Shown: positions 1 to 64,000 of the stretch, one piece after another | Layout of the letters: every line of letters begins with the position of its first letter | How positions within the stretch are numbered: the stretch's first letter is position 1 | Assembly (NCBI RefSeq): GCF_900128945.1 | Contig: NZ_FQUD01000005.1 | Coordinates: 124,001 to 188,000, forward strand | DNA from: Chryseobacterium sp. OV279 | GTDB taxonomy: Bacteria; Bacteroidota; Bacteroidia; Flavobacteriales; Weeksellaceae | Length of the DNA stretch: 64,000 nucleotides | Reading direction: 5' to 3' | Notes under the pieces: model-generated | Databases searched by the model: none | What the model saw: only the letters and a program-made list of their open reading frames with translations | What the model was told of the DNA's origin: nothing | Position numbers and translations under genes: made by a program

Positions 1-1052
1 GAGCCCGGAAACATATTCAAAAGATCAAACTTCCGCTGCAGGAATTGTGGGCCAATCCGCCACAACGTAAACTGAAAGCGACGACCATTAATGGCAAGAA
101 AACGGATCTTCCTCAAAATTATCCGATCCTGTTTCCAACACCGTCCAATACAATTGCCAAGTTTTTATACGAAGGGGAATTTTACATTTTAAGTTCAAAA
201 AAGCAGTTGCTGAAAACGTACCTTTCTGATAATTATTATGACCGCAGCTCCTATGATTACTATAAAACATATCATGGATGCGAGGTCCTGATCGAAGATA
301 TTTCCGTAAAACCGAGAGGACAGTTTGCCCTGGCGAAAAATAAGCAGCAACAGTTTATCCTTTGCCAGTATCAGCCGGATAAAAAACTCATTTCCAAACT
401 GAATCTGAATACGAAAGAATATTCTGAATTCAACGTTACAGGACTGAATATCCCGAGCTCGTATCATCTGACCTATTTCAGCCGGAATTTTTATCTGCAT
501 CAACCTACGAATTCTTCCCTTTATAAAATCAGTTTGGAAGGAAATATATCCGTAGAATCCGTTTTTAATGATGACCGTGAAATAGACAGAAATATTGCAA
601 AAGCTGAAACCGAAGTGGCCAAGCTGAACCGAAGCGGAATGAAGATTATCAGTAATTTCAACCGGATGGGAATCAACGAAAATAACAATCTGGTGATCTC
701 AGGAAATGAACTGAGCAGATTGTATGACAATTCACTGAACCTTTACAAAAACCGGTTTACCGTAAAAATTCTTGCAGAGCAGAACAAAAATAAATTTACC
801 TTTCAGGACGGCAGTGAGATCATTACAGATCCCCGTGGAATGCTTACTTTTAAGAGCAGCAACACTGGAATTCCAACATTTTATATTCCCTCCACGGAGT
901 ATGGTTTCCTGGCATTGTCTACCAATACAGAATATGGCGGTTCAGAATATTATCTTCCGAAACAGACGCTTTTGAAAGTGAAAACCCTGGAAGAAATGTA
1001 TTCCCAATATTTAACAGCGTTTATTGATCAAATCCTGGATTATGGAGCTTAG
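1..1052 (+). CDS. Partial protein of a three-gene membrane operon, possibly a beta-propeller-like bpX protein
   Basis: The reading frame is open to the left edge of the window, so the true start lies upstream and only the C-terminal ~349 residues are visible. The part seen has no membrane segment or signal peptide. It is rich in short aromatic beta-strand-like stretches, as in propeller-type proteins. Its stop overlaps the start of the next gene by 11 nt, which indicates translational coupling. Gene order and the partner's membrane architecture suggest the Bacteroidota MoxR/vWA/beta-propeller ternary systems, but the MoxR ATPase and vWA genes would lie outside the window, so this assignment is tentative. 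Confidence 0.6.
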   Translation, partial: ARKHIQKIKLPLQELWANPPQRKLKATTINGKKTDLPQNYPILFPTPSNTIAKFLYEGEFYILSSKKQLLKTYLSDNYYDRSSYDYYKTYHGCEVLIEDISVKPRGQFALAKNKQQQFILCQYQPDKKLISKLNLNTKEYSEFNVTGLNIPSSYHLTYFSRNFYLHQPTNSSLYKISLEGNISVESVFNDDREIDRNIAKAETEVAKLNRSGMKIISNFNRMGINENNNLVISGNELSRLYDNSLNLYKNRFTVKILAEQNKNKFTFQDGSEIITDPRGMLTFKSSNTGIPTFYIPSTEYGFLALSTNTEYGGSEYYLPKQTLLKVKTLEEMYSQYLTAFIDQILDYGA

Positions 1053-2748
1053 AATAAAACCTTTTCCGAAAAACAGCTATCCTAAGAAAGGGGTTTTGAT
1101 CAAAGATCCGTCACCAAGGGCATGGCTTCACGAAATGGAAGTATTGGGAATTGATCTCAATAAAGTAAAATCCTATGCGATTCCGGCGGATCAGCCTAAT
1201 GTTCTTTACGGATGTCTGTTGGTATTTTATCATGAAGCTCCTCAGGAAATTGGGAAGAATGCCTATTTTCAGTGTGTGGACGATCAACTTTTTATCCCTG
1301 AAAATACTATATTTTATCCTAAAATCAATCCGGAAGACTGGCAGTCTGCAGGAACTAGGTTCATGATTATGCATCCGGAATTTGGATTTGTAAAACTGTC
1401 GGAAGAAATAGATTGGCTTTCTGTGTTACAGGAACCTGAAATAGCACAGGGTAAAGTAAGAAAACCTTCGAATGGTGTGAAAACCCCTCTGCATATTGAG
1501 AGTTTTACAGTTGAGATGGATGATGAGAAAATTCTTGCCGCCCTTCAGCAGCCGAAGAATGAAGAAGAATGGATGAAGAACCTGCCTTTTGACCTTAAAA
1601 AAGTAATGGACGGAAATAAAAAAGAGATTGAAAAATATTTACAATATATAGAAAAATATCCTGACAGAGCGGTAGAGCTGGGCGTACCATTGGATATTAT
1701 GGGAACTTCCCGTGGTGATGGCTTTGGAAACTTTACTTTTGGAAACAGTTGGCTGAGCACCCTGTTCGGAGGCTCCGGAGATAAAAAAGAAACCGCCGGA
1801 ACCCGAAATTTTAGAAGAATATTCTGGGCTGTTGTCGTCATTGCGATACTGTTCAGGATTTTTATGCCTTCAGATAAAGACAAGACGCTGAAAGAAGATT
1901 TTCTGGTTTCATCCGGTACAATCATGAACGGTGCTGATAAAACCCGCGCCGATATGATTGCATATCAGTCCGGGGTGACAGATATTGATATGAAAATTGA
2001 TTCCATTTACGGAAAAGAAAGAAAAAAACTCTCCCGTGAATATTCTGCAGCCGGTGCCGCCATGTCAAAAGATAAAAACGAAAGAGAACAGTATAAAAAA
2101 TCCGGAGGAAGAAACCTTGGAGAAGTAGGGAATGATATCGAAAAACTAAACAGCAGAGAACATAACAGTCGAGATTCTCTGAAAATTATTTACTCAAAAA
2201 AGATAACGAAACATCTGGTTCAGCAGGAAGCTACGATGAAACGCCGTATTTCGGATTCCCTGAAACAATACAGTAAGGGAAAACCTGTGAATGGGGAAAT
2301 TGTGAAATTTGTTTTAAAGAAAAAGCAGGTGCTCATGGCAGATTCTCTTGGAAAACTCTATGGAACGCTTGATATGATGGAACTTCCTCCGTCTCCGGTG
2401 AAAGATTCAAAAATAGGAAAGCTGGAGTCTGGCGAAAGCAGTTCACCTGAAGAAACAAAAGTTTCGGATATCCTATATCTTGTGATTTTTATGTTTGGAG
2501 CGGTGGGAATCTATTCTTTTATCTTCAAAAGAAAATCTTTAAACCTTGGCGGAGACAGTGTTCCGCTTTGGGTGAAGATTATTTTGTCGGTGTTCCTTGT
2601 GTCCATGCTGGTGTATCTGTTTTATCCACTGATAAAAATGTTCGGTTACAACTGGTTTGTATGGATTCTGGTGATCTGCGTCATTCTTCTCCTTTACCGA
2701 CTGTTCAGCGAAGACAAAACCATTTTAAACCCTGACAACGATGAATAA
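1042..2748 (+). CDS. Membrane protein, second gene of the putative ternary-system operon
   Basis: About 568 residues. The start chosen is the ATG overlapping the upstream stop, because the protein then begins MELRIKPFPK. The N-terminal ~200 residues form a soluble domain. One membrane segment lies at about residues 260-278, a charged coiled-coil-like stretch rich in K, E and S follows, and three further hydrophobic segments lie at about 475-495, 507-530 and 535-556. It resembles bpX6-type proteins of MoxR/vWA/beta-propeller conflict systems in its position and its short N-terminal domain, but I cannot confirm the family without a profile search. The downstream gene overlaps by 8 nt. Confidence 0.6.
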   Translation: MELRIKPFPKNSYPKKGVLIKDPSPRAWLHEMEVLGIDLNKVKSYAIPADQPNVLYGCLLVFYHEAPQEIGKNAYFQCVDDQLFIPENTIFYPKINPEDWQSAGTRFMIMHPEFGFVKLSEEIDWLSVLQEPEIAQGKVRKPSNGVKTPLHIESFTVEMDDEKILAALQQPKNEEEWMKNLPFDLKKVMDGNKKEIEKYLQYIEKYPDRAVELGVPLDIMGTSRGDGFGNFTFGNSWLSTLFGGSGDKKETAGTRNFRRIFWAVVVIAILFRIFMPSDKDKTLKEDFLVSSGTIMNGADKTRADMIAYQSGVTDIDMKIDSIYGKERKKLSREYSAAGAAMSKDKNEREQYKKSGGRNLGEVGNDIEKLNSREHNSRDSLKIIYSKKITKHLVQQEATMKRRISDSLKQYSKGKPVNGEIVKFVLKKKQVLMADSLGKLYGTLDMMELPPSPVKDSKIGKLESGESSSPEETKVSDILYLVIFMFGAVGIYSFIFKRKSLNLGGDSVPLWVKIILSVFLVSMLVYLFYPLIKMFGYNWFVWILVICVILLLYRLFSEDKTILNPDNDE

Positions 2749-3760
2749 ACAGAAATTTATAGACAAATTCCTGATCGCATTTATGATCCTGGCGGTGTTT
2801 AAAATCATTGGAATAGGAGCACAGCTGTTTCACGAAAGCTTTTGGAGTGTAGTAGGAACGTTGGCTATTTTCCTTGTGATAGCCTTTATTATCATGATTG
2901 TTATTACGGCTTTAAAAGATAAAGAACAAAACAGAAAAAACTCAGGAAGACGCGGTTCCGGAGGCGGAAGTTTCTATCTCGAAGCCTCTTTATTCGACAG
3001 AATCCGAAGCCGGTATGAAGAACTTGCCGAAAAATATATCGCTGAAAAAGATTACAAAAAAGCAGCAAAAGTATATATGAACCTCCTTCAGGATAATTTC
3101 CGCGGCGCAAAAACACTGGAAGACGGCGGTTTCTACAATGAAGCAGCGGCTGTTTATTTGAAAAAATTAAACAATAAATCAGAAGCGGCCTCCTGCTATG
3201 AAAAGGCAAAACAGTACAAAAAAGCAATCGATCTGTATAAAGAACTGCAGCAGAAAGAAAAAGTAGGGGATCTTTACCGGGAAATTAGTGATATAAAAAA
3301 TGCACACATCTATTATCAGATGGTTGCAGATGACTATACAGGCAATAATCAAATGGTAAAAGCCTCTTTGGTATACAGCAAAAAAATGGAGCAGCCCGAG
3401 GAAGCCCAGAAAATTTTGCTGAAAGGTTGGGAAGAAGATAAAGATGCCTTCAACTGTCTGAATAATTATTTCGCCAATGTTTTTGATGTCAGAAAACTGG
3501 AAACGGAAATTCAGAAGCTTTATCATAAAACACCTTCCTATAAAAAGACAATCTATCTTGAAGCGATGAAGCATGAGTTTAAGAAAGATCCGAAACTACA
3601 GTCTGTAACGCGAAATATCGCCTATGAAATTATTGCAGAAAAAGTAGGCACCCGTTCTGAAATCATCAATGAACTGAAATATTTTAATCCTGATGACAAT
3701 GTCATTTTAAAGGATATTTCGAGGTTTAAAACGGGGAGAAATAAGATGTTGAGGAATTAA
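2741..3760 (+). CDS. Membrane-anchored TPR-like repeat protein
   Basis: 339 residues. Two hydrophobic segments at about residues 10-30 and 33-55 anchor it. From about residue 85 to 230 there are repeated helical hairpins with TPR-like spacing of A, Y and L (for example YKKAAKVYMNLL and YKKAIDLYKEL). Such repeats usually scaffold protein partners, here presumably the two upstream membrane proteins. The start overlaps the previous stop (ATGAATAA). Function unknown; the TPR-like repeats are seen, the complex is inferred. No clear terminator follows, but the repeat-rich gap after it marks the end of the operon. Confidence 0.65.
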   Translation: MNKQKFIDKFLIAFMILAVFKIIGIGAQLFHESFWSVVGTLAIFLVIAFIIMIVITALKDKEQNRKNSGRRGSGGGSFYLEASLFDRIRSRYEELAEKYIAEKDYKKAAKVYMNLLQDNFRGAKTLEDGGFYNEAAAVYLKKLNNKSEAASCYEKAKQYKKAIDLYKELQQKEKVGDLYREISDIKNAHIYYQMVADDYTGNNQMVKASLVYSKKMEQPEEAQKILLKGWEEDKDAFNCLNNYFANVFDVRKLETEIQKLYHKTPSYKKTIYLEAMKHEFKKDPKLQSVTRNIAYEIIAEKVGTRSEIINELKYFNPDDNVILKDISRFKTGRNKMLRN

Positions 3761-3786
3761 AGAATTTAAAGATTTAAAAAATGGTA

Positions 3787-3811
3787 GGTGGCTTCGAGGC
3801 CCTCAGCCACC
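3787..3811 (+). repeat. REP-like element, unit 1
   Basis: A 25-nt imperfect palindrome: GGTGGCT and AGCCACC arms around TCGAGGCCCTC. The same sequence recurs inverted at 3959-3983, with only the two central bases changed. Together they form a BIME-like pair in the gap after the membrane operon, separated by AT-rich ATTTAAAG heptamer repeats. Confidence 0.7.
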
Positions 3812-3958
3812 CAGAACTGTAGCCTTAGTTTTAATGAAATATTTTCTTTATGAATGAAGGAGATCGTTATTTTAAAATTTAAAGATTTAAAGATTTAAAA
3901 ATTTAAAAATTCAAGCATTAAAACGATTAGAAGAAATTTCTTATACCGGTAAATACAA

Positions 3959-3983
3959 GGTGGCTGAGGTACTCGAAGCCACC
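3959..3983 (-). repeat. REP-like element, unit 2 (inverted copy)
   Basis: Reverse complement of the unit at 3787-3811 apart from the central two bases. The inverted pair could fold as one large stem or act as two separate hairpins. Such REP sequences are often terminators or mobile by RAYT transposases; no RAYT gene is visible here. Confidence 0.7.
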
Positions 3984-4058
3984 GCCTAAAAGCCAGCACC
4001 TAAGTAGTTTTTCCAGTTAAACTATCCCCCTGGTCAGTGAACAAAAGTATTATTTTCA

Positions 4059-4087
4059 TTGCTGAAAAACAATTTTTCCTATCTTTG
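4059..4087 (+). promoter_or_regulatory. Bacteroidota promoter for leader ORF 1
   Basis: TTG at 4059-4061, an 18-nt spacer and TATCTTTG at 4080-4087 match the TTG-N17-20-TAnnTTTG housekeeping promoter of Flavobacteriia. The predicted transcript starts just before the ATG at 4100. Confidence 0.75.
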
Positions 4088-4099
4088 CGCCATAAAATT

Positions 4100-4228
4100 A
4101 TGACACTACAAAGAGCACATATCAATGTAAATCTATGCGATAGCCCTTCAATAAAAGGATTATTCGGATACGAATGGATGATATGGAATGAGGCGAAATG
4201 TGCTTGCTTTGAAAATTATTTACAATAA
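4100..4228 (+). CDS. Leader peptide 1 (42 aa) containing all 20 amino acids
   Basis: A 42-codon ORF starts about 12 nt after a perfect promoter and ends 29 nt before an intrinsic terminator. Its first 26 codons encode every one of the 20 amino acids (order begins MTLQRAHINV), which is far from a random or normal small-protein composition. Codons 31-32 contain GAGGCG at 4190-4195, which can pair with CGCCTC (4262-4267) in the 5' arm of the following terminator. This is the classic arrangement of a translational attenuator: a stalled ribosome would leave GAGGCG free to block the terminator. I infer a sensor peptide rather than a functional protein. An alternative is an ordinary small protein or toxin. 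Confidence 0.7.
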   Translation: MTLQRAHINVNLCDSPSIKGLFGYEWMIWNEAKCACFENYLQ

Positions 4229-4257
4229 ACCCGTAAAAATTTAAACAAAATACCGCA

Positions 4258-4285
4258 GAAACGCCTCGATAACTCGAGGCGTTTC
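4258..4285 (+). terminator. Intrinsic terminator / attenuator 1
   Basis: A perfect 12-bp stem (GAAACGCCTCGA with TCGAGGCGTTTC) with a 4-nt loop is followed by TTGTGTTTT. Its 5' arm is also complementary to GAGGCG inside leader ORF 1, giving two mutually exclusive structures. Confidence 0.75.
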
Positions 4286-4608
4286 TTGTGTTTTAGGCCA
4301 TAAATTATTTAGAATGAAAAAAAATAACCGTAAAAACAAAAATTTTTTAATTAACAATGTCAATTTAATACGATAAATAAGAGTGATAAGTAACCCGATG
4401 AGAGACAGTCATTTAGGTATTTAAGAGATCCGCAGGATATTGCGGACGGTTATTCTTTATGCTGAAAACGACATTTAACTTATTGATTATCAAATATTTA
4501 ATTGAAAAATAAATTTGCAGATTAAAAATTTTCATACTTACTTTGCAACCGAAAATTGAAAGCAACAGGTTTTCAGAATTCAAAAACTTTTTAAATAACA
4601 GGAATATA
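4286..4608 (+). promoter_or_regulatory. AT-rich spacer with a hairpin and a second promoter
   Basis: No convincing gene. A 6-bp hairpin (TCCGCA/TGCGGA, 4427-4445) stands in the middle. A candidate promoter follows with TTG at 4515-4517 and TACTTTGCA at 4539-4547. The -7 region matches the TACTTTGCA of the shared regulon promoters elsewhere in the window, but the upstream CGCA-N7-TGCG repeat is absent. It would start transcription of leader ORF 2 at about 4553. Confidence 0.5.
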
Positions 4609-4725
4609 ATGAAACAATTACATAACATATCTAATCAGTATTCAAGACTAGACGGACAGGATCCGAAAGGATATACATGTATTCTGAATAGTGAATTTAT
4701 TGATAAAAGGTGCTTATATACGTAG
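4609..4725 (+). CDS. Leader peptide 2 (38 aa) directly before the tRNA array
   Basis: A 38-codon ORF (MKQLHNISNQ...) uses 17 different amino acids, lacking only A, V and W. Codons for 13 of the 14 isotypes in the downstream array are present, Trp being the exception. Near its end, AGGTGCT (4708-4714, overlapping AGG TGC codons) copies the 3' arm of the next terminator and can pair with AGCACCT (4758-4764). A ribosome at the stop codon would mask this segment, while a ribosome stalled earlier would expose it as an antiterminator. The design repeats that of leader 1. Function is inferred from architecture. Confidence 0.65.
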   Translation: MKQLHNISNQYSRLDGQDPKGYTCILNSEFIDKRCLYT

Positions 4726-4757
4726 GTCTCAGTGATCTGACACGTCAAAATATATAC

Positions 4758-4787
4758 AGCACCTCCCGAAAAGAGGTGCTTTTTTTA
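4758..4787 (+). terminator. Intrinsic terminator / attenuator 2, immediately before tRNA-His
   Basis: 8-bp stem AGCACCTC/GAGGTGCT, loop CCGAAAA, then seven T. The first tRNA begins only about 2 nt after the T-run, so no separate promoter fits between them. The tRNAs must be reached by read-through of this terminator unless processed from transcripts starting inside the array. Confidence 0.85.
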
Positions 4788-4788
4788 T

Positions 4789-4861
4789 GGTTTCTTTAGC
4801 TTATTTGGTAAAGCGCCGGTCTGTGGAACCGGAGAACAGGGTTCGATCCCCGAAGATACCC
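4789..4861 (+). tRNA. tRNA-His(GTG), divergent
   Basis: Anticodon stem CCGGT/ACCGG with loop CTGTGGA gives anticodon GTG. The acceptor GGTTTCT/AGATACC has one mismatch, and the T-stem is weak (only three of five pairs). CCA is not encoded. It is the first gene of the array and is more degenerate than a housekeeping tRNA-His. Confidence 0.7.
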
Positions 4862-4957
4862 AAAGTAAATAGGAATGGTGAATCGTGTTTACTGTGAATG
4901 GTCAATTGTCAATTGTCAATTTGCTTTGCTTGTCAATTTTAAATTCACATAAAAAAC

Positions 4958-5031
4958 AATCTCATAGCTCAATTGGTCAGAGCACCGGTCTTTTAAACCG
5001 GGGGTTGAAGGTTCAATTCCTTCTGGGATTA
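4958..5031 (+). tRNA. tRNA-Lys(TTT)
   Basis: Acceptor AATCTCA/TGGGATT, D-stem GCTC/GAGC, anticodon arm CCGGT-CTTTTAA-ACCGG (TTT), T-arm GAAGG-TTCAATT-CCTTC. The T-loop has TTCAA instead of TTCGA. No encoded CCA. It shares its A-T-rich acceptor type with the Arg and Ile genes of this array. Confidence 0.85.
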
Positions 5032-5037
5032 CAAAAC

Positions 5038-5111
5038 AATTCTGTAGCTCAACTGGATAGAGCGTTGGTTTTCTAAACCGAAGGTTAGAGGTTCGATTCC
5101 TCTCAGAATTA
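5038..5111 (+). tRNA. tRNA-Arg(TCT)
   Basis: Acceptor AATTCTG/CAGAATT, D-stem GCTC/GAGC, anticodon arm TTGGT-TTTCTAA-ACCGA (TCT), T-arm AGAGG-TTCGATT-CCTCT. It lies 6 nt after tRNA-Lys, so the two are surely co-transcribed. Confidence 0.9.
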
Positions 5112-5117
5112 CAAAAA

Positions 5118-5189
5118 GGTCTATTGAGGTAAAGGCTAACCTGCCCGACTGTCTCTTGGGCACTGCGGGTTCGATTCCCGCATAGACCG
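5118..5189 (+). tRNA. tRNA-Asp(GTC)
   Basis: Acceptor GGTCTAT/ATAGACC, anticodon arm CCCGA-CTGTCTC-TTGGG (GTC), T-arm GCGGG-TTCGATT-CCCGC, short variable region. D-stem AGGT/ACCT. Discriminator G fits Asp identity. Confidence 0.85.
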
Positions 5190-5191
5190 CA

Positions 5192-5254
5192 AAGGTTCAA
5201 GGAAAATTTTAGCTCCGGCTGTCTCCCGGAAAGAAAATTGGAAACCGAACCTTA
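5192..5254 (+). tRNA. tRNA-Asp(GTC)-like unit lacking a normal T-arm
   Basis: 7-bp acceptor-like stem AAGGTTC/GAACCTT closes a 62-nt unit with a perfect anticodon-like arm TCCGG-CTGTCTC-CCGGA (GTC). The D region is AT-rich and no TTCGA T-loop is present. It sits exactly between Asp and Pro genes with array spacing. It may be a decayed tRNA or a minimal tRNA mimic; a normal translational role is unlikely. Confidence 0.5.
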
Positions 5255-5258
5255 AAAA

Positions 5259-5330
5259 CTGGAAAGATAACGGTGGTTGTTTACCCGTCTTGGACGCGGG
5301 AGGTCGCAAGTTCGAATCTTGCTTTCCAGA
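5259..5330 (+). tRNA. tRNA-Pro(TGG)
   Basis: Acceptor CTGGAAA/TTTCCAG, anticodon arm CCCGT-CTTGGAC-GCGGG (TGG), T-arm GCAAG-TTCGAAT-CTTGC. The D-arm is unusual (TAACGGTGGTTGTTTA, no clear GCTC/GAGC stem). Confidence 0.8.
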
Positions 5331-5340
5331 CAAGTTTTGC

Positions 5341-5433
5341 CAGGGGTAAAAGTGAATGGTGAATGGTGAATTTTGCTTCGCAAGTGAATTTTAAAAATTG
5401 ACAGTAAAAACGGATTCACCATTCATAAACAAA
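5341..5433 (+). repeat. GTGAATGGTGAATTTTGCTTCGC-type interspersed repeat
   Basis: Spacer between tRNAs made of short degenerate words (GTGAATGGTGAA, GCTTCGCAAG, AATTGAC). Related spacers occur at 4871-4945, 5521-5630, 6574-6730, 7138-7245 and again far away at 60005-60215, so they are a genome-wide repeat of this organism and not part of the tRNAs. Confidence 0.7.
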
Positions 5434-5437
5434 AAAC

Positions 5438-5511
5438 AATTTCGTAGCTCAAGTGGTTAGAGTGTCGGTCTGATACGCCGAAGGTTGAAGGTTCGAGTCC
5501 TTCCGGAATTA
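5438..5511 (+). tRNA. tRNA-Ile(GAT)
   Basis: Acceptor AATTTCG/CGGAATT, anticodon arm TCGGT-CTGATAC-GCCGA (GAT), T-arm GAAGG-TTCGAGT-CCTTC. Its body closely resembles the Arg and Asn genes in the array, suggesting local duplication followed by anticodon change. Confidence 0.88.
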
Positions 5512-5633
5512 CAAAAGATGAAAAAATGAAAAAGTGAATGGTCAATAGTGAATTTTGCTTCGCAAGTGAATTCTGATAATTACAATTGACAAGCAAAGCG
5601 AATTGACTATTCACCATTCACATAAAAAAAAAT

Positions 5634-5705
5634 GATTTCGTAGCTCAATGGTAGAGCGCCGGTCTGTTAAACCGGAAGTTGAAAGTTCGAATCTTTCCGG
5701 AATCG
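5634..5705 (+). tRNA. tRNA-Asn(GTT)
   Basis: Acceptor GATTTCG/CGGAATC, D-stem GCTC/GAGC, anticodon arm CCGGT-CTGTTAA-ACCGG (GTT), T-arm GAAAG-TTCGAAT-CTTTC, discriminator G as expected for Asn. A structured RNA element begins right after it. Confidence 0.88.
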
Positions 5706-5815
5706 CAGATAACTAAATGTTAATTGTTTCAAAAGAGAAGAAATAAGGTGTGTCAAGAGCAGAAGATCTTTACGCCAAATATGGAAAATACCGACAGCCT
5801 TTTTCTTTTTTTATT
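5706..5815 (+). ncRNA. Array-embedded structured RNA element, copy 1
   Basis: Starts AACTAAATG right after tRNA-Asn. AAGGTGTGTC (5745-5754) can pair with GACAGCCTTT (from 5793), followed by a T-rich tract, or alternatively GGTG can pair with CGCC (5773-5776). Copies 2 and 3 keep both alternatives with base changes that preserve pairing. It could be a terminator with a switch, or a small RNA. Confidence 0.5.
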
Positions 5816-5896
5816 GAGAAGCTAGATGTTAGAAATTAGAGGGTTTCTAGATTTATTATCAGCCATCAATCATCAATTATCATTTATATCACATCT

Positions 5897-5978
5897 GATG
5901 GTTCGCCGAAGTGGAAGAGTCGGGGCGGTCTGCAAAACCGTTGCGTAAGCTGAGTGGGTTTAAATCCCATAACCATCT
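5897..5978 (+). tRNA. Class II tRNA with Cys anticodon (GCA) on a Tyr-like body
   Basis: Acceptor GATGGTT/AACCATC, anticodon arm GCGGT-CTGCAAA-ACCGT (GCA), long variable arm (TGCGTAAGCTGA) and T-arm GTGGG-TTTAAAT-CCCAT. Bacterial tRNA-Cys is normally class I. The D-arm and variable region are very similar to the tRNA-Tyr of this array at 6326, so it looks like a Tyr-type body with a Cys anticodon. Confidence 0.75.
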
Positions 5979-6080
5979 CAAATAACTAAAATGAGATTAG
6001 TTCCGGAGAAAAAGTAAAAGTTTGTCGAGCGAAGAAGTTCTTATATCAAACTAAAAATTAAGACAGGCTTTGTTTTTTTC
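5979..6080 (+). ncRNA. Array-embedded structured RNA element, copy 2
   Basis: AAAGTTTGTC (6017-6026) pairs with GACAGGCTTT (6062-6071) over 10 bp with two wobbles, followed by GTTTTTTT. The alternative AGTTTG/CAAACT (6047-6052) is mutually exclusive. A small hairpin ACTAA/TTAGT precedes it. Confidence 0.55.
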
Positions 6081-6169
6081 CAAATAGGAATTAGAGGTTA
6101 GAGATTAGAAATTAGAAGTGAGTGGTCGTTACAGGATTACCGATCAATTATCACTCATCACTTATAAAA

Positions 6170-6258
6170 TTTAGTTAGTTCAGAAGAAAAAATAAAAGTT
6201 TGTCAGGCGCAGAAGTTCTTATATCAAACAAAAAATTAAGACAGGCTTTGTTTTTCTT
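6170..6258 (+). ncRNA. Array-embedded structured RNA element, copy 3
   Basis: Nearly identical to copy 2: AAAGTTTGTC (6195-6204) with GACAGGCTTT (6240-6249) and a following T-run, alternative GTTTG/CAAAC (6225-6229). It is not directly preceded by a tRNA, only by AT-rich repeat DNA. Confidence 0.55.
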
Positions 6259-6325
6259 CAAAGGGAAATTAGAGGTTAGAAGTTAGAAAATTGCTCATTA
6301 CTAATTACCTATTACTCATTATAAT

Positions 6326-6409
6326 GGAAGCTCGCCGGAGTTGGAGAGCCGGGGCAGACTGTAAATCTGTTGCTTTATTGCTGAGTAGGTTCGAATCCTA
6401 CCGCTTCCA
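6326..6409 (+). tRNA. tRNA-Tyr(GTA)
   Basis: Class II tRNA: acceptor GGAAGCT/CGCTTCC (last pair mismatched), anticodon arm GCAGA-CTGTAAA-TCTGT (GTA), long variable arm, T-arm GTAGG-TTCGAAT-CCTAC, discriminator A. Position 8 is C and not T, so it is slightly aberrant. Confidence 0.85.
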
Positions 6410-6412
6410 CAA

Positions 6413-6490
6413 AAACCGCTGATAATGTAACGGCAGCATGCAGGAAAAGTACTCTTGTTGTTCAGGTTCGATTCCTGGTCAGTTGGTTTA
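6413..6490 (+). tRNA. Degenerate Gln/Trp-type tRNA-like unit without U33
   Basis: D region TGATAATGTAACGG matches the Trp gene of the array and T-arm TCAGG-TTCGATT-CCTGG is intact. The anticodon stem CAGGA/TCTTG encloses loop AAAGTAC, which lacks the universal T33. The acceptor pairs only partly (AACC..CTG/CAG..GGTT). Probably a pseudo-tRNA or non-translating mimic. Confidence 0.5.
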
Positions 6491-6494
6491 AAAC

Positions 6495-6566
6495 GCTCCA
6501 TTCGTCTAACGGTTAGGACGCCTGCCTTTCGAGCAGATGATAAGGGTTCGATTCCCTTATGGAGTA
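6495..6566 (+). tRNA. tRNA-Glu(TTC)
   Basis: Acceptor GCTCCAT/ATGGAGT (G-T first pair), anticodon loop CTTTCGA in stem CTGC/GCAG (TTC), T-arm AAGGG-TTCGATT-CCCTT. Confidence 0.88.
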
Positions 6567-6736
6567 CAATGTGAATGGTCAAAAATCAATTGTGAATAAT
6601 AATACCATGAAAGTTCAGATCGGGGAGATAAAATTGATCCGATCATTCACAAATTTATAAGTAATAAGCAATGAGTAATCAATGGTGAATGGTCAATAAG
6701 TCAATTTTTTAAAATTACTCATTACTTATAAAACCT

Positions 6737-6810
6737 GCAGAAATGGCGGAACTGGCAGACGCGCTTGATTTAGGATCAAGATATTGAGGGTTCGAATCCC
6801 TTTTTCTGTA
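6737..6810 (+). tRNA. tRNA-Leu(TAG) with a class I variable loop
   Basis: Acceptor GCAGAAA/TTTCTGT, D-arm GCG..CGC, anticodon arm CTTGA-TTTAGGA-TCAAG (TAG), T-arm GAGGG-TTCGAAT-CCCTT. The variable region is only ATATT (5 nt), while bacterial tRNA-Leu is normally class II with a long arm. This truncation should affect LeuRS recognition. Confidence 0.8.
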
Positions 6811-6899
6811 CAAAACATGAATGATGAAAGATGATTGATAAATATCCATAGGACTATGTCGGGATTGCTCATTACCAATTACTCATTATATATAAACAG

Positions 6900-6972
6900 G
6901 GATCAGTGGTGTAGAAGGTCTGCACATTTGTCTGAAAAGCAAAAGGGAACCGTTCAATTCGGTTTTGATCCA
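6900..6972 (+). tRNA. tRNA-Phe(GAA)
   Basis: Acceptor GGATCAG/TTGATCC, anticodon arm TTTGT-CTGAAAA-GCAAA (GAA), T-arm AACCG-TTCAATT-CGGTT, D-arm GTG..CAC. T-loop is TTCAA as in the Lys gene. Confidence 0.82.
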
Positions 6973-6979
6973 CAAAAAA

Positions 6980-7052
6980 TGATTCATAGTGTAATGGTTT
7001 AGCACACAAGACTCTGACTCTTGTTGTTCAGGTTCGAGTCCTGATGAATCAA
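6980..7052 (+). tRNA. tRNA-Gln(CTG)
   Basis: Acceptor TGATTCA/TGAATCA, D-arm GTG..CAC, anticodon arm CAAGA-CTCTGAC-TCTTG (CTG), T-arm TCAGG-TTCGAGT-CCTGA. It lies 7 nt after tRNA-Phe. Confidence 0.88.
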
Positions 7053-7061
7053 CAAAAAACT

Positions 7062-7132
7062 ACTCTGATAGTGTAATGGCAGCATCTCAGTCTCCAAAAC
7101 TGATGGTATTGGTTCGAGTCCGGTTCGGAGTG
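7062..7132 (+). tRNA. tRNA-Trp(CCA)
   Basis: Acceptor ACTCTGA/TCGGAGT, anticodon arm TCAGT-CTCCAAA-ACTGA (CCA), T-arm ATTGG-TTCGAGT-CCGGT, discriminator G as expected for Trp. Last tRNA of the array. Confidence 0.88.
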
Positions 7133-7266
7133 CAAAAAATGAAGGTCAATAGTGAATCGTCAATGGTGAATTTTATAAAATTGACAGTGAAACGAATTGA
7201 CAATTAACAATTGACAATTAACAATTGACAAATTAATATAAAACAGAATTTAAAACATGTAAAACA

Positions 7267-7752
7267 ATGGAAACGCAACAAGAAGTATGGCAGAATATGA
7301 AAGGAAATTTTTTCCAAAAATCTATCACACAGCTGGTAGAAGAAGCCATCATCCGCGAACAGGCTAACGGTCACCGCCTGAAAGTATGTGTGGGCTCAGA
7401 TTCCCACGTGTACGGCGAAGCGATCAGTTATGCTACGGCAGTAGTATTTGTACGGGAGGGAAAAGGAGCGTTTACCTTTATCAGAAAAGACAGAGAAATA
7501 CAGAAGATCAGTATCAAAGAACGAATGCTGAACGAGGTCAACAGATCCGTAGAAATTGCTTACGCTATCTGTGCCGTTCTGGATGCTTATGGTGTGGAAA
7601 TGGAGGTACACGCAGACATTAATACCGACCCTGATTTTAAGTCAAATGCAGCATTGAAAGATGCTATGGGCTATATTCTGGGAATGGGCTATGTGTTTAA
7701 AGCAAAACCTTACGCATTCGCAAGCACCAATTGTGCTGATATGATGGTGTAA
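7267..7752 (+). CDS. YkuK-family RNase H-like protein
   Basis: 161 residues, typical of the YkuK/DUF458 family with an RNase H-like fold. Visible acidic motifs are VGSDSH at about residues 42-47, a glutamate around residue 99 (VEIAYA region) and HADIN near residue 117, where family catalytic acids lie. It is the first protein gene after the tRNA array and stands 130 nt from tRNA-Trp. Known members have no firmly established substrate; the location between tRNAs and an RNA ligase suggests RNA processing or quality control. The start ATG follows an A-rich leader. The family call is from motif and length recognition. Confidence 0.8.
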   Translation: METQQEVWQNMKGNFFQKSITQLVEEAIIREQANGHRLKVCVGSDSHVYGEAISYATAVVFVREGKGAFTFIRKDREIQKISIKERMLNEVNRSVEIAYAICAVLDAYGVEMEVHADINTDPDFKSNAALKDAMGYILGMGYVFKAKPYAFASTNCADMMV

Positions 7753-7799
7753 TAAATAAAGATTGTATTCAAAGGCTTTCGGGCTTAAAAAATAACAGG

Positions 7800-8171
7800 A
7801 TGGAAATCACCAAAAGATTATTATTTCTGGATGATATAAGATACCCGATTGAGGCGTTTCATTATACCAAACAGGATATTTTCCTCAGAAAAGACTGGCA
7901 TATTGTTCGAGATTACGAGCAGTTTGTCAACAGAATTATGGAAAAAGGACTTCCGGAACTCATTTCTTTTGACCATGACCTGGCAGATGTTCATTATCTG
8001 AAGCCCAATGCTGACGAATACACTGAAAAAACAGGCTACGATTGTGCCAAATGGCTGGTAGAATATTGTATGGATAACTATTTAGATCTCCCAAAATTCT
8101 ATTGTCATTCCATGAATCCGGTGGGAAAGAAGAATATTCTAAGCCTTTTGGAAAATTTTAAACAACTATAA
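7800..8171 (+). CDS. Cyclic-phosphate-processing receiver-domain (cREC) protein
   Basis: 123 residues. The N-terminal LLFLDDIRYP and the central SFDHDLAD motif carry the acidic residues of a receiver-like fold, and YDCAKWLVEYC plus FYCHSMNPVGKKNI complete the pattern of the cREC family. In published comparative genomics cREC domains are predicted to act on 2',3'-cyclic phosphate ends in RNA repair loci. Here it lies between the YkuK gene and the RNA ligase operon, which fits that role. Activity is inferred from family and context. It starts 48 nt after the YkuK stop, so the two are probably co-transcribed. Confidence 0.75.
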   Translation: MEITKRLLFLDDIRYPIEAFHYTKQDIFLRKDWHIVRDYEQFVNRIMEKGLPELISFDHDLADVHYLKPNADEYTEKTGYDCAKWLVEYCMDNYLDLPKFYCHSMNPVGKKNILSLLENFKQL

Positions 8172-8188
8172 ACAACATTTTTAGATCA

Positions 8189-8225
8189 GCGCAAAAAGAT
8201 TGCGTTCTTACTTTTTTACTTTGCA
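8189..8225 (+). promoter_or_regulatory. Regulon promoter P1 (CGCA-N7-TGCG-N15-TTTGCA)
   Basis: CGCA at 8190-8193, seven bases, TGCG at 8201-8204, fifteen bases, TTTGCA at 8220-8225. The -7-like box reads TACTTTGCA. The same geometry occurs exactly at 13188, 28019 and 30217. The inverted repeat lies where an activator or repressor would contact polymerase. It serves the DinB remnant and the RNA ligase. Confidence 0.8.
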
Positions 8226-8325
8226 CAATCGTAATATCAAAGATTACTGAAAGAAAGAAGATGAAGATGATCGATAGAAAGGCAGGAAAATATTCCAGGC
8301 CTTTTGGAAAACGATAAACATTGTA

Positions 8326-8889
8326 ATGGATATTTTTAGATTAATTCAGAATATAAAAACGCATTTGAAACTCAATTTTGATGAGGTGGACAAGTGGTTT
8401 GAAAAAGATTAAAAAACATTGAATGCTCTACCTGCCAATGGAGGCTGGACGGTTCAACAGATTTTGGAACATATTTATCTTACCAACTTTTATTTACTCA
8501 TTCTCATTGAAAAAGGAACAAAAAAAGCAATGCGGAATTATCTTGAGCTTGATCTGAATTCCGAAATAAAAAACTACAGTTTCGATAATGAAAAATTTGA
8601 GAAAGTAGGGGAGTACGGTGCTTTTGAATGGATAAGACCAGAACATATGGAGCCGAAAGGAGAATTAAGTCTTAGTGAAATCAGGAATTTAATGAGTCAG
8701 CAGTATGATCAGTGTTTAAATTATTTAGACCTGATGAAAAATGGTGAAGGTCTCCTCTGTAAAACGACAATGACAGTGAATGGACTGGGAAAAATCAATG
8801 TATATGAATACATTTATTTCCTTTCACTTCACGCTCAGCGACACCTTACTCAAATGAAAAATAATGAATCAGAAACTATTAAAAACTAA
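8326..8889 (+). pseudogene. DinB-superfamily protein broken by an in-frame stop
   Basis: An ATG at 8326 opens a frame (MDIFRLIQNIKTHL...) that reaches TAA at 8410-8412 and continues in the same frame without another stop to 8889. The downstream part has the DinB/YfiT pattern: NGGWTVQQILEHIYL near the N-terminal half and LHAQRHLTQM near the C-terminus, giving His residues at the usual metal-binding sites. So one nonsense codon at codon 29 separates the first helix from the rest. It may be a pseudogene, a sequencing error, or restart at the TTG at 8419. DinB-like proteins are often thiol-dependent or stress hydrolases/transferases. Confidence 0.7.
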
Positions 8890-8896
8890 AAAAAAA

Positions 8897-9913
8897 ATGA
8901 TTTTCAAAACATATAACTCTATAGAAAACGCTTACCAAACCCGCGTGATCGATCAGATCAGGTTGCAGGGTTTTGGGGATGAGGTTTTCATTGTGCAGGA
9001 AAAGGTTCACGGTGCTAATTTCTCTTTCTTTACCGATGGAAAGGATATTAAAATCGCGAAGAGAACTGCCTTTATTGAAAAGGATGAAAAATTCTACAAC
9101 GCACACCTTATTTTAGAACGTTACAGAAAAAATGTAATTGATTTGTTCCAAAAAGTGAAAACCATTCACCCAGAATTGGAAACAGTAGTGATCTACGGTG
9201 AACTGTTCGGAGGTGGCTACAAACATAGAGAAGTAGAACCTGTAAAAGAGGCTATCAAAGTACAAAAAGGTATTGAATACGCACCTCATAACGAATTCTA
9301 TGGATTCGATATTAAATTGAACGGTACTACTTATTTGGATACCGATGTGGTGAATCAGATTTTTGAGGAAACCGGATTTTTCTACGCTAAAATTGTGTTT
9401 CAGGGTAGTTTGGAAGACGCTTTGAGGTTCCCGAATGTATTTGACTCTAAAATTCCGGGCTGGCTTGGCTTACCCGAAATGGAGAACAATATGTGCGAAG
9501 GAACGATTGTCAAAACTTTAAAAACCAGATATTTTGGAAACGGTGCCAGAGTTATTCTTAAAAACAAGAATGATAAGTGGGTCGAAAGATCTAAAATGGT
9601 GAAAAAAGACCGTAAAGACGTCCAAAAACCGGCAGATTTTTCAGAAAATGCTCAGAATATCTGGGAAGAAATTCAGAGGTACGCTACAGTCAACAGATTG
9701 CATAATGTGGTGAGCAAAGTGGGAGAATTTGAACCCAAAATGATAGGCAAGATCATAGGTCTTTTTGCTCAGGATATTTTGGAAGACTTTGGAAAAGATT
9801 TTCCGGATGCTTTCACTTCAGTGGAAAAAGACGAACAGAAAAGAATCAACAAAAAGTTGAATACTTTAGTGATTGATTTTATAAAAGAAGAGTTTATGAC
9901 TCTTAAAGTTTAG
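8897..9913 (+). CDS. Rnl2-family RNA ligase
   Basis: About 338 residues from the ATG at 8897 (MIFKTYNSIE). Nucleotidyltransferase motifs are clear: motif I EKVHGANF (adenylated lysine), motif III VIYGELFGG, motif IIIa EFYGFDI, motif IV EGTIVKT, motif V VILKNKN. The C-terminal third is a helical domain as in T4 Rnl2-type ligases. Such enzymes seal 3'-OH/5'-PO4 nicks in duplex RNA, including cleaved tRNAs or edited RNAs. It is driven by promoter P1 together with the DinB remnant and ends at a strong terminator. With the tRNA array, the cREC protein and Ro60 nearby, tRNA or Y-RNA repair is the likely role, by inference. Confidence 0.92.
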   Translation: MIFKTYNSIENAYQTRVIDQIRLQGFGDEVFIVQEKVHGANFSFFTDGKDIKIAKRTAFIEKDEKFYNAHLILERYRKNVIDLFQKVKTIHPELETVVIYGELFGGGYKHREVEPVKEAIKVQKGIEYAPHNEFYGFDIKLNGTTYLDTDVVNQIFEETGFFYAKIVFQGSLEDALRFPNVFDSKIPGWLGLPEMENNMCEGTIVKTLKTRYFGNGARVILKNKNDKWVERSKMVKKDRKDVQKPADFSENAQNIWEEIQRYATVNRLHNVVSKVGEFEPKMIGKIIGLFAQDILEDFGKDFPDAFTSVEKDEQKRINKKLNTLVIDFIKEEFMTLKV

Positions 9914-9943
9914 TTTCGGTATATTTTTACCGGAACTTTTTTA
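9906..9943 (+). terminator. Terminator after the RNA ligase
   Basis: 10-bp stem AGTTTCGGTA/TACCGGAACT with a TATTTT loop followed by TTTTT. The stem overlaps the stop codon region and separates the ligase transcript from the MBL gene. Confidence 0.85.
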
Positions 9944-9961
9944 TGTTTAAAAACTAATACA

Positions 9962-10906
9962 ATGATACAGGCAGAGATAAAAAGTCTTTTGAGAGAAGAC
10001 ATCAGCATATTAATAAAAATAGCAAATACAGCAAAACATTATTTGTGTGACTGCGGTGAAGCCAGCCAGCTGACGGTAAAAGAAATACAGTCGGTTTCAG
10101 CGGTGTTCATCAGCCATACACACATTGATCATTTTTCGAATTTTGACGGAATTTTCAGACATCAGATAGGTAGCGGAGAAAGAGTTGTGATCTGCGGACC
10201 GAAAAATATCCATCACCAGATTGAAGCACGGTTAAAATCTTACACATGGAATCTGATTGATGAAAAGGCCATTGAATATGAAATCCGTGAGATCATTTCC
10301 CCTGACGAAATTAATGTGTATATCCTTCGTCCACCGCACTGGAACCTGGAACTGATAAAGACGCAGAATTTTCTTTTTGAAGATGATCAGGTAAAAGTAG
10401 AGTTTGCCATTCTTGACCATAAAACAGATTCCATTGCATATCTGTTCAAAGAAAAGGATTCAGTGACCTTTCATGAAGAGGCTTCCGGCTTCAGAAAAGG
10501 AAAATGGATCAGTGAACTGAAAACGGCTTTTGAAAATAATGATGAAGATAAGGAAATTGAGATTGATGGAACCGTTTACAAAGCATCTGATCTGTTTTAT
10601 TTACTGACCAGAAATCAAGGTTACAGGCTTGGGGTAATCATGGATCATGCGGCAGATCAGGAAAATTATGAAAAGATAAAAGCGGTGTTCAGTGAGGCAG
10701 ACCTCGTGTATATCGAGAGTTTTTATAAAGATTCTGATCAGGAATTTGCAAAGCTGAATTACCACAGTTTTGCTTCTGCATCAGGAAAGATCATGAAAGA
10801 CTGTCAGGTGAAAAAAGCTATTCCCATTCACTTTTCAAGACGATATACGGAAACTGATGTTATTGAAATTGAAACTGCTTTTTATAAAGCATTTCACGAA
10901 AATTAA
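9962..10906 (+). CDS. Metallo-beta-lactamase-fold hydrolase, tRNase Z-like
   Basis: 314 residues. FISHTHIDHFSNFDG at about residues 50-64 is the HxHxDH zinc motif with the residues that follow it in RNase Z-type enzymes. Further metal ligands are probably GVIMDHAAD near residue 224, NYHSFASASG near residue 266 and IPIHFSRRY near residue 285 (HF-SRY is typical of tRNase Z). It is longer than a minimal MBL domain because of an acidic insertion around residues 185-205. tRNase Z matures tRNA 3' ends lacking an encoded CCA, which is the state of the tRNAs in the adjacent array. Function is inferred from motifs and context. Confidence 0.8.
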   Translation: MIQAEIKSLLREDISILIKIANTAKHYLCDCGEASQLTVKEIQSVSAVFISHTHIDHFSNFDGIFRHQIGSGERVVICGPKNIHHQIEARLKSYTWNLIDEKAIEYEIREIISPDEINVYILRPPHWNLELIKTQNFLFEDDQVKVEFAILDHKTDSIAYLFKEKDSVTFHEEASGFRKGKWISELKTAFENNDEDKEIEIDGTVYKASDLFYLLTRNQGYRLGVIMDHAADQENYEKIKAVFSEADLVYIESFYKDSDQEFAKLNYHSFASASGKIMKDCQVKKAIPIHFSRRYTETDVIEIETAFYKAFHEN

Positions 10907-10929
10907 TTAAAAATATGAACTACAAAAGA

Positions 10930-11200
10930 ATTGATTTTCTTAAACACAAAGACCACTACTAATCTTCACAAATAAGCACAATCATCTGTGTAGATCTGTG
11001 TAATCCATGGTTAAGAAAACGGTCTTTTTTAAACACAAATACCACAAATGAAACCACAAATATCCACAATCATCTGTGTAAATCTGTGAAATCCGTGGTT
11101 AAGAAAACGGTCTTTTTTTTAAAACAAATACCACCGAGTATTTACACAAACCAACAGAACATCTGTGTATTCTGTGTAATCCGTGGTTAAAAAAGATGTA
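10930..11200 (+). repeat. Three tandem-like copies of a CACAAAT...ATCTGTG...CCGTGGTTAA repeat
   Basis: Units of about 80-90 nt begin AAACACAAA and run through CACAATCATCTGTGTA and GTAATCC(A/G)TGGTTAAGAAAACGG to a T-run. Copies start near 10950, 11033 and 11123. Related copies occur at 27690-27770 and 27845-27925 beside Ro60. It is an intergenic repeat family with no coding potential; the T-runs may terminate transcription. The gap contains no other gene. Confidence 0.75.
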
Positions 11201-11231
11201 GTAAAAATTAAACAAACAAATTATTAAAAAA

Positions 11232-11807
11232 ATGAAACCAAATATATTTTTTACAGCGGACCATCATTTCGGTCACGCCAATATTATAAAATTTTCAGAG
11301 AGACCATTCGAGTCCTTAGACCATATGAATGAAGAACTGATCAAAAGATGGAATGAAAGAATCGGTACCAATGATACCGTCTACCACCTTGGTGATATCA
11401 GTTTAGGAAAACCGGATTTCACGAAAGAAATCCTCGACAGATTAAACGGTAATATTCATTTGATCAGAGGAAACCACGAAGGTGCTGCGCTCACATACCC
11501 CAAACGATTTGAATCCGTGAGAGATTATCATGAATTGAAAATTGATGAACCGGAAAACAGCAATGGCAAGCAGAAAATTATCCTCCTGCATTACGCCATG
11601 CGTACCTGGAACGGTTCACACCGCGGAGTTTGGCAGCTCTACGGCCATTCACACGGAACTTTACCCGATGACGAGATGGCCCTTAGCTTCGATGTGGGAG
11701 TAGACTGTCACGATTTCTACCCGATTTCTTACGAAGAAGTCAAAGAAATCATGAAGCGAAAAAAATGGACGCCCCCGTTTAGAGCAAGAGACAGTAGAGA
11801 TTTATAA
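11232..11807 (+). CDS. Calcineurin-like metallophosphoesterase
   Basis: 191 residues. Metal motifs in order: FFTADHHFGHANI (DxH), YHLGDIS (GDxx), LIRGNHE (GNHE), ILLHYA (H) and LYGHSHG (GHxH). This is a complete binuclear phosphoesterase site of the small YfcE-like group. Members act on phosphodiesters, sometimes 2',3'-cyclic phosphates. It lies between the tRNase Z-like enzyme and the two DEDDh exonucleases, which suggests removal of terminal phosphates from broken RNA before ligation. That substrate is inference. Confidence 0.85.
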   Translation: MKPNIFFTADHHFGHANIIKFSERPFESLDHMNEELIKRWNERIGTNDTVYHLGDISLGKPDFTKEILDRLNGNIHLIRGNHEGAALTYPKRFESVRDYHELKIDEPENSNGKQKIILLHYAMRTWNGSHRGVWQLYGHSHGTLPDDEMALSFDVGVDCHDFYPISYEEVKEIMKRKKWTPPFRARDSRDL

Positions 11808-11810
11808 GCT

Positions 11811-11850
11811 ATGAGTAATGAGTAATGAGTAATGAGTAATGAGTAATGAG
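11811..11850 (+). repeat. Tandem 7-mer repeat GAGTAAT
   Basis: About six tandem copies of TGAGTAA directly after the phosphoesterase stop. Such heptamer tracts recur in this genome (compare 27554-27600) and can change length by slippage. Confidence 0.8.
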
Positions 11851-11933
11851 TGGCGGCCATTGTAATGCCATTAGACTTCATACTTTATACATTTTACATT
11901 GTACTTCAATACTTTATACATTTTACAAAAGAA

Positions 11934-12479
11934 ATGAACACAACAAACGAAATATTAATCATCGATCTGGAAGCTACCTGCTGGGAAAATGACAGAATTC
12001 CCATTGGAGAGAAAGTCGATATTATAGAAATAGGGATTTGCAAACTGGATTTAAAATCAAAGGCCATTTCCCAAAAACAGAGCATTTATGTTATTCCTGA
12101 AAGATCAGAAATCAATGAATTCTGTACAAAACTGACCGGAATTACTCCGCAACTTATTGACGAAAAAGGAATCTATTTTGAAGAAGCCTGCGAAAAGATT
12201 CTGGATGAATATCATTCTTCAGACCTTACCTGGGCGGGCTTCGGAAACTTCGACAAGGAACAGATTTTCGAACAGTGCGACTGGCTTGGAATAGAGATTC
12301 CTTTTGGCGGACAATATCTGAATGTGATGGAAGAATTCAGAGAACATTTCAGACTCCATAAAATGATAGGCCTGAAAAGAGCTCTGGACTACCTGAAAAT
12401 GGATTTCGAAGGAAACCACCACAGCGGAGCAGACGATGCTTACAATGCTGCCAAAATTTTACGGAAGATTTTGGAGTAA
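11934..12479 (+). CDS. DEDDh 3'-5' exonuclease 1 (KapD/ERI1-like)
   Basis: 181 residues from the ATG at 11934; upstream in-frame sequence is AT-rich repeat and is excluded. Exo motifs: I at IIDLEATCW (D and E), II at WAGFGNFDKEQ (D), III at HHSGADDA (H and D). This gives a complete DEDDh site. The LEATCW form is typical of ERI1/KapD exonucleases, which trim RNA 3' ends. A second paralogue follows 75 nt downstream, so the pair arose by tandem duplication. A role in trimming damaged tRNA or Y-RNA ends is inferred from the location. Confidence 0.85.
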   Translation: MNTTNEILIIDLEATCWENDRIPIGEKVDIIEIGICKLDLKSKAISQKQSIYVIPERSEINEFCTKLTGITPQLIDEKGIYFEEACEKILDEYHSSDLTWAGFGNFDKEQIFEQCDWLGIEIPFGGQYLNVMEEFREHFRLHKMIGLKRALDYLKMDFEGNHHSGADDAYNAAKILRKILE

Positions 12480-12553
12480 ATATTAAAGACGGAAGCTATA
12501 GGCCAAAAGCCAAAAGCCATCTTCCCTCTTTTACAACATTAAATTTTAAACAA

Positions 12554-13105
12554 ATGAAAACAACAGAAAATATATTAATTATAGACCTGGAAGCCACCTG
12601 CTGGGACGACAGACCGCCCAGAGGCCAGGAAAGTGAGATCATCGAGATCGGCGTGTGCATTATGAATGCTGCCACCGGGAAGGTCTCAAAAAATGAAGGC
12701 ATTTTAGTGAAACCACAGTACTCAAAGGTGAGTACATTCTGTACAGAACTGACTTCCATTACACAAAATATGCTGGATGATGAAGGCATCATGCTGGAAG
12801 ACGCTCTGGATATACTTAGGGCGGAATACGATTCTGAGGACCTGACATGGGCGAGCTATGGCAACTATGACCTGAATATGCTGCAAAACCAGGCCAGAAG
12901 ATTCAATGTAGATTATCCGTTGAGCGATGACCATATCAATGTAAAAACATTGTTCGGGCAGCTGCATCCTACGGTAAGAAAAAGTGTAGGAATGAGCAGG
13001 GCCTTAGGTGAACTGAATCTCAAGCTGGAAGGTACGCACCACAGAGGTGTAGATGACGCGAAGAATATTGCGAAGATCTTGCATTGGTGCTTAAACCAGG
13101 CTTAA
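12554..13105 (+). CDS. DEDDh 3'-5' exonuclease 2 (KapD/ERI1-like)
   Basis: 183 residues, paralogous to the preceding gene. Motif I IIDLEATCWDD, motif II WASYGNYDLNM and motif III HHRGVDDA are intact, so both copies should be active. Differences are concentrated between motifs I and II, which may give separate substrates. A terminator follows the stop. Confidence 0.85.
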   Translation: MKTTENILIIDLEATCWDDRPPRGQESEIIEIGVCIMNAATGKVSKNEGILVKPQYSKVSTFCTELTSITQNMLDDEGIMLEDALDILRAEYDSEDLTWASYGNYDLNMLQNQARRFNVDYPLSDDHINVKTLFGQLHPTVRKSVGMSRALGELNLKLEGTHHRGVDDAKNIAKILHWCLNQA

Positions 13106-13136
13106 TGTAACAATTTAACCATACAACAGTATAGCA

Positions 13137-13170
13137 ATGACTCCCTTTTTTAGGGAGTTTTTTATTTTTT
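13137..13170 (+). terminator. Terminator after exonuclease 2
   Basis: GACTCCC/GGGAGTTT stem with a T-rich loop followed by TTTTATTTTTT. It closes the exonuclease transcript just before promoter P2. Confidence 0.8.
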
Positions 13171-13187
13171 ATCAAATTTTATTTTCT

Positions 13188-13224
13188 ACGCAGAATGATT
13201 GCGTAATACAGTTTTTACTTTGCA
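13188..13224 (+). promoter_or_regulatory. Regulon promoter P2 (CGCA-N7-TGCG-N15-TTTGCA)
   Basis: ACGCA at 13188-13192, TGCGT at 13200-13204, TTTGCA at 13219-13224 within TTTTTACTTTGCA. Geometry is identical to P1, P3 and P4. It drives the tRNA-like RNA and probably the small protein and slipin beyond. Confidence 0.85.
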
Positions 13225-13403
13225 TTATCAAAATGAAACAACACTGAAATTTTGAAAGACAGGTTTCAGTTAAAATATCAGGCAAGTCAGGTTGTGTGTT
13301 TCTGTATAACACCATTGCAGAAGAATTTGTTGAAAAACATTGTTTTCGTTCTGTTCAGCTTGGCCCGAAGGTTTGAGGAGTTCACCAAAAAACTTCTACC
13401 ATT

Positions 13404-13478
13404 AACTATTGTACGGAGGTTCGAATCCTTCTGTTTCCTTAAGGGGAAATATAACTCAAGAGGATAGAGTAAATAGTT
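13404..13478 (+). ncRNA. Circularly permuted tRNA-like module A
   Basis: Elements occur in the order: anticodon-stem 3' strand AACTATT, variable loop GTAC, T-arm GGAGG-TTCGAAT-CCTTC, acceptor 3' strand TGTTTCC, linker TTAAGG, acceptor 5' strand GGAAATA, TA, D-arm ACTC/GAGT, anticodon-stem 5' strand AATAGTT. Every stem pairs (acceptor 7 bp, T-stem 5, D-stem 4, anticodon-type stem 7). The acceptor end is closed by a loop, so the RNA cannot be aminoacylated. This is the architecture known for the tRNA-like domain of bacterial YrlA Y RNAs. Confidence 0.75.
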
Positions 13479-13485
13479 TTTTTGC

Positions 13486-13560
13486 GAAGGTTCGACTCCT
13501 TCTCTCAATTAGATTGAGATAGCTCAGTTGGTTAGAGCGCTACACTTCACATGTAGTTGA
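13486..13560 (+). ncRNA. Permuted tRNA-like module B (T-arm before D-arm)
   Basis: T-arm GAAGG-TTCGACT-CCTTC, acceptor 3' strand TCTCAAT, loop TAG, acceptor 5' strand ATTGAGA, TA, D-arm GCTC/GAGC, then a closed anticodon arm CTACA-CTTCACA-TGTAG. Here the anticodon arm is complete and no second T-arm follows, so the RNA looks like a tRNA split at the variable loop with its 3' half moved in front. A terminator follows at 13563. Confidence 0.7.
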
Positions 13561-13562
13561 AG

Positions 13563-13584
13563 ATAGACTGAAAATCTATTTTTT
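13563..13584 (+). terminator. Terminator after the tRNA-like RNA
   Basis: ATAGA-CTGAAAA-TCTAT followed by TTTTTT. It would end a ~350-nt RNA from P2; some read-through would supply the downstream small ORF and slipin. Confidence 0.65.
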
Positions 13585-13662
13585 ACAAAGTTTTCAATGT
13601 TTTCCTTTAAAAACATTTCTATAGAGAAAATCTGAGTTTTTTCAGTTGTTGAATCAACATTT

Positions 13663-13908
13663 TTGAAAAAGCCAGTGAGAAAGATTTTTTCTGAAAGTGA
13701 AATTCAGTTGATGAATACCGCAATTGAACAAAATTTTCTGATAAGGACGGTTTTCCGCGTGAGCGATGGTAACGGATATCCTTTTTTGTATGCAAAAAAG
13801 ATAGCAGTGAACGTAGCGACCCGAGTTGTTGCTTTCAGCGGTGGCCAGGGACACGCCCAAGATCTTACGGATTGGAAAAATAAGTTTAAGAACGGTTTTC
13901 TGAAATGA
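13663..13908 (+). CDS. Small protein of unknown function between tRNA-like RNA and slipin
   Basis: 81 residues from a TTG start (MKKPVRKIFSE). It is a basic, soluble protein with a central hydrophobic stretch (IAVNVATRVVAFSGG) and no recognised motif. It stands 100 nt before the slipin gene and after the P2-driven RNA, so it is probably in that transcript. I do not recognise the family. The reading frame could also be part of a structured 5' leader, hence the moderate score. Confidence 0.45.
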   Translation: MKKPVRKIFSESEIQLMNTAIEQNFLIRTVFRVSDGNGYPFLYAKKIAVNVATRVVAFSGGQGHAQDLTDWKNKFKNGFLK

Positions 13909-14008
13909 TTGGAGCTTTTTGAAACTCCTTTGCTTCCGCCATTTTTTGGAAGAAAGAAACTCGGTTTTCTCTTTTTAATTGAAATAACAACACTAAAAAT
14001 ATAATAAA

Positions 14009-15520
14009 ATGATAAAAAATGTACACATTAAAGCCTACCAAATGGGTTTGGTCTTCAAAAACCGAAACTTAATTGAAGTTCTTAAAGAAGGTAATCATTA
14101 TATCTTCGGAAATAAATCGGTCACAGTCTATGAGATGAAATCAAGGTTTGAAGCCGGTGAAGATTTACCGATTCTGTTGAAAAATGAAACCCTGAAAAAC
14201 CTTTTGGAAACCGTAGAAGTGAAAGACGGAGAAATCATTTTAGTTCATGAAAACGGAACTTTTAAAGATGTTTTGACTGTTGGACAGTATGCATTCTGGA
14301 AAGGAATGGTCAACAGAGAATTTCAGAAAATCGACTTAACCAAGATTGAGATCCCGGAAGAAATCTCCAAGACAATTTTGGAAAATATAAAGGTGAAAAG
14401 CTTTGTAAGAAAGTTTCTTGTGCCTCATCACAACAAAGGTTTATTGTTAATTGACGGTAAATTAACTCAGATATTGGAAAGCGGTATTTACTCCTTCTGG
14501 AACAATGATATTTCAGTTGAGGTTAAGTTAATTGATCCCAATTATGAAGTAAAATCGCAGTTTGGAACGCATGAAAATGTAGCTGCTTTACTAAAAAATG
14601 AAACCCTGAAAAACCTTTTGGAAATCGTAGAGGTAAAAGATGGTGAAATCCTTTTGATGTATGAAAACGGGACTTTAAAGGATGTTCTGAACGTTGGACA
14701 ATATGCATTCTGGATGGATATTACGGAAAGAACCTTTCAAAAAGTGGATTTGACGAAAGTTGAAATCACCGAGGATATCCCGAATACCATCCTGGAAAAT
14801 TCAAGGTTGAGACATTACGTAAGAAAATTTACTGTACCGAATCAGTATAAAGGACTGTTGATCATTGGTGGTAAATTGGTGAACACTCTGGAAGCGGGAA
14901 CCTACTGTTTTTGGAATAATGAAATTTCCATCGATGTCAACACGGTTGATATGCGAATGCAGCAAATGGAAATTGCAGGTCAGGAGCTTTTGACTAAGGA
15001 TAAAGCGATGCTGAGAATCAATTTTTATGTGAGTTTTCAGGTACAGAGTATCGAAAAAGCACTGATGGAAAATAAAGAATATGATAAGCAATTATATATT
15101 CTGATGCAGCTGGCATTGCGTGAGTTTGTAGGAGCTTTGACACTGGATGAACTGTTGCTGAAGAAAGATGCGGTAGGTAAAGAAATTCTTGAAAATCTGG
15201 GTGAAAAAGCCGGTGATTTAGGAATCAGAGCTTTTGATGCGGGTATCCGTGACGTGATCTTAACTGGTGAAATGAAGGAAATTATGAACCAGGTTTTGAT
15301 CGCTGAGAAAAAAGCTCAGGCTAACAGCATCATGCGCCGTGAAGAAACGGCTTCCACAAGAAGTTTGCTGAACACTGCAAAACTGATGGAAGAAAATGAA
15401 GTTTTATGGAAGCTGAAAGAAATGGAGTATATGGAAAAAATCGCAGAAAAGATTGGTGATATTACCGTTTCCGGAAACAGCAACATCGTTTCCCAGCTGA
15501 AAGAAATTTTCACAAAATAA
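14009..15520 (+). CDS. Slipin/SPFH-family protein with internal duplication
   Basis: 503 residues. Residues ~50-175 and ~190-320 are two copies of the same block (compare LLKNETLKNLLE, VGQYAFW and VRKF). The C-terminal half is the SPFH/band-7 core (VNTVDMRMQQMEIAGQELLT, then the typical LREFVGALTLDELL) with a helical tail. There is no N-terminal membrane hairpin, unlike classical slipins. Slipins recur beside RtcB, Ro60 and other RNA-repair genes in bacteria, and this one lies downstream of regulon promoter P2. It may scaffold the repair complex. Function is inferred from family and context. Confidence 0.85.
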   Translation: MIKNVHIKAYQMGLVFKNRNLIEVLKEGNHYIFGNKSVTVYEMKSRFEAGEDLPILLKNETLKNLLETVEVKDGEIILVHENGTFKDVLTVGQYAFWKGMVNREFQKIDLTKIEIPEEISKTILENIKVKSFVRKFLVPHHNKGLLLIDGKLTQILESGIYSFWNNDISVEVKLIDPNYEVKSQFGTHENVAALLKNETLKNLLEIVEVKDGEILLMYENGTLKDVLNVGQYAFWMDITERTFQKVDLTKVEITEDIPNTILENSRLRHYVRKFTVPNQYKGLLIIGGKLVNTLEAGTYCFWNNEISIDVNTVDMRMQQMEIAGQELLTKDKAMLRINFYVSFQVQSIEKALMENKEYDKQLYILMQLALREFVGALTLDELLLKKDAVGKEILENLGEKAGDLGIRAFDAGIRDVILTGEMKEIMNQVLIAEKKAQANSIMRREETASTRSLLNTAKLMEENEVLWKLKEMEYMEKIAEKIGDITVSGNSNIVSQLKEIFTK

Positions 15521-15688
15521 AAACTGATAACTGTTACTATAGGGGTAGGCTCGTGTAAAAACGGTCTGCCCTTTTTAAATCCTAATGGTCAAAAGAAGAG
15601 AAAAGATAGAAATACACCTAAAGAAAAGAGATAAATCCATATTTTTAGCACCGGCTGAAGAGATGGATTTTATTATTTTGAAAAGATC

Positions 15689-17947
15689 ATGGACACAAGA
15701 ATAGTATATACAAAAAGAGATAAAACAGTACTTGAAGAAAGCAGTCTTCATGAGCAAAGATCATATTTAAAACATACCTATATTGATGATGTGCTGAGAA
15801 AGACCGAACAGTTTTATTTTCAGAATATCAATTCTGTTAAGGTGTATCTTACCGATGAGGAAATCCCGGATGAATACATCCTGATGGAGCATGTACTGGC
15901 AGGCGGAGTGAATATTATAAGGACTAAAAATCATAGAGAAGGTCAATTCGTCCACGAGAGAAGGTACAAAAGTTTTGAACTTGATATTGAAAATTTTTCT
16001 GTCTATGACCAGCAGGATAGAATTGTGGCTTCATATAGTATACACGATACAAACGGGAATGTATTCCTGAAGAAATATTTCTATCTGAATAATGGGGAAT
16101 CGGTAGAATTTAAATATTTCGAAGACGGAAGACCTTACCTGAAAAAGAAAGAAATTCTCCAGTCTCTTATGGATGCATCCGGAATCAACAGTACAGATCC
16201 ATCATGGAATCATTATCTGCAGTTTTTCCCGTTCCCTTTTTCAGATGAAAGAATAGAACTAGAAACCGCGCGCTATTTTTCAACAGATGATGAAGACCAG
16301 GAAATGACACTTAGAGAAGCTTTCTTTAAACGGAATTTTGATAAAAAAGTATACAGAAATCAGAAGCTTACCTATATTGAACATTTTGAAAATCTGCAAA
16401 GGATCAATAAGACCTATCTGATCTATGACGATACGGGTTTTAAACCAAAAGATGGCGACTTTTCTCTGGAAATTGAAGTACAGTATTTAAAAGAAAAGAG
16501 AAATGGTTTTACCCAATGGGAATCCGATTTTTACAGAAAAAATATACTGAGCGAAAAGAAAATATGGGTCACTGATGTACTGGAAAAAAAGATCTTTGCA
16601 CAATACATCGATGTCGTTACCGGAAAGACCGTAGCCTTTGAAAAGGATGCCTATTATTGTGATTCGCGATATTCAAACCTGGAAGATTTCAGATATAAGG
16701 AAGACGGGCAGCTGGACCCGACCTGTAGGATCGTATATGACGATTGGGATGGTGAATCGTATTCATTGGAAGAAATGCATGAGAACGGTTTTTTTAATTC
16801 TGAATACGGGAAATATTTCCTGTCCGCATTTCCTGAGATTCCTGAAATTTCAGATCCTGTAAAAACATATAAGATTGTTTATAAAAATCATCTGGATGAG
16901 GTAATTTCTAAAAAAGAGACCCAATCGCTTTATGAATATACTGAAGAAATCTATCAAAATAGCAAGCTTGTTAAAAGGAAAACCTACAAAGCCCATTCGA
17001 AAGAAGATCTCAGAAAAAGAAAATACTACGTTACCAAAGCATCCTATCATGATGATATAAAAGACAGCTCCAATCTGGAAAATTCAACAAACTATGATGA
17101 GGAAATATACTACAATAAAAGAGTGGTTAATAATTATATGGTTTACGATTTTATCATCCGGAATGACTGGGCCATGAAAGCAGCTCAATTATCAGGAACA
17201 GTGGTGTATGACAACTATTACAGAGTTGTTTCCAGAATGACCTGTGATCGTTTTTCAAAAAAATTGATAGAAGCTTTCAAAGTGATCTATATGCAAGTCT
17301 CTCCTTTATTGGGCCAAAATTTTGTCAGAGTGAATTTCAATAAAGAAGGAGATGTGGAAAGTTATACGGACAGCCGTTATGATATCCAACATACGGATTC
17401 CAAAGAAAAATTTATGGCAAACAATTCAGGAAGAAATCCGTTTTTTCTGAACTATCATAGAAATCTGGACAGCCTGGTTCCTGAAAATCCGGCGTTCCCG
17501 TTGATGAATTTTACGGTCAGGAAATTGAAATTTGGGGATGAAATAGCGTCAGAAAGCGAGATGACAGTTTTGAGAGGTGATTCAGCAGTTACCGTTGCCG
17601 TCAATAAATTTGACACTTATTATTTTCTGGGTGCTGATCAATCTTTAAATGATTACGTGAGAATATTTCCGGACGGATTTTTTAACATTTTTTTTCATAA
17701 TATAAAGAAAGAAGAGCATACCGTGGAATCAGACTTTTTTGGATACGGAATCACTGCGCATTTTTCAATTAACCTCGAAGATAAAGAAATCAATTGCCAG
17801 TTTCACGACAGTCACGGCGATCATATAACCTTCAGGAAAACAGGGTCCAACGAGAAAACGGATATTTATGGTTTTTTCAAAGATGAAAGAAGAATTCCAT
17901 TTAACTTTTATTCGGAAATGCTCGCAGAACTGCTGTTGAAAGCATAA
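15689..17947 (+). CDS. Large protein of unknown function
   Basis: 752 residues, no signal peptide and no membrane segment. It is rich in Tyr, Asp, Glu and Lys with repeated short beta-like segments such as YFYLNNGESVEFKYFEDG and VNFNKEGDVESYTDSRYD, which resemble tandem MORN/wall-associated-type strand repeats, though I cannot prove that. No catalytic motif is evident. It lies 170 nt after the slipin gene and before the HEAT-like/SWIM operon. I do not recognise the family. Confidence 0.65.
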   Translation: MDTRIVYTKRDKTVLEESSLHEQRSYLKHTYIDDVLRKTEQFYFQNINSVKVYLTDEEIPDEYILMEHVLAGGVNIIRTKNHREGQFVHERRYKSFELDIENFSVYDQQDRIVASYSIHDTNGNVFLKKYFYLNNGESVEFKYFEDGRPYLKKKEILQSLMDASGINSTDPSWNHYLQFFPFPFSDERIELETARYFSTDDEDQEMTLREAFFKRNFDKKVYRNQKLTYIEHFENLQRINKTYLIYDDTGFKPKDGDFSLEIEVQYLKEKRNGFTQWESDFYRKNILSEKKIWVTDVLEKKIFAQYIDVVTGKTVAFEKDAYYCDSRYSNLEDFRYKEDGQLDPTCRIVYDDWDGESYSLEEMHENGFFNSEYGKYFLSAFPEIPEISDPVKTYKIVYKNHLDEVISKKETQSLYEYTEEIYQNSKLVKRKTYKAHSKEDLRKRKYYVTKASYHDDIKDSSNLENSTNYDEEIYYNKRVVNNYMVYDFIIRNDWAMKAAQLSGTVVYDNYYRVVSRMTCDRFSKKLIEAFKVIYMQVSPLLGQNFVRVNFNKEGDVESYTDSRYDIQHTDSKEKFMANNSGRNPFFLNYHRNLDSLVPENPAFPLMNFTVRKLKFGDEIASESEMTVLRGDSAVTVAVNKFDTYYFLGADQSLNDYVRIFPDGFFNIFFHNIKKEEHTVESDFFGYGITAHFSINLEDKEINCQFHDSHGDHITFRKTGSNEKTDIYGFFKDERRIPFNFYSEMLAELLLKA

Positions 17948-18031
17948 TTTTTTGTTAAAAAAATCACTTTACTGGGATATTTCAATGTCTGTCAGTCATT
18001 TTTTGTTATTTTAGTCCTCAAGATTGGAATT

Positions 18032-20578
18032 ATGCTTATTGAAGATGAATTGAAGACGATTTATTTAAATTATAGAATCAAGGATATTGTTCCTTTTCTC
18101 ATAAAGCTGACCCCAAAAGAAAAGAAGGAAACTGCAGTTATTTTAAAGAAATTTTTAAATAAAGACTGGGGCCATAATCACGTTTCTATGCTGGCCGCTC
18201 TGGCCTGCAGCACCCACCGGGACGAATATGCAAAACTGTCGCCCGGTTATTACGCCGTCCCAATACATCTCGTTGACGAATTATTCGAATCTTACACGCC
18301 GGAATGGCTCGGAAACAGCTATCCGTTTCTCAGGAATATTGACTACCTGAAAGTCCTGGAATGGCAACAGAAAGGTTATCTTATCCTCGATGATGAAATT
18401 GCTGCCCATCTTCTTTCGGAATCATTGGTTTCAGACCATACCGCAGAAGAAATTCTTTTCACCTATCCTGAAACACTGGATGCTCATATCTGGCTCCTTT
18501 TTCAGTATATTTCCAATATCACGTATCATTATAAAAACGATAAAAACTGGAAGGTCTTCTTTAAAGATCTTGTCCAAAAAAATAAAATTGACCGTTTAAA
18601 AGTTTTACAATCCTGCCTGAATGCAGTGAGTCTCAATTTTTCCAAAGACCATAATATGTGGTTTCTGGAACTTTTTTCATATTTGGAACCTTATTCACAG
18701 GAGATTTTAGCACTTCAGGAGAACCTATTCTCAGTTTTCCATGCTTCACAACAGGCACTTTTTGTTCCGGTACTGAAAATTATTAGCCCGGTTATCACGG
18801 AACCAGATTTTAAAACACTCGATTTTCTTAATGCTACAGCAACTTTACCCAGTCTTCAGGTTAAAAATATTCTGAATACATGGCTTCAGACGGTTGAGAA
18901 AATAGCGAAGAACGATAAAAAAATCAGGGAAGAGATCTGTCTTTTCGTGCTACCTGTTTTTATGAGCAAAGACGCTTCTATACAGACCAAAGTAGCCAAA
19001 ATCATTACAAAATATGGTGATCCCGGTTCTGAAAAGTATAAGAATGAATTACAGGCTTACACAGAATCTCTACTGTCAGATCCTAAAAAAGAGCTTGAAA
19101 AATTCCTTATCAACCATAATAATGAAGCTCTGGAATCTGTAGAGGCTGAAGAACCAACTTCCTGGCATATATCTCAACCGATTTCTCCTATTGAAAGCAT
19201 CAGTGATCTGATATTCTTTGCGCCACAGGTTTTCAGCAAAAACAAGCCCAATGATCTTGATCTTTTTATAGATGCTTTGCTGAGGTTCAATACAGAGATC
19301 AGTGAAGAGCACCTTACACAGCTGGAACCGGCTTTCAAAGCAGCCCTTAAAGTAAAAGAAAGTGTAGGGATGCACCATTTGTATGCTACATTTTTTATGG
19401 CATACGCACTTTTAAAACTGAAAAAAGGATCTCCGCTACTCAATAAAGCAAAGAAAGAATTTCCGGCTCTTGAAAACTGGATTGGAAAGCGTACACCTTT
19501 GATCTTTAAAGCCTATCATCAAATTCTTTTGGGAGTATTTGATCTTTTAAAACAAGGAAAAAACCTTCCGTTACTTTCAGTCGCGGATCATACACCTTGC
19601 TGGATTGATATTCGAATACTTATAGATCAATTAAAAATATACCAGGATCAGAAAGAACTTCCCGTTCCTTTCGATCTGCAGAGAGCAGTGCTTCGGGTAC
19701 GAAAAGAGAATTTCGAAGAAGCACAAAAGTATGCTCACAAGCAGCTTAGTGAAGAATATGTACAACTGTTGGAACCCATTTTTGATCCGGAATATTATAG
19801 AAATATTTACGACAAGTCTTATCTGGAAGGCAATTTCGACAGAAAGTTAGGCATCAGAAAAATATACAAAGGCTACATAGCAGAAGAAATTCCAGAGCTT
19901 ACAATAACGATTGAAAATAAAGAAATTCCCGGAGATGCACCGCTGCTGGATCATTTATTTAACTCCTATCACGGCATCTATGATCAGGATCTGATCCGGA
20001 TTTTATACACTGCTCCGTACTTTTCGGGGGCTGTTTTTGCTAAAAAATGTAACGAAACCCTGTCCAATGCTGTTTATCAATATGACAGCAGAACCAATAC
20101 CGAATTTTTAGATGCCTGGATGAAGTTGAATCTTCCATGTCAGAAGATGCATTATTTATTCCTGTCCGCGGCTATGTTCAGCAAGGATAAAACCTTCTCT
20201 GGTACGGCTTTTGAAGCGATTGTTCATAAGATAGTTTCAGAGGATTTTGACCCCGGAATATTAGGAATAATGATCGGTGAAAAGATCAGTCACGGACTGG
20301 TTACGGTGAAAAGACTTACGGATGGACTTTCCGGCTTTATCGGATTGAATGCCAGTCACAACCATGCTTTTGAAAAACTATTAATACCCATTCTTACAGC
20401 GATAGATCGTCCCGTTTTTAATCTCAAAAAGATTTTAGAGATGTACTATGAGCTGCTGCACCTTAATCAGTCCGAAGTTGATGGTGCGGTGGCTGCCAGG
20501 CTGGAAGAATGGAAAAACGAAAATAACCTGAAAAAAATTATCATCAAATTAAAAACAAATGAAAGAAAGACTTTATGA
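18032..20578 (+). CDS. DUF6493-type HEAT-like repeat protein 1
   Basis: 848 residues, alpha-helical throughout with HEAT-like units (for example LPVFMSKDASIQTKVAKIITKYG and the C-terminal TAIDRPVFNLKKILEMYYELL). It is paralogous along its whole length with the next gene, sharing SKDESIQTKAAKII and NLKKILDIYHEVLALNQSE. Such proteins occur with SWIM zinc-finger proteins and MolR-type regulators in Bacteroidota. No catalytic residues are visible. Its 3' end overlaps the next start by 20 nt, so the genes are coupled. Function unknown. Confidence 0.75.
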   Translation: MLIEDELKTIYLNYRIKDIVPFLIKLTPKEKKETAVILKKFLNKDWGHNHVSMLAALACSTHRDEYAKLSPGYYAVPIHLVDELFESYTPEWLGNSYPFLRNIDYLKVLEWQQKGYLILDDEIAAHLLSESLVSDHTAEEILFTYPETLDAHIWLLFQYISNITYHYKNDKNWKVFFKDLVQKNKIDRLKVLQSCLNAVSLNFSKDHNMWFLELFSYLEPYSQEILALQENLFSVFHASQQALFVPVLKIISPVITEPDFKTLDFLNATATLPSLQVKNILNTWLQTVEKIAKNDKKIREEICLFVLPVFMSKDASIQTKVAKIITKYGDPGSEKYKNELQAYTESLLSDPKKELEKFLINHNNEALESVEAEEPTSWHISQPISPIESISDLIFFAPQVFSKNKPNDLDLFIDALLRFNTEISEEHLTQLEPAFKAALKVKESVGMHHLYATFFMAYALLKLKKGSPLLNKAKKEFPALENWIGKRTPLIFKAYHQILLGVFDLLKQGKNLPLLSVADHTPCWIDIRILIDQLKIYQDQKELPVPFDLQRAVLRVRKENFEEAQKYAHKQLSEEYVQLLEPIFDPEYYRNIYDKSYLEGNFDRKLGIRKIYKGYIAEEIPELTITIENKEIPGDAPLLDHLFNSYHGIYDQDLIRILYTAPYFSGAVFAKKCNETLSNAVYQYDSRTNTEFLDAWMKLNLPCQKMHYLFLSAAMFSKDKTFSGTAFEAIVHKIVSEDFDPGILGIMIGEKISHGLVTVKRLTDGLSGFIGLNASHNHAFEKLLIPILTAIDRPVFNLKKILEMYYELLHLNQSEVDGAVAARLEEWKNENNLKKIIIKLKTNERKTL

Positions 20579-23255
20579 GATCCTTAATGAGGAAAAAGCA
20601 CATGAGATTATTCCGTTTCTGAAGCAGCTAAGCACAGAAGAAAGAAAAACCCTGGTACCCACAATAAAAAAGCTGGACCGGGAGATCAGTAAGATTGTAA
20701 TGACGAAAAACTCCTACCATACTGCCGGTTCTGCAGATCAGCACTCTATCATTGATATTGCATCATTTGTCTGCATGGATCAGAAGCATTACGGGAAAAA
20801 CTACTGGAGCCTTTTCAGAGACAAAGAACAGACCCGTAAGATACTGGAATGGGGATGCCCGCCGTGGTTTTCAGAATTTATCAATGATTCTATAGAAGCT
20901 GAATTTACAGCTTTTAATTATCAGGATATTCTTGAGTGGGCAGAAAAAGGCTATGTAAAACCCAGACCTGAACTGCTGGGATACCATTTAAGTCTTCAGC
21001 CCTATGACCTGGATAAATCTCCGGAGACTCTGAATACCCACTTTTGGTATCTGTGCGAATTTCCATCGAAATCACTCCCTTTTACAAGAGAATGGCTTCC
21101 TTTGGTTCAAAAGCTGATTGCCGAAAACAAAATTGAAAGAAAAAGATTTCTTAAGGAATGCCTTCTGGCAGCCAACAGAAATTTTAATAAAAACGTGACC
21201 GGATGGTTCATGGATGCATTCAATATCCTGAAACCTTCAAACGAAGAACTGATCATGCTTCAGGACGAACTGATGGCAGGATTGGCTTCCGTACAGTCGA
21301 AGGCGGTGAATACCATGCTGGCTCATTTGAAAAAAATAGTTCCGGAATCAGAATTCAAAACCAGTGAGTTTTCCCATTTCCTTCCGAACCTGTTAAGTTC
21401 AGAGGTCAAAACGGTGGTGGCAGCCAGTCTTGCTGTGACAGAAAATATCTTTCAGAAAAAGAAAACCGATACTGAAAACCTGGGAATGGCTTTGAGCGCA
21501 GCGTTTGTAAGCAAAGATGAAAGCATACAGACTAAAGCGGCAAAGATCATCCAGAAATACATTCCTGTTTCCGAAGATATCCAGGAAGCCTTATCACATT
21601 ATGCAGATAATGTTTTGGCTAATGTAAGACCGGGACTCGCTGAATACATTGAAGATAAACAATTGGAACTGGATGCCGTAGAGCAGGAAAAGCTGGAACT
21701 GATCAGCGAAGAAAGCCGGGCTAAAGAGCCTGCCAGCTTTGAAGATTTGATGTTTTTCCTTCCGCAGGCGATAGAAAAGCCGGGGACGTATTATTATGAT
21801 CTGGCACTTGGTGGACTTGTCAAGTTTGCTGCTGATGCAGATGACGCATCCGTAAAACTTTTTGAACCCGTATTTCAGAAAGCCTGTAAAACTATTGCGA
21901 AATGGGAAGTACATCATTTTAATGTGCTGCTGTGCAATCTGATCATCAATTATGGACTGTCTTTAATGGAAAAATTCCCGGTTCAGCTTAAGAATCTGGA
22001 AAAAATATATAAAAGAACACAGGAAGACGAAGCGACAAGAGAAGTGTATTCAACCTACCATAAAAAGTTGGGTCCTATCCGGGATATCTATGCCGGAGGG
22101 GTGGCTATGAAGCCCTTCAAGCATATTGCAGTACAGGTTTTCAATAAAATAAAATCAGGAGATAAAACTCCGTTATTGTCTACAGTAACCCATGAACCAT
22201 GTTGGGTAAGTCCGGATGCATTGGTAGAAAGATTTGAAATTTATCAAAACGAAAATATAAAGCCTGATGATCTGGATGTACAGCTGGCACTGCAGCGTTG
22301 TTCACTTGAAAGAACATCAGACAGATTAAAGCTGGTGGAAGAAAAGCTGAAAGGTGAATACAAAGACCTGCTTCTTTTCTTTTTTAGTCCAAATGCAGCT
22401 CCGAAAGGAAAATTTGAACATCCATCATGGTGGATGACTGCCGGAATTACCCGTTCTCCGGGAACTGTTTTTAAAGAATTCAAAGACTTCGGATATGACG
22501 ATATTCCTAATGAATTCCTTACCGGCTCATATGAATGGAAAACAATTGACAGTAAAAAGAACTCCTATTATCCGGTTGAACTGAACATCAATGTTCCGAA
22601 ATATCATCTGAAAAAAAGAGAACATCCGCTTTTCCTGGAATTCTTTATTGCGGAGCAGAAACATTTCTCTGAAACCCCTTCATTCATGTGGAGTTTCCCG
22701 AATACCCTTGGAAATGTTTTTGCTAAGATCATTAAGGACTGTCTGTTTTATTCCGGAATCGCAGAAGTGTATGAAAGAACTCTGGTTCTGAATACGGCCC
22801 AGGCGCTTCATCAGATGAAAAAACCTCTGGATGCAATGGGATACCTGTTTCTGGGAACTATTTTCCTGGATGGCGATAAAGTCATTCGTGGAACCGCTGC
22901 TGAGATCTGGCTGGAACATGTTTCGCATAAAGTAATGGATAATGTACAGCTGGGCCGTGTGACCGGTTTGCATGAGAAACTCGAATGGGCGCCTGTGAAG
23001 AGATTTACGGATCTGGTACAGCATCAGATGCTCAATGTCAGCAAAGACCACAATCTGGCACTGGAACAGCTTCTTACCCATATTTTGCTGCAGATGGAAA
23101 CCCCTGTTACCAATCTGAAAAAAATATTGGATATTTACCACGAGGTTCTGGCTTTAAACCAATCTGAAGCTGATAAAAACTTAAAAGAAAAACTGAATAG
23201 CTGGAAAGAGAATTCCAGTCTGAAAAAAATCTGCAATCTTCTTCTAAAAAAATAG
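20559..23255 (+). CDS. DUF6493-type HEAT-like repeat protein 2
   Basis: 898 residues, paralogue of the preceding gene by tandem duplication. Helical HEAT-like repeats with the conserved C-terminal block NLKKILDIYHEVLALNQSEADKN (the matching block of copy 1 is NLKKILEMYYELLHLNQSEV). It carries an insertion around residues 630-680 not present in copy 1. It is followed after 2 nt by the SWIM protein gene, which supports a three-protein complex. Molecular role unknown. Confidence 0.75.
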   Translation: MKERLYEILNEEKAHEIIPFLKQLSTEERKTLVPTIKKLDREISKIVMTKNSYHTAGSADQHSIIDIASFVCMDQKHYGKNYWSLFRDKEQTRKILEWGCPPWFSEFINDSIEAEFTAFNYQDILEWAEKGYVKPRPELLGYHLSLQPYDLDKSPETLNTHFWYLCEFPSKSLPFTREWLPLVQKLIAENKIERKRFLKECLLAANRNFNKNVTGWFMDAFNILKPSNEELIMLQDELMAGLASVQSKAVNTMLAHLKKIVPESEFKTSEFSHFLPNLLSSEVKTVVAASLAVTENIFQKKKTDTENLGMALSAAFVSKDESIQTKAAKIIQKYIPVSEDIQEALSHYADNVLANVRPGLAEYIEDKQLELDAVEQEKLELISEESRAKEPASFEDLMFFLPQAIEKPGTYYYDLALGGLVKFAADADDASVKLFEPVFQKACKTIAKWEVHHFNVLLCNLIINYGLSLMEKFPVQLKNLEKIYKRTQEDEATREVYSTYHKKLGPIRDIYAGGVAMKPFKHIAVQVFNKIKSGDKTPLLSTVTHEPCWVSPDALVERFEIYQNENIKPDDLDVQLALQRCSLERTSDRLKLVEEKLKGEYKDLLLFFFSPNAAPKGKFEHPSWWMTAGITRSPGTVFKEFKDFGYDDIPNEFLTGSYEWKTIDSKKNSYYPVELNINVPKYHLKKREHPLFLEFFIAEQKHFSETPSFMWSFPNTLGNVFAKIIKDCLFYSGIAEVYERTLVLNTAQALHQMKKPLDAMGYLFLGTIFLDGDKVIRGTAAEIWLEHVSHKVMDNVQLGRVTGLHEKLEWAPVKRFTDLVQHQMLNVSKDHNLALEQLLTHILLQMETPVTNLKKILDIYHEVLALNQSEADKNLKEKLNSWKENSSLKKICNLLLKK

Positions 23256-23257
23256 AT

Positions 23258-24607
23258 ATGGAAGATACGCTTGTTTACAATTATCAGAGACCATCGTCTT
23301 TGATAAAAAAAGATGCATCTGAAGAATTATTTCTGTCCAAGTACAGCGAAATTCAGAAGACTACGGATGCTCCCTGCTTTTTCTGGGGAGATGTCAGTCA
23401 GCCGTTTATACTGGCGAGATGCCTTATTACCCTTTCCAATATTGTGAAATCCAGCTTTAATCTGTCGCCGTTTCAGATGGCTTTGCTTAAAGACCCTATC
23501 GTTACGGCCGGAAATGAGCGGTTGCGGTTTGAAGGATTTTCGCACTGTGCCGGAGTGTACGCTAGGGTAGATGTTCTGCCTGACGGACTGCACGGTGAGT
23601 TTCTGGAAAACGGAACCACCAATGTGGATTTTAACCAACCGATGATTACTGCGTTGGGAAGCATTCGGCCGAATGAAAAAATAATGCTTTCTGTTGGGGA
23701 AAAAGAAGTTGGACTGTACAAAGAAGAAGAAAAAGTAGTGGAAAGAAAAGTTCCGCTGCCTGTAAAATGGATCAAAGGACTCAGTACCGTTCAGATCTAT
23801 CTTTCCGAGTCGGAAAAGCTTCATACTTTTAATAAAATCCAGACTCAGCAGTTATTCAGAGGAATACCGAAAGGTCCGGTAAAATCAGACTATTATCTGA
23901 TCATCAGAGGAAATAAACCTATGTTTTCTCCTGTGAAATCGGCGGATGCAGTCTGTATTGGCGGGCTTAACAGATTACGCTTGCTGGAACCGCTTCTTCC
24001 TTATATCGACCAGATGCAGGTATTTCCGCATGCAGATATGCAGTCTACCACATGGCAGCTGTATATGGGAAATATAAGGTTTAGTTTTTCTTTATCAAGG
24101 GAGAGCTGGAGAGGATTTTCAGGAGAAGGAGCCGTTTTGGACAGCCTGATTGACGATATTTCCGATGAATGGATTGATGCACTGGATAAATACGCTTATG
24201 CGAATCAGTCTTTTAATCCTTCAGCTTTTGCTGTGGAGGAAAATATGAGTCTTAAAACAACGGATAACCTGACAGGAAGATTGGCTGCCATGGGACTTTT
24301 AGGCTACGATCTTGATGATAACGGATTTTTCTACCGTAGATTACCATTTAAACTCAACCGGATTATCGGTTTAAATCCAAGGATGAAAAATGCAGAAAAA
24401 CTCATTGCAGAAGGAAAGGTGGAAATTTTAAATAAAAATTTAGCCAGAACCGAAGCCAGAGTAGAAGGGACCGGTGTACATCATACGGTTATTATCGATA
24501 ATGGGAAAGAACGCTGTACCTGCGAATGGTTCAGTAAATACCAGGGCGAGAGAGGACCATGCAAACATGTTTTGGCAGTTAAAAAAGTGGTATGCCTTAA
24601 AGCCTGA
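23258..24607 (+). CDS. SWIM zinc-finger protein
   Basis: 449 residues. The C-terminal CTCEWFSKYQGERGPCKHVL matches CxC...CxH of the SWIM zinc finger at about residues 418-437, a fold that binds nucleic acid or protein. The remainder is a mixed alpha/beta region of unknown type seen in SWIM proteins linked to DUF6493/MolR genes. It is the last gene of the three-gene operon and ends at a bidirectional terminator. Confidence 0.82.
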   Translation: MEDTLVYNYQRPSSLIKKDASEELFLSKYSEIQKTTDAPCFFWGDVSQPFILARCLITLSNIVKSSFNLSPFQMALLKDPIVTAGNERLRFEGFSHCAGVYARVDVLPDGLHGEFLENGTTNVDFNQPMITALGSIRPNEKIMLSVGEKEVGLYKEEEKVVERKVPLPVKWIKGLSTVQIYLSESEKLHTFNKIQTQQLFRGIPKGPVKSDYYLIIRGNKPMFSPVKSADAVCIGGLNRLRLLEPLLPYIDQMQVFPHADMQSTTWQLYMGNIRFSFSLSRESWRGFSGEGAVLDSLIDDISDEWIDALDKYAYANQSFNPSAFAVEENMSLKTTDNLTGRLAAMGLLGYDLDDNGFFYRRLPFKLNRIIGLNPRMKNAEKLIAEGKVEILNKNLARTEARVEGTGVHHTVIIDNGKERCTCEWFSKYQGERGPCKHVLAVKKVVCLKA

Positions 24608-24632
24608 TATTTTAAAATATAGTTGATAAAAA

Positions 24633-24661
24633 TGCGTCCGGCCGATATTCGACCGGACGCA
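24633..24661 (+). terminator. Bidirectional terminator between SWIM and MFS genes
   Basis: TGCGTCCGG/CCGGACGCA stem (9 bp) with a CCGATATTCGA loop lies between convergent genes. T-runs are weak on both sides. Confidence 0.65.
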
Positions 24662-24686
24662 ACCATTATAATGTAAAAGAATAGTA

Positions 24687-26114
24687 TCATTTTTTTCGGA
24701 CTATAGCAGCAATAACAACCGCTGCTAAAAAAGGAGCAATGGAAAATGTACCATACAGAATGATAGATGCCTGATGTGCACCCTGTATCCCTCCCGGGGA
24801 CAGTATTCCGCCAATATTGGCTGCAAGACCTGCTAAGGCCGTTCCAAAGGCCGTTGCCATAAGCTGTACCGTAGTTACGGAAGCTGAAGCCAGTTCTTCC
24901 TGTCCTGAAGGTGCCAATGCAAACACGCGCGTCAGTAAATGAGGCCATCCCATCCCGATACCTGCTCCGGCTGCGAATAGAAAAGTGCAGTTTAGAATCA
25001 GGTGAAGGTAAGATGTGTCAAAACCGGATAATAAAGAAATACCCGTAAGTCCTGCTAATCCTATAAACATCAGAATACAGCCTGCCAGAATAATCTTTCC
25101 AGCCGTTGCTTCCTTTACACCGGAAAATGCAATGGATGCCAATGTCCAGCCTATAGCAATCAGAACGGTAAGATATCCCGATTCTATCGGAGAGAATCCC
25201 TGAATGGTCTGTGCAAAATAGGGGACAAAGATTTCAATGGAAGTGGCTATGGTCAGCAATGCCATGACCACATAAGTTTTACTTAATGCTGTAGAGAAAT
25301 AATATGAACCTGTCGGAAGAAGCCTTAGTCCTGAATTTTTATTCTCGGTTACCATTAAAATATAAATAAAGAAAACAGCAACCAACACTCCTGCAACATT
25401 AAAAATGGTACTTTCTGCAATACTTCCTGCTGAAACTGAGAAAGCGGCAAGGACAAGCATAAGAAGTTTCAGATAAGGGATTGGAGGTGTTGTATGTTTA
25501 TTCTGTTTTGAAGGAAGGATAACGGAAGCCGTAATAAATATAAGCAGACAGAAAATCAGAAGAACCCCGAATGCCATTCTCCACTGCCCCTGTTCCGCAA
25601 ATATTCCGCCGACAAATGGCCCTGAAAATGCAGCAATGCCCCACATTCCTGATACGAGCGCCATGGCTCTGGGCCACAGATCTTTAATGAAAACAATCCG
25701 GATCATCGCATAGGACAGTGCAAATAACAATCCACCTCCAAGCCCTTGAATAAAGCGGCCGAGTAGCAATATGTACATTGAACCGGCGGCTGTGCAAACC
25801 AATGTGCCGAGTGCAAATAACAGGATAGCCATCTGATAGGATTTTTTTGGACCCAGTTTTGCCAGTCTGTTGGCTGAAACCACAGATCCTATGACTGATG
25901 CGGCTACAAAAAATGTAGTATTCCAGGCGTAATATTCCAGTCCTCCAATTTCTTTTATAACGGAGGGCATAACAGTAGTAGCAAGGTATACATTGGTCGC
26001 ATGAAGCATAACTCCGAGGGCCAGAGTTATTGCTTTTATACCATTTCCATTTGAAAATAAATCCTGCCAGGATACCTTGTTCAGCGTTGATGCATGATGA
26101 TCTGTACTTTCCAT
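24687..26114 (-). CDS. MFS transporter, DHA2-like drug efflux
   Basis: 475 residues with about 14 hydrophobic segments. Motif A-like NRLAKLGPKKSYQ follows the second segment, and LLGRFIQGLGGGLLFAL matches motif C-like drug-proton antiporters. It stands 80 nt downstream of the AraC regulator on the same strand, so it may be that regulator's target. Substrate unknown. Confidence 0.8.
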   Translation of the reverse strand: MESTDHHASTLNKVSWQDLFSNGNGIKAITLALGVMLHATNVYLATTVMPSVIKEIGGLEYYAWNTTFFVAASVIGSVVSANRLAKLGPKKSYQMAILLFALGTLVCTAAGSMYILLLGRFIQGLGGGLLFALSYAMIRIVFIKDLWPRAMALVSGMWGIAAFSGPFVGGIFAEQGQWRMAFGVLLIFCLLIFITASVILPSKQNKHTTPPIPYLKLLMLVLAAFSVSAGSIAESTIFNVAGVLVAVFFIYILMVTENKNSGLRLLPTGSYYFSTALSKTYVVMALLTIATSIEIFVPYFAQTIQGFSPIESGYLTVLIAIGWTLASIAFSGVKEATAGKIILAGCILMFIGLAGLTGISLLSGFDTSYLHLILNCTFLFAAGAGIGMGWPHLLTRVFALAPSGQEELASASVTTVQLMATAFGTALAGLAANIGGILSPGGIQGAHQASIILYGTFSIAPFLAAVVIAAIVRKK

Positions 26115-26196
26115 TTTAGTGAATCATTGATACATACAAAATTCGGAAGTTATTGAAGAGTTATCAATTCCTAAAATGCGGTATTTCTTTCACATT

Positions 26197-27030
26197 TCAC
26201 GGAATGCAACGGTACTGGTTGGGGGATACTCCTGTGTTGTTTTTAAAGAAACGGGTGAAATAGGAAGGACTTTCAAAACCTAATTCATAAGCACATTCCT
26301 TTACGGAATAAGAGGTGTGTTTAAGTAAATACCTGCTTTCCAGAAGAAGTCTTTCATGAATGACCTGCAAAGCGGTATGTCCGGTTTCTTCTTTGATGAC
26401 CTCTGTCAGATGTTTTGCACTGATGCCTAAAACTGACGAATAATCTCCGACACTTTTCCATTCCCTGAAATGTTTCCCAATCAGTTTTTTGAACTCATAA
26501 GTGATTTGATATCCTCTGTTCATATTTTTTTCAAAACCTAAAAGACAGAACTCACAAGCTCTGTTGTACTCATACAGGATTTCCAGAGTAACCAGACGGG
26601 CAAGGTCCAGGCGATAGGCATATGTTGAGCTCAGTTCTCTTTCGATAAGTCTGAATTTTTCAGATACCCGGTCAAAAGAATCTTCAAGTGGATAAACAGG
26701 TGGATAATTTGGATTAAGCTCAAGAAGACCGTCTGTAATTTCTTCTTTAATAAATATTTTACGGAGAAATGACCTATGGAAACAGAGTGACAGAATCTCC
26801 AGGCTGTCGGCATTTTCACACGAAAACACAGTGTCAGGGGAAAGTATAGAAATCATTCTGGGCTTAAGGTCAAAACTGTGATATCCTATTTTAATGGAAA
26901 CAGCTCCCGTAAGACAGAGAATAACGGTATAATAGTCGTTTTTTTGAGGACTGCTGAACAGTAGTCCGTCTGTACTGTTACTAAAGATGATCTCAGAATT
27001 CATATTATTTCTTATATCTGACGCTGCCAT
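26197..27030 (-). CDS. AraC-family transcriptional regulator
   Basis: 277 residues (or 268 from the internal ATG at 27003, which better avoids the 19-nt overlap with the upstream VOC gene). N-terminal cupin-like sensing domain (LKPRMISILSPD), C-terminal double HTH: DYSSVLGISAKHLTEVIKEETGHTALQVI and YELGFESPSYFTRFFKNNTGVSPNQYR. It probably controls the neighbouring VOC protein and the efflux gene. Confidence 0.88.
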   Translation of the reverse strand: MAASDIRNNMNSEIIFSNSTDGLLFSSPQKNDYYTVILCLTGAVSIKIGYHSFDLKPRMISILSPDTVFSCENADSLEILSLCFHRSFLRKIFIKEEITDGLLELNPNYPPVYPLEDSFDRVSEKFRLIERELSSTYAYRLDLARLVTLEILYEYNRACEFCLLGFEKNMNRGYQITYEFKKLIGKHFREWKSVGDYSSVLGISAKHLTEVIKEETGHTALQVIHERLLLESRYLLKHTSYSVKECAYELGFESPSYFTRFFKNNTGVSPNQYRCIP

Positions 27031-27491
27031 TCCTCATAGGAAATAACACCCAATTCCGGTTTTCCTTCACCTTCCAGGATGGAGATAAACTCGAGCTGAT
27101 TGCCATCCGGATCATTGAAATAAATGGCCAGCGCAGGCATCCATGCAAAAACCATAGGTTCATCGATGCCGTCCTTTAAAAAATTGTAAGGCTTCAGGTC
27201 TTTATTTTTCAAAAAATCTACAGAATAATTTAAAATATCTTCTTTGCTGCTGGAGAACGCAAAATGTCTTGGCTGCAGGTTTTCTTTCTGTTCCCATAAT
27301 CCCAGCATAAAATCTTTTCCTTCACCGATCCATAAAAATGCAATAGGACGCGTCTTATCCATATGAGCCAGTTTCAAACCCAATACCTCAGTGTAAAACC
27401 GGATGGAATTTTCCAAACTGCTTACCTGAACATGGGTTTCATATAATCCTTTTATCATAGCCTGAATTTTAATGTACACAAAGCTAGACAA
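27012..27491 (-). CDS. VOC-family (glyoxalase-like) protein
   Basis: 159 residues, two beta-alpha-beta-beta-beta units. IKGLYETHVQVSSLENSIRFYTEVLGL opens the first, and YFNDPDGNQLEFISIL the end of the second, with H and E at metal positions. Upstream codons (MSSFVYIKIQA) suggest the true start may be the later ATG (MIKGLY). VOC proteins detoxify or bind small molecules; next to AraC and efflux genes a resistance role is plausible. Confidence 0.82.
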   Translation of the reverse strand: MSSFVYIKIQAMIKGLYETHVQVSSLENSIRFYTEVLGLKLAHMDKTRPIAFLWIGEGKDFMLGLWEQKENLQPRHFAFSSSKEDILNYSVDFLKNKDLKPYNFLKDGIDEPMVFAWMPALAIYFNDPDGNQLEFISILEGEGKPELGVISYEEWQRQI

Positions 27492-28014
27492 TACCTTTTC
27501 AAAACCAGATGATTATTGATTCCTTTATTTGAATTGAGTGATAGAAAAATTTTATTTAAAAGATAAAAGATAAAAGATAAAAGATAAAAGATAAAAGATT
27601 TTATCATTAAGCATCAATAGGAGCGGGCTTTAGCCCGCTAATACAATAGGCCGCACTCATTTTGCTTTAACCAAAATCTTGTATTTAACCACAAATGCCA
27701 CAAATATTTTTCACAAATAACCCAATCATCTGTGCACATCTGTGAAATCCGTGGTTAATAAAAAACAATCTATACATCAATAGGAGCGGGCTTTAGCCCG
27801 CTTACACAATAGTTTTATTCATCCGGCTTTAGCCAAAATCTAAATGTAAACACAAATACCACAAATATTTTTCACAAATAACACAATCATCTGTGCACAT
27901 CTGTGAAATCTGTGGTTAATAAAAAAACACGAACCATAACCTTTCAATACTGATAAAATATCAACCAACGATTAAATTATCCCCCAATTTTCTAAAAAGA
28001 TATGAATAAAAATT
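27492..28014 (+). repeat. Repeat-rich gap before Ro60 (7-mers, REP hairpins, CACAAAT repeats)
   Basis: No gene. Contains about six tandem AAAAGAT heptamers (27554-27600), two REP-like hairpins AGCGGGCTTTAGCCCGCT (27624-27641 and 27784-27801), and two copies of the CACAAAT...ATCTGTG...GTGGTTAATAAAAAA repeat also found at 10930-11200. The two repeat families alternate as one composite unit of about 155 nt duplicated in tandem. Confidence 0.75.
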
Positions 28015-28018
28015 AACT

Positions 28019-28055
28019 ACGCAAAAAGAATGCGCAATACTGTTTTTACTTTGCA
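28019..28055 (+). promoter_or_regulatory. Regulon promoter P3 before Ro60
   Basis: CGCA 28020-28023, seven bases, TGCG 28031-28034, fifteen bases, TTTGCA 28050-28055 in TTTTTACTTTGCA. Transcription would start about 50 nt before the ATG of the TROVE gene. Confidence 0.85.
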
Positions 28056-28114
28056 TCAGAAATCAGAGAGGAAAAGACGACCCTCCAAAAATGTTTAACA
28101 AAAAACAGTAACTC

Positions 28115-29632
28115 ATGAAATTCAATTTTTTAAACAAAGAGAAAAATACCGTAATGAACTACGAAGGTGCAAAGGCATTTACCATGACACCTGCTGAAGA
28201 ATTATACAGTGCTGTTGTTACAACAGGATTATCCAAAACCTCTTATGAAAAAGGGAGCGACAGATTGGTAAGAATTCAGTCTCTGATCAAAAAAAACGAT
28301 CCGGAATTCGTAGCAAAGCTGGCGGTGTATGCAAGGAAAGATATGTACTTGCGTTCTATTCCATTGGTATTGGCTGCCGAACTCGCTAAGCAAACCTCCG
28401 GTACTGACTTAATCAGCAGAACGGTTGATGGGGTGGTGCAGAGAGCGGATGAAATCACTGAACTTTTGGCGTACTACCAAACGACGAACGAAAGAACAGA
28501 AATGAAAAAACTGAACAGGCTTTCAAAGCAGATCCAGAAAGGTCTTGCGAAGTCTTTCAATAAATTTGATGAATATCAGTTTGCAAAATACAACAGAAAG
28601 GCAGAAGTAACGCTTAGAGATGCGTTGTTCCTGGTTCATCCGAAAGCAAAAGATGAAAATCAGCAGGCAGTTTTTAACAAGATTGTGGGTGATACGTTGG
28701 AAACTCCTTTCACGTGGGAAGTTGAGCTTTCCGTATTAGGTCAGACGAAATTTGCAGATGAAACGGAAAAAAAGCTTGCTTTTAAAAATAAGTGGGAAGA
28801 ATTGATCCTGAGCAATAAGCTGGGGTATATGGCGACACTGAGAAACCTTAGAAATATTTTGGAATCGGAAGTTTCTTCTAATGCGATGGCTAAAGTTTGC
28901 AGCTATCTATCCAATGAAAAAGCTGTCCTTAATTCAAAACAGCTTCCGTTCAGATTTTTGGCGGCTTACAGAGAATTGAAAGCTAAGAAATCACCTTATT
29001 TGTCATCTGTTTTAGAAGCATTGGAAGATGCGGTGATGGTGAGTGCAAAAAATATCAAAGGTTTTGGTTTTGATACTTCGGTGGTGATCGCGGCGGATGT
29101 TTCAGGTTCTATGCAGAAGCCGGTTTCTCCTAAAAGTAAAGTATTGCTTTACGATATCGGATTATTGATGTCTATGATTTTGCAGTCACAATGTAAAAAT
29201 GTGATCACGGGTATATTCGGTGACAGCTGGATGAGAGTTCCTATGCCTAAAAGCGGTATTTTGAGAAACGTGAATGCGTTTTACAAGCGTGAAGGTGAAG
29301 TAGGGTATTCTACCAACGGTTATCTGGTGATTGAAGACTTGATTAGAAAGAAAGAACAAATAGATAAAGTAATGTTGTTTACCGATACGCAGTTGTGGAA
29401 CAGTAAAAACACCAAGCATTCTTTTGAAGATTCCTGGAATAAGTATAAAAAGATAGCTCCGGATGCAAAATTATATATATTTGATTTAGCGGGTTACGGA
29501 AACCAGCCGTTAGATGTCAGAAAAAATGACGTATATCTTATTGCAGGTTGGTCGGATAAGATTTTCGATGTATTGAATGCTGTGGAAGACAGAAAGTCTG
29601 CGGTGCAATTAATTAAAAAAGTGGTGCTGTAA
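28115..29632 (+). CDS. rsr: Ro60/TROVE-domain ring protein (Rsr-like)
   Basis: 505 residues. The N-terminal TROVE helical-repeat ring (from MNYEGAKAFTMTPAEELY to about residue 310) includes LAVYARKDMYLRSIPLVLAA, the typical conserved block. The C-terminal vWA domain has the MIDAS-like AADVSGSMQ motif near residue 330 and LMSMILQSQCKNV. Ro60 binds Y RNAs on its outer surface and misfolded RNA in its central cavity, and in Deinococcus and Salmonella it acts with PNPase and RNA-repair genes. Here it lies upstream of seven Y-RNA-like genes and is controlled by promoter P3. Strong family call; function in this organism is by homology. Confidence 0.95.
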   Translation: MKFNFLNKEKNTVMNYEGAKAFTMTPAEELYSAVVTTGLSKTSYEKGSDRLVRIQSLIKKNDPEFVAKLAVYARKDMYLRSIPLVLAAELAKQTSGTDLISRTVDGVVQRADEITELLAYYQTTNERTEMKKLNRLSKQIQKGLAKSFNKFDEYQFAKYNRKAEVTLRDALFLVHPKAKDENQQAVFNKIVGDTLETPFTWEVELSVLGQTKFADETEKKLAFKNKWEELILSNKLGYMATLRNLRNILESEVSSNAMAKVCSYLSNEKAVLNSKQLPFRFLAAYRELKAKKSPYLSSVLEALEDAVMVSAKNIKGFGFDTSVVIAADVSGSMQKPVSPKSKVLLYDIGLLMSMILQSQCKNVITGIFGDSWMRVPMPKSGILRNVNAFYKREGEVGYSTNGYLVIEDLIRKKEQIDKVMLFTDTQLWNSKNTKHSFEDSWNKYKKIAPDAKLYIFDLAGYGNQPLDVRKNDVYLIAGWSDKIFDVLNAVEDRKSAVQLIKKVVL

Positions 29633-29730
29633 AAGGCACTGTTTTTATAAATGATAATTGATGAATGATGAATAATCCGATGAGATTGCTTCGTTACTCC
29701 ATTCTCCGCAATGACAAATACATTAAAACC

Positions 29731-30192
29731 ATGTCTGAAAACCATCCATATCAAGAAACCGGAAACAGAGGCCTTTTTATAAAAGAAGATTTAACTCATC
29801 TTTGTCTGTGTCCATGCTGCGGAGCACCCGATTGTGGTGAAGAATATATGTTGCTGACAGAATCGGAAGGCAATCAGGAAGCAGTACTTTTTGGAGGTGG
29901 AACTTTCAGAGGATATTTAAATTATTGGTTTTATGAAGGGATTACCCCGGAAGAGTACAACATATTGCCGGAATTTGTAAGACAAAACAATGAATGCAAC
30001 GGCTGGCAGGATATCAGCGCTCAATGTACTGAGATCGACGCAGATGATTTTCTGCTGACTTTAGAATCTATCAAAAATTGTAGCAGGAAAGAATATCTGT
30101 ACGATGATTTTGAAAACTATTATTATCCTGTTTTTAAAAATTTCGCAGAAGAAGTTATAAAAAAAGGACAGAAACTGTATATCAGTATTTAA
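29731..30192 (+). CDS. Unknown cysteine-rich-N-terminus protein after Ro60
   Basis: 153 residues from the ATG at 29731 (MSENHPYQET); the upstream extension is AT-rich and unlikely to be coding. LCLCPCCGAPDCGEEY at about residues 24-39 has five cysteines that could bind zinc. The rest is acidic with no motif I recognise. It lies about 100 nt after Ro60 and just before promoter P4, so it may be co-transcribed with Ro60. Confidence 0.65.
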   Translation: MSENHPYQETGNRGLFIKEDLTHLCLCPCCGAPDCGEEYMLLTESEGNQEAVLFGGGTFRGYLNYWFYEGITPEEYNILPEFVRQNNECNGWQDISAQCTEIDADDFLLTLESIKNCSRKEYLYDDFENYYYPVFKNFAEEVIKKGQKLYISI

Positions 30193-30216
30193 AAAAATAC
30201 AAATAAAAAATAAACT

Positions 30217-30253
30217 GCGTAAAAAGAATGCGCACTTCAGAAATAACTTTGCA
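30217..30253 (+). promoter_or_regulatory. Regulon promoter P4 before the Y RNAs
   Basis: CGTA 30218-30221 (one base from CGCA), seven bases, TGCG 30229-30232, fifteen bases, TTTGCA 30248-30253. Same geometry as P1-P3. The predicted start, about 8 nt after TTTGCA, coincides with the 5' end of Y1. Confidence 0.8.
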
Positions 30254-30261
30254 ATTGTTAT

Positions 30262-30335
30262 TGACCCGGTGCCGTAAGGAAAGAACTTCTTCGACTTTTC
30301 ATTGAACAGAGTCTTTTCGCCAGATGCCCGGTACA
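30262..30335 (+). ncRNA. Y-RNA-like gene Y1
   Basis: Follows P4. Lower stem CCGG, bulged T, GC pairs with GC-CCGG. The conserved GTGCCGTA...CTTCG block on the 5' side matches the other six copies. No tRNA-like module; the interior is a short hairpin loop. Confidence 0.7.
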
Positions 30336-30341
30336 GACAGA

Positions 30342-30427
30342 CCAATGCCGTACACTAAGCGTTTCATCGTCAAACTTCCAATTTGAATACATTCAAAAAA
30401 CGCTTATGACTTATTGCTTGGTTTTTT
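30342..30427 (+). ncRNA. Y-RNA-like gene Y2
   Basis: Lower stem CCAA-(T)-GC with GC-TTGG, upper stem AAGCGTTT/AAACGCTT, 5' block ATGCCGTA...TTCATCG. It ends in GGTTTTTT, a terminator-like tail, 10 nt before the next ORF start. No tRNA-like module. Confidence 0.7.
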
Positions 30428-30437
30428 AAATATTAGT

Positions 30438-30962
30438 ATGGAAAATATCTTTTACAAAATTGGGAAGGATCTTGAGGAAGGCAGAAAGAAAAAAGCATGT
30501 GACAGACTTAGAAATGCTGTAAATCAATATCCTGATGATCTTTCTTTAAGAGAAAAGCTGGGACGGATTTATTATGAAGCAGGATTTTTAGATGAAGCGG
30601 GAAAGTTTTGGATTTTATCTGAACCGAAAGATATGGAAATGGAAAATGCTGTGGAGATTTATAAAAGTTCTTTAAGCTATTCTGGAAATGCTATTTTAAA
30701 AGATATTGTTTTCAGAGGTGATAAAAAGATGCTCAGTGATTATGCACGGAATGTTTTAAAAGATCTCGAAAGGGACAGTTTAAAAAAGACCAATTATATT
30801 CCTGAGTATAAACAAAAATATAAAAAGGGATTGATAGATTCAAAAAGTAACCCAAGCTTCCTAAGTAAAGTGGCAATCTTTTTACTGATAGGAACAGTAA
30901 TTTTACTGCCGGTTTTGGGACTTGTTAAGCTGCGTGAACTTATCATTTCATTATTTAGGTAG
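30438..30962 (+). CDS. DUF6584-like TPR-type membrane-anchored protein
   Basis: 174 residues from the ATG at 30438. N-terminal helical repeats (KACDRLRNAVNQYPDDLSLREKLGRIYYEAGFLDEAGKFW) resemble the DUF6584/TPR-like family. A C-terminal segment (VAIFLLIGTVILLPVLGL, about residues 145-162) is a likely membrane anchor. It sits between Y RNAs Y2 and Y3 inside the P4 unit, so it may tether or regulate the Ro60/Y complex. That role is inference. Confidence 0.7.
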   Translation: MENIFYKIGKDLEEGRKKKACDRLRNAVNQYPDDLSLREKLGRIYYEAGFLDEAGKFWILSEPKDMEMENAVEIYKSSLSYSGNAILKDIVFRGDKKMLSDYARNVLKDLERDSLKKTNYIPEYKQKYKKGLIDSKSNPSFLSKVAIFLLIGTVILLPVLGLVKLRELIISLFR

Positions 30963-31050
30963 ATTTTACAGTATAAAAAAATAAGTAACCATGAAAATGT
31001 ATAAACTTTGTCTTAAAGGAACTGTGTATTGAGGTTAATTCTCAATAGAC

Positions 31051-31287
31051 ATGAAAAAATTCAAAACATTCAAAGAATCTTTTGGGATCAATGAATACGG
31101 ACTCATTGATTTTCCAAAGAAAATTTCCGGAATACAGATCTCAAGATTAAAGTATGGAAATAAAATGGGCTGTTCGTATTGCTTTCCGCACGGTTTTGAT
31201 ACGGTGAATTCCCATCAGGAAAATTACCAGAGAAACTGGAAAAAATACAGAAAAACCCGTTGGAAAAATACAAAGCAGGTGCCGTAA
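31051..31287 (+). CDS. Small CxxC protein overlapping the 5' strand of Y3
   Basis: 78 residues, basic, with CSYCFPHG at about residues 41-48. A hairpin ATTGAG/CTCAAT precedes it (31028-31046). Its last codons overlap the Y3 lower stem (GTGCCGTAA supplies the stop). Could be a real small protein or a spurious frame; the Cys/His cluster and clean length favour the former. Confidence 0.45.
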   Translation: MKKFKTFKESFGINEYGLIDFPKKISGIQISRLKYGNKMGCSYCFPHGFDTVNSHQENYQRNWKKYRKTRWKNTKQVP

Positions 31288-31400
31288 AACAGAATTGCTT
31301 CGTTGGGTGACAGCAATACAGGTTCGAATCCTGTTCTGGAAACAGATGGCGTAAGGGTATCGCTCTGTCGTAAGTTTCTGTTTGGCCAAATGCCCTGCTT
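31273..31400 (+). ncRNA. Y-RNA-like gene Y3 with permuted tRNA-like module
   Basis: Lower stem AAGCAGG-(T)-GC with GC-CCTGCTT. 5' block GTGCCGTAAAACAGAATTGCTTCG. The tRNA-like module runs GACAG (anticodon-type stem), T-arm ACAGG-TTCGAAT-CCTGT, closed acceptor TCTG-GAAA-CAGA, D-arm GCG/CGC, CTGTC. The acceptor is only 4 bp with a GAAA tetraloop. Confidence 0.8.
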
Positions 31401-31406
31401 ACAAAT

Positions 31407-31549
31407 AATCAAGTGTCGTTTTAGGATCATACTTCGGGATTTAGAAACATTGGGACGCAGGTTCGATTCCTGCCTTTTCCCTCGAAAAGGAGAGGTAGCT
31501 CAGCTGGTAGAGCAAATGCACGGAAGATCCTTTCAGTATTACCTTGATT
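31407..31549 (+). ncRNA. Y-RNA-like gene Y4 with permuted tRNA-like module
   Basis: Lower stem AATCAAG-(T)-GT with AC-CTTGATT, second stem AGGATC/GATCCT. Module: CATT, T-arm GCAGG-TTCGATT-CCTGC, acceptor CTTTTCC-CTCGAAAA-GGAGAGG (7 bp), TA, D-arm GCTC/GAGC, AATG. Variable loop 5 nt as in class I tRNA. Confidence 0.85.
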
Positions 31550-31559
31550 TAAAAATAAA

Positions 31560-31706
31560 AAGTTGAGTGTCGTCTCAGAATCATACTTCGATTACGGTTC
31601 ACCAGGTTGCAGGTTCGAATCCTGCCGTCTCTTTTTGTAAAGAGATTGTAGTTCAATTGGGCAGAGCAGGTGAAAAAGAAAGATTCTAACATGATAACCT
31701 TGACTT
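31560..31706 (+). ncRNA. Y-RNA-like gene Y5 with permuted tRNA-like module
   Basis: Lower stem AAGTTGAG-(T)-GT with AC-CTTGACTT (two wobbles), second stem AGAATC/GATTCT. Module: TTCACC, variable AGGTT, T-arm GCAGG-TTCGAAT-CCTGC, acceptor CGTCTCT/AGAGATT, D-arm GTTC/GAGC, GGTGAA. A full tRNA fold in permuted order. Confidence 0.85.
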
Positions 31707-31711
31707 CAATA

Positions 31712-31843
31712 AAAGAGTGCCGTAGAAAAGGCTTACTTCGAGTAGGAAATTAGACCTCAAAAATCTAAGAAAAGTGCAATATGCCTGAATAACAGTAAGG
31801 AGAAAGGTGCACGTCTGTCTTTTCGCCTTTTGCCTCTTTTTAA
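31712..31843 (+). ncRNA. Y-RNA-like gene Y6 without tRNA-like module
   Basis: Lower stem AAAGAG-(T)-GC with GC-CTCTTT, upper stem AAAAGGC/GCCTTTT, 5' block GTGCCGTAGAAAAGGCTTACTTCG. The interior has two plain hairpins (TTAGA/TCTAA and GTGCA/TGCAC) and no T-arm. T-run follows the 3' strand. Confidence 0.75.
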
Positions 31844-31853
31844 TAAAAAAAAT

Positions 31854-32004
31854 AAACAAGTGCCGTAGAACAGTGTTACTTCGCTCATCACGACGGGGTC
31901 ACGGGTTCGAGTCCCGTCTCTTCCACCAAAAAAACACAGTCTGTCATAGGAAGAGTAGCTCAGTTGGTTAGAGCACGACTACACGCTCAGCTGTTGCCTT
32001 GTTT
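31854..32004 (+). ncRNA. Y-RNA-like gene Y7 with permuted tRNA-like module and encoded ACCA
   Basis: Lower stem AAACAAG-(T)-GC with GC-CTTGTTT, second stem AACAG/CTGTT. T-arm ACGGG-TTCGAGT-CCCGT, acceptor 3' strand CTCTTCC followed by ACCA (31925-31928), 20-nt linker, acceptor 5' strand GGAAGAG (7 bp), TA, D-arm GCTC/GAGC. The discriminator-CCA in the linker looks like a relic of, or mimic of, a tRNA 3' end. The anticodon-type stem is not clear. Confidence 0.8.
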
Positions 32005-32103
32005 TACAATAATTAACCGAATTCAGGTAGTCAAGTTTCAGGATATGGGATACGGGTTTCGTGTTCAACATAACTTTTAATCTTTTAAGAGCAAAAGCCA
32101 TCG

Positions 32104-32841
32104 TTATTCATAGTTGATTAAATAGAATTTCGGAAATATCTGCCTGATGGGCAGATGAAGACTCTTATAGAGTTTCGGGTATTCCTTTTCATTGCCCCAG
32201 ATTCCAAACTTTTCTTTTTGCCGGCTATAGGTGGTAATGTATACTTGTGGTATTTTTTGTATTCGCGTAAGCAGTGCATGACATATTTCCTCATTTATAA
32301 TGTGTTCATCAAAACGGATGTACATATGAAGAGAATCTTCCGTTTTCAGAATCTTCGTAAAATCATGGACCGTACCACAAAAAAAATCAACATCCTCCGA
32401 AGTCTTAAAACCATTAATCGACAAAGTATATAAATACGCCACAGATTGGCATTCAATAATATCCATCATTCTGGAGCATCGCCTTTCAAAAGTTTTCCTC
32501 AGCTTAGGATCACTGATGACCGCTTTAGAATGAGTAAACTCTGCATCGGGATATTTTTCAGCATAGGTATTTCCCTTTTCATTTTTCCTGAGATCATCGA
32601 GGAAAAAAGTAAAACGTTCCTGTATATTTTCCCGTACAATCTTCAGCCCCATAATTGATTTCTGCCGGATCCAGTCGTAAGGAAGGCTTTGAACACGAAT
32701 GTTGAGTCTTTCTAAAGAATAAGCAGGATGACAGTCTCTTCCGATAGGAATAATATATTTGTCAGATGCATAGTTTCGTTTAATGACAAGAAAATACTTA
32801 TACCTTGTGTTAGGTATAAAGAGTACAGGGATTTTCATCAA
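32104..32841 (-). CDS. DUF1796-type papain-like cysteine peptidase family protein
   Basis: 245 residues. YIIPIGRDCHPAYSLERLNIR followed by SLPYDWIRQ near residues 30-60 is the signature of the DUF1796 putative cysteine peptidase family, with the Cys at about residue 36. A His in the FDEHIINEE region may complete the site. The gene is convergent with the Y array and separated from it by about 100 nt. Substrate unknown; no sign of linkage to the Ro60 system beyond location. Confidence 0.75.
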   Translation of the reverse strand: MMKIPVLFIPNTRYKYFLVIKRNYASDKYIIPIGRDCHPAYSLERLNIRVQSLPYDWIRQKSIMGLKIVRENIQERFTFFLDDLRKNEKGNTYAEKYPDAEFTHSKAVISDPKLRKTFERRCSRMMDIIECQSVAYLYTLSINGFKTSEDVDFFCGTVHDFTKILKTEDSLHMYIRFDEHIINEEICHALLTRIQKIPQVYITTYSRQKEKFGIWGNEKEYPKLYKSLHLPIRQIFPKFYLINYE

Positions 32842-33116
32842 TTATGTTTTTTACCGGGTAACACAGGAATGATTTTATCCCCATGTTAACCCTGTACAAA
32901 AATAGATATTAATTTATAACTCGTTTTTTTGAATTTTTTTTGTCAATTAAATAAATTTGTAGAATTTATACTGGCTTTTTAAAAGTTATCTGCTTAATTT
33001 TTTATGATAAAATTAAAGTGGAGAGTAAAAAATCTTGAATAAAAGTTGAAATTTTTTTTAAAATTTTCTTTATTCCAGAACTGTTTACTTAAAATATTCC
33101 CGAAATAAATCTTCTA

Positions 33117-33147
33117 TAAAAAATGCCGGTGAATTATTCGCCGGCAT
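33117..33147 (-). terminator. Terminator of the HTH gene pair
   Basis: ATGCCGG/CCGGCAT hairpin; on the minus strand it is followed by TTTTTTAT. It overlaps the stop codon of the small HTH gene. Confidence 0.75.
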
Positions 33148-33481
33148 TGATTACTTCTTCTATCTCTTCTTCGAAAGTTTTTTTCCAGTTCATGATCGTC
33201 GTTCTGCTGATCTTGTATTTCCTGGACATATAACTGGTAGAGAATCCATGTTTTTTTTGATACTGTAAAAGCTTGAACATGGTTTTCTTATCATAGGTTT
33301 TAAGTTTTTGATTGTTGATCTGGCTTTCTTTGGACTGTGCAAAAATCTTGTCATTAAAATTCAGGACATCTTCAGTTGTATTGAGTTTTCCGAGGAGCTC
33401 CTTGATTTTTGGGTCTTTCAGCTTTTCCGGATGTTCCAGTCTCAGCATATCATAGTAGATCTTCTTGTAATTGGGACGCAT
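33134..33481 (-). CDS. HTH protein of transposase-like type
   Basis: 115 residues. C-terminal half has a helix-turn-helix of the HTH_psq/transposase group (YMSRKYKISRTTIMNWKKTFEEE). No DDE catalytic domain follows. It pairs with the upstream HTH gene 12 nt away. Such orphan pairs are common in Chryseobacterium genomes and are often annotated as transposase fragments, but no inverted repeats are evident. Probably a DNA-binding regulator or decayed IS part. Confidence 0.65.
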   Translation of the reverse strand: MRPNYKKIYYDMLRLEHPEKLKDPKIKELLGKLNTTEDVLNFNDKIFAQSKESQINNQKLKTYDKKTMFKLLQYQKKHGFSTSYMSRKYKISRTTIMNWKKTFEEEIEEVINAGE

Positions 33482-33493
33482 AATGAGTTGTGT

Positions 33494-33961
33494 TTATCCG
33501 TTAGTATTATCATTATTTTTCTGAAGCCATCGGTGAAGGGTGCTTTTTGGAATAGAATATTCTTTGATCACTTCGCCATACGTCATTTCTCCGGACAAAA
33601 TTCTTTTCATGATAAAATCTTTGATTTCCTGAGTATAAATGTTTTTCCTGAAATAAGGAATTTTATCAGATTTCTTCTGATCCTGGTTTTTCTTGACAGC
33701 AGACGGTGGTGCATACAAGATAAGATGTGAGCTGTAAAGCCTGAAAAAATCATATTCCAGCAGCTTGCTCCATCTCAAAAGCAATTCTGCATCTATGGAT
33801 TTGCTTTTGTAAACATTTTCAATAAACTCATCATCCTTATTGAGAAAATTACAGATCCTCTCCATGGGTATCTCATTCTCATCAACCATCTCCTTGATAA
33901 ACTTTCCTATGTGAATTTCTTTATATAACATGTTTTGAGTACTATTTCTTATTAAATTCAT
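33494..33961 (-). CDS. HTH protein, partner of the preceding one
   Basis: 155 residues. N-terminal part resembles an XRE-like helical domain (IGKFIKEMVDENEIPMERICNFLNK) and the C-terminal part is a psq-type HTH (LSGEMTYGEVIKEYSIPKSTLHRWLQKN). Two-gene operon with the next HTH gene. The start could be the internal ATG at MLYKEIHIGK. No catalytic domain. Confidence 0.65.
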   Translation of the reverse strand: MNLIRNSTQNMLYKEIHIGKFIKEMVDENEIPMERICNFLNKDDEFIENVYKSKSIDAELLLRWSKLLEYDFFRLYSSHLILYAPPSAVKKNQDQKKSDKIPYFRKNIYTQEIKDFIMKRILSGEMTYGEVIKEYSIPKSTLHRWLQKNNDNTNG

Positions 33962-34569
33962 GAATTAAAGCCAATAGGTCATTTGTTCCACTTTTACGGT
34001 GAATGAACAGACTGTTTTAAATAAAATCACGCCAAGAAAAATCTCAACGGCAGCAGTAAAGGGGAATATTAAGCTCTGTGCTATACTTGATGTGTACAGC
34101 CGGCAGTCTATGGGGGCAGTCTGCCGATAAATTAGTTTTCAGGTTATGTATGTCTTAAGAATACTTTTTCTCTTTCATCTCCTCTGTAGTATTCTTATTC
34201 AATTGATCGGGTAAGACCTCTTTTGTGCTTCAGACTTTTCTGTAAGAATATATAACCTATTAAAGCTCTTTCATGCAGTTTTATTCGTAATATTTTTAAC
34301 TATTGACCTTAGTGTAAACAAACCATTACTTATATAGATTTTTGATTAATTAATAAATAATCCGTTTGTTCGTTTTCAAATTTAAATAAAAAATAGAATC
34401 TAATTCTTAAAAACGCGTAAAAAATCTCCTTAAATGCAAAATTTAATGAAAATTAACAAATTAAATACACATATGTGTGAATTATTTTAAGGAGTTTGAA
34501 TTATACAGGAAAAGTAATAAACTAATAGGACATGTCCGAGGACTGTCTTTTAAAACAGTCTCTCTTAAG
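33962..34569. other. Gene-free AT-rich gap
   Basis: About 600 nt with no coding frame of substance. Two hairpins are visible: CGGCAG/CTGCCG at about 34109-34134 and GACTGT-ctttTAAAACAGTC at 34541-34560; the latter may terminate the SulP gene from the minus strand, though it lacks a T-run. Confidence 0.5.
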
Positions 34570-36099
34570 TTACTTTGGCATCACTTTATAAGTAGGGTCT
34601 TCCTCAATATTCACTTCAATGAAACCATGGGCGTCATTCAGAAGCTTGATACAATCGGGACTTAAATGTTTAAGAATAACATGTTTATTCTGTGCTTTGT
34701 ATTTTTCAGTGATCTTATTGAGTGTTTCAATCGCCGACATGTCAACGACCCGTGATTCCTTAAAATCTATAATAATATTCTCAGGATCATTGGCAATATC
34801 AAATTTTTCCAAAAATGCAGTAGTGCTGCCAAAGAACAGAGGTCCGTAAATTTCATATACTTTATTCCCCGATTCGTCAACTGATTTTCTGGCTCTGATT
34901 CTTTTCGCACTGTCCCATGAAAAGACCAGCGCTGAAATAATAACTCCTATTAATACCGCTAAAGCAAGATTATGAAGAACAACCGTGATGACAGCGACAA
35001 GTACGCCTACAAATATGTCAGATTTAGGCATTTTTGTAATGATCCGGAAAGAAGCCCACTCAAAAGTGGTGATGGCTACCATCATCATCACACCCACCAA
35101 TGCAGCCATCGGGATCTGCTCTATGACAGAACCTCCGAAAAGGATAATAAAAAGAATCGTTAAGGCACCCACAATAGCAGAAATTCTGGTTCTTGCACCG
35201 GCTCCGATATTCACTAAAGTCTGAGCGACCATTGCACAACCTCCCATTCCTCCGAAGAAGCCATTGGTAATATTGGCAATTCCCTGGGCTACTGCTTCCT
35301 TATCAGATTTTCCTTTGGTATTGGTAATTTCATCCACCATATTCAGGGTCAGTAAAGATTCTATTAAACCCACACCGGCCATCACTATTGAATAAGGGAA
35401 AATAATTTTTAAAGTGTTCATATTCAACGGGATTTCCGGAATATGAAAAGAAGGCAGAGAACCACTTACCGAAGCAATATCTATAACCTTTTTGGTATCA
35501 ATATTAAAGAAATAAACCAGTGCAAAAACAATAATGATGGCCACTAATGACGACGGGACAGTCTTGGTGATCTTTGGAAAAACTAAAACGATTATAACCG
35601 TAACAGCCGTTAAACCTGCCATAATCAATAGTGCTGAGCCTTCCATCCATGTACTGATACCTTCTTTGACAACTTTAAACTGAGCTACCTGAGCCATAAA
35701 AATAATAACGGCAAGACCATTTAAAAAACCATACATGACAGGCTGCGGAATAAGCCGTACAAACTTCCCAAGTTTAAATGTTCCTACCAGGATCTGAATA
35801 ATTCCGGCCAATATCACAGCTCCAAAGAGATACTGAACGCCGTGAGATGAAGCTAATGCTATTAAAACAACAACTGTTGCACCCGCACCTCCGGAAACCA
35901 TTCCCGGTCTGCCGCCAAAAACAGCCGTTACGATTCCCATTAAAAATGCAGCGTATAATCCCGTAAGAGGTGAAAGCCCTGCAAGAATGGCAAATGATAA
36001 TGATTCAGGAATCATGGTCATAGCAACCGTAAGGCCAGCCAGAATTTCGTTTTTAAAATTTACATTACGCAATTGAAAACCAGATAATATGTTTTCCAT
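34570..36099 (-). CDS. SulP-family anion transporter with STAS domain
   Basis: 509 residues with about 11-12 membrane segments and the SulP hallmark near the N-terminus (AGLTVAMTMIPESLSFAILAGLSPLTGLYAAF). The C-terminal cytosolic STAS domain (about 395-509) has IIIDFKESRVVDMSAIETLNKI. SulP proteins carry sulfate, bicarbonate or other anions; the substrate cannot be set from sequence. Monocistronic, with a long leader. Confidence 0.9.
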   Translation of the reverse strand: MENILSGFQLRNVNFKNEILAGLTVAMTMIPESLSFAILAGLSPLTGLYAAFLMGIVTAVFGGRPGMVSGGAGATVVVLIALASSHGVQYLFGAVILAGIIQILVGTFKLGKFVRLIPQPVMYGFLNGLAVIIFMAQVAQFKVVKEGISTWMEGSALLIMAGLTAVTVIIVLVFPKITKTVPSSLVAIIIVFALVYFFNIDTKKVIDIASVSGSLPSFHIPEIPLNMNTLKIIFPYSIVMAGVGLIESLLTLNMVDEITNTKGKSDKEAVAQGIANITNGFFGGMGGCAMVAQTLVNIGAGARTRISAIVGALTILFIILFGGSVIEQIPMAALVGVMMMVAITTFEWASFRIITKMPKSDIFVGVLVAVITVVLHNLALAVLIGVIISALVFSWDSAKRIRARKSVDESGNKVYEIYGPLFFGSTTAFLEKFDIANDPENIIIDFKESRVVDMSAIETLNKITEKYKAQNKHVILKHLSPDCIKLLNDAHGFIEVNIEEDPTYKVMPK

Positions 36100-36476
36100 A
36101 AATGATTGAAATTATTATAGTACACCCTTCAACAAATAAGGTATTATGATTAAAACTGATTGATATATAAAAGAATAAATATCCAAAAGAAATTCCGGAT
36201 ATAAGAAAAATAGGTCACCTTAACCCTTAAGGCGGTGTGATTTGCGAAGATGTAACTGTAAATATTTTCATAACAGACCACAAAGGTAGAAAAATAAAAC
36301 GAATGGAGTTTGGGGGAGGAAGATTGAAAGATTTAAAAATGTAAGAATTAAAAGGTTTGGAGATTCAAAAATTTAAAAAGTCTGTGTCATCTCATAAATC
36401 TGAAGGAAATAAAAATATCAACCACAAAAAGTCACCATTGACATTTCACCATTGACCATTCACCTGCAATAACCAA
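36100..36476. repeat. Intergenic AT-rich repeats
   Basis: Gap holds GATTTAAAAA heptamer-like repeats (about 36326-36385) and CACCATTGACATTTCACCATTGAC words of the genome-wide family. No gene seen. The SulP promoter should lie around 36230-36300. Confidence 0.6.
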
Positions 36477-36509
36477 ACAAGGACTGTAAAATCACTTTAC
36501 AGCCCTTGT
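36477..36509 (-). terminator. Terminator of the EF-G paralogue
   Basis: Long stem on the minus strand, ACAAGGGCTGTAAA with TTTTACAGTCCTTGT, immediately after the gene. Confidence 0.85.
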
Positions 36510-36512
36510 CTT

Positions 36513-38579
36513 TTAGGTTATTAATGTATTTGCAATGAAATCCGGCACCAAAGCATAGTGCGACAGTTTCATGCTGATCGAAGCTCTTCCGCTCGTCAGC
36601 GTTCTCAGATCGGAAATATATCCGAACGTAGAAGCCAACGGAACTTCCGCCGTGAAAATCTTTCTTCCTGATCTTTCATCAATGGACGAAATAATTCCCC
36701 TTCTCCGGTTGATATCAGCCGTTACAGCGCCCGTGTACTCTTCAATACTCTGGATTTCAACCTGCATGATGGGTTCCAGAAGTTTAGGACTGCATGATAA
36801 AGCAGCTGCTCTGAATCCGTCTCTCGCAGCATTTTCAAAATCAAATGCACCAGAATCCTGAGGATGGAAAGAACCGTCCAGAAGCCTGATCTTCATACTT
36901 TCCAAAGGATAACCTTTTAAGGGTCCGTTTTCCATAGCTTCTCTGAAACCTTTTTCTACGGAAGGAATAAATTCACCCGGAATCACGCCTCCTTTGATCA
37001 GATTAATAAATTCCAATCCGGGTTCATTATTTTCCCTTGGTCCGATTTCAAAAGTGATATCGGCAAATTGTCCGCTTCCGCCATTCTGCTTCGAAAGTTT
37101 TTCCCTGTGCGTCTTGGTTTCCGTTAAAATCTCACGGTAAGACACTTTAGGTTTCCCCTGATTGACTTCTATCCCGTGATTCAGACGGATCTTTTCCAGA
37201 GTGACCTCAAGATGAAGCTCACCCAGACCGCTCAATAAAGTTTCTCCGGTCTGCCGGTCTCTTTCCACTACTAAAGACGGATCTTCTTCCTGGATTTTAG
37301 CCAGAACCAAACCGAAAGATTTCTCATCACTGTTCGTTTTAGGCTCTATCGAAACCCTGATCACAGGGGCAGGAATGGTGATCGCTTCCAGAAGGACAGG
37401 TTTCTCAACCGCGGATAAAGAATCTCCGGTTTTGGCATCCTTAATTCCTGTTAAAGCCACAATATCTCCTGCTTTTCCTTCCTCAATCGATAAGGTTTTG
37501 TCAGATTGCATCTTCAGAATTCTCGATATTCTGAAACTTTCTCCTGTTCTTACATTCAGAACCGTATCTCCGGATTTTATCGAACCGGAATACAGACGGA
37601 GCATCGCAAGCCTTCCCATATGTTTATCGATCACGACTTTAAAAACAAGTCCTGAAAAAGTTTCCGTTTCATTTCTTACCAGTTCCACGACTTCTTCTGT
37701 CTCAGGATTTTTCCCATGAACGGCCGGAAGTTGATCCGGTGCCGGGAAATAAGTGACCACCGCGTCCAAAAGAGGCTGTACTCCTTTATTTTTAAAGGCA
37801 GAACCACAGAGAACCGGAACCGCAGCTCCTGATCTGCAGACTTTCTGTAAAGCTTCAGTGATCATTTCCCAGGGAATGCTGTTTTCAGGATTCATGTAAA
37901 CCTCAAAGAACGTTTCATCGTATTCCGCGAGGGTTTCCATTAATTTCATCCTGTATTCATCGGCATCCGATTTGTGATCCTCAGGAATTTCCTTTTCAAT
38001 AATGGTTTCCCCGTTTTCATCTGTCCAGTATAAAGCTTTCTGTCTGATTAAATCAATCACTCCTTCAAACTGGGCTTCAGCTCCGATCGGGATTTGAAGT
38101 GCCATAGGAACTGCATTAAGTTTCGTTTCAATCTCCTTAAGAACGGCGAAGAAATCAGCTCCAATTCTGTCCATTTTATTGATGAAGCATATCTTTGAAA
38201 TTCCATGTTTCTCGGCCTGGAACCAAACATTTTCGGTTTGCGGCTGGACCCCTGAAGAGGCGCAGAAAACAGCAACAACGCTATCCAGAACCCTTAAAGA
38301 GCGCTCGACTTCTACTGCGAAATCGATATGTCCGGGTGTATCGATGATATTGATGTTATAAACCGTTTCTCCTTTTTCCCATTGAGTGGAAACAGCTGCG
38401 GATGAAATGGTGATTCCTCTGTTTTTCTCCTGGATGTCTTTATCCATCGTGGTATTTCCATCGTCTACATTTCCGATCTTATGAATGAGGCCTGTGTAAT
38501 AAAGAAGCCTTTCCGTTAAAGTGGTTTTTCCTGCATCTACGTGTGCTATGATTCCTATATTTCTTGTGTTATATTTCAT
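36513..38579 (-). CDS. fusA: Elongation factor G paralogue (FusA2-like)
   Basis: 688 residues from MKYNTRNIGI. GTPase motifs: G1 AHVDAGKTT, G2 in the RGITI segment, G3 DTPGH, G4 NKMD. Domains II to V follow in EF-G order. The start is placed at the EF-G consensus; the in-frame upstream sequence belongs to a leader with a terminator. EF-G translocates the ribosome or, in EF-G2 forms, helps ribosome recycling or rescues stalled ribosomes. It is not in a str operon (no rpsL/rpsG), so it is probably an extra copy. The attenuator upstream suggests induction when translation is disturbed. Confidence 0.9.
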   Translation of the reverse strand: MKYNTRNIGIIAHVDAGKTTLTERLLYYTGLIHKIGNVDDGNTTMDKDIQEKNRGITISSAAVSTQWEKGETVYNINIIDTPGHIDFAVEVERSLRVLDSVVAVFCASSGVQPQTENVWFQAEKHGISKICFINKMDRIGADFFAVLKEIETKLNAVPMALQIPIGAEAQFEGVIDLIRQKALYWTDENGETIIEKEIPEDHKSDADEYRMKLMETLAEYDETFFEVYMNPENSIPWEMITEALQKVCRSGAAVPVLCGSAFKNKGVQPLLDAVVTYFPAPDQLPAVHGKNPETEEVVELVRNETETFSGLVFKVVIDKHMGRLAMLRLYSGSIKSGDTVLNVRTGESFRISRILKMQSDKTLSIEEGKAGDIVALTGIKDAKTGDSLSAVEKPVLLEAITIPAPVIRVSIEPKTNSDEKSFGLVLAKIQEEDPSLVVERDRQTGETLLSGLGELHLEVTLEKIRLNHGIEVNQGKPKVSYREILTETKTHREKLSKQNGGSGQFADITFEIGPRENNEPGLEFINLIKGGVIPGEFIPSVEKGFREAMENGPLKGYPLESMKIRLLDGSFHPQDSGAFDFENAARDGFRAAALSCSPKLLEPIMQVEIQSIEEYTGAVTADINRRRGIISSIDERSGRKIFTAEVPLASTFGYISDLRTLTSGRASISMKLSHYALVPDFIANTLIT

Positions 38580-38656
38580 TTTGCTGAATTTAAATTGTTG
38601 ATTTTGAGAATACAGATACGTATTCTCCTCGTTTTGAGGTCTGGAAATAAGGCAGC

Positions 38657-38685
38657 AAAAAAGACCCATCTGAACAGATAGGTCT
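38657..38685 (-). terminator. Attenuator hairpin in the EF-G leader
   Basis: On the minus strand AGACCTATCTG-TT-CAGATGGGTCT followed by TTTTTT, between the leader ORF stop and the EF-G start. The 3' arm (TTCAGAT) can also pair with ATCTGAA at the end of the leader ORF. Confidence 0.8.
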
Positions 38686-38719
38686 TCAATATATTTTTAG
38701 TAATAAAAGATCTAAGGAA

Positions 38720-38806
38720 CTATTCAGATAAATATTCAGTGCTGCCAGAGTACACAGCTCTCACAGGGTTGCTTAAAGTTATTATATTTATCATTGTTGT
38801 TGACAT
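38720..38806 (-). CDS. EF-G leader peptide (28 aa)
   Basis: ORF starting MSTTMINIITL and ending in SEYLSE-like residues (…TEYLSE) directly before the terminator hairpin. A promoter-like TTTGG and TAATTTCG lies upstream at about 38830-38855. The last codons (ATCTGAATAG) overlap the putative antiterminator. Typical leader-peptide attenuation as known for ribosome-targeting-antibiotic resistance genes; the inducer here is unknown. Confidence 0.65.
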   Translation of the reverse strand: MSTTMINIITLSNPVRAVYSGSTEYLSE

Positions 38807-39090
38807 TGTTGATTTTTAATCGGTTGCGAAATTAGATAAATTTTTTAATTGTCCAAAATTTTTCAGATAAATTTTTTGATCAGCGAATTTAAACAAATTG
38901 TTAAGGCCGACTGTCATCAGTAGAAAAGTAGGCGAAAATTCATAAAAATTTCTTAAAACAGAGAAGTACGTAATGCTTTTATGAGAAAAATTTTATCTTT
39001 GGGAAGAATACCCAATTAAACACTTGTTGATGATTAAACAATTTTAAATCTTTTTCAAGAAAGCTAAATAAAACTTTTAACTTAAAACTA
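38807..39090. promoter_or_regulatory. Divergent promoter region between EF-G leader and the Ter cluster
   Basis: AT-rich. On the minus side it holds the EF-G promoter. On the plus side TTTATCTTTGGG (about 38991) is a TAnnTTTG box for the Ter operon, giving a leader of about 90 nt before the TTG start at 39091. Confidence 0.6.
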
Positions 39091-39759
39091 TTGAAAACGG
39101 ATATCGACATTCACAACCACTGTCATTTTTCTTTTGACCTGTGGCTCACCCTAATCAAATCTCATCCTGAATTTAAAACAAAAAGAGTTGAGCTATTCAC
39201 CTCGTTTTTTACTATTGATAAACCGATTGCTGAGGTTGCGAAAACTGTAAAATATTACGATGATCTCTGCAATACGATCAATGAGGTTACAGGAGGGAAT
39301 ATTGATACTTTTGAAATGTATTTACTCATTCTGGGATCACTGGATGTAGATGTAAAACAATTGGATAAAGAAAAACTGGACGCGTTTTATCTGAAAAGCG
39401 AAGAACTGTTTTTAGAATATAAGCCAGTTGTCATTTTCGAAAACATAAAAGAATTTTTTGATCAGATCAAAAATGAAGGAAAAACGGTAAATATTCTGAG
39501 CAATACAGGATTTATCAAAGGAAGAACGATGAGAAAGTTTCTGATTCAGGAAGAGCTGGATCAGTATATAGACTTCCATATTTATTCGGATGAGATCAAT
39601 ATTTCCAAACCGAATCCTCTTATTTTTCAGGAAGTGAAAAACAATCTTAAAGACCGGGATCTTCCGATGCACCGTATCCTGCATATCGGAGACAATCCCG
39701 TGGCAGATTATAAGGGAGCGAGAGATTTTGGCTTCAGTGCCCATTTACTTAAACACTAA
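39091..39759 (+). CDS. HAD-superfamily hydrolase of the Ter cluster
   Basis: 222 residues from a TTG start. The HAD motif I is HFSFDLWLTLI: FDxxxT-like with D at the nucleophile. Motif II is ILSNTG, motif III K around ISKPNP, motif IV HIGDNPVADYKGA. The Ter stress-response gene clusters often contain a HAD phosphatase and a PRTase thought to make a nucleoside-like metabolite. First gene of the operon, 6 nt before the next. Confidence 0.82.
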   Translation: MKTDIDIHNHCHFSFDLWLTLIKSHPEFKTKRVELFTSFFTIDKPIAEVAKTVKYYDDLCNTINEVTGGNIDTFEMYLLILGSLDVDVKQLDKEKLDAFYLKSEELFLEYKPVVIFENIKEFFDQIKNEGKTVNILSNTGFIKGRTMRKFLIQEELDQYIDFHIYSDEINISKPNPLIFQEVKNNLKDRDLPMHRILHIGDNPVADYKGARDFGFSAHLLKH

Positions 39760-39765
39760 ATTGAT

Positions 39766-40590
39766 ATGAATAAAAGATACAGCTTACACCACATTCATTC
39801 CGCGGATGAGTTCACTTTTTCACCCGCAGAATACAGCTATTTCAAATATGGCGATAAGTCGTATGCTGAAAAGTTTGCTAAAGAGTTATTCAACGGATTT
39901 ATTGCTGAACATGCGGAACTTTTAAATACAGAAAAAGAGATCGTAGTTCTTCCAAGTCCGTATATGGCCATTCCTACGGCTTCTAATTTTTTATGTTTTT
40001 TCTTTAAAAAGCATCTGGATCTGTACCTGTTTCAGAAAGGAATGAGATCCAGTATTATTTCCAAAATCAACCGTAACCACACGTATATCACGGATTATGG
40101 GAACCTTAATTTTGAAGACCGTAAAAATCTGATTGCGAATGATACTTATTATATCGATAAGGATTTTTTACGCGGAAAACTTTGTATTTTTATAGACGAT
40201 ATAAAAATCACGGGAAGCCACGAATTTACGGTGAACAGGATTTTGAACGAATATCATGTGGAGGCAGATTTTATGTTCCTCTATTATGCGGAACTGATGA
40301 ATTTTGACCTTGATCCGAAAATTGAAAATTTCTTTAATTATTATGCCGTGAAAAACATCAAACACGTGGCAGAAGTAATGATAAAGCCAAGTTTTGAATT
40401 TAACACAAGGATCGTGAAATATATTTTAGGCCTGGATTCAAGTAATTTTGACTATCTTACGTCTAAAGTAAAAAAGGAGCAGATGGACCTGCTTCTGGAG
40501 CTGGCAATCAGCAACAATTATCATTTAATAAAAGAATACGAAAATAACATCAATACTTTAACACAAACGGAACTATATTATGGCTATTAA
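39766..40590 (+). CDS. Phosphoribosyltransferase-like protein of the Ter cluster
   Basis: 274 residues. LCIFIDDIKITGSHEFTVN at about residues 141-159 is the PRPP-binding loop (DDxxxTG type). EIVVLPSPYMAIPTAS upstream fits the PRTase core. Such a protein belongs to the biosynthetic module of Ter systems. Its stop overlaps the start of the TerD gene by 11 nt. Confidence 0.78.
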   Translation: MNKRYSLHHIHSADEFTFSPAEYSYFKYGDKSYAEKFAKELFNGFIAEHAELLNTEKEIVVLPSPYMAIPTASNFLCFFFKKHLDLYLFQKGMRSSIISKINRNHTYITDYGNLNFEDRKNLIANDTYYIDKDFLRGKLCIFIDDIKITGSHEFTVNRILNEYHVEADFMFLYYAELMNFDLDPKIENFFNYYAVKNIKHVAEVMIKPSFEFNTRIVKYILGLDSSNFDYLTSKVKKEQMDLLLELAISNNYHLIKEYENNINTLTQTELYYGY

Positions 40591-41137
40591 CTTACAAAAA
40601 GGACAGAGAGAAAACATTAACGCACCTAAATTCACTGTAGGTTTAGGATGGGATATCAATAATACTTCTACAGGAACAGGTTTTGACCTTGACGCTTCAT
40701 TATTTTTGTTGGGCGAGGACAAAAAACTGGTTTCAGACAGTCACTTTATTTTTTATAATAATTTAGAATCTCCGGACAAATCTGTAATCCACACAGGAGA
40801 CAACCTTACCGGTGAAGGTTCAGGAGATGATGAGCAGATCAAAATAGATCTTACAAAAATAGATTCAGCGATTCAGGAAATTACAGTAGTGGTAACCATC
40901 CACGATGCTGATGCTAGAAAGCAGAACTTCGGACAGGTAAGAAATTCTTTCATCAGAATTTTCAACTCAGAGACGAACGAAGAAATTCTGAAATATGAAT
41001 TAGATGAAGATTTCTCTATTGAAACTGCTGTAGAATTCGGTAGAATCTACAACAGAAACGGAGAATGGAAATTTGAAGCTGTTGGGGCAGGACAGAGAGA
41101 CGGCCTTGACAAATTCGTATCAATTTATCAAAAGTAA
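40580..41137 (+). CDS. terD: TerD-family protein 1
   Basis: 185 residues. Opens AINLQKGQRENI and has LGWDINNTSTGTGFDLDASLFLL, HTGDNLTGEGSGDDE and FVRNSF-type segments, the calcium-binding pattern of TerD. TerD proteins form the membrane-associated stress/tellurite-response complex with TerC and TelA. Second TerD copy at 43330. Confidence 0.93.
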   Translation: MAINLQKGQRENINAPKFTVGLGWDINNTSTGTGFDLDASLFLLGEDKKLVSDSHFIFYNNLESPDKSVIHTGDNLTGEGSGDDEQIKIDLTKIDSAIQEITVVVTIHDADARKQNFGQVRNSFIRIFNSETNEEILKYELDEDFSIETAVEFGRIYNRNGEWKFEAVGAGQRDGLDKFVSIYQK

Positions 41138-41139
41138 TT

Positions 41140-42306
41140 ATGGACAATCAGGAAAATCAACCTATAGATCCAATGGGATCCATTGAACCTCTTAAAACAT
41201 TTGAACCTGCTCCGACTCCACCGAGCCAGCCTGTACAAAATACGGCACCGGCGGTTCTTGTGGACAGAGAAGGGAATGTAAATCTGACTCAGCTGCAGAT
41301 AGAAGAGCGTAAGAAATATGAAGTTCTTGCCAATTCTATCGATGAGACCAATCCTGGTTCCATCGTGAATTACGGCGCTGAGCTTCAGAAAACTTTATCC
41401 AATCAGAGTGACAGCTTCTTAGGAAATGTAAGGAGATCCAACTCAGGTGAAGTAGGCGTACTTATCAATGATCTATTGGTAGAATTGAACTACGTAGATG
41501 TTGATGAACTTCAGCAGAATAAAGTGAAAAGCTTTCTGAGCAAGATCCCGTTCATGAAAAAGGTGATCACGCAGGTGGAAAATCTGTTCACGAAATATGA
41601 TAAGATCATCAACAATATCGAGCAAATCGCTCATAAGGTAAATGCAGGAATCATCACTTCTACCAAAGATAACGCTGTTCTTCAGACCATTTTTGAGAGC
41701 AATGTGAATTCCATTAAAGCTATTGAAGAATTGGTGATCGCCGGTAATGTAAGAATGGAAAGAGCTGCCGGAGAATTGGCTCAAATGGAAGCTGATCCAC
41801 AGACCTACCAGGATTACCAGATCGCTGATAAGAGAGATTTCATCGCGAGATTAGACAGAAGAATGGCTGATCTTAAAGTGGTGCGTATCATTATGATGCA
41901 GTCCCTTCCACAGATCAGACTGGTACAGAATAACAACGTGTCTATCGCTGAAAAAGCACAGACGATCCTTACCACAACACTTCCGGTTTGGAAAAACCAG
42001 CTTTCACTGGCGGTAGCGATGTACAGACAGCAGCAGAATATCGAAATCCAGCAGAAGGTATCTTCTACTACGGAAGCGATTCTGAAGAAAAATGCAGAAC
42101 GTTTGGGTCAGAATTCAGTGAATGTGGCGAGAGCCAACGAGCAGACCATTGTATCTGTAGAAACATTGAGAGAAACGACTTCAATGCTTATCAACACATT
42201 GAATGAAGTGAAACAGATCCAAAAACAGGGTGCCGAAGGAAGAAGAAAACTGGATCAGGATCTTCAGACACTGGAGCATGAATTAAAAGCAAACGTCAGA
42301 GGTTAA
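41140..42306 (+). CDS. telA: TelA/KlaA-like toxic anion resistance protein
   Basis: 388 residues, helical and coiled-coil rich, with acidic, Pro-rich N-terminus. RDFIARLDRRMADLKVVRIIMMQSLPQIRLVQNNN is the conserved TelA core (about residues 228-262). TelA is encoded with TerD/TerC and acts in tellurite or colicin/phage stress resistance by an unknown mechanism. Starts 2 nt after terD. Confidence 0.9.
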   Translation: MDNQENQPIDPMGSIEPLKTFEPAPTPPSQPVQNTAPAVLVDREGNVNLTQLQIEERKKYEVLANSIDETNPGSIVNYGAELQKTLSNQSDSFLGNVRRSNSGEVGVLINDLLVELNYVDVDELQQNKVKSFLSKIPFMKKVITQVENLFTKYDKIINNIEQIAHKVNAGIITSTKDNAVLQTIFESNVNSIKAIEELVIAGNVRMERAAGELAQMEADPQTYQDYQIADKRDFIARLDRRMADLKVVRIIMMQSLPQIRLVQNNNVSIAEKAQTILTTTLPVWKNQLSLAVAMYRQQQNIEIQQKVSSTTEAILKKNAERLGQNSVNVARANEQTIVSVETLRETTSMLINTLNEVKQIQKQGAEGRRKLDQDLQTLEHELKANVRG

Positions 42307-42346
42307 TTAACAGGATACCAAGGTGGGGGATGATGCAGCAACCATA

Positions 42347-43270
42347 ATGTCTCAGAGCAAAAGAAGATTAACAAAGCTTAAACTTCTTGCTAATTTTTTT
42401 GAACATATTGATATTATATCTATTTACATCAAAACGGATATCATCCATAATTTGTTTCAGGAAAATACCGCTCTGGACTACAATAAGCTGGAACTTTTCC
42501 ACCTGCAGTATACCGACAGCCTCATAGAACTTCTCACCAAAATAAAACGGCAGAAGGAAAATGATATGCTGGCTGTGATTAATGAAATTGACGTTAATAA
42601 TAAATATATTGAAGGTTTTGAGGAAAGACGGGTAGACAGTTTTCAGACCGACCGGAAGATGTACAGCGGTATATTTTCCCAGCATCTGAAAATGCTTTAC
42701 AAAGACCTTACTGAAGATATTTTTACGGCAGACTGGAACAATGTTCTGTATTTCCATAAAAAATACGGACAGGAATTCTACAGGACCCAGGCAGATGAAG
42801 AGCAGTTGAAACCCAAGCCCTTTCCGGCCTATCAGTACAAAGATTATACGATAGAAAGGAAGCTTTTGGGAAGACTGAATATTCAGAGTTTTAAAGTGCG
42901 TTTTGTCTGCGGTTATCTCATCGGGACTTATGAGTATGAACTCTTCAAGATATTTCAGTCTGATGATCATTTTATTTTCGGCATCGATGATAAAAAACTC
43001 TACCTGTTTGACGGGGATCTTGAAAAACTGGATGTTTCCGAGAACCAGTCGAATCAGAGTTCAATCATCAATCAGCTGAAGACAAAAAATGAGATGCTGG
43101 AAAATACCATCAATGAAAGGAAAAGAACGATCCCTGCAGAGGTGGGCAATGTGCTGAAAGACTATCTCAAAAACCTGGAAAATATAGATATTATGAGCAA
43201 AATATTCGATTTCGATGAAGAAACGAATATCCTGCGCGCAATGCTTAATTTAAATTTGAATAACAATTAA
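42347..43270 (+). CDS. Ter-cluster protein of unknown function
   Basis: 307 residues from ATG at 42347 (MSQSKRRLTKL); an upstream GTG at 42323 would add 8 residues. Helical with a beta-rich middle and coiled-coil C-terminus (NEMLENTINERKRTIPAEV). It lies between telA and the second terD, where Ter clusters often have a lineage-specific scaffold protein. No motif recognised. Confidence 0.7.
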   Translation: MSQSKRRLTKLKLLANFFEHIDIISIYIKTDIIHNLFQENTALDYNKLELFHLQYTDSLIELLTKIKRQKENDMLAVINEIDVNNKYIEGFEERRVDSFQTDRKMYSGIFSQHLKMLYKDLTEDIFTADWNNVLYFHKKYGQEFYRTQADEEQLKPKPFPAYQYKDYTIERKLLGRLNIQSFKVRFVCGYLIGTYEYELFKIFQSDDHFIFGIDDKKLYLFDGDLEKLDVSENQSNQSSIINQLKTKNEMLENTINERKRTIPAEVGNVLKDYLKNLENIDIMSKIFDFDEETNILRAMLNLNLNNN

Positions 43271-43329
43271 AGCGAAAGAAAAACCAATCATTTCGCCTTA
43301 GAATACATAACAATACTAAACATAAAAAG

Positions 43330-43938
43330 ATGGCTATTAACTTACAAAAAGGTCAAAGAATCAACCTGAAAAAGGAAAACGGTGCCGAGCTTACCCAAGC
43401 CTGTGTGGGAATCAACTGGGGAGCAATTGAGAAAAAAGGACTTTTCGGAACTAAAAAAGAAGCAGTAGACTTAGATGGAAGCTGTATCTTATTTGATTCA
43501 AACAAAACGCTTACGGAAGTGATCTATTTCGGAAACCTGAAATCAAGAAACGGTTCTGTAAAACACAGCGGTGATGACCTTACCGGAGATGTGAATGGAG
43601 ATGACGGATTAGACAATGAAGTGATCACAGTAGATTTCAGCCAGCTGGAACCTAACGTAGAACACGTTGCATTGGTATTGAACAGTTACCAGGGACAGGA
43701 TTTCGGAACAATTCCTTTCGCTTCTATCCGTATCTATGAAGGAACACCTACCAATGTAAGAGAGGTTTTCGCTAAATATGATATCGCTAATGATGCTTCT
43801 TTCAAAGGGCACGTTGCTATGGTAATGGGTGTTTTCTACAAGAGAAACGGAGAATGGAAATTCAACGCAATCGGAGATCCTACTTCAGACAGAAAGCTGG
43901 AACAGACGATCCAGACGGTTCAGGCGAATTATTTATAA
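43330..43938 (+). CDS. terD: TerD-family protein 2
   Basis: 202 residues, AINLQKGQRINL start, KEAVDLDGSCILFD and HSGDDLTGDVNGDDGLDNE acidic blocks. Paralogue of the TerD at 40580. Confidence 0.93.
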   Translation: MAINLQKGQRINLKKENGAELTQACVGINWGAIEKKGLFGTKKEAVDLDGSCILFDSNKTLTEVIYFGNLKSRNGSVKHSGDDLTGDVNGDDGLDNEVITVDFSQLEPNVEHVALVLNSYQGQDFGTIPFASIRIYEGTPTNVREVFAKYDIANDASFKGHVAMVMGVFYKRNGEWKFNAIGDPTSDRKLEQTIQTVQANYL

Positions 43939-44113
43939 TCGGTAGATCATCAGTAAGAATGTACTTTGGTTCATTCAAAAAAAATGAATAGTTTTACAGG
44001 CTTGAGCTAAAACTTATTGACCCTATTGATATCAAATAAAAAACATTAAAAATTAGCAATATTTGTGCATACTGTACATCTATTGCTTTTATCATATAAT
44101 AACATAAACTGAA

Positions 44114-45157
44114 GTGGAACATCAAAGTATTTTAGAATTGCACCCGGGCTTGGTGTGGGGATTTGCGGTAACGGTAGTTATCATGCTGCTCCTGGATTTA
44201 GGAGTATTCAACAAAAAAAGCCATGAAGTATCATCCAAAGAAGCAACCATCTGGTCTATCGTATGGATTTCACTATCCATGATATTCTCCGGAGTAGTGT
44301 ATTGGGTTTTCAATACAGACGGAAGTCCTGAAAGCCACGCTGTGGCCGTAGAGAAATTTACGCAGTATCAGGCCGCTTACTGGATTGAAAAAGCCCTCTC
44401 TGTGGATAACTTATTCGTATTTATCCTGGTTTTCGGGTTCTTTAAAGTTCCGAAATATCTTCACCACAAAGTTCTCTTCTGGGGAATCATTGGAGCATTG
44501 ATATTCAGAGCGATATTTATCTTCGCTGGAGTAGGGTTGATCAACCTGACGTATCTTCCTGAAATGAATGTTTTCGGAAAAGCAGTACAGATCAACGTAG
44601 TAATGGCCCTGTTCGGTCTGTTCCTTGTCTATGCCGGGATCAAATCCTGGGGTGACGGAGGTGACGATGACGACGAAGATTACAGCAATACTGCCGGTGC
44701 AAGATTGATCAAAAGCTTCTGGAAAGTTTCCGATAATTATGATGGTGATAAATTCTTCACGATCCAAAACGGAATCAAAATGGCAACACCGCTTTTAGTA
44801 GTGGTTGGGGTTATTGAATTTACCGACGTTCTTTTCGCGGTAGACTCTATTCCGGCGATCTTTGCGATCTCTAATGACCCGTTCATCCTTTATACATCCA
44901 ATATTTTCGCGATCTTAGGATTGAGATCTTTATATTTCCTGTTGGCGAACTTTATCCATATGTTCAGCAAGCTTCCTTACGGACTGGCGATTATCCTGTC
45001 ATTTATCGGGGTAAAAATGCTGATCGCACCATGGATTCATATTCCGTCTCCGGTTTCATTGGGAATCGTAGGAGGAGTATTGGTACTTTCGGTTCTTATA
45101 TCTATTATGTTCCCTGAAAAGGAAGATGATGAGAAAGAGAAACTGGAAGATAAATAA
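44114..45157 (+). CDS. terC: TerC-family integral membrane protein
   Basis: 347 residues from GTG. About nine membrane segments; EKALSVDNLFVFILVFG and FTDVLFAVDSIPAIFAIS are the conserved acidic TerC motifs. TerC/Alx proteins export metals such as Mn and anchor TerD. Final gene of the Ter cluster, followed by a strong terminator. It has its own leader of 175 nt, so it may have a separate promoter. Confidence 0.93.
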   Translation: MEHQSILELHPGLVWGFAVTVVIMLLLDLGVFNKKSHEVSSKEATIWSIVWISLSMIFSGVVYWVFNTDGSPESHAVAVEKFTQYQAAYWIEKALSVDNLFVFILVFGFFKVPKYLHHKVLFWGIIGALIFRAIFIFAGVGLINLTYLPEMNVFGKAVQINVVMALFGLFLVYAGIKSWGDGGDDDDEDYSNTAGARLIKSFWKVSDNYDGDKFFTIQNGIKMATPLLVVVGVIEFTDVLFAVDSIPAIFAISNDPFILYTSNIFAILGLRSLYFLLANFIHMFSKLPYGLAIILSFIGVKMLIAPWIHIPSPVSLGIVGGVLVLSVLISIMFPEKEDDEKEKLEDK

Positions 45158-45184
45158 ATCTTAAGAATTTTCTTTAAAAATAGA

Positions 45185-45218
45185 AGCCCTTGAAATTAAA
45201 TTTCAGGGGCTTTTTTTA
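45185..45218 (+). terminator. Terminator after terC
   Basis: AGCCCTTGAAA/TTTCAGGGGCT stem (11 bp) followed by TTTTTT. Confidence 0.9.
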
Positions 45219-45260
45219 TAATAAGCCACACCTATTTTCGAATTTAAAATAATAATAAAT

Positions 45261-45286
45261 ATACAGACAGACTTGTCTGTCTGTAT
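45261..45286 (+). promoter_or_regulatory. TetR operator
   Basis: A 26-nt palindrome ATACAGACAGAC-TT-GTCTGTCTGTAT (central two bases unpaired) 38 nt before the TetR start and upstream of TATCTTTG (45299). Its position over the promoter suggests autorepression. Confidence 0.85.
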
Positions 45287-45324
45287 TGATTTTTGTTGTA
45301 TCTTTGTTTTATAAATGATAGTAT

Positions 45325-45852
45325 ATGACATCTCCAAGAGATAGAATTGTTCAGACAGCTTCTGATTTATTTCGTAAACAGGGATATAATTCTACAGGCA
45401 TTAATCAGATTATTTCCGAAGCAAAAGTTGCCAAAGCAAGTTTTTACCAGCATTTTAAGTCTAAAGAAGACCTGTGTGTAGAATTCCTTAATGTAAGACA
45501 TGAATATTGGTTCAATGAATTGAATCATTTTTGTGAACAGGAAGAAACCCCGAAATCAAAAACCTTAAAATCTTTCGATTTTCTGATCCATATGAACCAA
45601 AAAGAACATTTTCAGGGCTGCAGCTTTCTTAATATTTTATCGGAAATTCCTGTAGATAATGTAAAGATTTTAACGGTGATCCAGCATCACAAAATGGATC
45701 TCAGAGTCTATTTTTCAGAACTGTTGAAAGAGGAAGAACTTTCAGACCATATTTATCTACTGTTTGAAAGCAGTCTCATAGAAAGTCAGCTTTTTAAATC
45801 CAATGAACTCATCGAAAGATCAAAAAAAATAATTAATCATTTAATTTCTTAA
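45325..45852 (+). CDS. TetR-family repressor
   Basis: 175 residues. N-terminal HTH ASDLFRKQGYNSTGINQIISEAKVAKASFYQHFKSKEDL is complete; the C-terminal domain is helical and ligand-binding. It controls itself and the next gene through the palindrome at 45261. Ligand unknown. Confidence 0.92.
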   Translation: MTSPRDRIVQTASDLFRKQGYNSTGINQIISEAKVAKASFYQHFKSKEDLCVEFLNVRHEYWFNELNHFCEQEETPKSKTLKSFDFLIHMNQKEHFQGCSFLNILSEIPVDNVKILTVIQHHKMDLRVYFSELLKEEELSDHIYLLFESSLIESQLFKSNELIERSKKIINHLIS

Positions 45853-45855
45853 AAA

Positions 45856-46269
45856 ATGGAACAGAAACACCCGCTTCCGCCTTTCACCCTTGAAACGGCA
45901 AAAGAAAAAATACAGATGGCAGAAGATGCCTGGAACAGCCAGGATCCGGAAAGAGTATCCAAAGCATATACAACTGACAGCGAATGGAGGAACAGAGATA
46001 CTTTCATTAACGGAAGAGAAGAGATTGTCACTTTTCTACAGAAAAAATGGGAGAAAGAACTTAATTATCATCTTAAGAAAGAATATTGGGCCCATACCGA
46101 CAACCGTATTGCCGTCCGGTTTGAATATGAATACCAAACTAAAGATGGAGATTGGTTCAGAGCATATGGTAATGAAAACTGGGAGTTTGATCACAACGGG
46201 CTTATGCAGAAAAGATATGCCAGTATCAATGATGTAAGTATCAAAGAAGAAGACCGTAAGTTTAAATAA
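45856..46269 (+). CDS. DUF1348/NTF2-like protein
   Basis: 137 residues, NTF2-like fold. [28 protein letters not shown] is the DUF1348 signature. Co-transcribed with tetR (4 nt apart), probably a small-molecule-binding or detoxifying protein. Confidence 0.85.
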
Positions 46270-46343
46270 TAATATAAAGACTGCCCGAAAAGAGTAGTCT
46301 TTTATTGTAGGTATCGGAATGGCTAAGGTTTACGCCTTCAAAT

Positions 46344-47348
46344 TCATTGATGTTTGTGCAGCAGCTTATTGATCTTCCTCCTCGTCTGCACAGATACTTT
46401 ATACGCTTCATCACGAAGTTTCTGAATCTTCCCGACAGGCTGGAAAAAGATCTTGCTTTCAAACGGATTGAATGAAAGGAGCTCGGTGGTGCAGTCACGA
46501 GGATCCAGAAGCTGACCTTTGTTTATTTTCACTTCCCCGATTTTAATATAGGGTGAATTTTTCCATTCTACATTCAGCTTGTTGATGGGCTGTTCTTTCA
46601 GGTTATAACAAAACTGGATAAGAACATCGGCATTATAATCGTGGTCCTGAAAATAATGTTTCAGCGCCTCTTTCATCTTTAATTTCTTCCCAAAATTTTT
46701 ATCCACAGATTTCGGAACCAGCTTGATTTTGATCATATGGTCACCAAGACGGTAAGCACCTACAGAATGGTAATCAAAAGAGAGAATAAAATCATTTCTT
46801 TTTCCCAGCAGCTTTAAAATATTTCGTGCAAACGACAGTGTACAAACAGAAGGAATCACTTTGAGCATCTGAGTGGCCAGTGAAAAGAAACTGCTCCATT
46901 TTTTAATGTAAAACCGGTTCACCGCAGTAAACAGTTTCAGGAAATGAGAAACCGAATTCGTGGGAAATAAAGGAAAATTAACCAAAGGGAAATTCGCGAT
47001 CAGCCCGCCTTTCTCGTCCTTTATTTTGACCGCAAATCCGTAGGCAGGAATATCTTTTTCTGAGTTCTGAATTTTCAGATTGGCATTGGAAAGTCTGACC
47101 GTAAGGTCAAATTTTTCAACGTCAAAAAAAGGAAGAAGTTCTTCAGGAATGTGTTTATCGGTGAAAAAAGTACCATCAGCTGCGGCATAAGTCTTGGCAT
47201 GGGCATTTCTGGTGGCATAGTCAACATCACTTATGGAAGAAGACTGTTCAACGAAATCAGCAATGGTTTTTTTATTGATTTCGAAAAGCTTTTTTTCCTC
47301 TTCGGTAAGTTCGTCAAATTTCTTATTATATTTTAGTGGTTCTGGCAT
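46344..47348 (-). CDS. Catalase-like heme protein
   Basis: 334 residues. NAHAKTYAAADGTFFTD near residue 50 holds the distal His region, and FNPFESKIFFQPVGKIQKLRDEAY near residue 293 matches the catalase family C-terminal block. It is shorter than classical catalases and belongs to the small catalase-like group (SrpA-like). Whether it decomposes peroxide or lipid hydroperoxides is not known. Confidence 0.78.
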   Translation of the reverse strand: MPEPLKYNKKFDELTEEEKKLFEINKKTIADFVEQSSSISDVDYATRNAHAKTYAAADGTFFTDKHIPEELLPFFDVEKFDLTVRLSNANLKIQNSEKDIPAYGFAVKIKDEKGGLIANFPLVNFPLFPTNSVSHFLKLFTAVNRFYIKKWSSFFSLATQMLKVIPSVCTLSFARNILKLLGKRNDFILSFDYHSVGAYRLGDHMIKIKLVPKSVDKNFGKKLKMKEALKHYFQDHDYNADVLIQFCYNLKEQPINKLNVEWKNSPYIKIGEVKINKGQLLDPRDCTTELLSFNPFESKIFFQPVGKIQKLRDEAYKVSVQTRRKINKLLHKHQ

Positions 47349-47729
47349 TTAGTTTTTAAATTCAATTATAACGCCAAGTTTCTGAATCCGCGTTAACCTA
47401 ATGTTAAAATTATTTGAATTTTGCGACAGACAGGGAGATAGGGGCGGGATATGAAAGAAGAAAAGATGGAAGTTGCTGCTAGTCTGTGGTTTAGAAGAAT
47501 GGATGGAAGATGGAAGTCTGAAGATGGAAGAACTCCTGATTTACCCTTTAACCAAAAGACTTTTTCAATTTTTTTCTTCATTATATTCTAAACCGCCAAC
47601 CAGCAACCAGCAACTAGCAACAAACAACATCTTAACCATTATCCCTGTCATCTCCCTCCATAACTCCCATCCTCCGGCTTCCCTCTTCCATTCTCTCCAA
47701 AACCCCTATCTTTGTAAAAAATATCAACA

Positions 47730-48164
47730 ATGGGAGTAGCAGATATGTTATTTAAAAAGAAAAAAGAACAGGCAGAAAAGAACCTTAACGACGGTAAGGA
47801 ATACATGGAAGAATACGGTAAAAGAGAAAGTGTTGTACAGTTGCCAAGCGGCCTGCAGTACGAGATCATTACCGAAGGCGATGGCGCACAGCCGGGACCT
47901 AAATCCACCGTAAAATGCCATTACCACGGAACTACTATTTCCGGTAAGATTTTCGACAGTTCTGTAAAAAGAGGAACGCCGGCATCTTTCCCTTTAAACA
48001 AGGTGATCAAAGGATGGACGGAAGCTCTTCAGCTAATGTCTGTTGGAAGCAAATGGAGACTGATCATTCCTCCGCACTTAGCCTATGGAGATCAACAGAT
48101 CAGCAAAGAAATCGGACCAAATTCTACATTGGTTTTCGAAGTGGAATTGCTGGATATTAAATAA
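47730..48164 (+). CDS. FKBP-type peptidyl-prolyl isomerase
   Basis: 144 residues. A charged N-terminal helix is followed by the FKBP domain: VKCHYHGTTISGKIFDSSVKRG, FPLNKVIKGWTEALQLMSVGSKWRLIIPP, and TLVFEVELLDI at the end. No signal peptide, so cytosolic. Catalyses proline isomerisation. Confidence 0.92.
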   Translation: MGVADMLFKKKKEQAEKNLNDGKEYMEEYGKRESVVQLPSGLQYEIITEGDGAQPGPKSTVKCHYHGTTISGKIFDSSVKRGTPASFPLNKVIKGWTEALQLMSVGSKWRLIIPPHLAYGDQQISKEIGPNSTLVFEVELLDIK

Positions 48165-48186
48165 TCCTGCTTAAAAATAGCTTAAA

Positions 48187-48216
48187 AATTTACCTGAATT
48201 CAGGTAAATTTTTTTA
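48187..48216 (+). terminator. Terminator after the FKBP gene
   Basis: Perfect 24-nt palindrome AATTTACCTGAATTCAGGTAAATT followed by TTTTT. Confidence 0.85.
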
Positions 48217-48432
48217 TTTGTACTATATTCGTGTTGATCAATTTCAAAGAACAGGGATTGCTATATTTTTTAACGGATGCGAAAGTCTGAAAAATATTAT
48301 ACAAAATAAGCAGATTTAAATTTTATCGAAGATAAAATCCTTGCGCTTTAAAGCATTCGAATTTGTTTAAAAAACTTGCGTCCTTTGCGATGATCCAACT
48401 ACCACACCACACAAAGAAAAAATATAAACTGA

Positions 48433-49383
48433 ATGAAAAAACTCTTTTACCTTTTGGCCGTATTCAGCTTATTGACTTCCTGTGTTTCAAAAAAGAACCA
48501 GGTCATCAGGCAGAACATCCTTACACTGAAAGACAGCTACTGCAAAGCACCTTTCCAATATAACTACAGCAACAGGGTTCCGTCCTATAATTCGGATTCT
48601 ATTTTAGCGGCCAATAAAGAACTTCAGGGAACGTTTTCCGATCAGAGTATTCTTATCCTGAATGCCCTGGATAATCTTGACGAGGTTCATAAGATCATTG
48701 ATCTGAAAAAAGACTCTTCCATAGCCGCTCAGGTGAAAGTTTTACAGCTTAAAAGTAAGATCAACAGTAAAATCACGATTGCGCTTACCGAACTGGATGC
48801 CGTAGCTGCAGAATTCGATTGTGAGGGAGAAAGGGTAGCCCAGATCGGAAATTATGTGGATAACCTTAATGATTCCAGAAATAATAAAATGATTCTTTAT
48901 TCCATTGTAACGGGTGCTGCAGCGTCTATTGCCGGCGGTATTGTGTCAGATGGAGGATGGAGCAACGCGATTGATATCAGCGGGGGTGTTGTAGGAGCTG
49001 GTTTCGGTCTTGCCACATTGAATCCGAAAGGGAAGAAGGTAGAATTTATCCACCAGAGAAACCTTTTGAGAGATATCTGGAGAGAAAAACTGGAGTCCCC
49101 TAATTTTCCACCATTTATCTGGTATATGTATACCGAGAAAAAGTTTTCCAATAAAGAGAAACATTCCATTATCAGCAGCATGAAGGAGCGATGGCTTCAT
49201 TATCAGTTCGACGACAGCACAACGGAAGCCGATCAGTCTGTGATTTTCAGTGATGGAGGCTTTTACAGAGCCGATGATCTTCATAACCGGGCAGCGATGC
49301 TCAATCAGATGCAGTCGGCAACGCGTACCATTAACCAGAATATCAATTATCTACTGCTGGATCTGGACAAATTAATTCTTTAA
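48433..49383 (+). CDS. Predicted lipoprotein of unknown function
   Basis: 316 residues. Signal peptide with lipobox MKKLFYLLAVFSLLTSC (Cys about residue 17). A small glycine-rich hydrophobic segment (TGAAASIAGGIVSDGG) lies at about residue 155. No recognised enzyme motif. Monocistronic. Confidence 0.8.
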   Translation: MKKLFYLLAVFSLLTSCVSKKNQVIRQNILTLKDSYCKAPFQYNYSNRVPSYNSDSILAANKELQGTFSDQSILILNALDNLDEVHKIIDLKKDSSIAAQVKVLQLKSKINSKITIALTELDAVAAEFDCEGERVAQIGNYVDNLNDSRNNKMILYSIVTGAAASIAGGIVSDGGWSNAIDISGGVVGAGFGLATLNPKGKKVEFIHQRNLLRDIWREKLESPNFPPFIWYMYTEKKFSNKEKHSIISSMKERWLHYQFDDSTTEADQSVIFSDGGFYRADDLHNRAAMLNQMQSATRTINQNINYLLLDLDKLIL

Positions 49384-49395
49384 GAAAAATTTAAC

Positions 49396-49414
49396 TGTAA
49401 TAAAATTTGTTACA
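49396..49414 (+). promoter_or_regulatory. Operator 1 of the Rrf2 regulator
   Basis: 19-nt inverted repeat TGTAATAAAATTTGTTACA, just upstream of TATCTTTG (49429) and the Rrf2 gene. Nearly identical to the site at 49879. Confidence 0.85.
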
Positions 49415-49449
49415 ATTAAAAATTTGTCTATCTTTGCCCTGTAATTAAA

Positions 49450-49860
49450 ATGAACAATACAAGATTTGCTACGGCGATACATATTCTGACCTTGTTGGCT
49501 AAAAGTCCTCAGGAGTGGCTCACTTCTGAATGGATTGCGGGCAGCGTGAATGTAAATCCGGTAATTGTAAGAAAGGAATTGAGTGTTTTAAGAGAAGCAG
49601 GTTTGATTATAAGCAGACAGGGGAAAGACGGAGGAACTCAGCTTGCGAGAAATGCAGACGAGATCAGTATTTCGGAGATTTATAAATCTGTGAAAAATAC
49701 AGATGTGTTGGGGAAAAAGAATCTGAATCCCAATCCGGCATGCAGCGTGGGTAAAGAAGTCAATGTTCATTTAAATACCCTGTTTGAAGAAACAGATAAG
49801 CTGGTTATTAATTTTTTAGGAGATAAGTCATTGCAGGAATTCAGCGATCAGTTCGAATAA
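49450..49860 (+). CDS. Rrf2-family regulator (YwnA-like)
   Basis: 136 residues. The N-terminal winged HTH has the Rrf2 pattern (AIHILTLLAKSPQEWLTSEWIAGSVNVNPVIVRKELSVLREAGLI). Only one Cys (NPACSVG region) is present, so an Fe-S cluster of the IscR type is unlikely; it probably senses electrophiles or thiol stress. Same operators before this gene and before the next gene suggest autoregulation and control of the oxidoreductase and hydrolase. Confidence 0.88.
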   Translation: MNNTRFATAIHILTLLAKSPQEWLTSEWIAGSVNVNPVIVRKELSVLREAGLIISRQGKDGGTQLARNADEISISEIYKSVKNTDVLGKKNLNPNPACSVGKEVNVHLNTLFEETDKLVINFLGDKSLQEFSDQFE

Positions 49861-49878
49861 AAATTTTTTACCCTTAAA

Positions 49879-49897
49879 TGTAACAAAATTTATTACA
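49879..49897 (+). promoter_or_regulatory. Operator 2 of the Rrf2 regulator
   Basis: 19-nt inverted repeat TGTAACAAAATTTATTACA between the Rrf2 stop and the oxidoreductase start. Consensus with operator 1: TGTAAYAAAATTTRTTACA. Confidence 0.85.
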
Positions 49898-49918
49898 ATT
49901 AATTTAAAATAAAATAGT

Positions 49919-50572
49919 ATGAAAAAAGTATCAGTAATCGGTGCGACCGGTTTTGTAGGAAAACAAGTAGTGAATGAGCTAACATCAAGAGGATATGCAG
50001 TAGAAGCTTTGGTAAGAGACGCTTCTAAAGTGGAATCAAAAGAAAACGTAACAGCAAAAAGCGTAGATGTAAACAATACGGAAGAACTTGCGGAAGCTTT
50101 GAAGGGAAGTGATGCGGTAATCAGTGCATTCAATGCAGGCTGGACGAACCCGAATCTGTATAACGATTTCCTGAACGGCTCTGTAAATATTGAAAAAGCA
50201 GTAGAACAGTCAGGCGTGAAAAGACTGATCGTAGTAGGAGGAGCCGGAAGCCTTTATACACCGGATCATGTACAGATTGTAGATACGCCGGATTTCCCGG
50301 AAGCTTACAAACCAGGTGCAACGGCAGCAAGAGATTATTTAAACAAAATCAAAGAAAACAATACCCTTGACTGGACGTTCTTCAGCCCTGCTATTGAAAT
50401 GAACCAGGCGAATGTAGGGGAAAGAACCGGAAAATACAGAACTTCTCTGGAAACCCCTGTTTTTGACGAAAACGGAAGAAGCCGTCTTTCTGTAGAAGAT
50501 GTCGCAGCCGTATTGGTAGACGAACTGGAACAGAACAACCACATCCGCGAGCGTTTTACAGCAGCTTATTAA
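49919..50572 (+). CDS. NAD(P)-binding oxidoreductase (atypical SDR, NmrA-like)
   Basis: 217 residues. Rossmann motif VIGATGFVGKQVV at the N-terminus, acidic loop after the second strand, no YxxxK catalytic pair, as in NmrA/YwnB-like proteins. First gene controlled by operator 2. Confidence 0.88.
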   Translation: MKKVSVIGATGFVGKQVVNELTSRGYAVEALVRDASKVESKENVTAKSVDVNNTEELAEALKGSDAVISAFNAGWTNPNLYNDFLNGSVNIEKAVEQSGVKRLIVVGGAGSLYTPDHVQIVDTPDFPEAYKPGATAARDYLNKIKENNTLDWTFFSPAIEMNQANVGERTGKYRTSLETPVFDENGRSRLSVEDVAAVLVDELEQNNHIRERFTAAY

Positions 50573-50590
50573 TTCACAAAAAAAATTACA

Positions 50591-51766
50591 ATGTTAAAAA
50601 AGAAATTATTATCACTGGCAGCAGTGCTGGGACTGGTAAGTATCATGTTTGCAGGGAATTTGAAGATCAAAGTATACAATCCCGGCCCTAAAGCCATTTT
50701 TCCAATTACTTCAACTATTATTTACGGAGATAAAGATGCTGTGCTTATCGATGCCCAGTTTCAGAAGCAGTATGCGGAACAGTTGGTGAAGGAAATTAAA
50801 GCAACGGGAAAAAATCTGAAGACCGTTTTTATTTCTCACAGTGACCCGGATTTTTATTTCGGACTGGATGTGATTAAAAAAGCATTTCCCAATGTAAAAA
50901 TCATTTCCACTGTCCAAACCGCGTACCTGATTTCTGCTTCAAAAGATGAAAAAATGGCGGTATGGAAACCACAGCTGAAAGATGATGCTCCTTCATCGAT
51001 CATTGTTCCGGAAGCTGCTAATGCCATTCCAGATTTGGAAGGAAATAAAATTGAAATTAAGCAAAATGCTGAAGATCCTGCTCACAGTTTTGTGTGGATT
51101 CCATCTTTAAAAACAGTGGCCGGCGGTATTTCTGTTTCCGTAGATTCTCACATCTGGATGGCAGATACACAGAATATCAAGACAATTGATCAGTGGATCG
51201 GACAGATTGATGTGATGAAGGCATTAAAGCCTGAACAGGTTGTTCCTTCCCATTTTGCAAAATTATCGCTGTCTCCACAGTCTCTGGATTTCGTTAAAAA
51301 CTATCTGGAAAACTATAAAAGGGCAGTCACTGAAAACAAAACATCTTCAGGTGTTGTAGATTTTATGGTGAAACAATATCCTGATCTTCACGGAAAAGAT
51401 GAACTGGAAATGGGAGCGAAAGTTTTCTTTGGAGAAATCAACTGGGACCTGAAGTCACCTTATCCGCCAATTGGCAACAAAGTGGAAGCTGATTTCGGAA
51501 CATTTAAATTCATTCTGGACTTCAAAAACAATAAAGAAATGTCCTTCACAGGCGTTTCCGGAAATGTAAAAGGCAATACAGATACGGTACAGTATACCGT
51601 AACAGAGGTAGCCAAGAATATCTTTATGGTGTACTGGCACGAACCAAAGCTGGGTTCAAACATTACCCACATTCAGGATTATAACAAGAATATCATTTAT
51701 ACCAATATTGCAGAACCTAACGGATCATTTACGCATCTGAAAGGAACGCTTACAATTCTGAAATAA
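50591..51766 (+). CDS. MBL-fold hydrolase, periplasmic, with altered metal motif
   Basis: 391 residues with N-terminal signal peptide (LLSLAAVLGLVSIMFAGN). The MBL motif reads HSDPDFYFGLD in place of HxHxDH, so the second His is replaced by Asp and the last by Phe. VVPSHF later provides one conserved His. It lies 18 nt after the oxidoreductase, so it is in the same operon. Loss of zinc ligands suggests altered activity. Confidence 0.82.
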   Translation: MLKKKLLSLAAVLGLVSIMFAGNLKIKVYNPGPKAIFPITSTIIYGDKDAVLIDAQFQKQYAEQLVKEIKATGKNLKTVFISHSDPDFYFGLDVIKKAFPNVKIISTVQTAYLISASKDEKMAVWKPQLKDDAPSSIIVPEAANAIPDLEGNKIEIKQNAEDPAHSFVWIPSLKTVAGGISVSVDSHIWMADTQNIKTIDQWIGQIDVMKALKPEQVVPSHFAKLSLSPQSLDFVKNYLENYKRAVTENKTSSGVVDFMVKQYPDLHGKDELEMGAKVFFGEINWDLKSPYPPIGNKVEADFGTFKFILDFKNNKEMSFTGVSGNVKGNTDTVQYTVTEVAKNIFMVYWHEPKLGSNITHIQDYNKNIIYTNIAEPNGSFTHLKGTLTILK

Positions 51767-51772
51767 TATATA

Positions 51773-51802
51773 AAACTGCTGCCCAACGACAGCAGTTTTT
51801 TT
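51773..51802 (+). terminator. Terminator after the MBL gene
   Basis: AAACTGCTG/CAGCAGTTT stem followed by TTTT. Confidence 0.88.
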
Positions 51803-51930
51803 ATGATCAAAATTCATTATAGGCATCATTGATTTTTACCAATATGGAATGATTTTTTACAATTAATAAGCCTGGTCTTTACTATAATTTTGTATGTGTA
51901 ATTAAGGACAGATAATAAAAAAATTATAGT

Positions 51931-53031
51931 ATGAAAAAATTATTTCAATCGTATCATTTAAATGATATCCAGTTAGATAACAGATTTGTAATGGCTCCAA
52001 TGACCCGCAGCCGTTCTTCAGATCCGGATGAGATTCCCAATGACCTCATGGCAGAATATTATGGGCAACGTGCTTCTGCAGGCCTTATCATCTCTGAAGC
52101 TACCCAGATTTCTCTTCAGGGGATGGGATATGCCAGAACTCCGGGTATTTATACCAAAGAACAGGTGGAAGGCTGGAAAAAAGTTACCAAAGCTGTGCAA
52201 GGGAAAGGAGGGCAAATGTTTTTACAGCTATGGCATGTAGGCAGAGTATCCTCTTCCAGAATCAATGGGCTGCAACCTTTGGCTCCATCGGCTCTTATCG
52301 CGGGTAATACCAATGTTTATATTTTTGACGGTGCACCTAATGGTGATGCTACCTTTATTCCGGTAGAGGAACCTAAAGCAATGACAAAAGCAGAGATAGA
52401 TCAGACTATCCATGATTTCGCAACAGGTGCAAAAAATGCAGTAGATGCTGGTTTTGACGGAGTAGAAATTCATGGAGCCAATGGTTATCTCATCGACCAG
52501 TTTCTACGCGGTAATTCTAATATAAGAACCGATGAATATGGAGGAAGTATAGAAAACAGGCTCAGGTTTTTGATTGAAGTGACCGAAGCCGTGATTAAAA
52601 CGGTGGGTAAAGAAAGAACAGGAGTAAGACTTTCCCCATTCATTAAATTTAAAGATATGGATGATCCAGAAATACTTGAAACCATCATGCTGGCAGCCGA
52701 AAAACTTAATGATTTGGGAATTGCCTATATTCATTTATGTGAAGCTGATTGGGATGATGCTCCTCAAATTCCATATCTGTTCAGAAAAGAGCTGAGGTAT
52801 AAATTCAGAAATACAATCATTGCTACAGGAAACAAAACGCCGTCTGAAGGCGAAGAGCTGTTGGAGCAGAATCTGGTAGATCTGATCGGCTTCGGAAGAA
52901 AATTTCTCACCAATCCTGACTATCCGGAAAGAGTCCGACAGAATGCTGCCCTGAATGAGATCAGCGATCCGCATACCCTTTTCGGTGGAGGAGATGCGAG
53001 AGGATACACAGATTATCCCGCGCTATTCTGA
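51931..53031 (+). CDS. Alkene reductase, old yellow enzyme family
   Basis: 366 residues, TIM barrel with FMN. VMAPMTRSRS, FLQLWHVGRVS, VEIHGANGYLIDQFLRG (substrate-binding His and Asn) and GFGRKFLTNPDYP are family motifs. It reduces activated C=C or nitro compounds with NAD(P)H. Its promoter is TATAATTTTG about 45 nt before the start; a TTTTTTACAATTAA half-operator of the Rrf2 type lies upstream (51851-51864), so it may share that control. Confidence 0.93.
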   Translation: MKKLFQSYHLNDIQLDNRFVMAPMTRSRSSDPDEIPNDLMAEYYGQRASAGLIISEATQISLQGMGYARTPGIYTKEQVEGWKKVTKAVQGKGGQMFLQLWHVGRVSSSRINGLQPLAPSALIAGNTNVYIFDGAPNGDATFIPVEEPKAMTKAEIDQTIHDFATGAKNAVDAGFDGVEIHGANGYLIDQFLRGNSNIRTDEYGGSIENRLRFLIEVTEAVIKTVGKERTGVRLSPFIKFKDMDDPEILETIMLAAEKLNDLGIAYIHLCEADWDDAPQIPYLFRKELRYKFRNTIIATGNKTPSEGEELLEQNLVDLIGFGRKFLTNPDYPERVRQNAALNEISDPHTLFGGGDARGYTDYPALF

Positions 53032-53285
53032 CATTCTAGTTGAATTTAATAGATTAACATATTCTTAATTTGAAACATTAAGAATAGGGAAGGGATTAAG
53101 TTTCATTAAGGAAAATCAAATAGATTTTTAAGTCAACACTGCTTAAAGCGGAGCTCAGCTTAATATTCTTAAAAGCTTTATAGGATCTTAATGGTTTAAA
53201 AAAATTGTCTTATAAAATATTTTTCCCCATAGAATCTCCCACGGATTTCTCAGAATACACAGATTTTCTTTTGATAATATTACAT

Positions 53286-53318
53286 AAAAATGGCCGTCCA
53301 ACAGACAGCCATTTTTTT
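53286..53318 (+). terminator. Bidirectional terminator between alkene reductase and M23 peptidase
   Basis: AAAAATGGC/GCCATTTTT stem with flanking A and T runs; serves the minus-strand peptidase directly. Confidence 0.88.
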
Positions 53319-54345
53319 ATAAATTCATAAACAGTTTCGGATTGACCGGTGTATTGTTTTTGTGTACTTCGTAGTGAAGGTGCGGGCCTGTAGAACGTCC
53401 GGAGTTGCCGGATTTGGCAATAACCTGTCCTACTTTTACTTTCTCATTTACTTTTGAAACCAGTTGCGAAAGGTGACCGTAAAGGGTAGCCAGTCCGTTT
53501 CCGTGAGAAACAATGACACAGTTTCCGTAACCGCCTTTCTGGCCTGAGAAAATAACGGTTCCTGCGGCGGCAGCTCTTACATCTGAGCCGTAAGCCACTG
53601 CAATGTCCAGTCCTTTGTGGAACTGCATCTGATCTGCTTCAGCAGGTGGATTGTTCTTTTCCATCGGTGCTTTCGCCGAGGTATTTCCTGCTACAGCTTT
53701 CGTTGAAGCAGCAGCTGGAGATGGTGCCGGAGCAGCAGGTGCCGCTTTCGGAGTGACCATTACTTTTACTTCTCTTTTATTACCGTAGCTGTCCGTTAAT
53801 TCAATGATTTTTTCAACAGGTTCAGCTTTTACTTCCGGTTTTGGTGCGGCAGCAGCCACAGGTTTGGATTCTGCGGCACTGGGCTTTACAGAAGCAAATA
53901 CGGTTTTAAAAGGAATTGGATTTTTTCTGATGCCGAAATTAGAAGAGATGTATCCATCGGTAGGCATTCCCAGGGGAACTTCCATCAGCTTTTTTTGGAG
54001 ATTCATTAAGTACTGGCTGTAGCGGTTGGCCTGTTTTGCCAGATATACAGAATTGGAGATACTGTCTTTGGCGAGGATCATCAGTTTCTGATCTGTGATG
54101 TTTTTGGATTTCAGGAACGAATTCAGTTCTGCCACAGTCTGATCTACCATGGTGAGATCAGTTTTCATTTTTAAATAATCTACACTGTCTTTTTCAGTGT
54201 TTATTTTGACGAGGTTTACTTCATACATCTTGTCATCTTTCTTCGAAAATAACCTAGCGATAAAGACAGCCTGTGCAAAAACTACTAGCAAAAGTCCTCC
54301 AAGGAGAATATTCACGTTCTTCCTGCTGTTTAGAAATTTCTTCAT
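53317..54345 (-). CDS. M23 metallopeptidase with a long Ala/Pro insertion
   Basis: 342 residues. N-terminal membrane anchor (VNILLGGLLLVVFAQAVFIARL), coiled coil, then the LytM/M23 domain: ISSNFGIRKNPIP, MQFHKGLDIAV (metal H/D), VIVSHGNG and GPHLHYEVHKN. About 110 residues of Ala/Pro/Lys/Glu-rich sequence are inserted between the first two motifs. Cleaves cell-wall peptides or acts with an envelope complex. Confidence 0.92.
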   Translation of the reverse strand: MKKFLNSRKNVNILLGGLLLVVFAQAVFIARLFSKKDDKMYEVNLVKINTEKDSVDYLKMKTDLTMVDQTVAELNSFLKSKNITDQKLMILAKDSISNSVYLAKQANRYSQYLMNLQKKLMEVPLGMPTDGYISSNFGIRKNPIPFKTVFASVKPSAAESKPVAAAAPKPEVKAEPVEKIIELTDSYGNKREVKVMVTPKAAPAAPAPSPAAASTKAVAGNTSAKAPMEKNNPPAEADQMQFHKGLDIAVAYGSDVRAAAAGTVIFSGQKGGYGNCVIVSHGNGLATLYGHLSQLVSKVNEKVKVGQVIAKSGNSGRSTGPHLHYEVHKNNTPVNPKLFMNL

Positions 54346-54571
54346 ATTTCTTCTCTTAGTAAATTACAAAACGGTTTTAAGCCTGCAAATTTAATTAAAA
54401 ATACTATTTGAGGCATATTTTTAAATTAAACTTAGTTTTTTCTGTATTTAACGTCTAATTAGATATTTAATTGTGTTGAAGTGTTAATTTTTTCAGAAAG
54501 TGGTTTTTATCATAGCCCCAAAGTCCTTGTTCCGCCTTTGTTTTAATATATTTGCAGTTCACATTCCAATT

Positions 54572-55612
54572 ATGGCTAAAAAGAAAATAATTTCAGAATC
54601 TTCTCATCCAAAAAAGAATAAAAACGATATTTCTGTAGGAGTAGTAGGAAGCGGAAGTTTTGCAACCGCTATCGTAAAAATGCTGGTTGAAAACTGTAAA
54701 GTGGTGCACTGGTGTGTAAGAAGTGAATTCGTAAAAGGAGCTATTGAACTCCGCGGGCACAACCCGTCTTATCTTACAGCCGTTAATTTTAATCTTAAAA
54801 GTCTAAAACTTACCACAGATATCAACGAACTGGTGAGCGCCTGCGATGTGATTGTACTGGCCACACCTTCCATTTACCTGTCGGATACGATGGATAAAAT
54901 GACCTGTGAATACGGAGACAAAATTTTTGTTTCTGCAATTAAAGGGATTATTCCTAAAGTGAATGATGTGGTAGCGCATTATTTAAGAGACGAATTTAAA
55001 ATTGGTTTCAGAAACCAGGCCGTTATTGCAGGACCATGTCACGCAGAAGAAGTTGCTATGGAAAGACTTTCTTATCTTACCGTGGCTGCCGTAGAGGATG
55101 AAACAGCAGATAAACTGACAGGAATTTTCGGTTCAGATTTTATCAAAGTACATTCCAGCAAAGATATTTTAGGAAATGAGTATAGTGCGATTCTTAAAAA
55201 TATTTTCGCGATCGGAGCGGGAATAGCAAGCGGACTTGGCTACGGAGATAACTTCACTGCCGTTTTTGTTTCCAATGCCATCCGTGAAATGGAAATTTTC
55301 CTGGAAGCGGTATACGAAGCTCCAAGAGATGTGAACGAAAGTGCTTATCTGGGTGACCTTCTGGTAACAGCCTATTCTCTTTTCTCCAGAAACCGAAGCT
55401 TAGGAAATCTTATCGGAAAAGGATATACCGTAAAATCGGCAATCCAGTCTATGAACATGGTGGCAGAAGGGTATTATGCAGCAGATTCAATCTATAAAAC
55501 GGCTAAGCAGAAACATCTGAAACTTCCGATCATTGATACCGTTTACGCCATTCTTTATGAAGGCAAGAATGCGGAAAAGCAGTTTAAAAAATTAACAGCA
55601 AAACTGAATTAA
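54572..55612 (+). CDS. gpsA: Glycerol-3-phosphate dehydrogenase [NAD(P)+]
   Basis: 346 residues from MAKKKIISES. Rossmann VGVVGSGSFATAIVKML, LATPSIYL, SAIKGI, GPCHAEEV and the catalytic K in KNIFAIGAGIASGLGYGDN are present. Makes sn-glycerol-3-phosphate for phospholipids. Start chosen over the upstream in-frame codons because TTTG promoter sequence lies there. Confidence 0.93.
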   Translation: MAKKKIISESSHPKKNKNDISVGVVGSGSFATAIVKMLVENCKVVHWCVRSEFVKGAIELRGHNPSYLTAVNFNLKSLKLTTDINELVSACDVIVLATPSIYLSDTMDKMTCEYGDKIFVSAIKGIIPKVNDVVAHYLRDEFKIGFRNQAVIAGPCHAEEVAMERLSYLTVAAVEDETADKLTGIFGSDFIKVHSSKDILGNEYSAILKNIFAIGAGIASGLGYGDNFTAVFVSNAIREMEIFLEAVYEAPRDVNESAYLGDLLVTAYSLFSRNRSLGNLIGKGYTVKSAIQSMNMVAEGYYAADSIYKTAKQKHLKLPIIDTVYAILYEGKNAEKQFKKLTAKLN

Positions 55613-55649
55613 ACAGAATCTGGGTTTAACACAGTTTAAAAAATAATTA

Positions 55650-55679
55650 ACCGTCATTTAGTATAATGGCGGTTTTTTC
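55650..55679 (+). terminator. Terminator after gpsA
   Basis: ACCGTCAT/ATGGCGGT stem followed by TTTTT. Confidence 0.88.
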
Positions 55680-55681
55680 TG

Positions 55682-56584
55682 TTAATAATCCACATGATTT
55701 ACCCTGCTCACACTGTTGTAGGTCTCAATATAAGATTTTGGAGACTGCCCGATAATACTTTTAAATACCCTGTTGAAATTCGTAATACTGTTGAATCCGG
55801 CTTTGTAGGCCACTCCTGAAATACAGTCCGCTTTTTCTCCCGCAATAAGACTTTTACATGCCGCATTAACCCTGACTTCATTCAGAAAAGAAATAAAGGT
55901 ATGGCCTGTATGTTTCTTGAAATATCTGCAAAAAGCCTGTGGCGTCATAAAAGCAGTGTTGGCAACATCTTCCAGAGAGATAGGATTACTATAATTATCC
56001 GTAATAAAATTAATTATTTTGCTCAGCCGCATTCCTTCATTTTCGCTGAAATTGGATGAATACAGGTCGGAACAGAGCAATTCTATATTTTCATTCAGAT
56101 CTTGTAAGGTATTCATCAGTTTCACAAAACTTAATAATACATCAATACCCGTTGCCTGATGAACCATAAATATTTGTGGGATTACATCTTCTGCAACGCT
56201 GGAGGGAACTTTAAAACCGTGCTTATTCTTGTTCAAAAAAACACTGGCCATCTTCATTTCTGGCAGGCCGAACAAAGGAGCGAGAACACCATTGGGGTTG
56301 AAATAAACAGTGCAGGCCTTGATCACCTTATTGCTGTCAGTAGAAAAATATTCCGGATTACTTTTAAATAAATGAGGAAGCTTGGCACCAATCACAAAAA
56401 GATCTCCCGAACGGAAGGTATGCATATCATTACCGGCAATGAGTGTTCCTTCACCGCTTTCTATATAGGTAATCTGCCATTCATCGTGCCTGTGAAGATA
56501 CTGGTAAAAATAAGGGAGCTCAATATACTCCGATATCACACTTTTGTCCTGAGGTACAAGAATCGTAAATGGCAGTACTTTCAT
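55682..56584 (-). CDS. AraC-family regulator
   Basis: 300 residues. N-terminal cupin (HRHDEWQITYIESGEGTLIAGND), C-terminal AraC HTH (LEDVANTAFMTPQAFCRYFKKHTGHTFISFLNEVR and GVAYKAGFNSITNFNRVFKSIIGQSPKSY). Monocistronic; target unknown. Confidence 0.9.
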   Translation of the reverse strand: MKVLPFTILVPQDKSVISEYIELPYFYQYLHRHDEWQITYIESGEGTLIAGNDMHTFRSGDLFVIGAKLPHLFKSNPEYFSTDSNKVIKACTVYFNPNGVLAPLFGLPEMKMASVFLNKNKHGFKVPSSVAEDVIPQIFMVHQATGIDVLLSFVKLMNTLQDLNENIELLCSDLYSSNFSENEGMRLSKIINFITDNYSNPISLEDVANTAFMTPQAFCRYFKKHTGHTFISFLNEVRVNAACKSLIAGEKADCISGVAYKAGFNSITNFNRVFKSIIGQSPKSYIETYNSVSRVNHVDY

Positions 56585-56746
56585 ATTAATTTGACTAATT
56601 AACTTAAGCGAAATTAATAATATTAACCTAAAAATACAGCATGGATATTTAATTGGGTTAAAATCATGCTATAGTTTGATAATATTTGAAAAAATCTTTA
56701 GAAAAAAGTTCTAAATGACGATAATACCTCTGATAAAAAGATCTTT

Positions 56747-58144
56747 TTAGTAAGCCTCCGTTCTAATTGCTTCGATTTCTTCAGTAGTTAAGGCCAGATG
56801 CTTACCCAACATTCTGCTTCCGCTTTCGGTAATCAGGAAATCATCTTCCACTCTGATGCCGCTGAAGTTTCTGAATGTTTCCAGTTTATCGTAATTGATA
56901 TATTCAGCAAACTCATTGGATGCTTTCCAACGGTCGATAAGTTCAGGAATGATGTAAATTCCAGGTTCAACGGTTAGTACATAACCTGCTTCCAGTTCTT
57001 TGCCCAGCCTTAAAGATTTAAGACCAAACTGGGTTGTATTTTTAATGAGATCATCCGTATAACCTACGTATTGTTCCCCTAAATCTTCCATGTCATGGAC
57101 ATCCAGGCCCATCATATGACCTGTACCACATTGAAAAAACATTGCATGAGCACCAGCCTGTACGGCATCATCAATATTCCCTTTCATCAGACCGATGTCT
57201 TTTAATCCCTGTGCCAGCATTTTGCACGAAGCCAGATGCACATCCAGATATCTAACACCGGGGGCTAATAAATCTTTAGCATGATGGTAGGCATTCAGTA
57301 CAATATCATACACATCTTTTTGTTCAGCGCTGAATGTCTTGCCCACAGGAAAAGTACGGGTAAGATCGCCGGCATATCCTAAAGCGGTTTCCACTCCGGA
57401 ATCATTTAAAACCAATTGTCCTTCCTTAAGCTGATTGCCATAATAATGATTGTGGAGAATTTCCCCCTGAACCGTTAAGATCACCGGATAAGCCAGATTT
57501 CCTCCTGAAGCGAGTGCTTCACTTTGTATTTTAGCGGCAAGTTCACGCTCGTACATTCCTGGTTTTGCCTGTTGCATGACCATTAAGTGAATATCCGCTG
57601 ACATCGATGCTGCACGGTCTAATTCTGCAATTTCCTCAGCTGATTTGATTGAACGCTGTGCGACAACGGCTTTTATGAAACTTAATGATGCACGTTCTTT
57701 CATTTGATTGGTAGGAACGTTAAACCAATTCGTCAGTTTAATGATATTTTCAGGACGGTAAGGTGGTAAAAAATGAACGGGACGGTTTTTCTCCTGATAT
57801 TTTTTGAGATAGGTTTCGAGCTGATCCAACGGAAGAATTTTTGACAAACCGGAATCAACACTTTTTTCGGCTAATGTTTTCTGTCTGCCCATCCACACAA
57901 TATCATCAATACTCATTTCATTTCCGAAGAGAATAGTTTCATCTTCATCAAGATCGATGATAGCGGCTAGTGAAGGATCATTAATTCCAAAATAATACAA
58001 AAAAGTACTGTCCTGCCTGAAATGATAGATATTATCTTTAAAATTCATCGGGCTGTCTTCATTACCCAAAAAGAGCAATATCCCGGAATTTAATTTCGAT
58101 TGTAAGGCAGCACGTCGTTGCAGGTACACTTTCTTTTCAAACAT
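56747..58144 (-). CDS. pepP: Xaa-Pro aminopeptidase (M24B)
   Basis: 465 residues. N-terminal creatinase-like domain (to ~170), then the pita-bread domain. Metal ligands: D in LVLNDSGVETALGYAGDLTRTF (two Asp), H in CGTGHMMGLDVHD, E in LTVEPGIYI and E in IRVEDDFLI. Removes N-terminal residues before proline. Confidence 0.93.
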   Translation of the reverse strand: MFEKKVYLQRRAALQSKLNSGILLFLGNEDSPMNFKDNIYHFRQDSTFLYYFGINDPSLAAIIDLDEDETILFGNEMSIDDIVWMGRQKTLAEKSVDSGLSKILPLDQLETYLKKYQEKNRPVHFLPPYRPENIIKLTNWFNVPTNQMKERASLSFIKAVVAQRSIKSAEEIAELDRAASMSADIHLMVMQQAKPGMYERELAAKIQSEALASGGNLAYPVILTVQGEILHNHYYGNQLKEGQLVLNDSGVETALGYAGDLTRTFPVGKTFSAEQKDVYDIVLNAYHHAKDLLAPGVRYLDVHLASCKMLAQGLKDIGLMKGNIDDAVQAGAHAMFFQCGTGHMMGLDVHDMEDLGEQYVGYTDDLIKNTTQFGLKSLRLGKELEAGYVLTVEPGIYIIPELIDRWKASNEFAEYINYDKLETFRNFSGIRVEDDFLITESGSRMLGKHLALTTEEIEAIRTEAY

Positions 58145-58501
58145 ATCATTAAGTATTAAGCAAATATCCCCAAAATTGATTATTCATTAAACCCTGTAAA
58201 GGTGAATGGTTAAAATATGGGTAATATAGGCAAATTATAAGCTAAGATATTAAAGTTAACCTATATTTTGGCTGATAACTCCCTGATTTTTGCAAAATTT
58301 TAAAATGGCTTGTAGATGGTCTTTTCTGGAAACCAATGAATGATTTGATTGCTTGTTTCGATAGGAGAGCATAGACCGTATCCATAGAATTTTTTTGCCT
58401 GTTTGGAAACTGTTTTAACAATAAAAATTAACGTGTTAAAATCGTTAAACCCATCCATACTTATAAAACTTTTCCCGAAATTTGATGTAAATTTTAGAAT
58501 T

Positions 58502-60007
58502 ATGCCACACTCGCTTACAAGCAGAACACCGAAACCAAAATATGACGTTGTACTGATAGGCGGCGGAATCATGAGCGCCACTTTAGCAACACTGCTTCAC
58601 GAATTTGATCCCAATCTGGAAATCGCCATATTCGAAAGGCTTGGAAGGTTTGCGAAAGAAAGTACAGCAGCCTGGAACAATGCCGGGACCGGGCATTCGG
58701 CTTTTTGTGAACTCAATTATACTCCTGAAAAACCAGACGGAACTGTAGATATTACCAAGGCGGAAAGCATCGCTGAACAGTTTGAAATGTCAAAACAATT
58801 CTGGGCGTATTTGGTAACCAAAGGATATGTTCAGGATCCTAAAGATTTTATCAATTCATGTCCGCATATGAGCCTTGTGTTCGGTGAAAAAGATGCTGAA
58901 TATCTTAGAAAGCGTCATGAGAAAATGGCAGACTCCGTTTTGTTTTCCGGGATGGAATATTCTATGGATCATGAGCAGCTCAGAGAATGGCTTCCATTGG
59001 TGATGAGCAAAAGAAATCAGTCTGAAGTGATGGCGGCTACCAAAATGGATATGGGGACCGATGTCAATTTCGGAACATTAACCAGAAAAATGGGAAGACA
59101 TTTGCTGGAAGATTCCAATGTTGAGGTTTTCCTGTACCACGAAGTAAAAGACGTTGATCCGAGAGAAGACGGAAAGTGGGAAATGAAGGTTAAAGACAGG
59201 ATCCACAATCACAAACAGGAAGTAGTCGCTGATTTTGTATTCATCGGTGCCGGCGGTTATGCGCTTCCTCTTTTGGACAGTTCAGATATCAAAGAAAGTG
59301 AAGGTTATGGAGGTTTTCCTGTTTCCGGACAATGGCTGGTAAGTCATAATCAGGAGTTGGTAGAAAAACATCATGCTAAAGTATATACTCAGGCCACTGT
59401 AGACGCGCCGCCGATGTCAGTTCCTCACTTAGACCTTAGAATTATTGATGGTAAGAAAGCACTTCTTTTCGGACCTTTTGCGGGATTTTCTACAAAATTC
59501 CTGAAAGAAGGAAGTTATCTGGATTTGCCGGAAAGCGTTAATACAAAAAATTTAAGATCATTATTTGGAGCCTGGTGGCATAATCTTCCTCTGACGAAAT
59601 ACCTTATCCAGCAGGTAGCCATGACAAAATCCCAGAGAATGCAGCATCTGAGAGAATTTATCAAAGATGCCAACGAAGAAGACTGGGAACTGAAAGTAGC
59701 CGGACAGAGGGTACAGATCATCAAAAAAGATGAAAAAGATGGTGGAAAACTGGAATTCGGAACCGAAGTGGTGGTGAATAAAAACGGAACTATCGCTTCA
59801 CTGTTGGGAGCTTCTCCGGGTGCATCCACTGCGGTGTATGCCATGCTGAACGTTCTTGAAAAATGCTTCCCTGAAAAACTGCAGGGCGAGTGGAAAGATA
59901 AACTGCTGGAAATAGTCCCTTCTTATGGTCAGAAATTAGCCCACAATGCCGAACTTACTGAGAAAGTGAGAAATTATACAAAAGAAAAACTGGAACTGGA
60001 ATATTAA
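58502..60007 (+). CDS. mqo: Malate:quinone oxidoreductase
   Basis: 501 residues from MPHSLTSRTP; codons upstream are leader. FAD-binding VVLIGGGIMSATLATLL at the start, TAAWNNAGTGHSAFCELNYTP and GASPGASTAVYAML at the end are MQO signatures. Oxidises malate in the TCA cycle at the membrane. Followed by repeat DNA. Confidence 0.95.
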   Translation: MPHSLTSRTPKPKYDVVLIGGGIMSATLATLLHEFDPNLEIAIFERLGRFAKESTAAWNNAGTGHSAFCELNYTPEKPDGTVDITKAESIAEQFEMSKQFWAYLVTKGYVQDPKDFINSCPHMSLVFGEKDAEYLRKRHEKMADSVLFSGMEYSMDHEQLREWLPLVMSKRNQSEVMAATKMDMGTDVNFGTLTRKMGRHLLEDSNVEVFLYHEVKDVDPREDGKWEMKVKDRIHNHKQEVVADFVFIGAGGYALPLLDSSDIKESEGYGGFPVSGQWLVSHNQELVEKHHAKVYTQATVDAPPMSVPHLDLRIIDGKKALLFGPFAGFSTKFLKEGSYLDLPESVNTKNLRSLFGAWWHNLPLTKYLIQQVAMTKSQRMQHLREFIKDANEEDWELKVAGQRVQIIKKDEKDGGKLEFGTEVVVNKNGTIASLLGASPGASTAVYAMLNVLEKCFPEKLQGEWKDKLLEIVPSYGQKLAHNAELTEKVRNYTKEKLELEY

Positions 60008-60215
60008 ATAGTGAATGGTGAATTTTGCTTTGCAAGTGAATGGTGAATTCTGAACGGCATGTTTAGAAATTCAGAATACAAAATTCAAAATTCACGATTG
60101 TCATGTGAATAGTGAATTTTACAAATAGAATTGAAAAATTCACCATTGACAATTGACTTGCGAAGCAAAATTGACCCATTCACCATTACTCATCGCTCAT
60201 TACCTATTACTCATC
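60008..60215 (+). repeat. Interspersed GTGAATGGTGAATT repeat block
   Basis: Made of the same words as the spacers in the tRNA array (GTGAATGGTGAATTTTGCTT and TTGCGAAGCAAAATTGAC). Contains inverted GCAAGTGAAT/GCGAAGC segments. No coding content. Confidence 0.75.
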
Positions 60216-60219
60216 ATTT

Positions 60220-60627
60220 ATGGAGGTTGAAGAAATACTCGTAAAACCCATTATTGCTAAAGAACTGCTGGAATCCCTTCAAACTAAAATAGAAGAGGAG
60301 AAGCAGGTCATTGTACACTGCTGTTTTCCGGCATCACCGTTTTTAGGAAACCTGATCAGGATCTGGAATTCCACTTATCTTTTGGACAATCAGTCTGAGC
60401 ATAAAAGTAAGCTGATTCATGCTGAAAATATTACCATCTATCCCAACTGGACGGCTGTACCGTTTATGCAGGATTTTTGGTTTACCTTAGTCTTTTCCGG
60501 ATTGCCGAGAGACTGTAAAAGCTTTGATCTGAAAGAAGTGATTCCTGAAGAAGGTGGATTTTTTGTGGAATCTATTAAAAGAAATTCTCTTGATGTCTAT
60601 CGGGTGAAAATATCAGAATCTTATTAA
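60220..60627 (+). CDS. Small protein of unknown function upstream of aadS
   Basis: 135 residues, no signal or membrane segment. VIVHCCFPASPFLGNLIRIWNSTYL is its most conserved-looking part. It stands 9 nt before the adenylyltransferase and is probably its operon partner. Family not recognised. Confidence 0.7.
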   Translation: MEVEEILVKPIIAKELLESLQTKIEEEKQVIVHCCFPASPFLGNLIRIWNSTYLLDNQSEHKSKLIHAENITIYPNWTAVPFMQDFWFTLVFSGLPRDCKSFDLKEVIPEEGGFFVESIKRNSLDVYRVKISESY

Positions 60628-60636
60628 CAGAAAACC

Positions 60637-61509
60637 ATGAAAGCGCGGGAAGAAAAACTGGAACAGATCATCCGTTGGGCAGAAAATAATCCCGACATCC
60701 GTGTTGCGCTGCTGACCAGTTCGCTCGTGAATCCTTATGCACCTGTAGATGATTTCAGCGACTTGGATGTAGAACTGGTCTTTGAAAATTTGCAGGAATA
60801 TGTGACCGATAAAGAATGGCTCTCTCTTTTTGGCGAACCTATTTCCATGGTGGAAGAAGATGAGACTTATTTTGATGGGAAACACGCGATGAAAATGGTG
60901 CTGTATACCGATCATGTGAAGGTTGATTTTAAACTGTATCAAACATCAGAATTTATAAAAGAGGTTCAGGCAGAAACTCTTCCCGAGGATTGGGATGTGG
61001 GGTATAAAGTTTTGGTGGATAAAGACAACCTGACTAAGGATTTGAAACCGCCAACCTATCAATCCATTATGATCCATCGGCCGACAGAGCAAAAGTTCCG
61101 TCAACTGATGAATGATTTTTGGTGGGATACAACTTATGTGGCCAAATGTCTTAAACGCGGTGATCTTTTTTATGCTAAATTCATGTCCGAAGATGTGATC
61201 AGGACAGATTATCTGGTTCCTCTCATCGAATGGTATATCGCCAGCTTCCACGACTGGAATAATATAACGACCAATAAACATGGCCGCCTTTTCAAAAAGC
61301 ATCTGTCGGCGGAACTCTGGACAAAAGTAGAAGCTACTTTCTCAGCAAGTGAAATAGAGGACAACTGGCGTGCAATGTACGCTTTTGCGGATCTGGTTCA
61401 TGAACTCGGGACAGCTTTAGCTGAAAAACTTCATTTCGAATATCCTCAGAAACTGGAAAATGATATCAGGAAATACCTGGATGAAGTGAAATCCATGCCT
61501 CAACCTTAG
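60637..61509 (+). CDS. aadS: Aminoglycoside 6-adenylyltransferase, AadS-like
   Basis: 290 residues. LTSSLVNPYAPVDDFSDLDVELVF has the nucleotidyltransferase GS..DxD pattern (here SS...SDLD), and KVDFKLY supplies the third Asp. This is the ANT(6) family that modifies streptomycin. AadS-type genes are chromosomal in Chryseobacterium relatives, so this is probably intrinsic and not transferred. Activity not shown. Confidence 0.9.
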   Translation: MKAREEKLEQIIRWAENNPDIRVALLTSSLVNPYAPVDDFSDLDVELVFENLQEYVTDKEWLSLFGEPISMVEEDETYFDGKHAMKMVLYTDHVKVDFKLYQTSEFIKEVQAETLPEDWDVGYKVLVDKDNLTKDLKPPTYQSIMIHRPTEQKFRQLMNDFWWDTTYVAKCLKRGDLFYAKFMSEDVIRTDYLVPLIEWYIASFHDWNNITTNKHGRLFKKHLSAELWTKVEATFSASEIEDNWRAMYAFADLVHELGTALAEKLHFEYPQKLENDIRKYLDEVKSMPQP

Positions 61510-63089
61510 GCAAATTCATTCTGTTGGATTAAGTTTTCAATACAGTATTCTGCGATAGCTGTAATGGTGACAAACGGATTGACTCCAATAGTTCCCGGAA
61601 TTAAAGAGCCATCCAAAACATATAGATTATCGTGCTTATTTAATTTCCCATACTCATTAGTTGCTTTACCCAATACACAACCTCCCAGAGGATGATAGCA
61701 CACATCTGCCCCGAAACCGTTATTGAACAGAAAGTGACTTCTCGTCCCGCCATTCGCCCGGTTCATCTTTTTGATGAAATAATCGGCATTCTCCCTCATT
61801 TTCGCAGTATTGCTTTGATCCCAGTTCAGACTGAGTTTTTGTGAATTAACATCATAGGAAACTTCTCCTTTTTTATCCACCCGGTTGATCAGCAGATATA
61901 AGGCTGTAGCCACATCCATTCCCATCGGAAGGGGAGCAATCTCTGTGAAAAACGGATGTTCTTTATCTTCCCAGTTATCAATACCACCCACGGGAATTGT
62001 TGATTGTTTGGCGCCGGTTCCGCCTGACAGAGGTTTCACCCAATTTCTACCGGTCATGAAATTGCCATTGTTTCCCCAGCTTTTTCCAATCTGTTCATGA
62101 ATCGGGAAATTATTGACAGCATTGGATTTTAAAAGCAGTTTCAAAGTTCCCATCGTTCCTGCGGCGAGAATCAGTTTTTTACAGTTGAATACTTTATCAG
62201 CAACCACAGCTCCGGAAGTATCCGTTTGCTGAACATTTAGAGTGTAGGTTTTATCCTCATTAAGTTTGATATTGTCCACACAGTGAAGATCCAGAATTTC
62301 TAGATTTCCGGTCTCCAGGGCTTTTTTGAGATAGGTTTTATCCAGGCTGTTTTTACCATGATTATTTCCATAGATGACTTCCGTATTGAAAGCCGAGCGG
62401 GGAACTTCATTTTTATATTCCTTCTCCATGTATTGAAAGTCGTAGACATTCGGAACCCGTATGGTTTTAAAGCCAGCTTTATGGGCTTCTGCCTCACCAA
62501 CCCGGGTAAATTTATAATAAGGACAGTCTTTTAAAAACTGTTCGCCAATGACATTCACTTTTAATTCTTTATGGACTAACGGGAAATAAGTATTGTAGAA
62601 TTTATTAGCATCAAGATCAGGAAAAACTTCCTTAAAATAGCTTTCCTTAGGAGTCACGGCCATTCCGCCATTGACCAGAGAACCGCCACCAACACCTCTT
62701 CCTACCCAGATATTGATGTGCTCAAAATCCATTCGGTCCAGTGTTCCGGTAAAAGGCGTTAAAGAAAAAATATTCATAAACGGAGCAATCGTTTTCTTTT
62801 TCAGCCACGCTGCACTTTTTCCGGGTTTCAGCATATTGGAAAATGGAATTCCGGATTTTTCCCAGTTGAGCCCCATTTCCAGCATCACCACTTTTTTTCC
62901 GGCTTCACAAAGACGCAGGGCAGAAACAGCACCTCCGTATCCGCTTCCGATGATCAGGATGGGAGCATCGGTGATTTCTTTTTCCTGCAGACCGGTTTTG
63001 GGCTGCATCGCCTTAAACAAATCCGTGTTGAGGAAATAAAAACCCGCTCCAGCGAGAATGCCTGTTTTAATGAATTTCTTTCTGTCCAT
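61506..63089 (-). CDS. GMC-type FAD oxidoreductase, cholesterol-oxidase-like
   Basis: 527 residues. N-terminal Tat/signal-like segment (MDRKKFIKTGILAGAGFYFLNTDLF), FAD motif ILIIGSGYGGAVSALRL, IWVGRGVGGGSLVNGGMAV, LAAGTMGTLKLLLKS, and C-terminal LYVLDGSLIPGTIGVNPFVTITAIAEY with the GMC Asn/His region. Its stop overlaps the convergent aadS end by 4 nt. Substrate unknown. Confidence 0.88.
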   Translation of the reverse strand: MDRKKFIKTGILAGAGFYFLNTDLFKAMQPKTGLQEKEITDAPILIIGSGYGGAVSALRLCEAGKKVVMLEMGLNWEKSGIPFSNMLKPGKSAAWLKKKTIAPFMNIFSLTPFTGTLDRMDFEHINIWVGRGVGGGSLVNGGMAVTPKESYFKEVFPDLDANKFYNTYFPLVHKELKVNVIGEQFLKDCPYYKFTRVGEAEAHKAGFKTIRVPNVYDFQYMEKEYKNEVPRSAFNTEVIYGNNHGKNSLDKTYLKKALETGNLEILDLHCVDNIKLNEDKTYTLNVQQTDTSGAVVADKVFNCKKLILAAGTMGTLKLLLKSNAVNNFPIHEQIGKSWGNNGNFMTGRNWVKPLSGGTGAKQSTIPVGGIDNWEDKEHPFFTEIAPLPMGMDVATALYLLINRVDKKGEVSYDVNSQKLSLNWDQSNTAKMRENADYFIKKMNRANGGTRSHFLFNNGFGADVCYHPLGGCVLGKATNEYGKLNKHDNLYVLDGSLIPGTIGVNPFVTITAIAEYCIENLIQQNEFA

Positions 63090-63223
63090 GTGCTCAGTGG
63101 GTCAAAAAATATGCTAAAGAATATGGACCAGGAATTATTTAAAACAGATTGTGTGTTTTTATTACAATTTTAACTTTTCATGCCATGAAAAATTCATAGT
63201 TTTACTTATAATTTGAAGCATTC

Positions 63224-63841
63224 ATGAAAAAATACTTAATCATACTTCTGCTGTCTCCATTGTTTATGTTTGCCCAGAAAAAGGCTTCAAAAGAGATTGT
63301 GGAGATCAAGAAATTTCAGAAAGAACTCAATGCAGAATATCTTAACCCGAAGGAAACGCCTTTACGCGGAGACAATTTTACCCATTTTAAAGAACATCCC
63401 TTCTTTCCGGTTGATCTAAAATACAGAGTGACTGCTCAATTTACCAAAACAGAAAATCCGCAACCCTTTGATCTACCTACTTCTTCCGGTAAAACCAAAT
63501 CTTACCGTGAATATGGAAAAGCAACATTTGAACTGGATGGAAAACCTTATACACTGACGCTTTACCAAAGTCTCGACCTGATCAAGCAGGAAAAATATAA
63601 AGACCATCTTTTTCTTCCCTTCCGTGATGCGACGAACGAAAAAGACACATACGGAGGCGGAAAATATATGGATCTGAAAATACCGAAAGGAAACACCATC
63701 GTTCTGGATTTCAACCAATCTTATCAACCCTATTGCGCCTATAACGCTTACGATTACAATTGTCCGATCGTTCCTGAAGAAAACAAACTTCCGGTAGAGA
63801 TCAGAGCGGGTGTGATGTATCAGGATATTTATCATCATTAA
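63224..63841 (+). CDS. DUF1684 protein, secreted
   Basis: 205 residues with signal peptide (YLIILLLSPLFMFAQ). Conserved DUF1684 features: YREYGKATFELDGK, YTLTLYQS, LFLPFRDATNEKDTYGGGKYMDL and DFNQSYQPYCAYNAYDYNCPIVPEEN. Function unknown. Confidence 0.9.
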   Translation: MKKYLIILLLSPLFMFAQKKASKEIVEIKKFQKELNAEYLNPKETPLRGDNFTHFKEHPFFPVDLKYRVTAQFTKTENPQPFDLPTSSGKTKSYREYGKATFELDGKPYTLTLYQSLDLIKQEKYKDHLFLPFRDATNEKDTYGGGKYMDLKIPKGNTIVLDFNQSYQPYCAYNAYDYNCPIVPEENKLPVEIRAGVMYQDIYHH

Positions 63842-63846
63842 AAAAT

Positions 63847-64000
63847 ATGGTCAGATTAGAACTTTTTAAACAGGAAGATTTCTCCGCGCTTAATTATGCC
63901 CTGGATGAAAATCAACAGCAGTATACGTCAACCGCAGAACAGGCTTTGAATAGGATCAGTGAGAGAAATGATTCCAAGGCTTTTTCCGTTACTGTTTTTG
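63847..64000 (+). CDS. GNAT-like acetyltransferase, N-terminal part
   Basis: ATG at 63847 opens MVRLELFKQEDFSALNYAL and the frame runs off the window. The spacing of VRLELFKQEDFSAL resembles the start of GNAT N-acetyltransferases. Only 51 residues are visible. Confidence 0.5.
   Translation, partial: MVRLELFKQEDFSALNYALDENQQQYTSTAEQALNRISERNDSKAFSVTVF

Follow-up and report, generated by a model that had tools for sequence, protein, structure and literature searches.

A Ro60-linked array of putative Y RNAs with recurring tRNA-like modules in a Chryseobacterium-type genome

Seven RNA units encoded downstream of a Ro60 gene in the window, meaning the whole 64,000-nt stretch of DNA analysed here, are probably bacterial Y RNAs that serve the adjoining Ro60 as scaffolds, a reading to which we assign a probability of roughly 0.78. 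This reading draws on features apparent at the level of sequence: a common handle, covariation, a tRNA-like topology, a largely conserved order of the units and linkage to Ro60. What Y RNAs do, and why there should be several per cell, is a long-open question. One genus with many species, in which several Y RNAs share one handle and carry recurring, exchangeable modules, makes the scaffold idea directly testable.

The Ro60 gene and its seven downstream units

The genome of the window is of the Chryseobacterium type, and the closest named relatives found were C. oleae, C. herbae and Chryseobacterium sp. JM1, in which Ro60 is 96% identical. The TROVE gene is followed on the + strand by y1, y2, a DUF6584 gene, a 78-aa reading frame and the tandem units y3–y7. 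The units thereby adjoin a Ro60 ortholog, as expected of bacterial Y RNAs. The features are as follows.

28115..29632, + strand: Ro60/Rsr (TROVE + vWA) protein, 505 aa, by Pfam and structure model
30244..30251, + strand: TAnnTTTG promoter-like element, by sequence, 14 nt before y1
30266..30331, + strand: y1, short Y unit of family C1 (family in 51/81 loci), without tRNA-like module
30339..30424, + strand: y2, short Y unit of family C3 (family in 59/81 loci), without tRNA-like module
31273..31400, + strand: y3, Y unit of family C5 whose module resembles a permuted tRNA (T-arm at 31318-31334, then a GAAA-capped acceptor hairpin at 31335-31346 and a Gln-like D-arm at 31347-31364)
31407..31549, + strand: y4, Y unit of family C0 whose module resembles a permuted tRNA (T-arm at 31457-31473, then a 7-bp acceptor hairpin at 31474-31495 and a D-arm at 31496-31513)
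31560..31706, + strand: y5, Y unit of family C0 whose module resembles a permuted tRNA (T-arm at 31609-31625, then an acceptor hairpin at 31626-31647 and a D-arm at 31648-31667)
31711..31840, + strand: y6, Y unit of family C7 (family in 16/81 loci) with a conserved module
31854..32004, + strand: y7, Y unit of family C2 whose module resembles a permuted tRNA (T-arm at 31901-31917, then an acceptor at 31918-31924 / 31949-31955 and a D-arm at 31956-31974; cap loop at 31925-31948, starting ACCA)

The seven units proposed in the initial annotation were all recovered, from y1 beginning at 30266 to y7 ending at 32004. The common 5′ block that it gave, GTGYCGT...CTTCG, does not hold for y2, which has ATGCCGT...CATCG. 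Its tight tandem of five units also stands, with spacers of 6, 10, 4 and 13 nt by our boundaries in place of the 5–14 nt given before.

Several lines of evidence agreed with the annotation in naming the neighbouring protein Ro60. Pfam placed TROVE (1.1e-29) and vWA_Ro60 (7.5e-7) domains in it, and a sequence search of solved structures led to the same identity. An AlphaFold (AF2) model built with 26 sequences reached a pLDDT of 81.2 and replaced a poor earlier model based on ten close relatives (pLDDT 52.5). The model combines TROVE helical repeats and a vWA domain in a Ro60 fold, and its Z scores were 25.7 against the solved TROVE domain 9kop, 23.3 against Thermus phage phiLo Ro60 (9l5y), 20.7 against D. 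radiodurans Rsr (2nvo) and 20–21 against vertebrate Ro60. All ten best fold matches were TROVE, Ro60 or Rsr proteins (Z 20.1–25.7 over 409–428 residues, rmsd 4.6–7.2), and the next were vWA-only at Z 10.9 or less. This was the only TROVE gene found in its own genome, and PADLOC gave no match for the protein.

Pairing and covariation in the handle

Each handle has a lower helix whose sequence varies, followed by a bulged U and a 2-bp G-C/Y-R step (G-Y pairing with R-C), then a CGT stretch and an upper helix, with a conserved ACTTCG-like motif ~10–20 nt past the CGT. We propose that the handle would be the docking site of Ro60. Its pairing was examined in 81 loci, consisting of the window and 80 named loci that are the best 80 of 432 relatives and lean to Chryseobacterium. 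Circularity was avoided by choosing sites on the motif alone, without regard to pairing, up to 4.6 kb downstream of TROVE.

A 3′ partner strand of at least 6 bp together with the 2-bp step was present at 441 of 534 motif sites, compared to 975 of 10,680 in the same test with the stem letters shuffled and 384 of 3,410 with stems swapped inside a locus. This result upholds the conserved helix with a bulged U that had been proposed from the window. The basal helix with its conserved bulge, a feature by which bacterial Y RNAs are recognised, is thus backed by covariation in the motif-based pairing test as well as in two family folds. The handle recurs downstream of TROVE in 79/81 loci. When strand and place were varied in 80 loci, the pairing scan gave 520 downstream sense sites, 6 upstream sense sites and 11 antisense sites. 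Over both strands of the whole window, a pairing scan found six of the seven units plus two other matches on the + strand and none on the − strand; y1 was missed because its 4-bp stem falls under the scan cut-off.

The 5′ strand of every unit in the window pairs fully with its own 3′ strand (7/7). The perfect lower-stem pairing noted before therefore holds, with the qualification that y5 needs two G-U wobbles and that the y1 stem has only 4 bp. Among 42 combinations of swapped stems, three also paired fully (y1 with the 3′ strand of y2, 4/4; y3 with that of y7, 7/7; y5 with that of y4, 7/7), indicating that some stems are alike. The seven pairing sets, previously counted as independent compensatory sets, are thus not fully independent.

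Permuted tRNA-like modules

The modules of y3, y4, y5 and y7 follow the order T-arm, acceptor 3′ strand, closing loop, acceptor 5′ strand and D-arm. As predicted from their sequences, they are a circularly permuted tRNA-like domain lacking the anticodon arm, which is the topology of YrlA; the remaining three of the seven units (y1, y2 and y6) carry no tRNA-like module, and y6 had no Rfam match at E≤1. A topology rule for this arrangement accepted 214 of 545 units, with at least one in each of the 79 loci with units, and 3 of 545 after shuffling. Chen et al. 2014 reportedly used as a criterion for bacterial Y RNAs that each species should have one or more carrying a tRNA-like domain; such units occur here (y3, y4, y5 and y7) and in 79/79 loci with units.

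The Rfam model of YrlA, RF02553, aligned y7 (37 bits, E 5.3e-6), y4 (33.3 bits, E 6.1e-5) and y5 (30.1 bits, E 5e-4) over the same T-arm, acceptor and D-arm elements, and gave no row for y3 at E≤1. Matches of this kind (26–45 bits, E≤0.1) were present in the arrays of 20/20 relatives. All matches remained below the RF02553 gathering score of 69, the best in the 20 relatives' arrays being 44.6 bits, so we do not file the units as members of RF02553. The four modules, which the initial annotation did not contain, tie the units to the known bacterial YrlA RNAs.

The consensus fold of the y7 family was computed from 28 members, namely that of the window and 27 taken from a list of 68 distinct ones. 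It contains 38 pairs, 13 with a compensatory change, and these changes fall in the lower stem, the upper stem, the T-arm and the acceptor. No compensatory change was seen in the D-arm pairs among the 28 members, so that the D-arm rests on sequence likeness. In C0 and C2 the D-arm comes closest to the Lys, Arg or Met type, in C5 to the Gln type, in C9 (7 scored units) to the Glu/Trp type and in C10 (6 scored units) to the Ser/Cys type.

One-to-one mimicry of isoacceptors was considered and rejected. Against 54 host tRNAs, the best module scores were 52 for y3, 70 for y4, 62 for y5 and 78 for y7, inside the range of 36–80 between real tRNAs of different amino acids, and only the D-arm type differs. 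Since the likeness is no greater than that between different tRNAs, no unit can be assigned to one tRNA. A second control placed C2 clearly over the shuffled 95% level (42 vs 22) and C9 (24 vs 22), C0 (26 vs 24) and C5 (28 vs 24) slightly over it; C4 (16) and C10 (22) were not above their levels (22 and 24). A likeness of C6 to tRNA-Pro was also discarded (median score 20 vs a shuffled 95% level of 22).

As a separate observation, a tRNA model matches 31489-31633 by joining the D-half of y4 to the T-half of y5. Annotators should take note that tRNA models can produce false calls spanning neighbouring Y units.

Array size, families and order in relatives

With overlaps resolved, 79 of the 81 loci hold 545 units, 3–14 per locus with a median of 7. 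Seven units is the norm in relatives, and the view that this number was unusual is not sustained. Spacers of at most 20 nt separate the units in 282 of 466 cases. The other two loci, L156 and L160, have no units and lie on contigs that end ~1.7 and ~0.2 kb past TROVE. At the class level, our reading of the scan together with the gene positions, which left out one 1.3-kb piece (L067), counted two or more sense units in 14 of 16 Bacteroidia loci, with none in L069 and a doubtful case in L075. TROVE itself was present in 118 of 296 family-sample genomes and 18 of 395 class-sample genomes.

Similarity clustering produced 13 families with four or more units, two of which (C11 and C12) are confined to loci of Flavobacterium and Pedobacter. 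The order C1-C3-C5-C10-C0-C7-C9-C4-C8-C2-C6 accounts for 1,435 of 1,517 ordered pairs in 67 Chryseobacterium-group loci. It is free of exceptions in 34 of these loci, and breaks fall mostly among C1, C3 and C5. Outside the group, 19 of 27 pairs fit (12 loci). The families of the window run C1, C3, C5, C0, C0, C7, C2.

A family with a 23S-like stretch in relatives

Family C8 (~225 nt) is present in 19 of the 80 named relatives and is not in the window. The search for rRNA-like sequence covered the region downstream of TROVE in the named loci, the loci L061-L080 as a whole and the array of the window. The window's own genome assembly had no match to the 23S pattern, so the comparison was made with the rRNA operon of one relative, with tRNAs masked. 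A stretch of C8 resembles 23S helix 69-70, with 33/33 nt identical in one locus (L132) and 88–97% identity over 25–33 nt in 18 further loci; the matched strand presumably corresponds to approximately E. coli 1919-1936. The C8 profile matched 23S beyond chance (nhmmer, E 7.4e-8 over 33 nt), and it had no significant match elsewhere in 23S. We therefore rejected C8 as a longer or permuted 23S copy reaching past helix 69-70, the rest scoring 41.6 against a shuffled 95% level of 44.2 and the tail 20.7 against 25.8. The consensus fold of C8 from 19 loci has 60 pairs, 16 of them with compensatory changes.

Allowing up to three mismatches, the 23S-like pattern was found in 24 of 292 family genomes and in 0 of 395 class-sample genomes. 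All 24 matches were in sense, 1,600–4,164 nt downstream of that genome's listed TROVE match. One carrier of C8, L190, lies on a contig labelled Limnohabitans and has a Ro60 that is 70% identical, indicating that C8 is not confined to Chryseobacterium labels. In the stretches covered, the only rRNA-operon match at E below 1e-5 besides C8 was in the AT-rich flank of L160; a 22-nt match to 16S in L190 was outside its array and was dropped as chance.

Transcription signals

The element TAnnTTTG, which we take to be the Bacteroidota −7 consensus, precedes 27/70 C1 units and 22/59 C5 units by no more than 60 nt, compared to 724 of 20,000 random places. Where over 100 nt of free space lies ahead of a unit, it is present in 43 of 193 cases, and for tandem units in 18 of 352. 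The C5 unit of the window, y3, heads the second block and has no TAnnTTTG element within 60 nt upstream. The elements would suit promoters at the start of some blocks. Both terminator-like sites seen in the array proved to be T-arms, and no others were recognised there. The tight spacing of the five tandem units and the promoter-like motif before y1 would be compatible with a single precursor for the five.

Possible functions of the units and modules

We infer that the units are transcribed, bound by Ro60 and specific in the partners that their modules recruit, the identity of these partners being predicted likewise. Each Y RNA would hold Ro60 at one end and offer its module to a partner at the other, and what is recruited, partner or substrate, would differ from module to module. 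That several heads recur, one of them from 23S, suggests that the heads may select partners or substrates. By the precedent of Deinococcus, which belongs to another phylum, the tRNA-like end may tether PNPase and so form a decay machine for structured RNA. A wider possibility, which we consider rather unlikely, is that the Ro60 arrays of Bacteroidota would be modular libraries mimicking structured RNAs (tRNA types plus 23S helix 69-70) and steering the RNA and enzyme contacts of the Ro60 particle for tRNA or ribosome surveillance or decay.

The chief rival, which we regard as unlikely, holds that the modules are baits or decoys that copy tRNA and 23S sites of modifying enzymes or RNA-damaging toxins, recruiting them or soaking them up instead of tethering a nuclease. 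The T-arm and 23S H69-70 are sites of pseudouridine synthases and methyltransferases. A T-arm-like hairpin is present in 321 of 520 units, in members of 8 of the 13 families, and C8 copies 23S H69-70, as such baits would. Known YrlA RNAs point the same way, YrlA being described as a substrate of DusA and TruB in a review (PMC8394870) and as a possible competitive inhibitor of an anticodon nuclease in a paper on RNA-repair operons (PMC7790460). However, the anticodon arm, the target of tRNA-cleaving anticodon nucleases, is absent here. In addition, 8 of 19 C8 members have a shortened H69 loop (by 3 nt in 6 and by 1 nt in 2), whereas 14 of the 19 keep ACGGTCCTAAGGTAGCG exactly. The reader of C8 thus seems to read the helix 69-70 strand more than the loop, which disfavours a bait for loop-reading enzymes.

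Far less probable is that the units are permuted tRNA genes from which RNase P and tRNase Z would remove the acceptor cap to leave a chargeable two-piece RNA with a free CCA. y7 looks the part: ACCA stands right behind the 3′ strand of its acceptor, the cap is A-rich and 24 nt long, a leader-like end precedes GGAAGAG, and there is a weak match to permuted tmRNA (25.6 bits vs a cut-off of 47). Its family does not bear this out: ACCA follows the acceptor in just 7 of 69 C2 units, ACAA being the commonest (34), so that we rejected an encoded CCA as a conserved feature. The cap is a GAAA tetraloop in y3 and 8 nt in y4, and the anticodon arm is absent from the folds, the y7-family consensus included. 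That the arrays are degenerate, merely structured-looking remnants of a tRNA cluster is scarcely credible, since the tRNA model match at 31489-31633 (y4 D-half and y5 T-half), the true tRNAs within or next to the L242 and L245 arrays and the 14 tRNAs ~23–25 kb from the array, all of which would suit such an origin, are contradicted by the handle in 79 loci, the mostly conserved order, the compensatory changes and the permutation in 214/545 units.

Relation to known systems

Ro60-linked Y RNAs and permuted tRNA mimicry are already known. A search of open-licence papers turned up neither the 23S-like head nor an ordered array of several families; the main survey lies outside that scope and may already contain unit counts or an rRNA-like module.

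We know of no tRNA-like domain in vertebrate Y RNAs. The handle resembles the Ro60 site of vertebrate Y RNAs, which, according to PMC4726728, is likewise a lower helix of ~7 pairs with a single bulged pyrimidine. The vertebrate bulge is a C with a 3-nt bulge opposite, whereas it is a U here, and the same source describes bacterial Y RNAs as not homologous to the vertebrate ones.

Vibrio phage KVP40 encodes 'pseudo-tRNAs' that match the permuted T-acceptor-D stretch of y4 with 82% identity over 64 nt. The host of this phage belongs to a different phylum, and the comparison covered that stretch.

In Deinococcus radiodurans, Rsr, a Y RNA and PNPase form the RYPER complex, in which the tRNA-like end tethers PNPase, according to PMC8394870 and PMC4726728. 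The Ro60 and tRNA-ended Y RNAs described here, known from their genes, would fit the same scaffold plan, with many Y RNAs in place of one or a few. The closest counterpart is YrlA of Salmonella, Deinococcus and Mycobacterium (RF02553). It is encoded beside Ro60/Rsr, has an Rsr-binding basal stem, possesses D, T and acceptor arms (PMC8394870) and is circularly permuted relative to tRNA (PMC11472068), all of which resembles the present units. Unlike YrlA, the units here fall under the gathering score, occur 3–14 per locus in a largely conserved order and have several D-arm types, and Chryseobacterium-type arrays also include families that lack a tRNA module, as well as a family with a 23S rRNA stretch.

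Reading frame overlapping y3

The 5′ stem of y3, one of the seven Y-RNA units downstream of the Ro60 (TROVE) gene, is formed by the final codons (AAG CAG GTG CCG TAA) of a short reading frame.

31051-31287, 78-aa reading frame, 3′ end within y3

Searches of Pfam and PHROG with this frame returned no match. When frames of at least 40 codons starting from ATG were counted, a frame/unit overlap was found in 9 of the 59 units of the y3 module family, one of the nine lying on a contig labelled Limnohabitans.

tRNA matches and genuine tRNAs in Y arrays

The Rfam tRNA model gave an above-cut-off match of 36.2 bits at 31489-31633, which was rejected as an artefact, the D-half of y4 being fused with the T-half of y5. 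True tRNAs, scoring 60-68 bits, were observed within or next to the Y arrays of two class-level genomes (630-862 of locus L245 and 164-236 of locus L242); their anticodon loops, read by eye, suggest Lys, Phe and Pro identities. In Y-unit family C10 of the relatives, whose module is of Ser/Cys type, three of nine members (in L134, L147 and L161) contain a 22-nt insertion at an identical position within the T-loop of the module.

Gene neighborhood of Ro60

Clustered tRNAs, many of them unusual as judged by eye, and the genes that follow them lie 15-23 kb upstream of Ro60.

4789-7133, cluster of 14 tRNAs
7267-13105, genes following the cluster
8864-9913, T4 Rnl2-type RNA ligase

Besides the ligase, these genes encode an RNase H-like protein, a metallophosphoesterase and an RNase_T exonuclease, and together with the tRNA cluster they look like a mobile or RNA-repair island. 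The same region of the window also contains a MoxR-vWA-beta-propeller (bpX3) protein (1024-2748) and, at 20559-24607, a DUF6493 protein adjoining a SWIM zinc-finger protein with a PADLOC match to SWIM_XIII.

Viral and phage relatives

Viral contig L263 carries a single Y unit bearing the handle, the lower helix, bulged U, 2-bp step and motif common to y1-y7, at 7911-7992, downstream of a 56%-identical TROVE protein; no handle-bearing unit was found in the stretches examined of the other four viral contigs. In Vibrio phage KVP40 (L267, 2417-2663), two annotated “pseudo-tRNAs” span a sequence resembling the permuted T-acceptor-D module of y4 and may represent Y RNAs of the phage.
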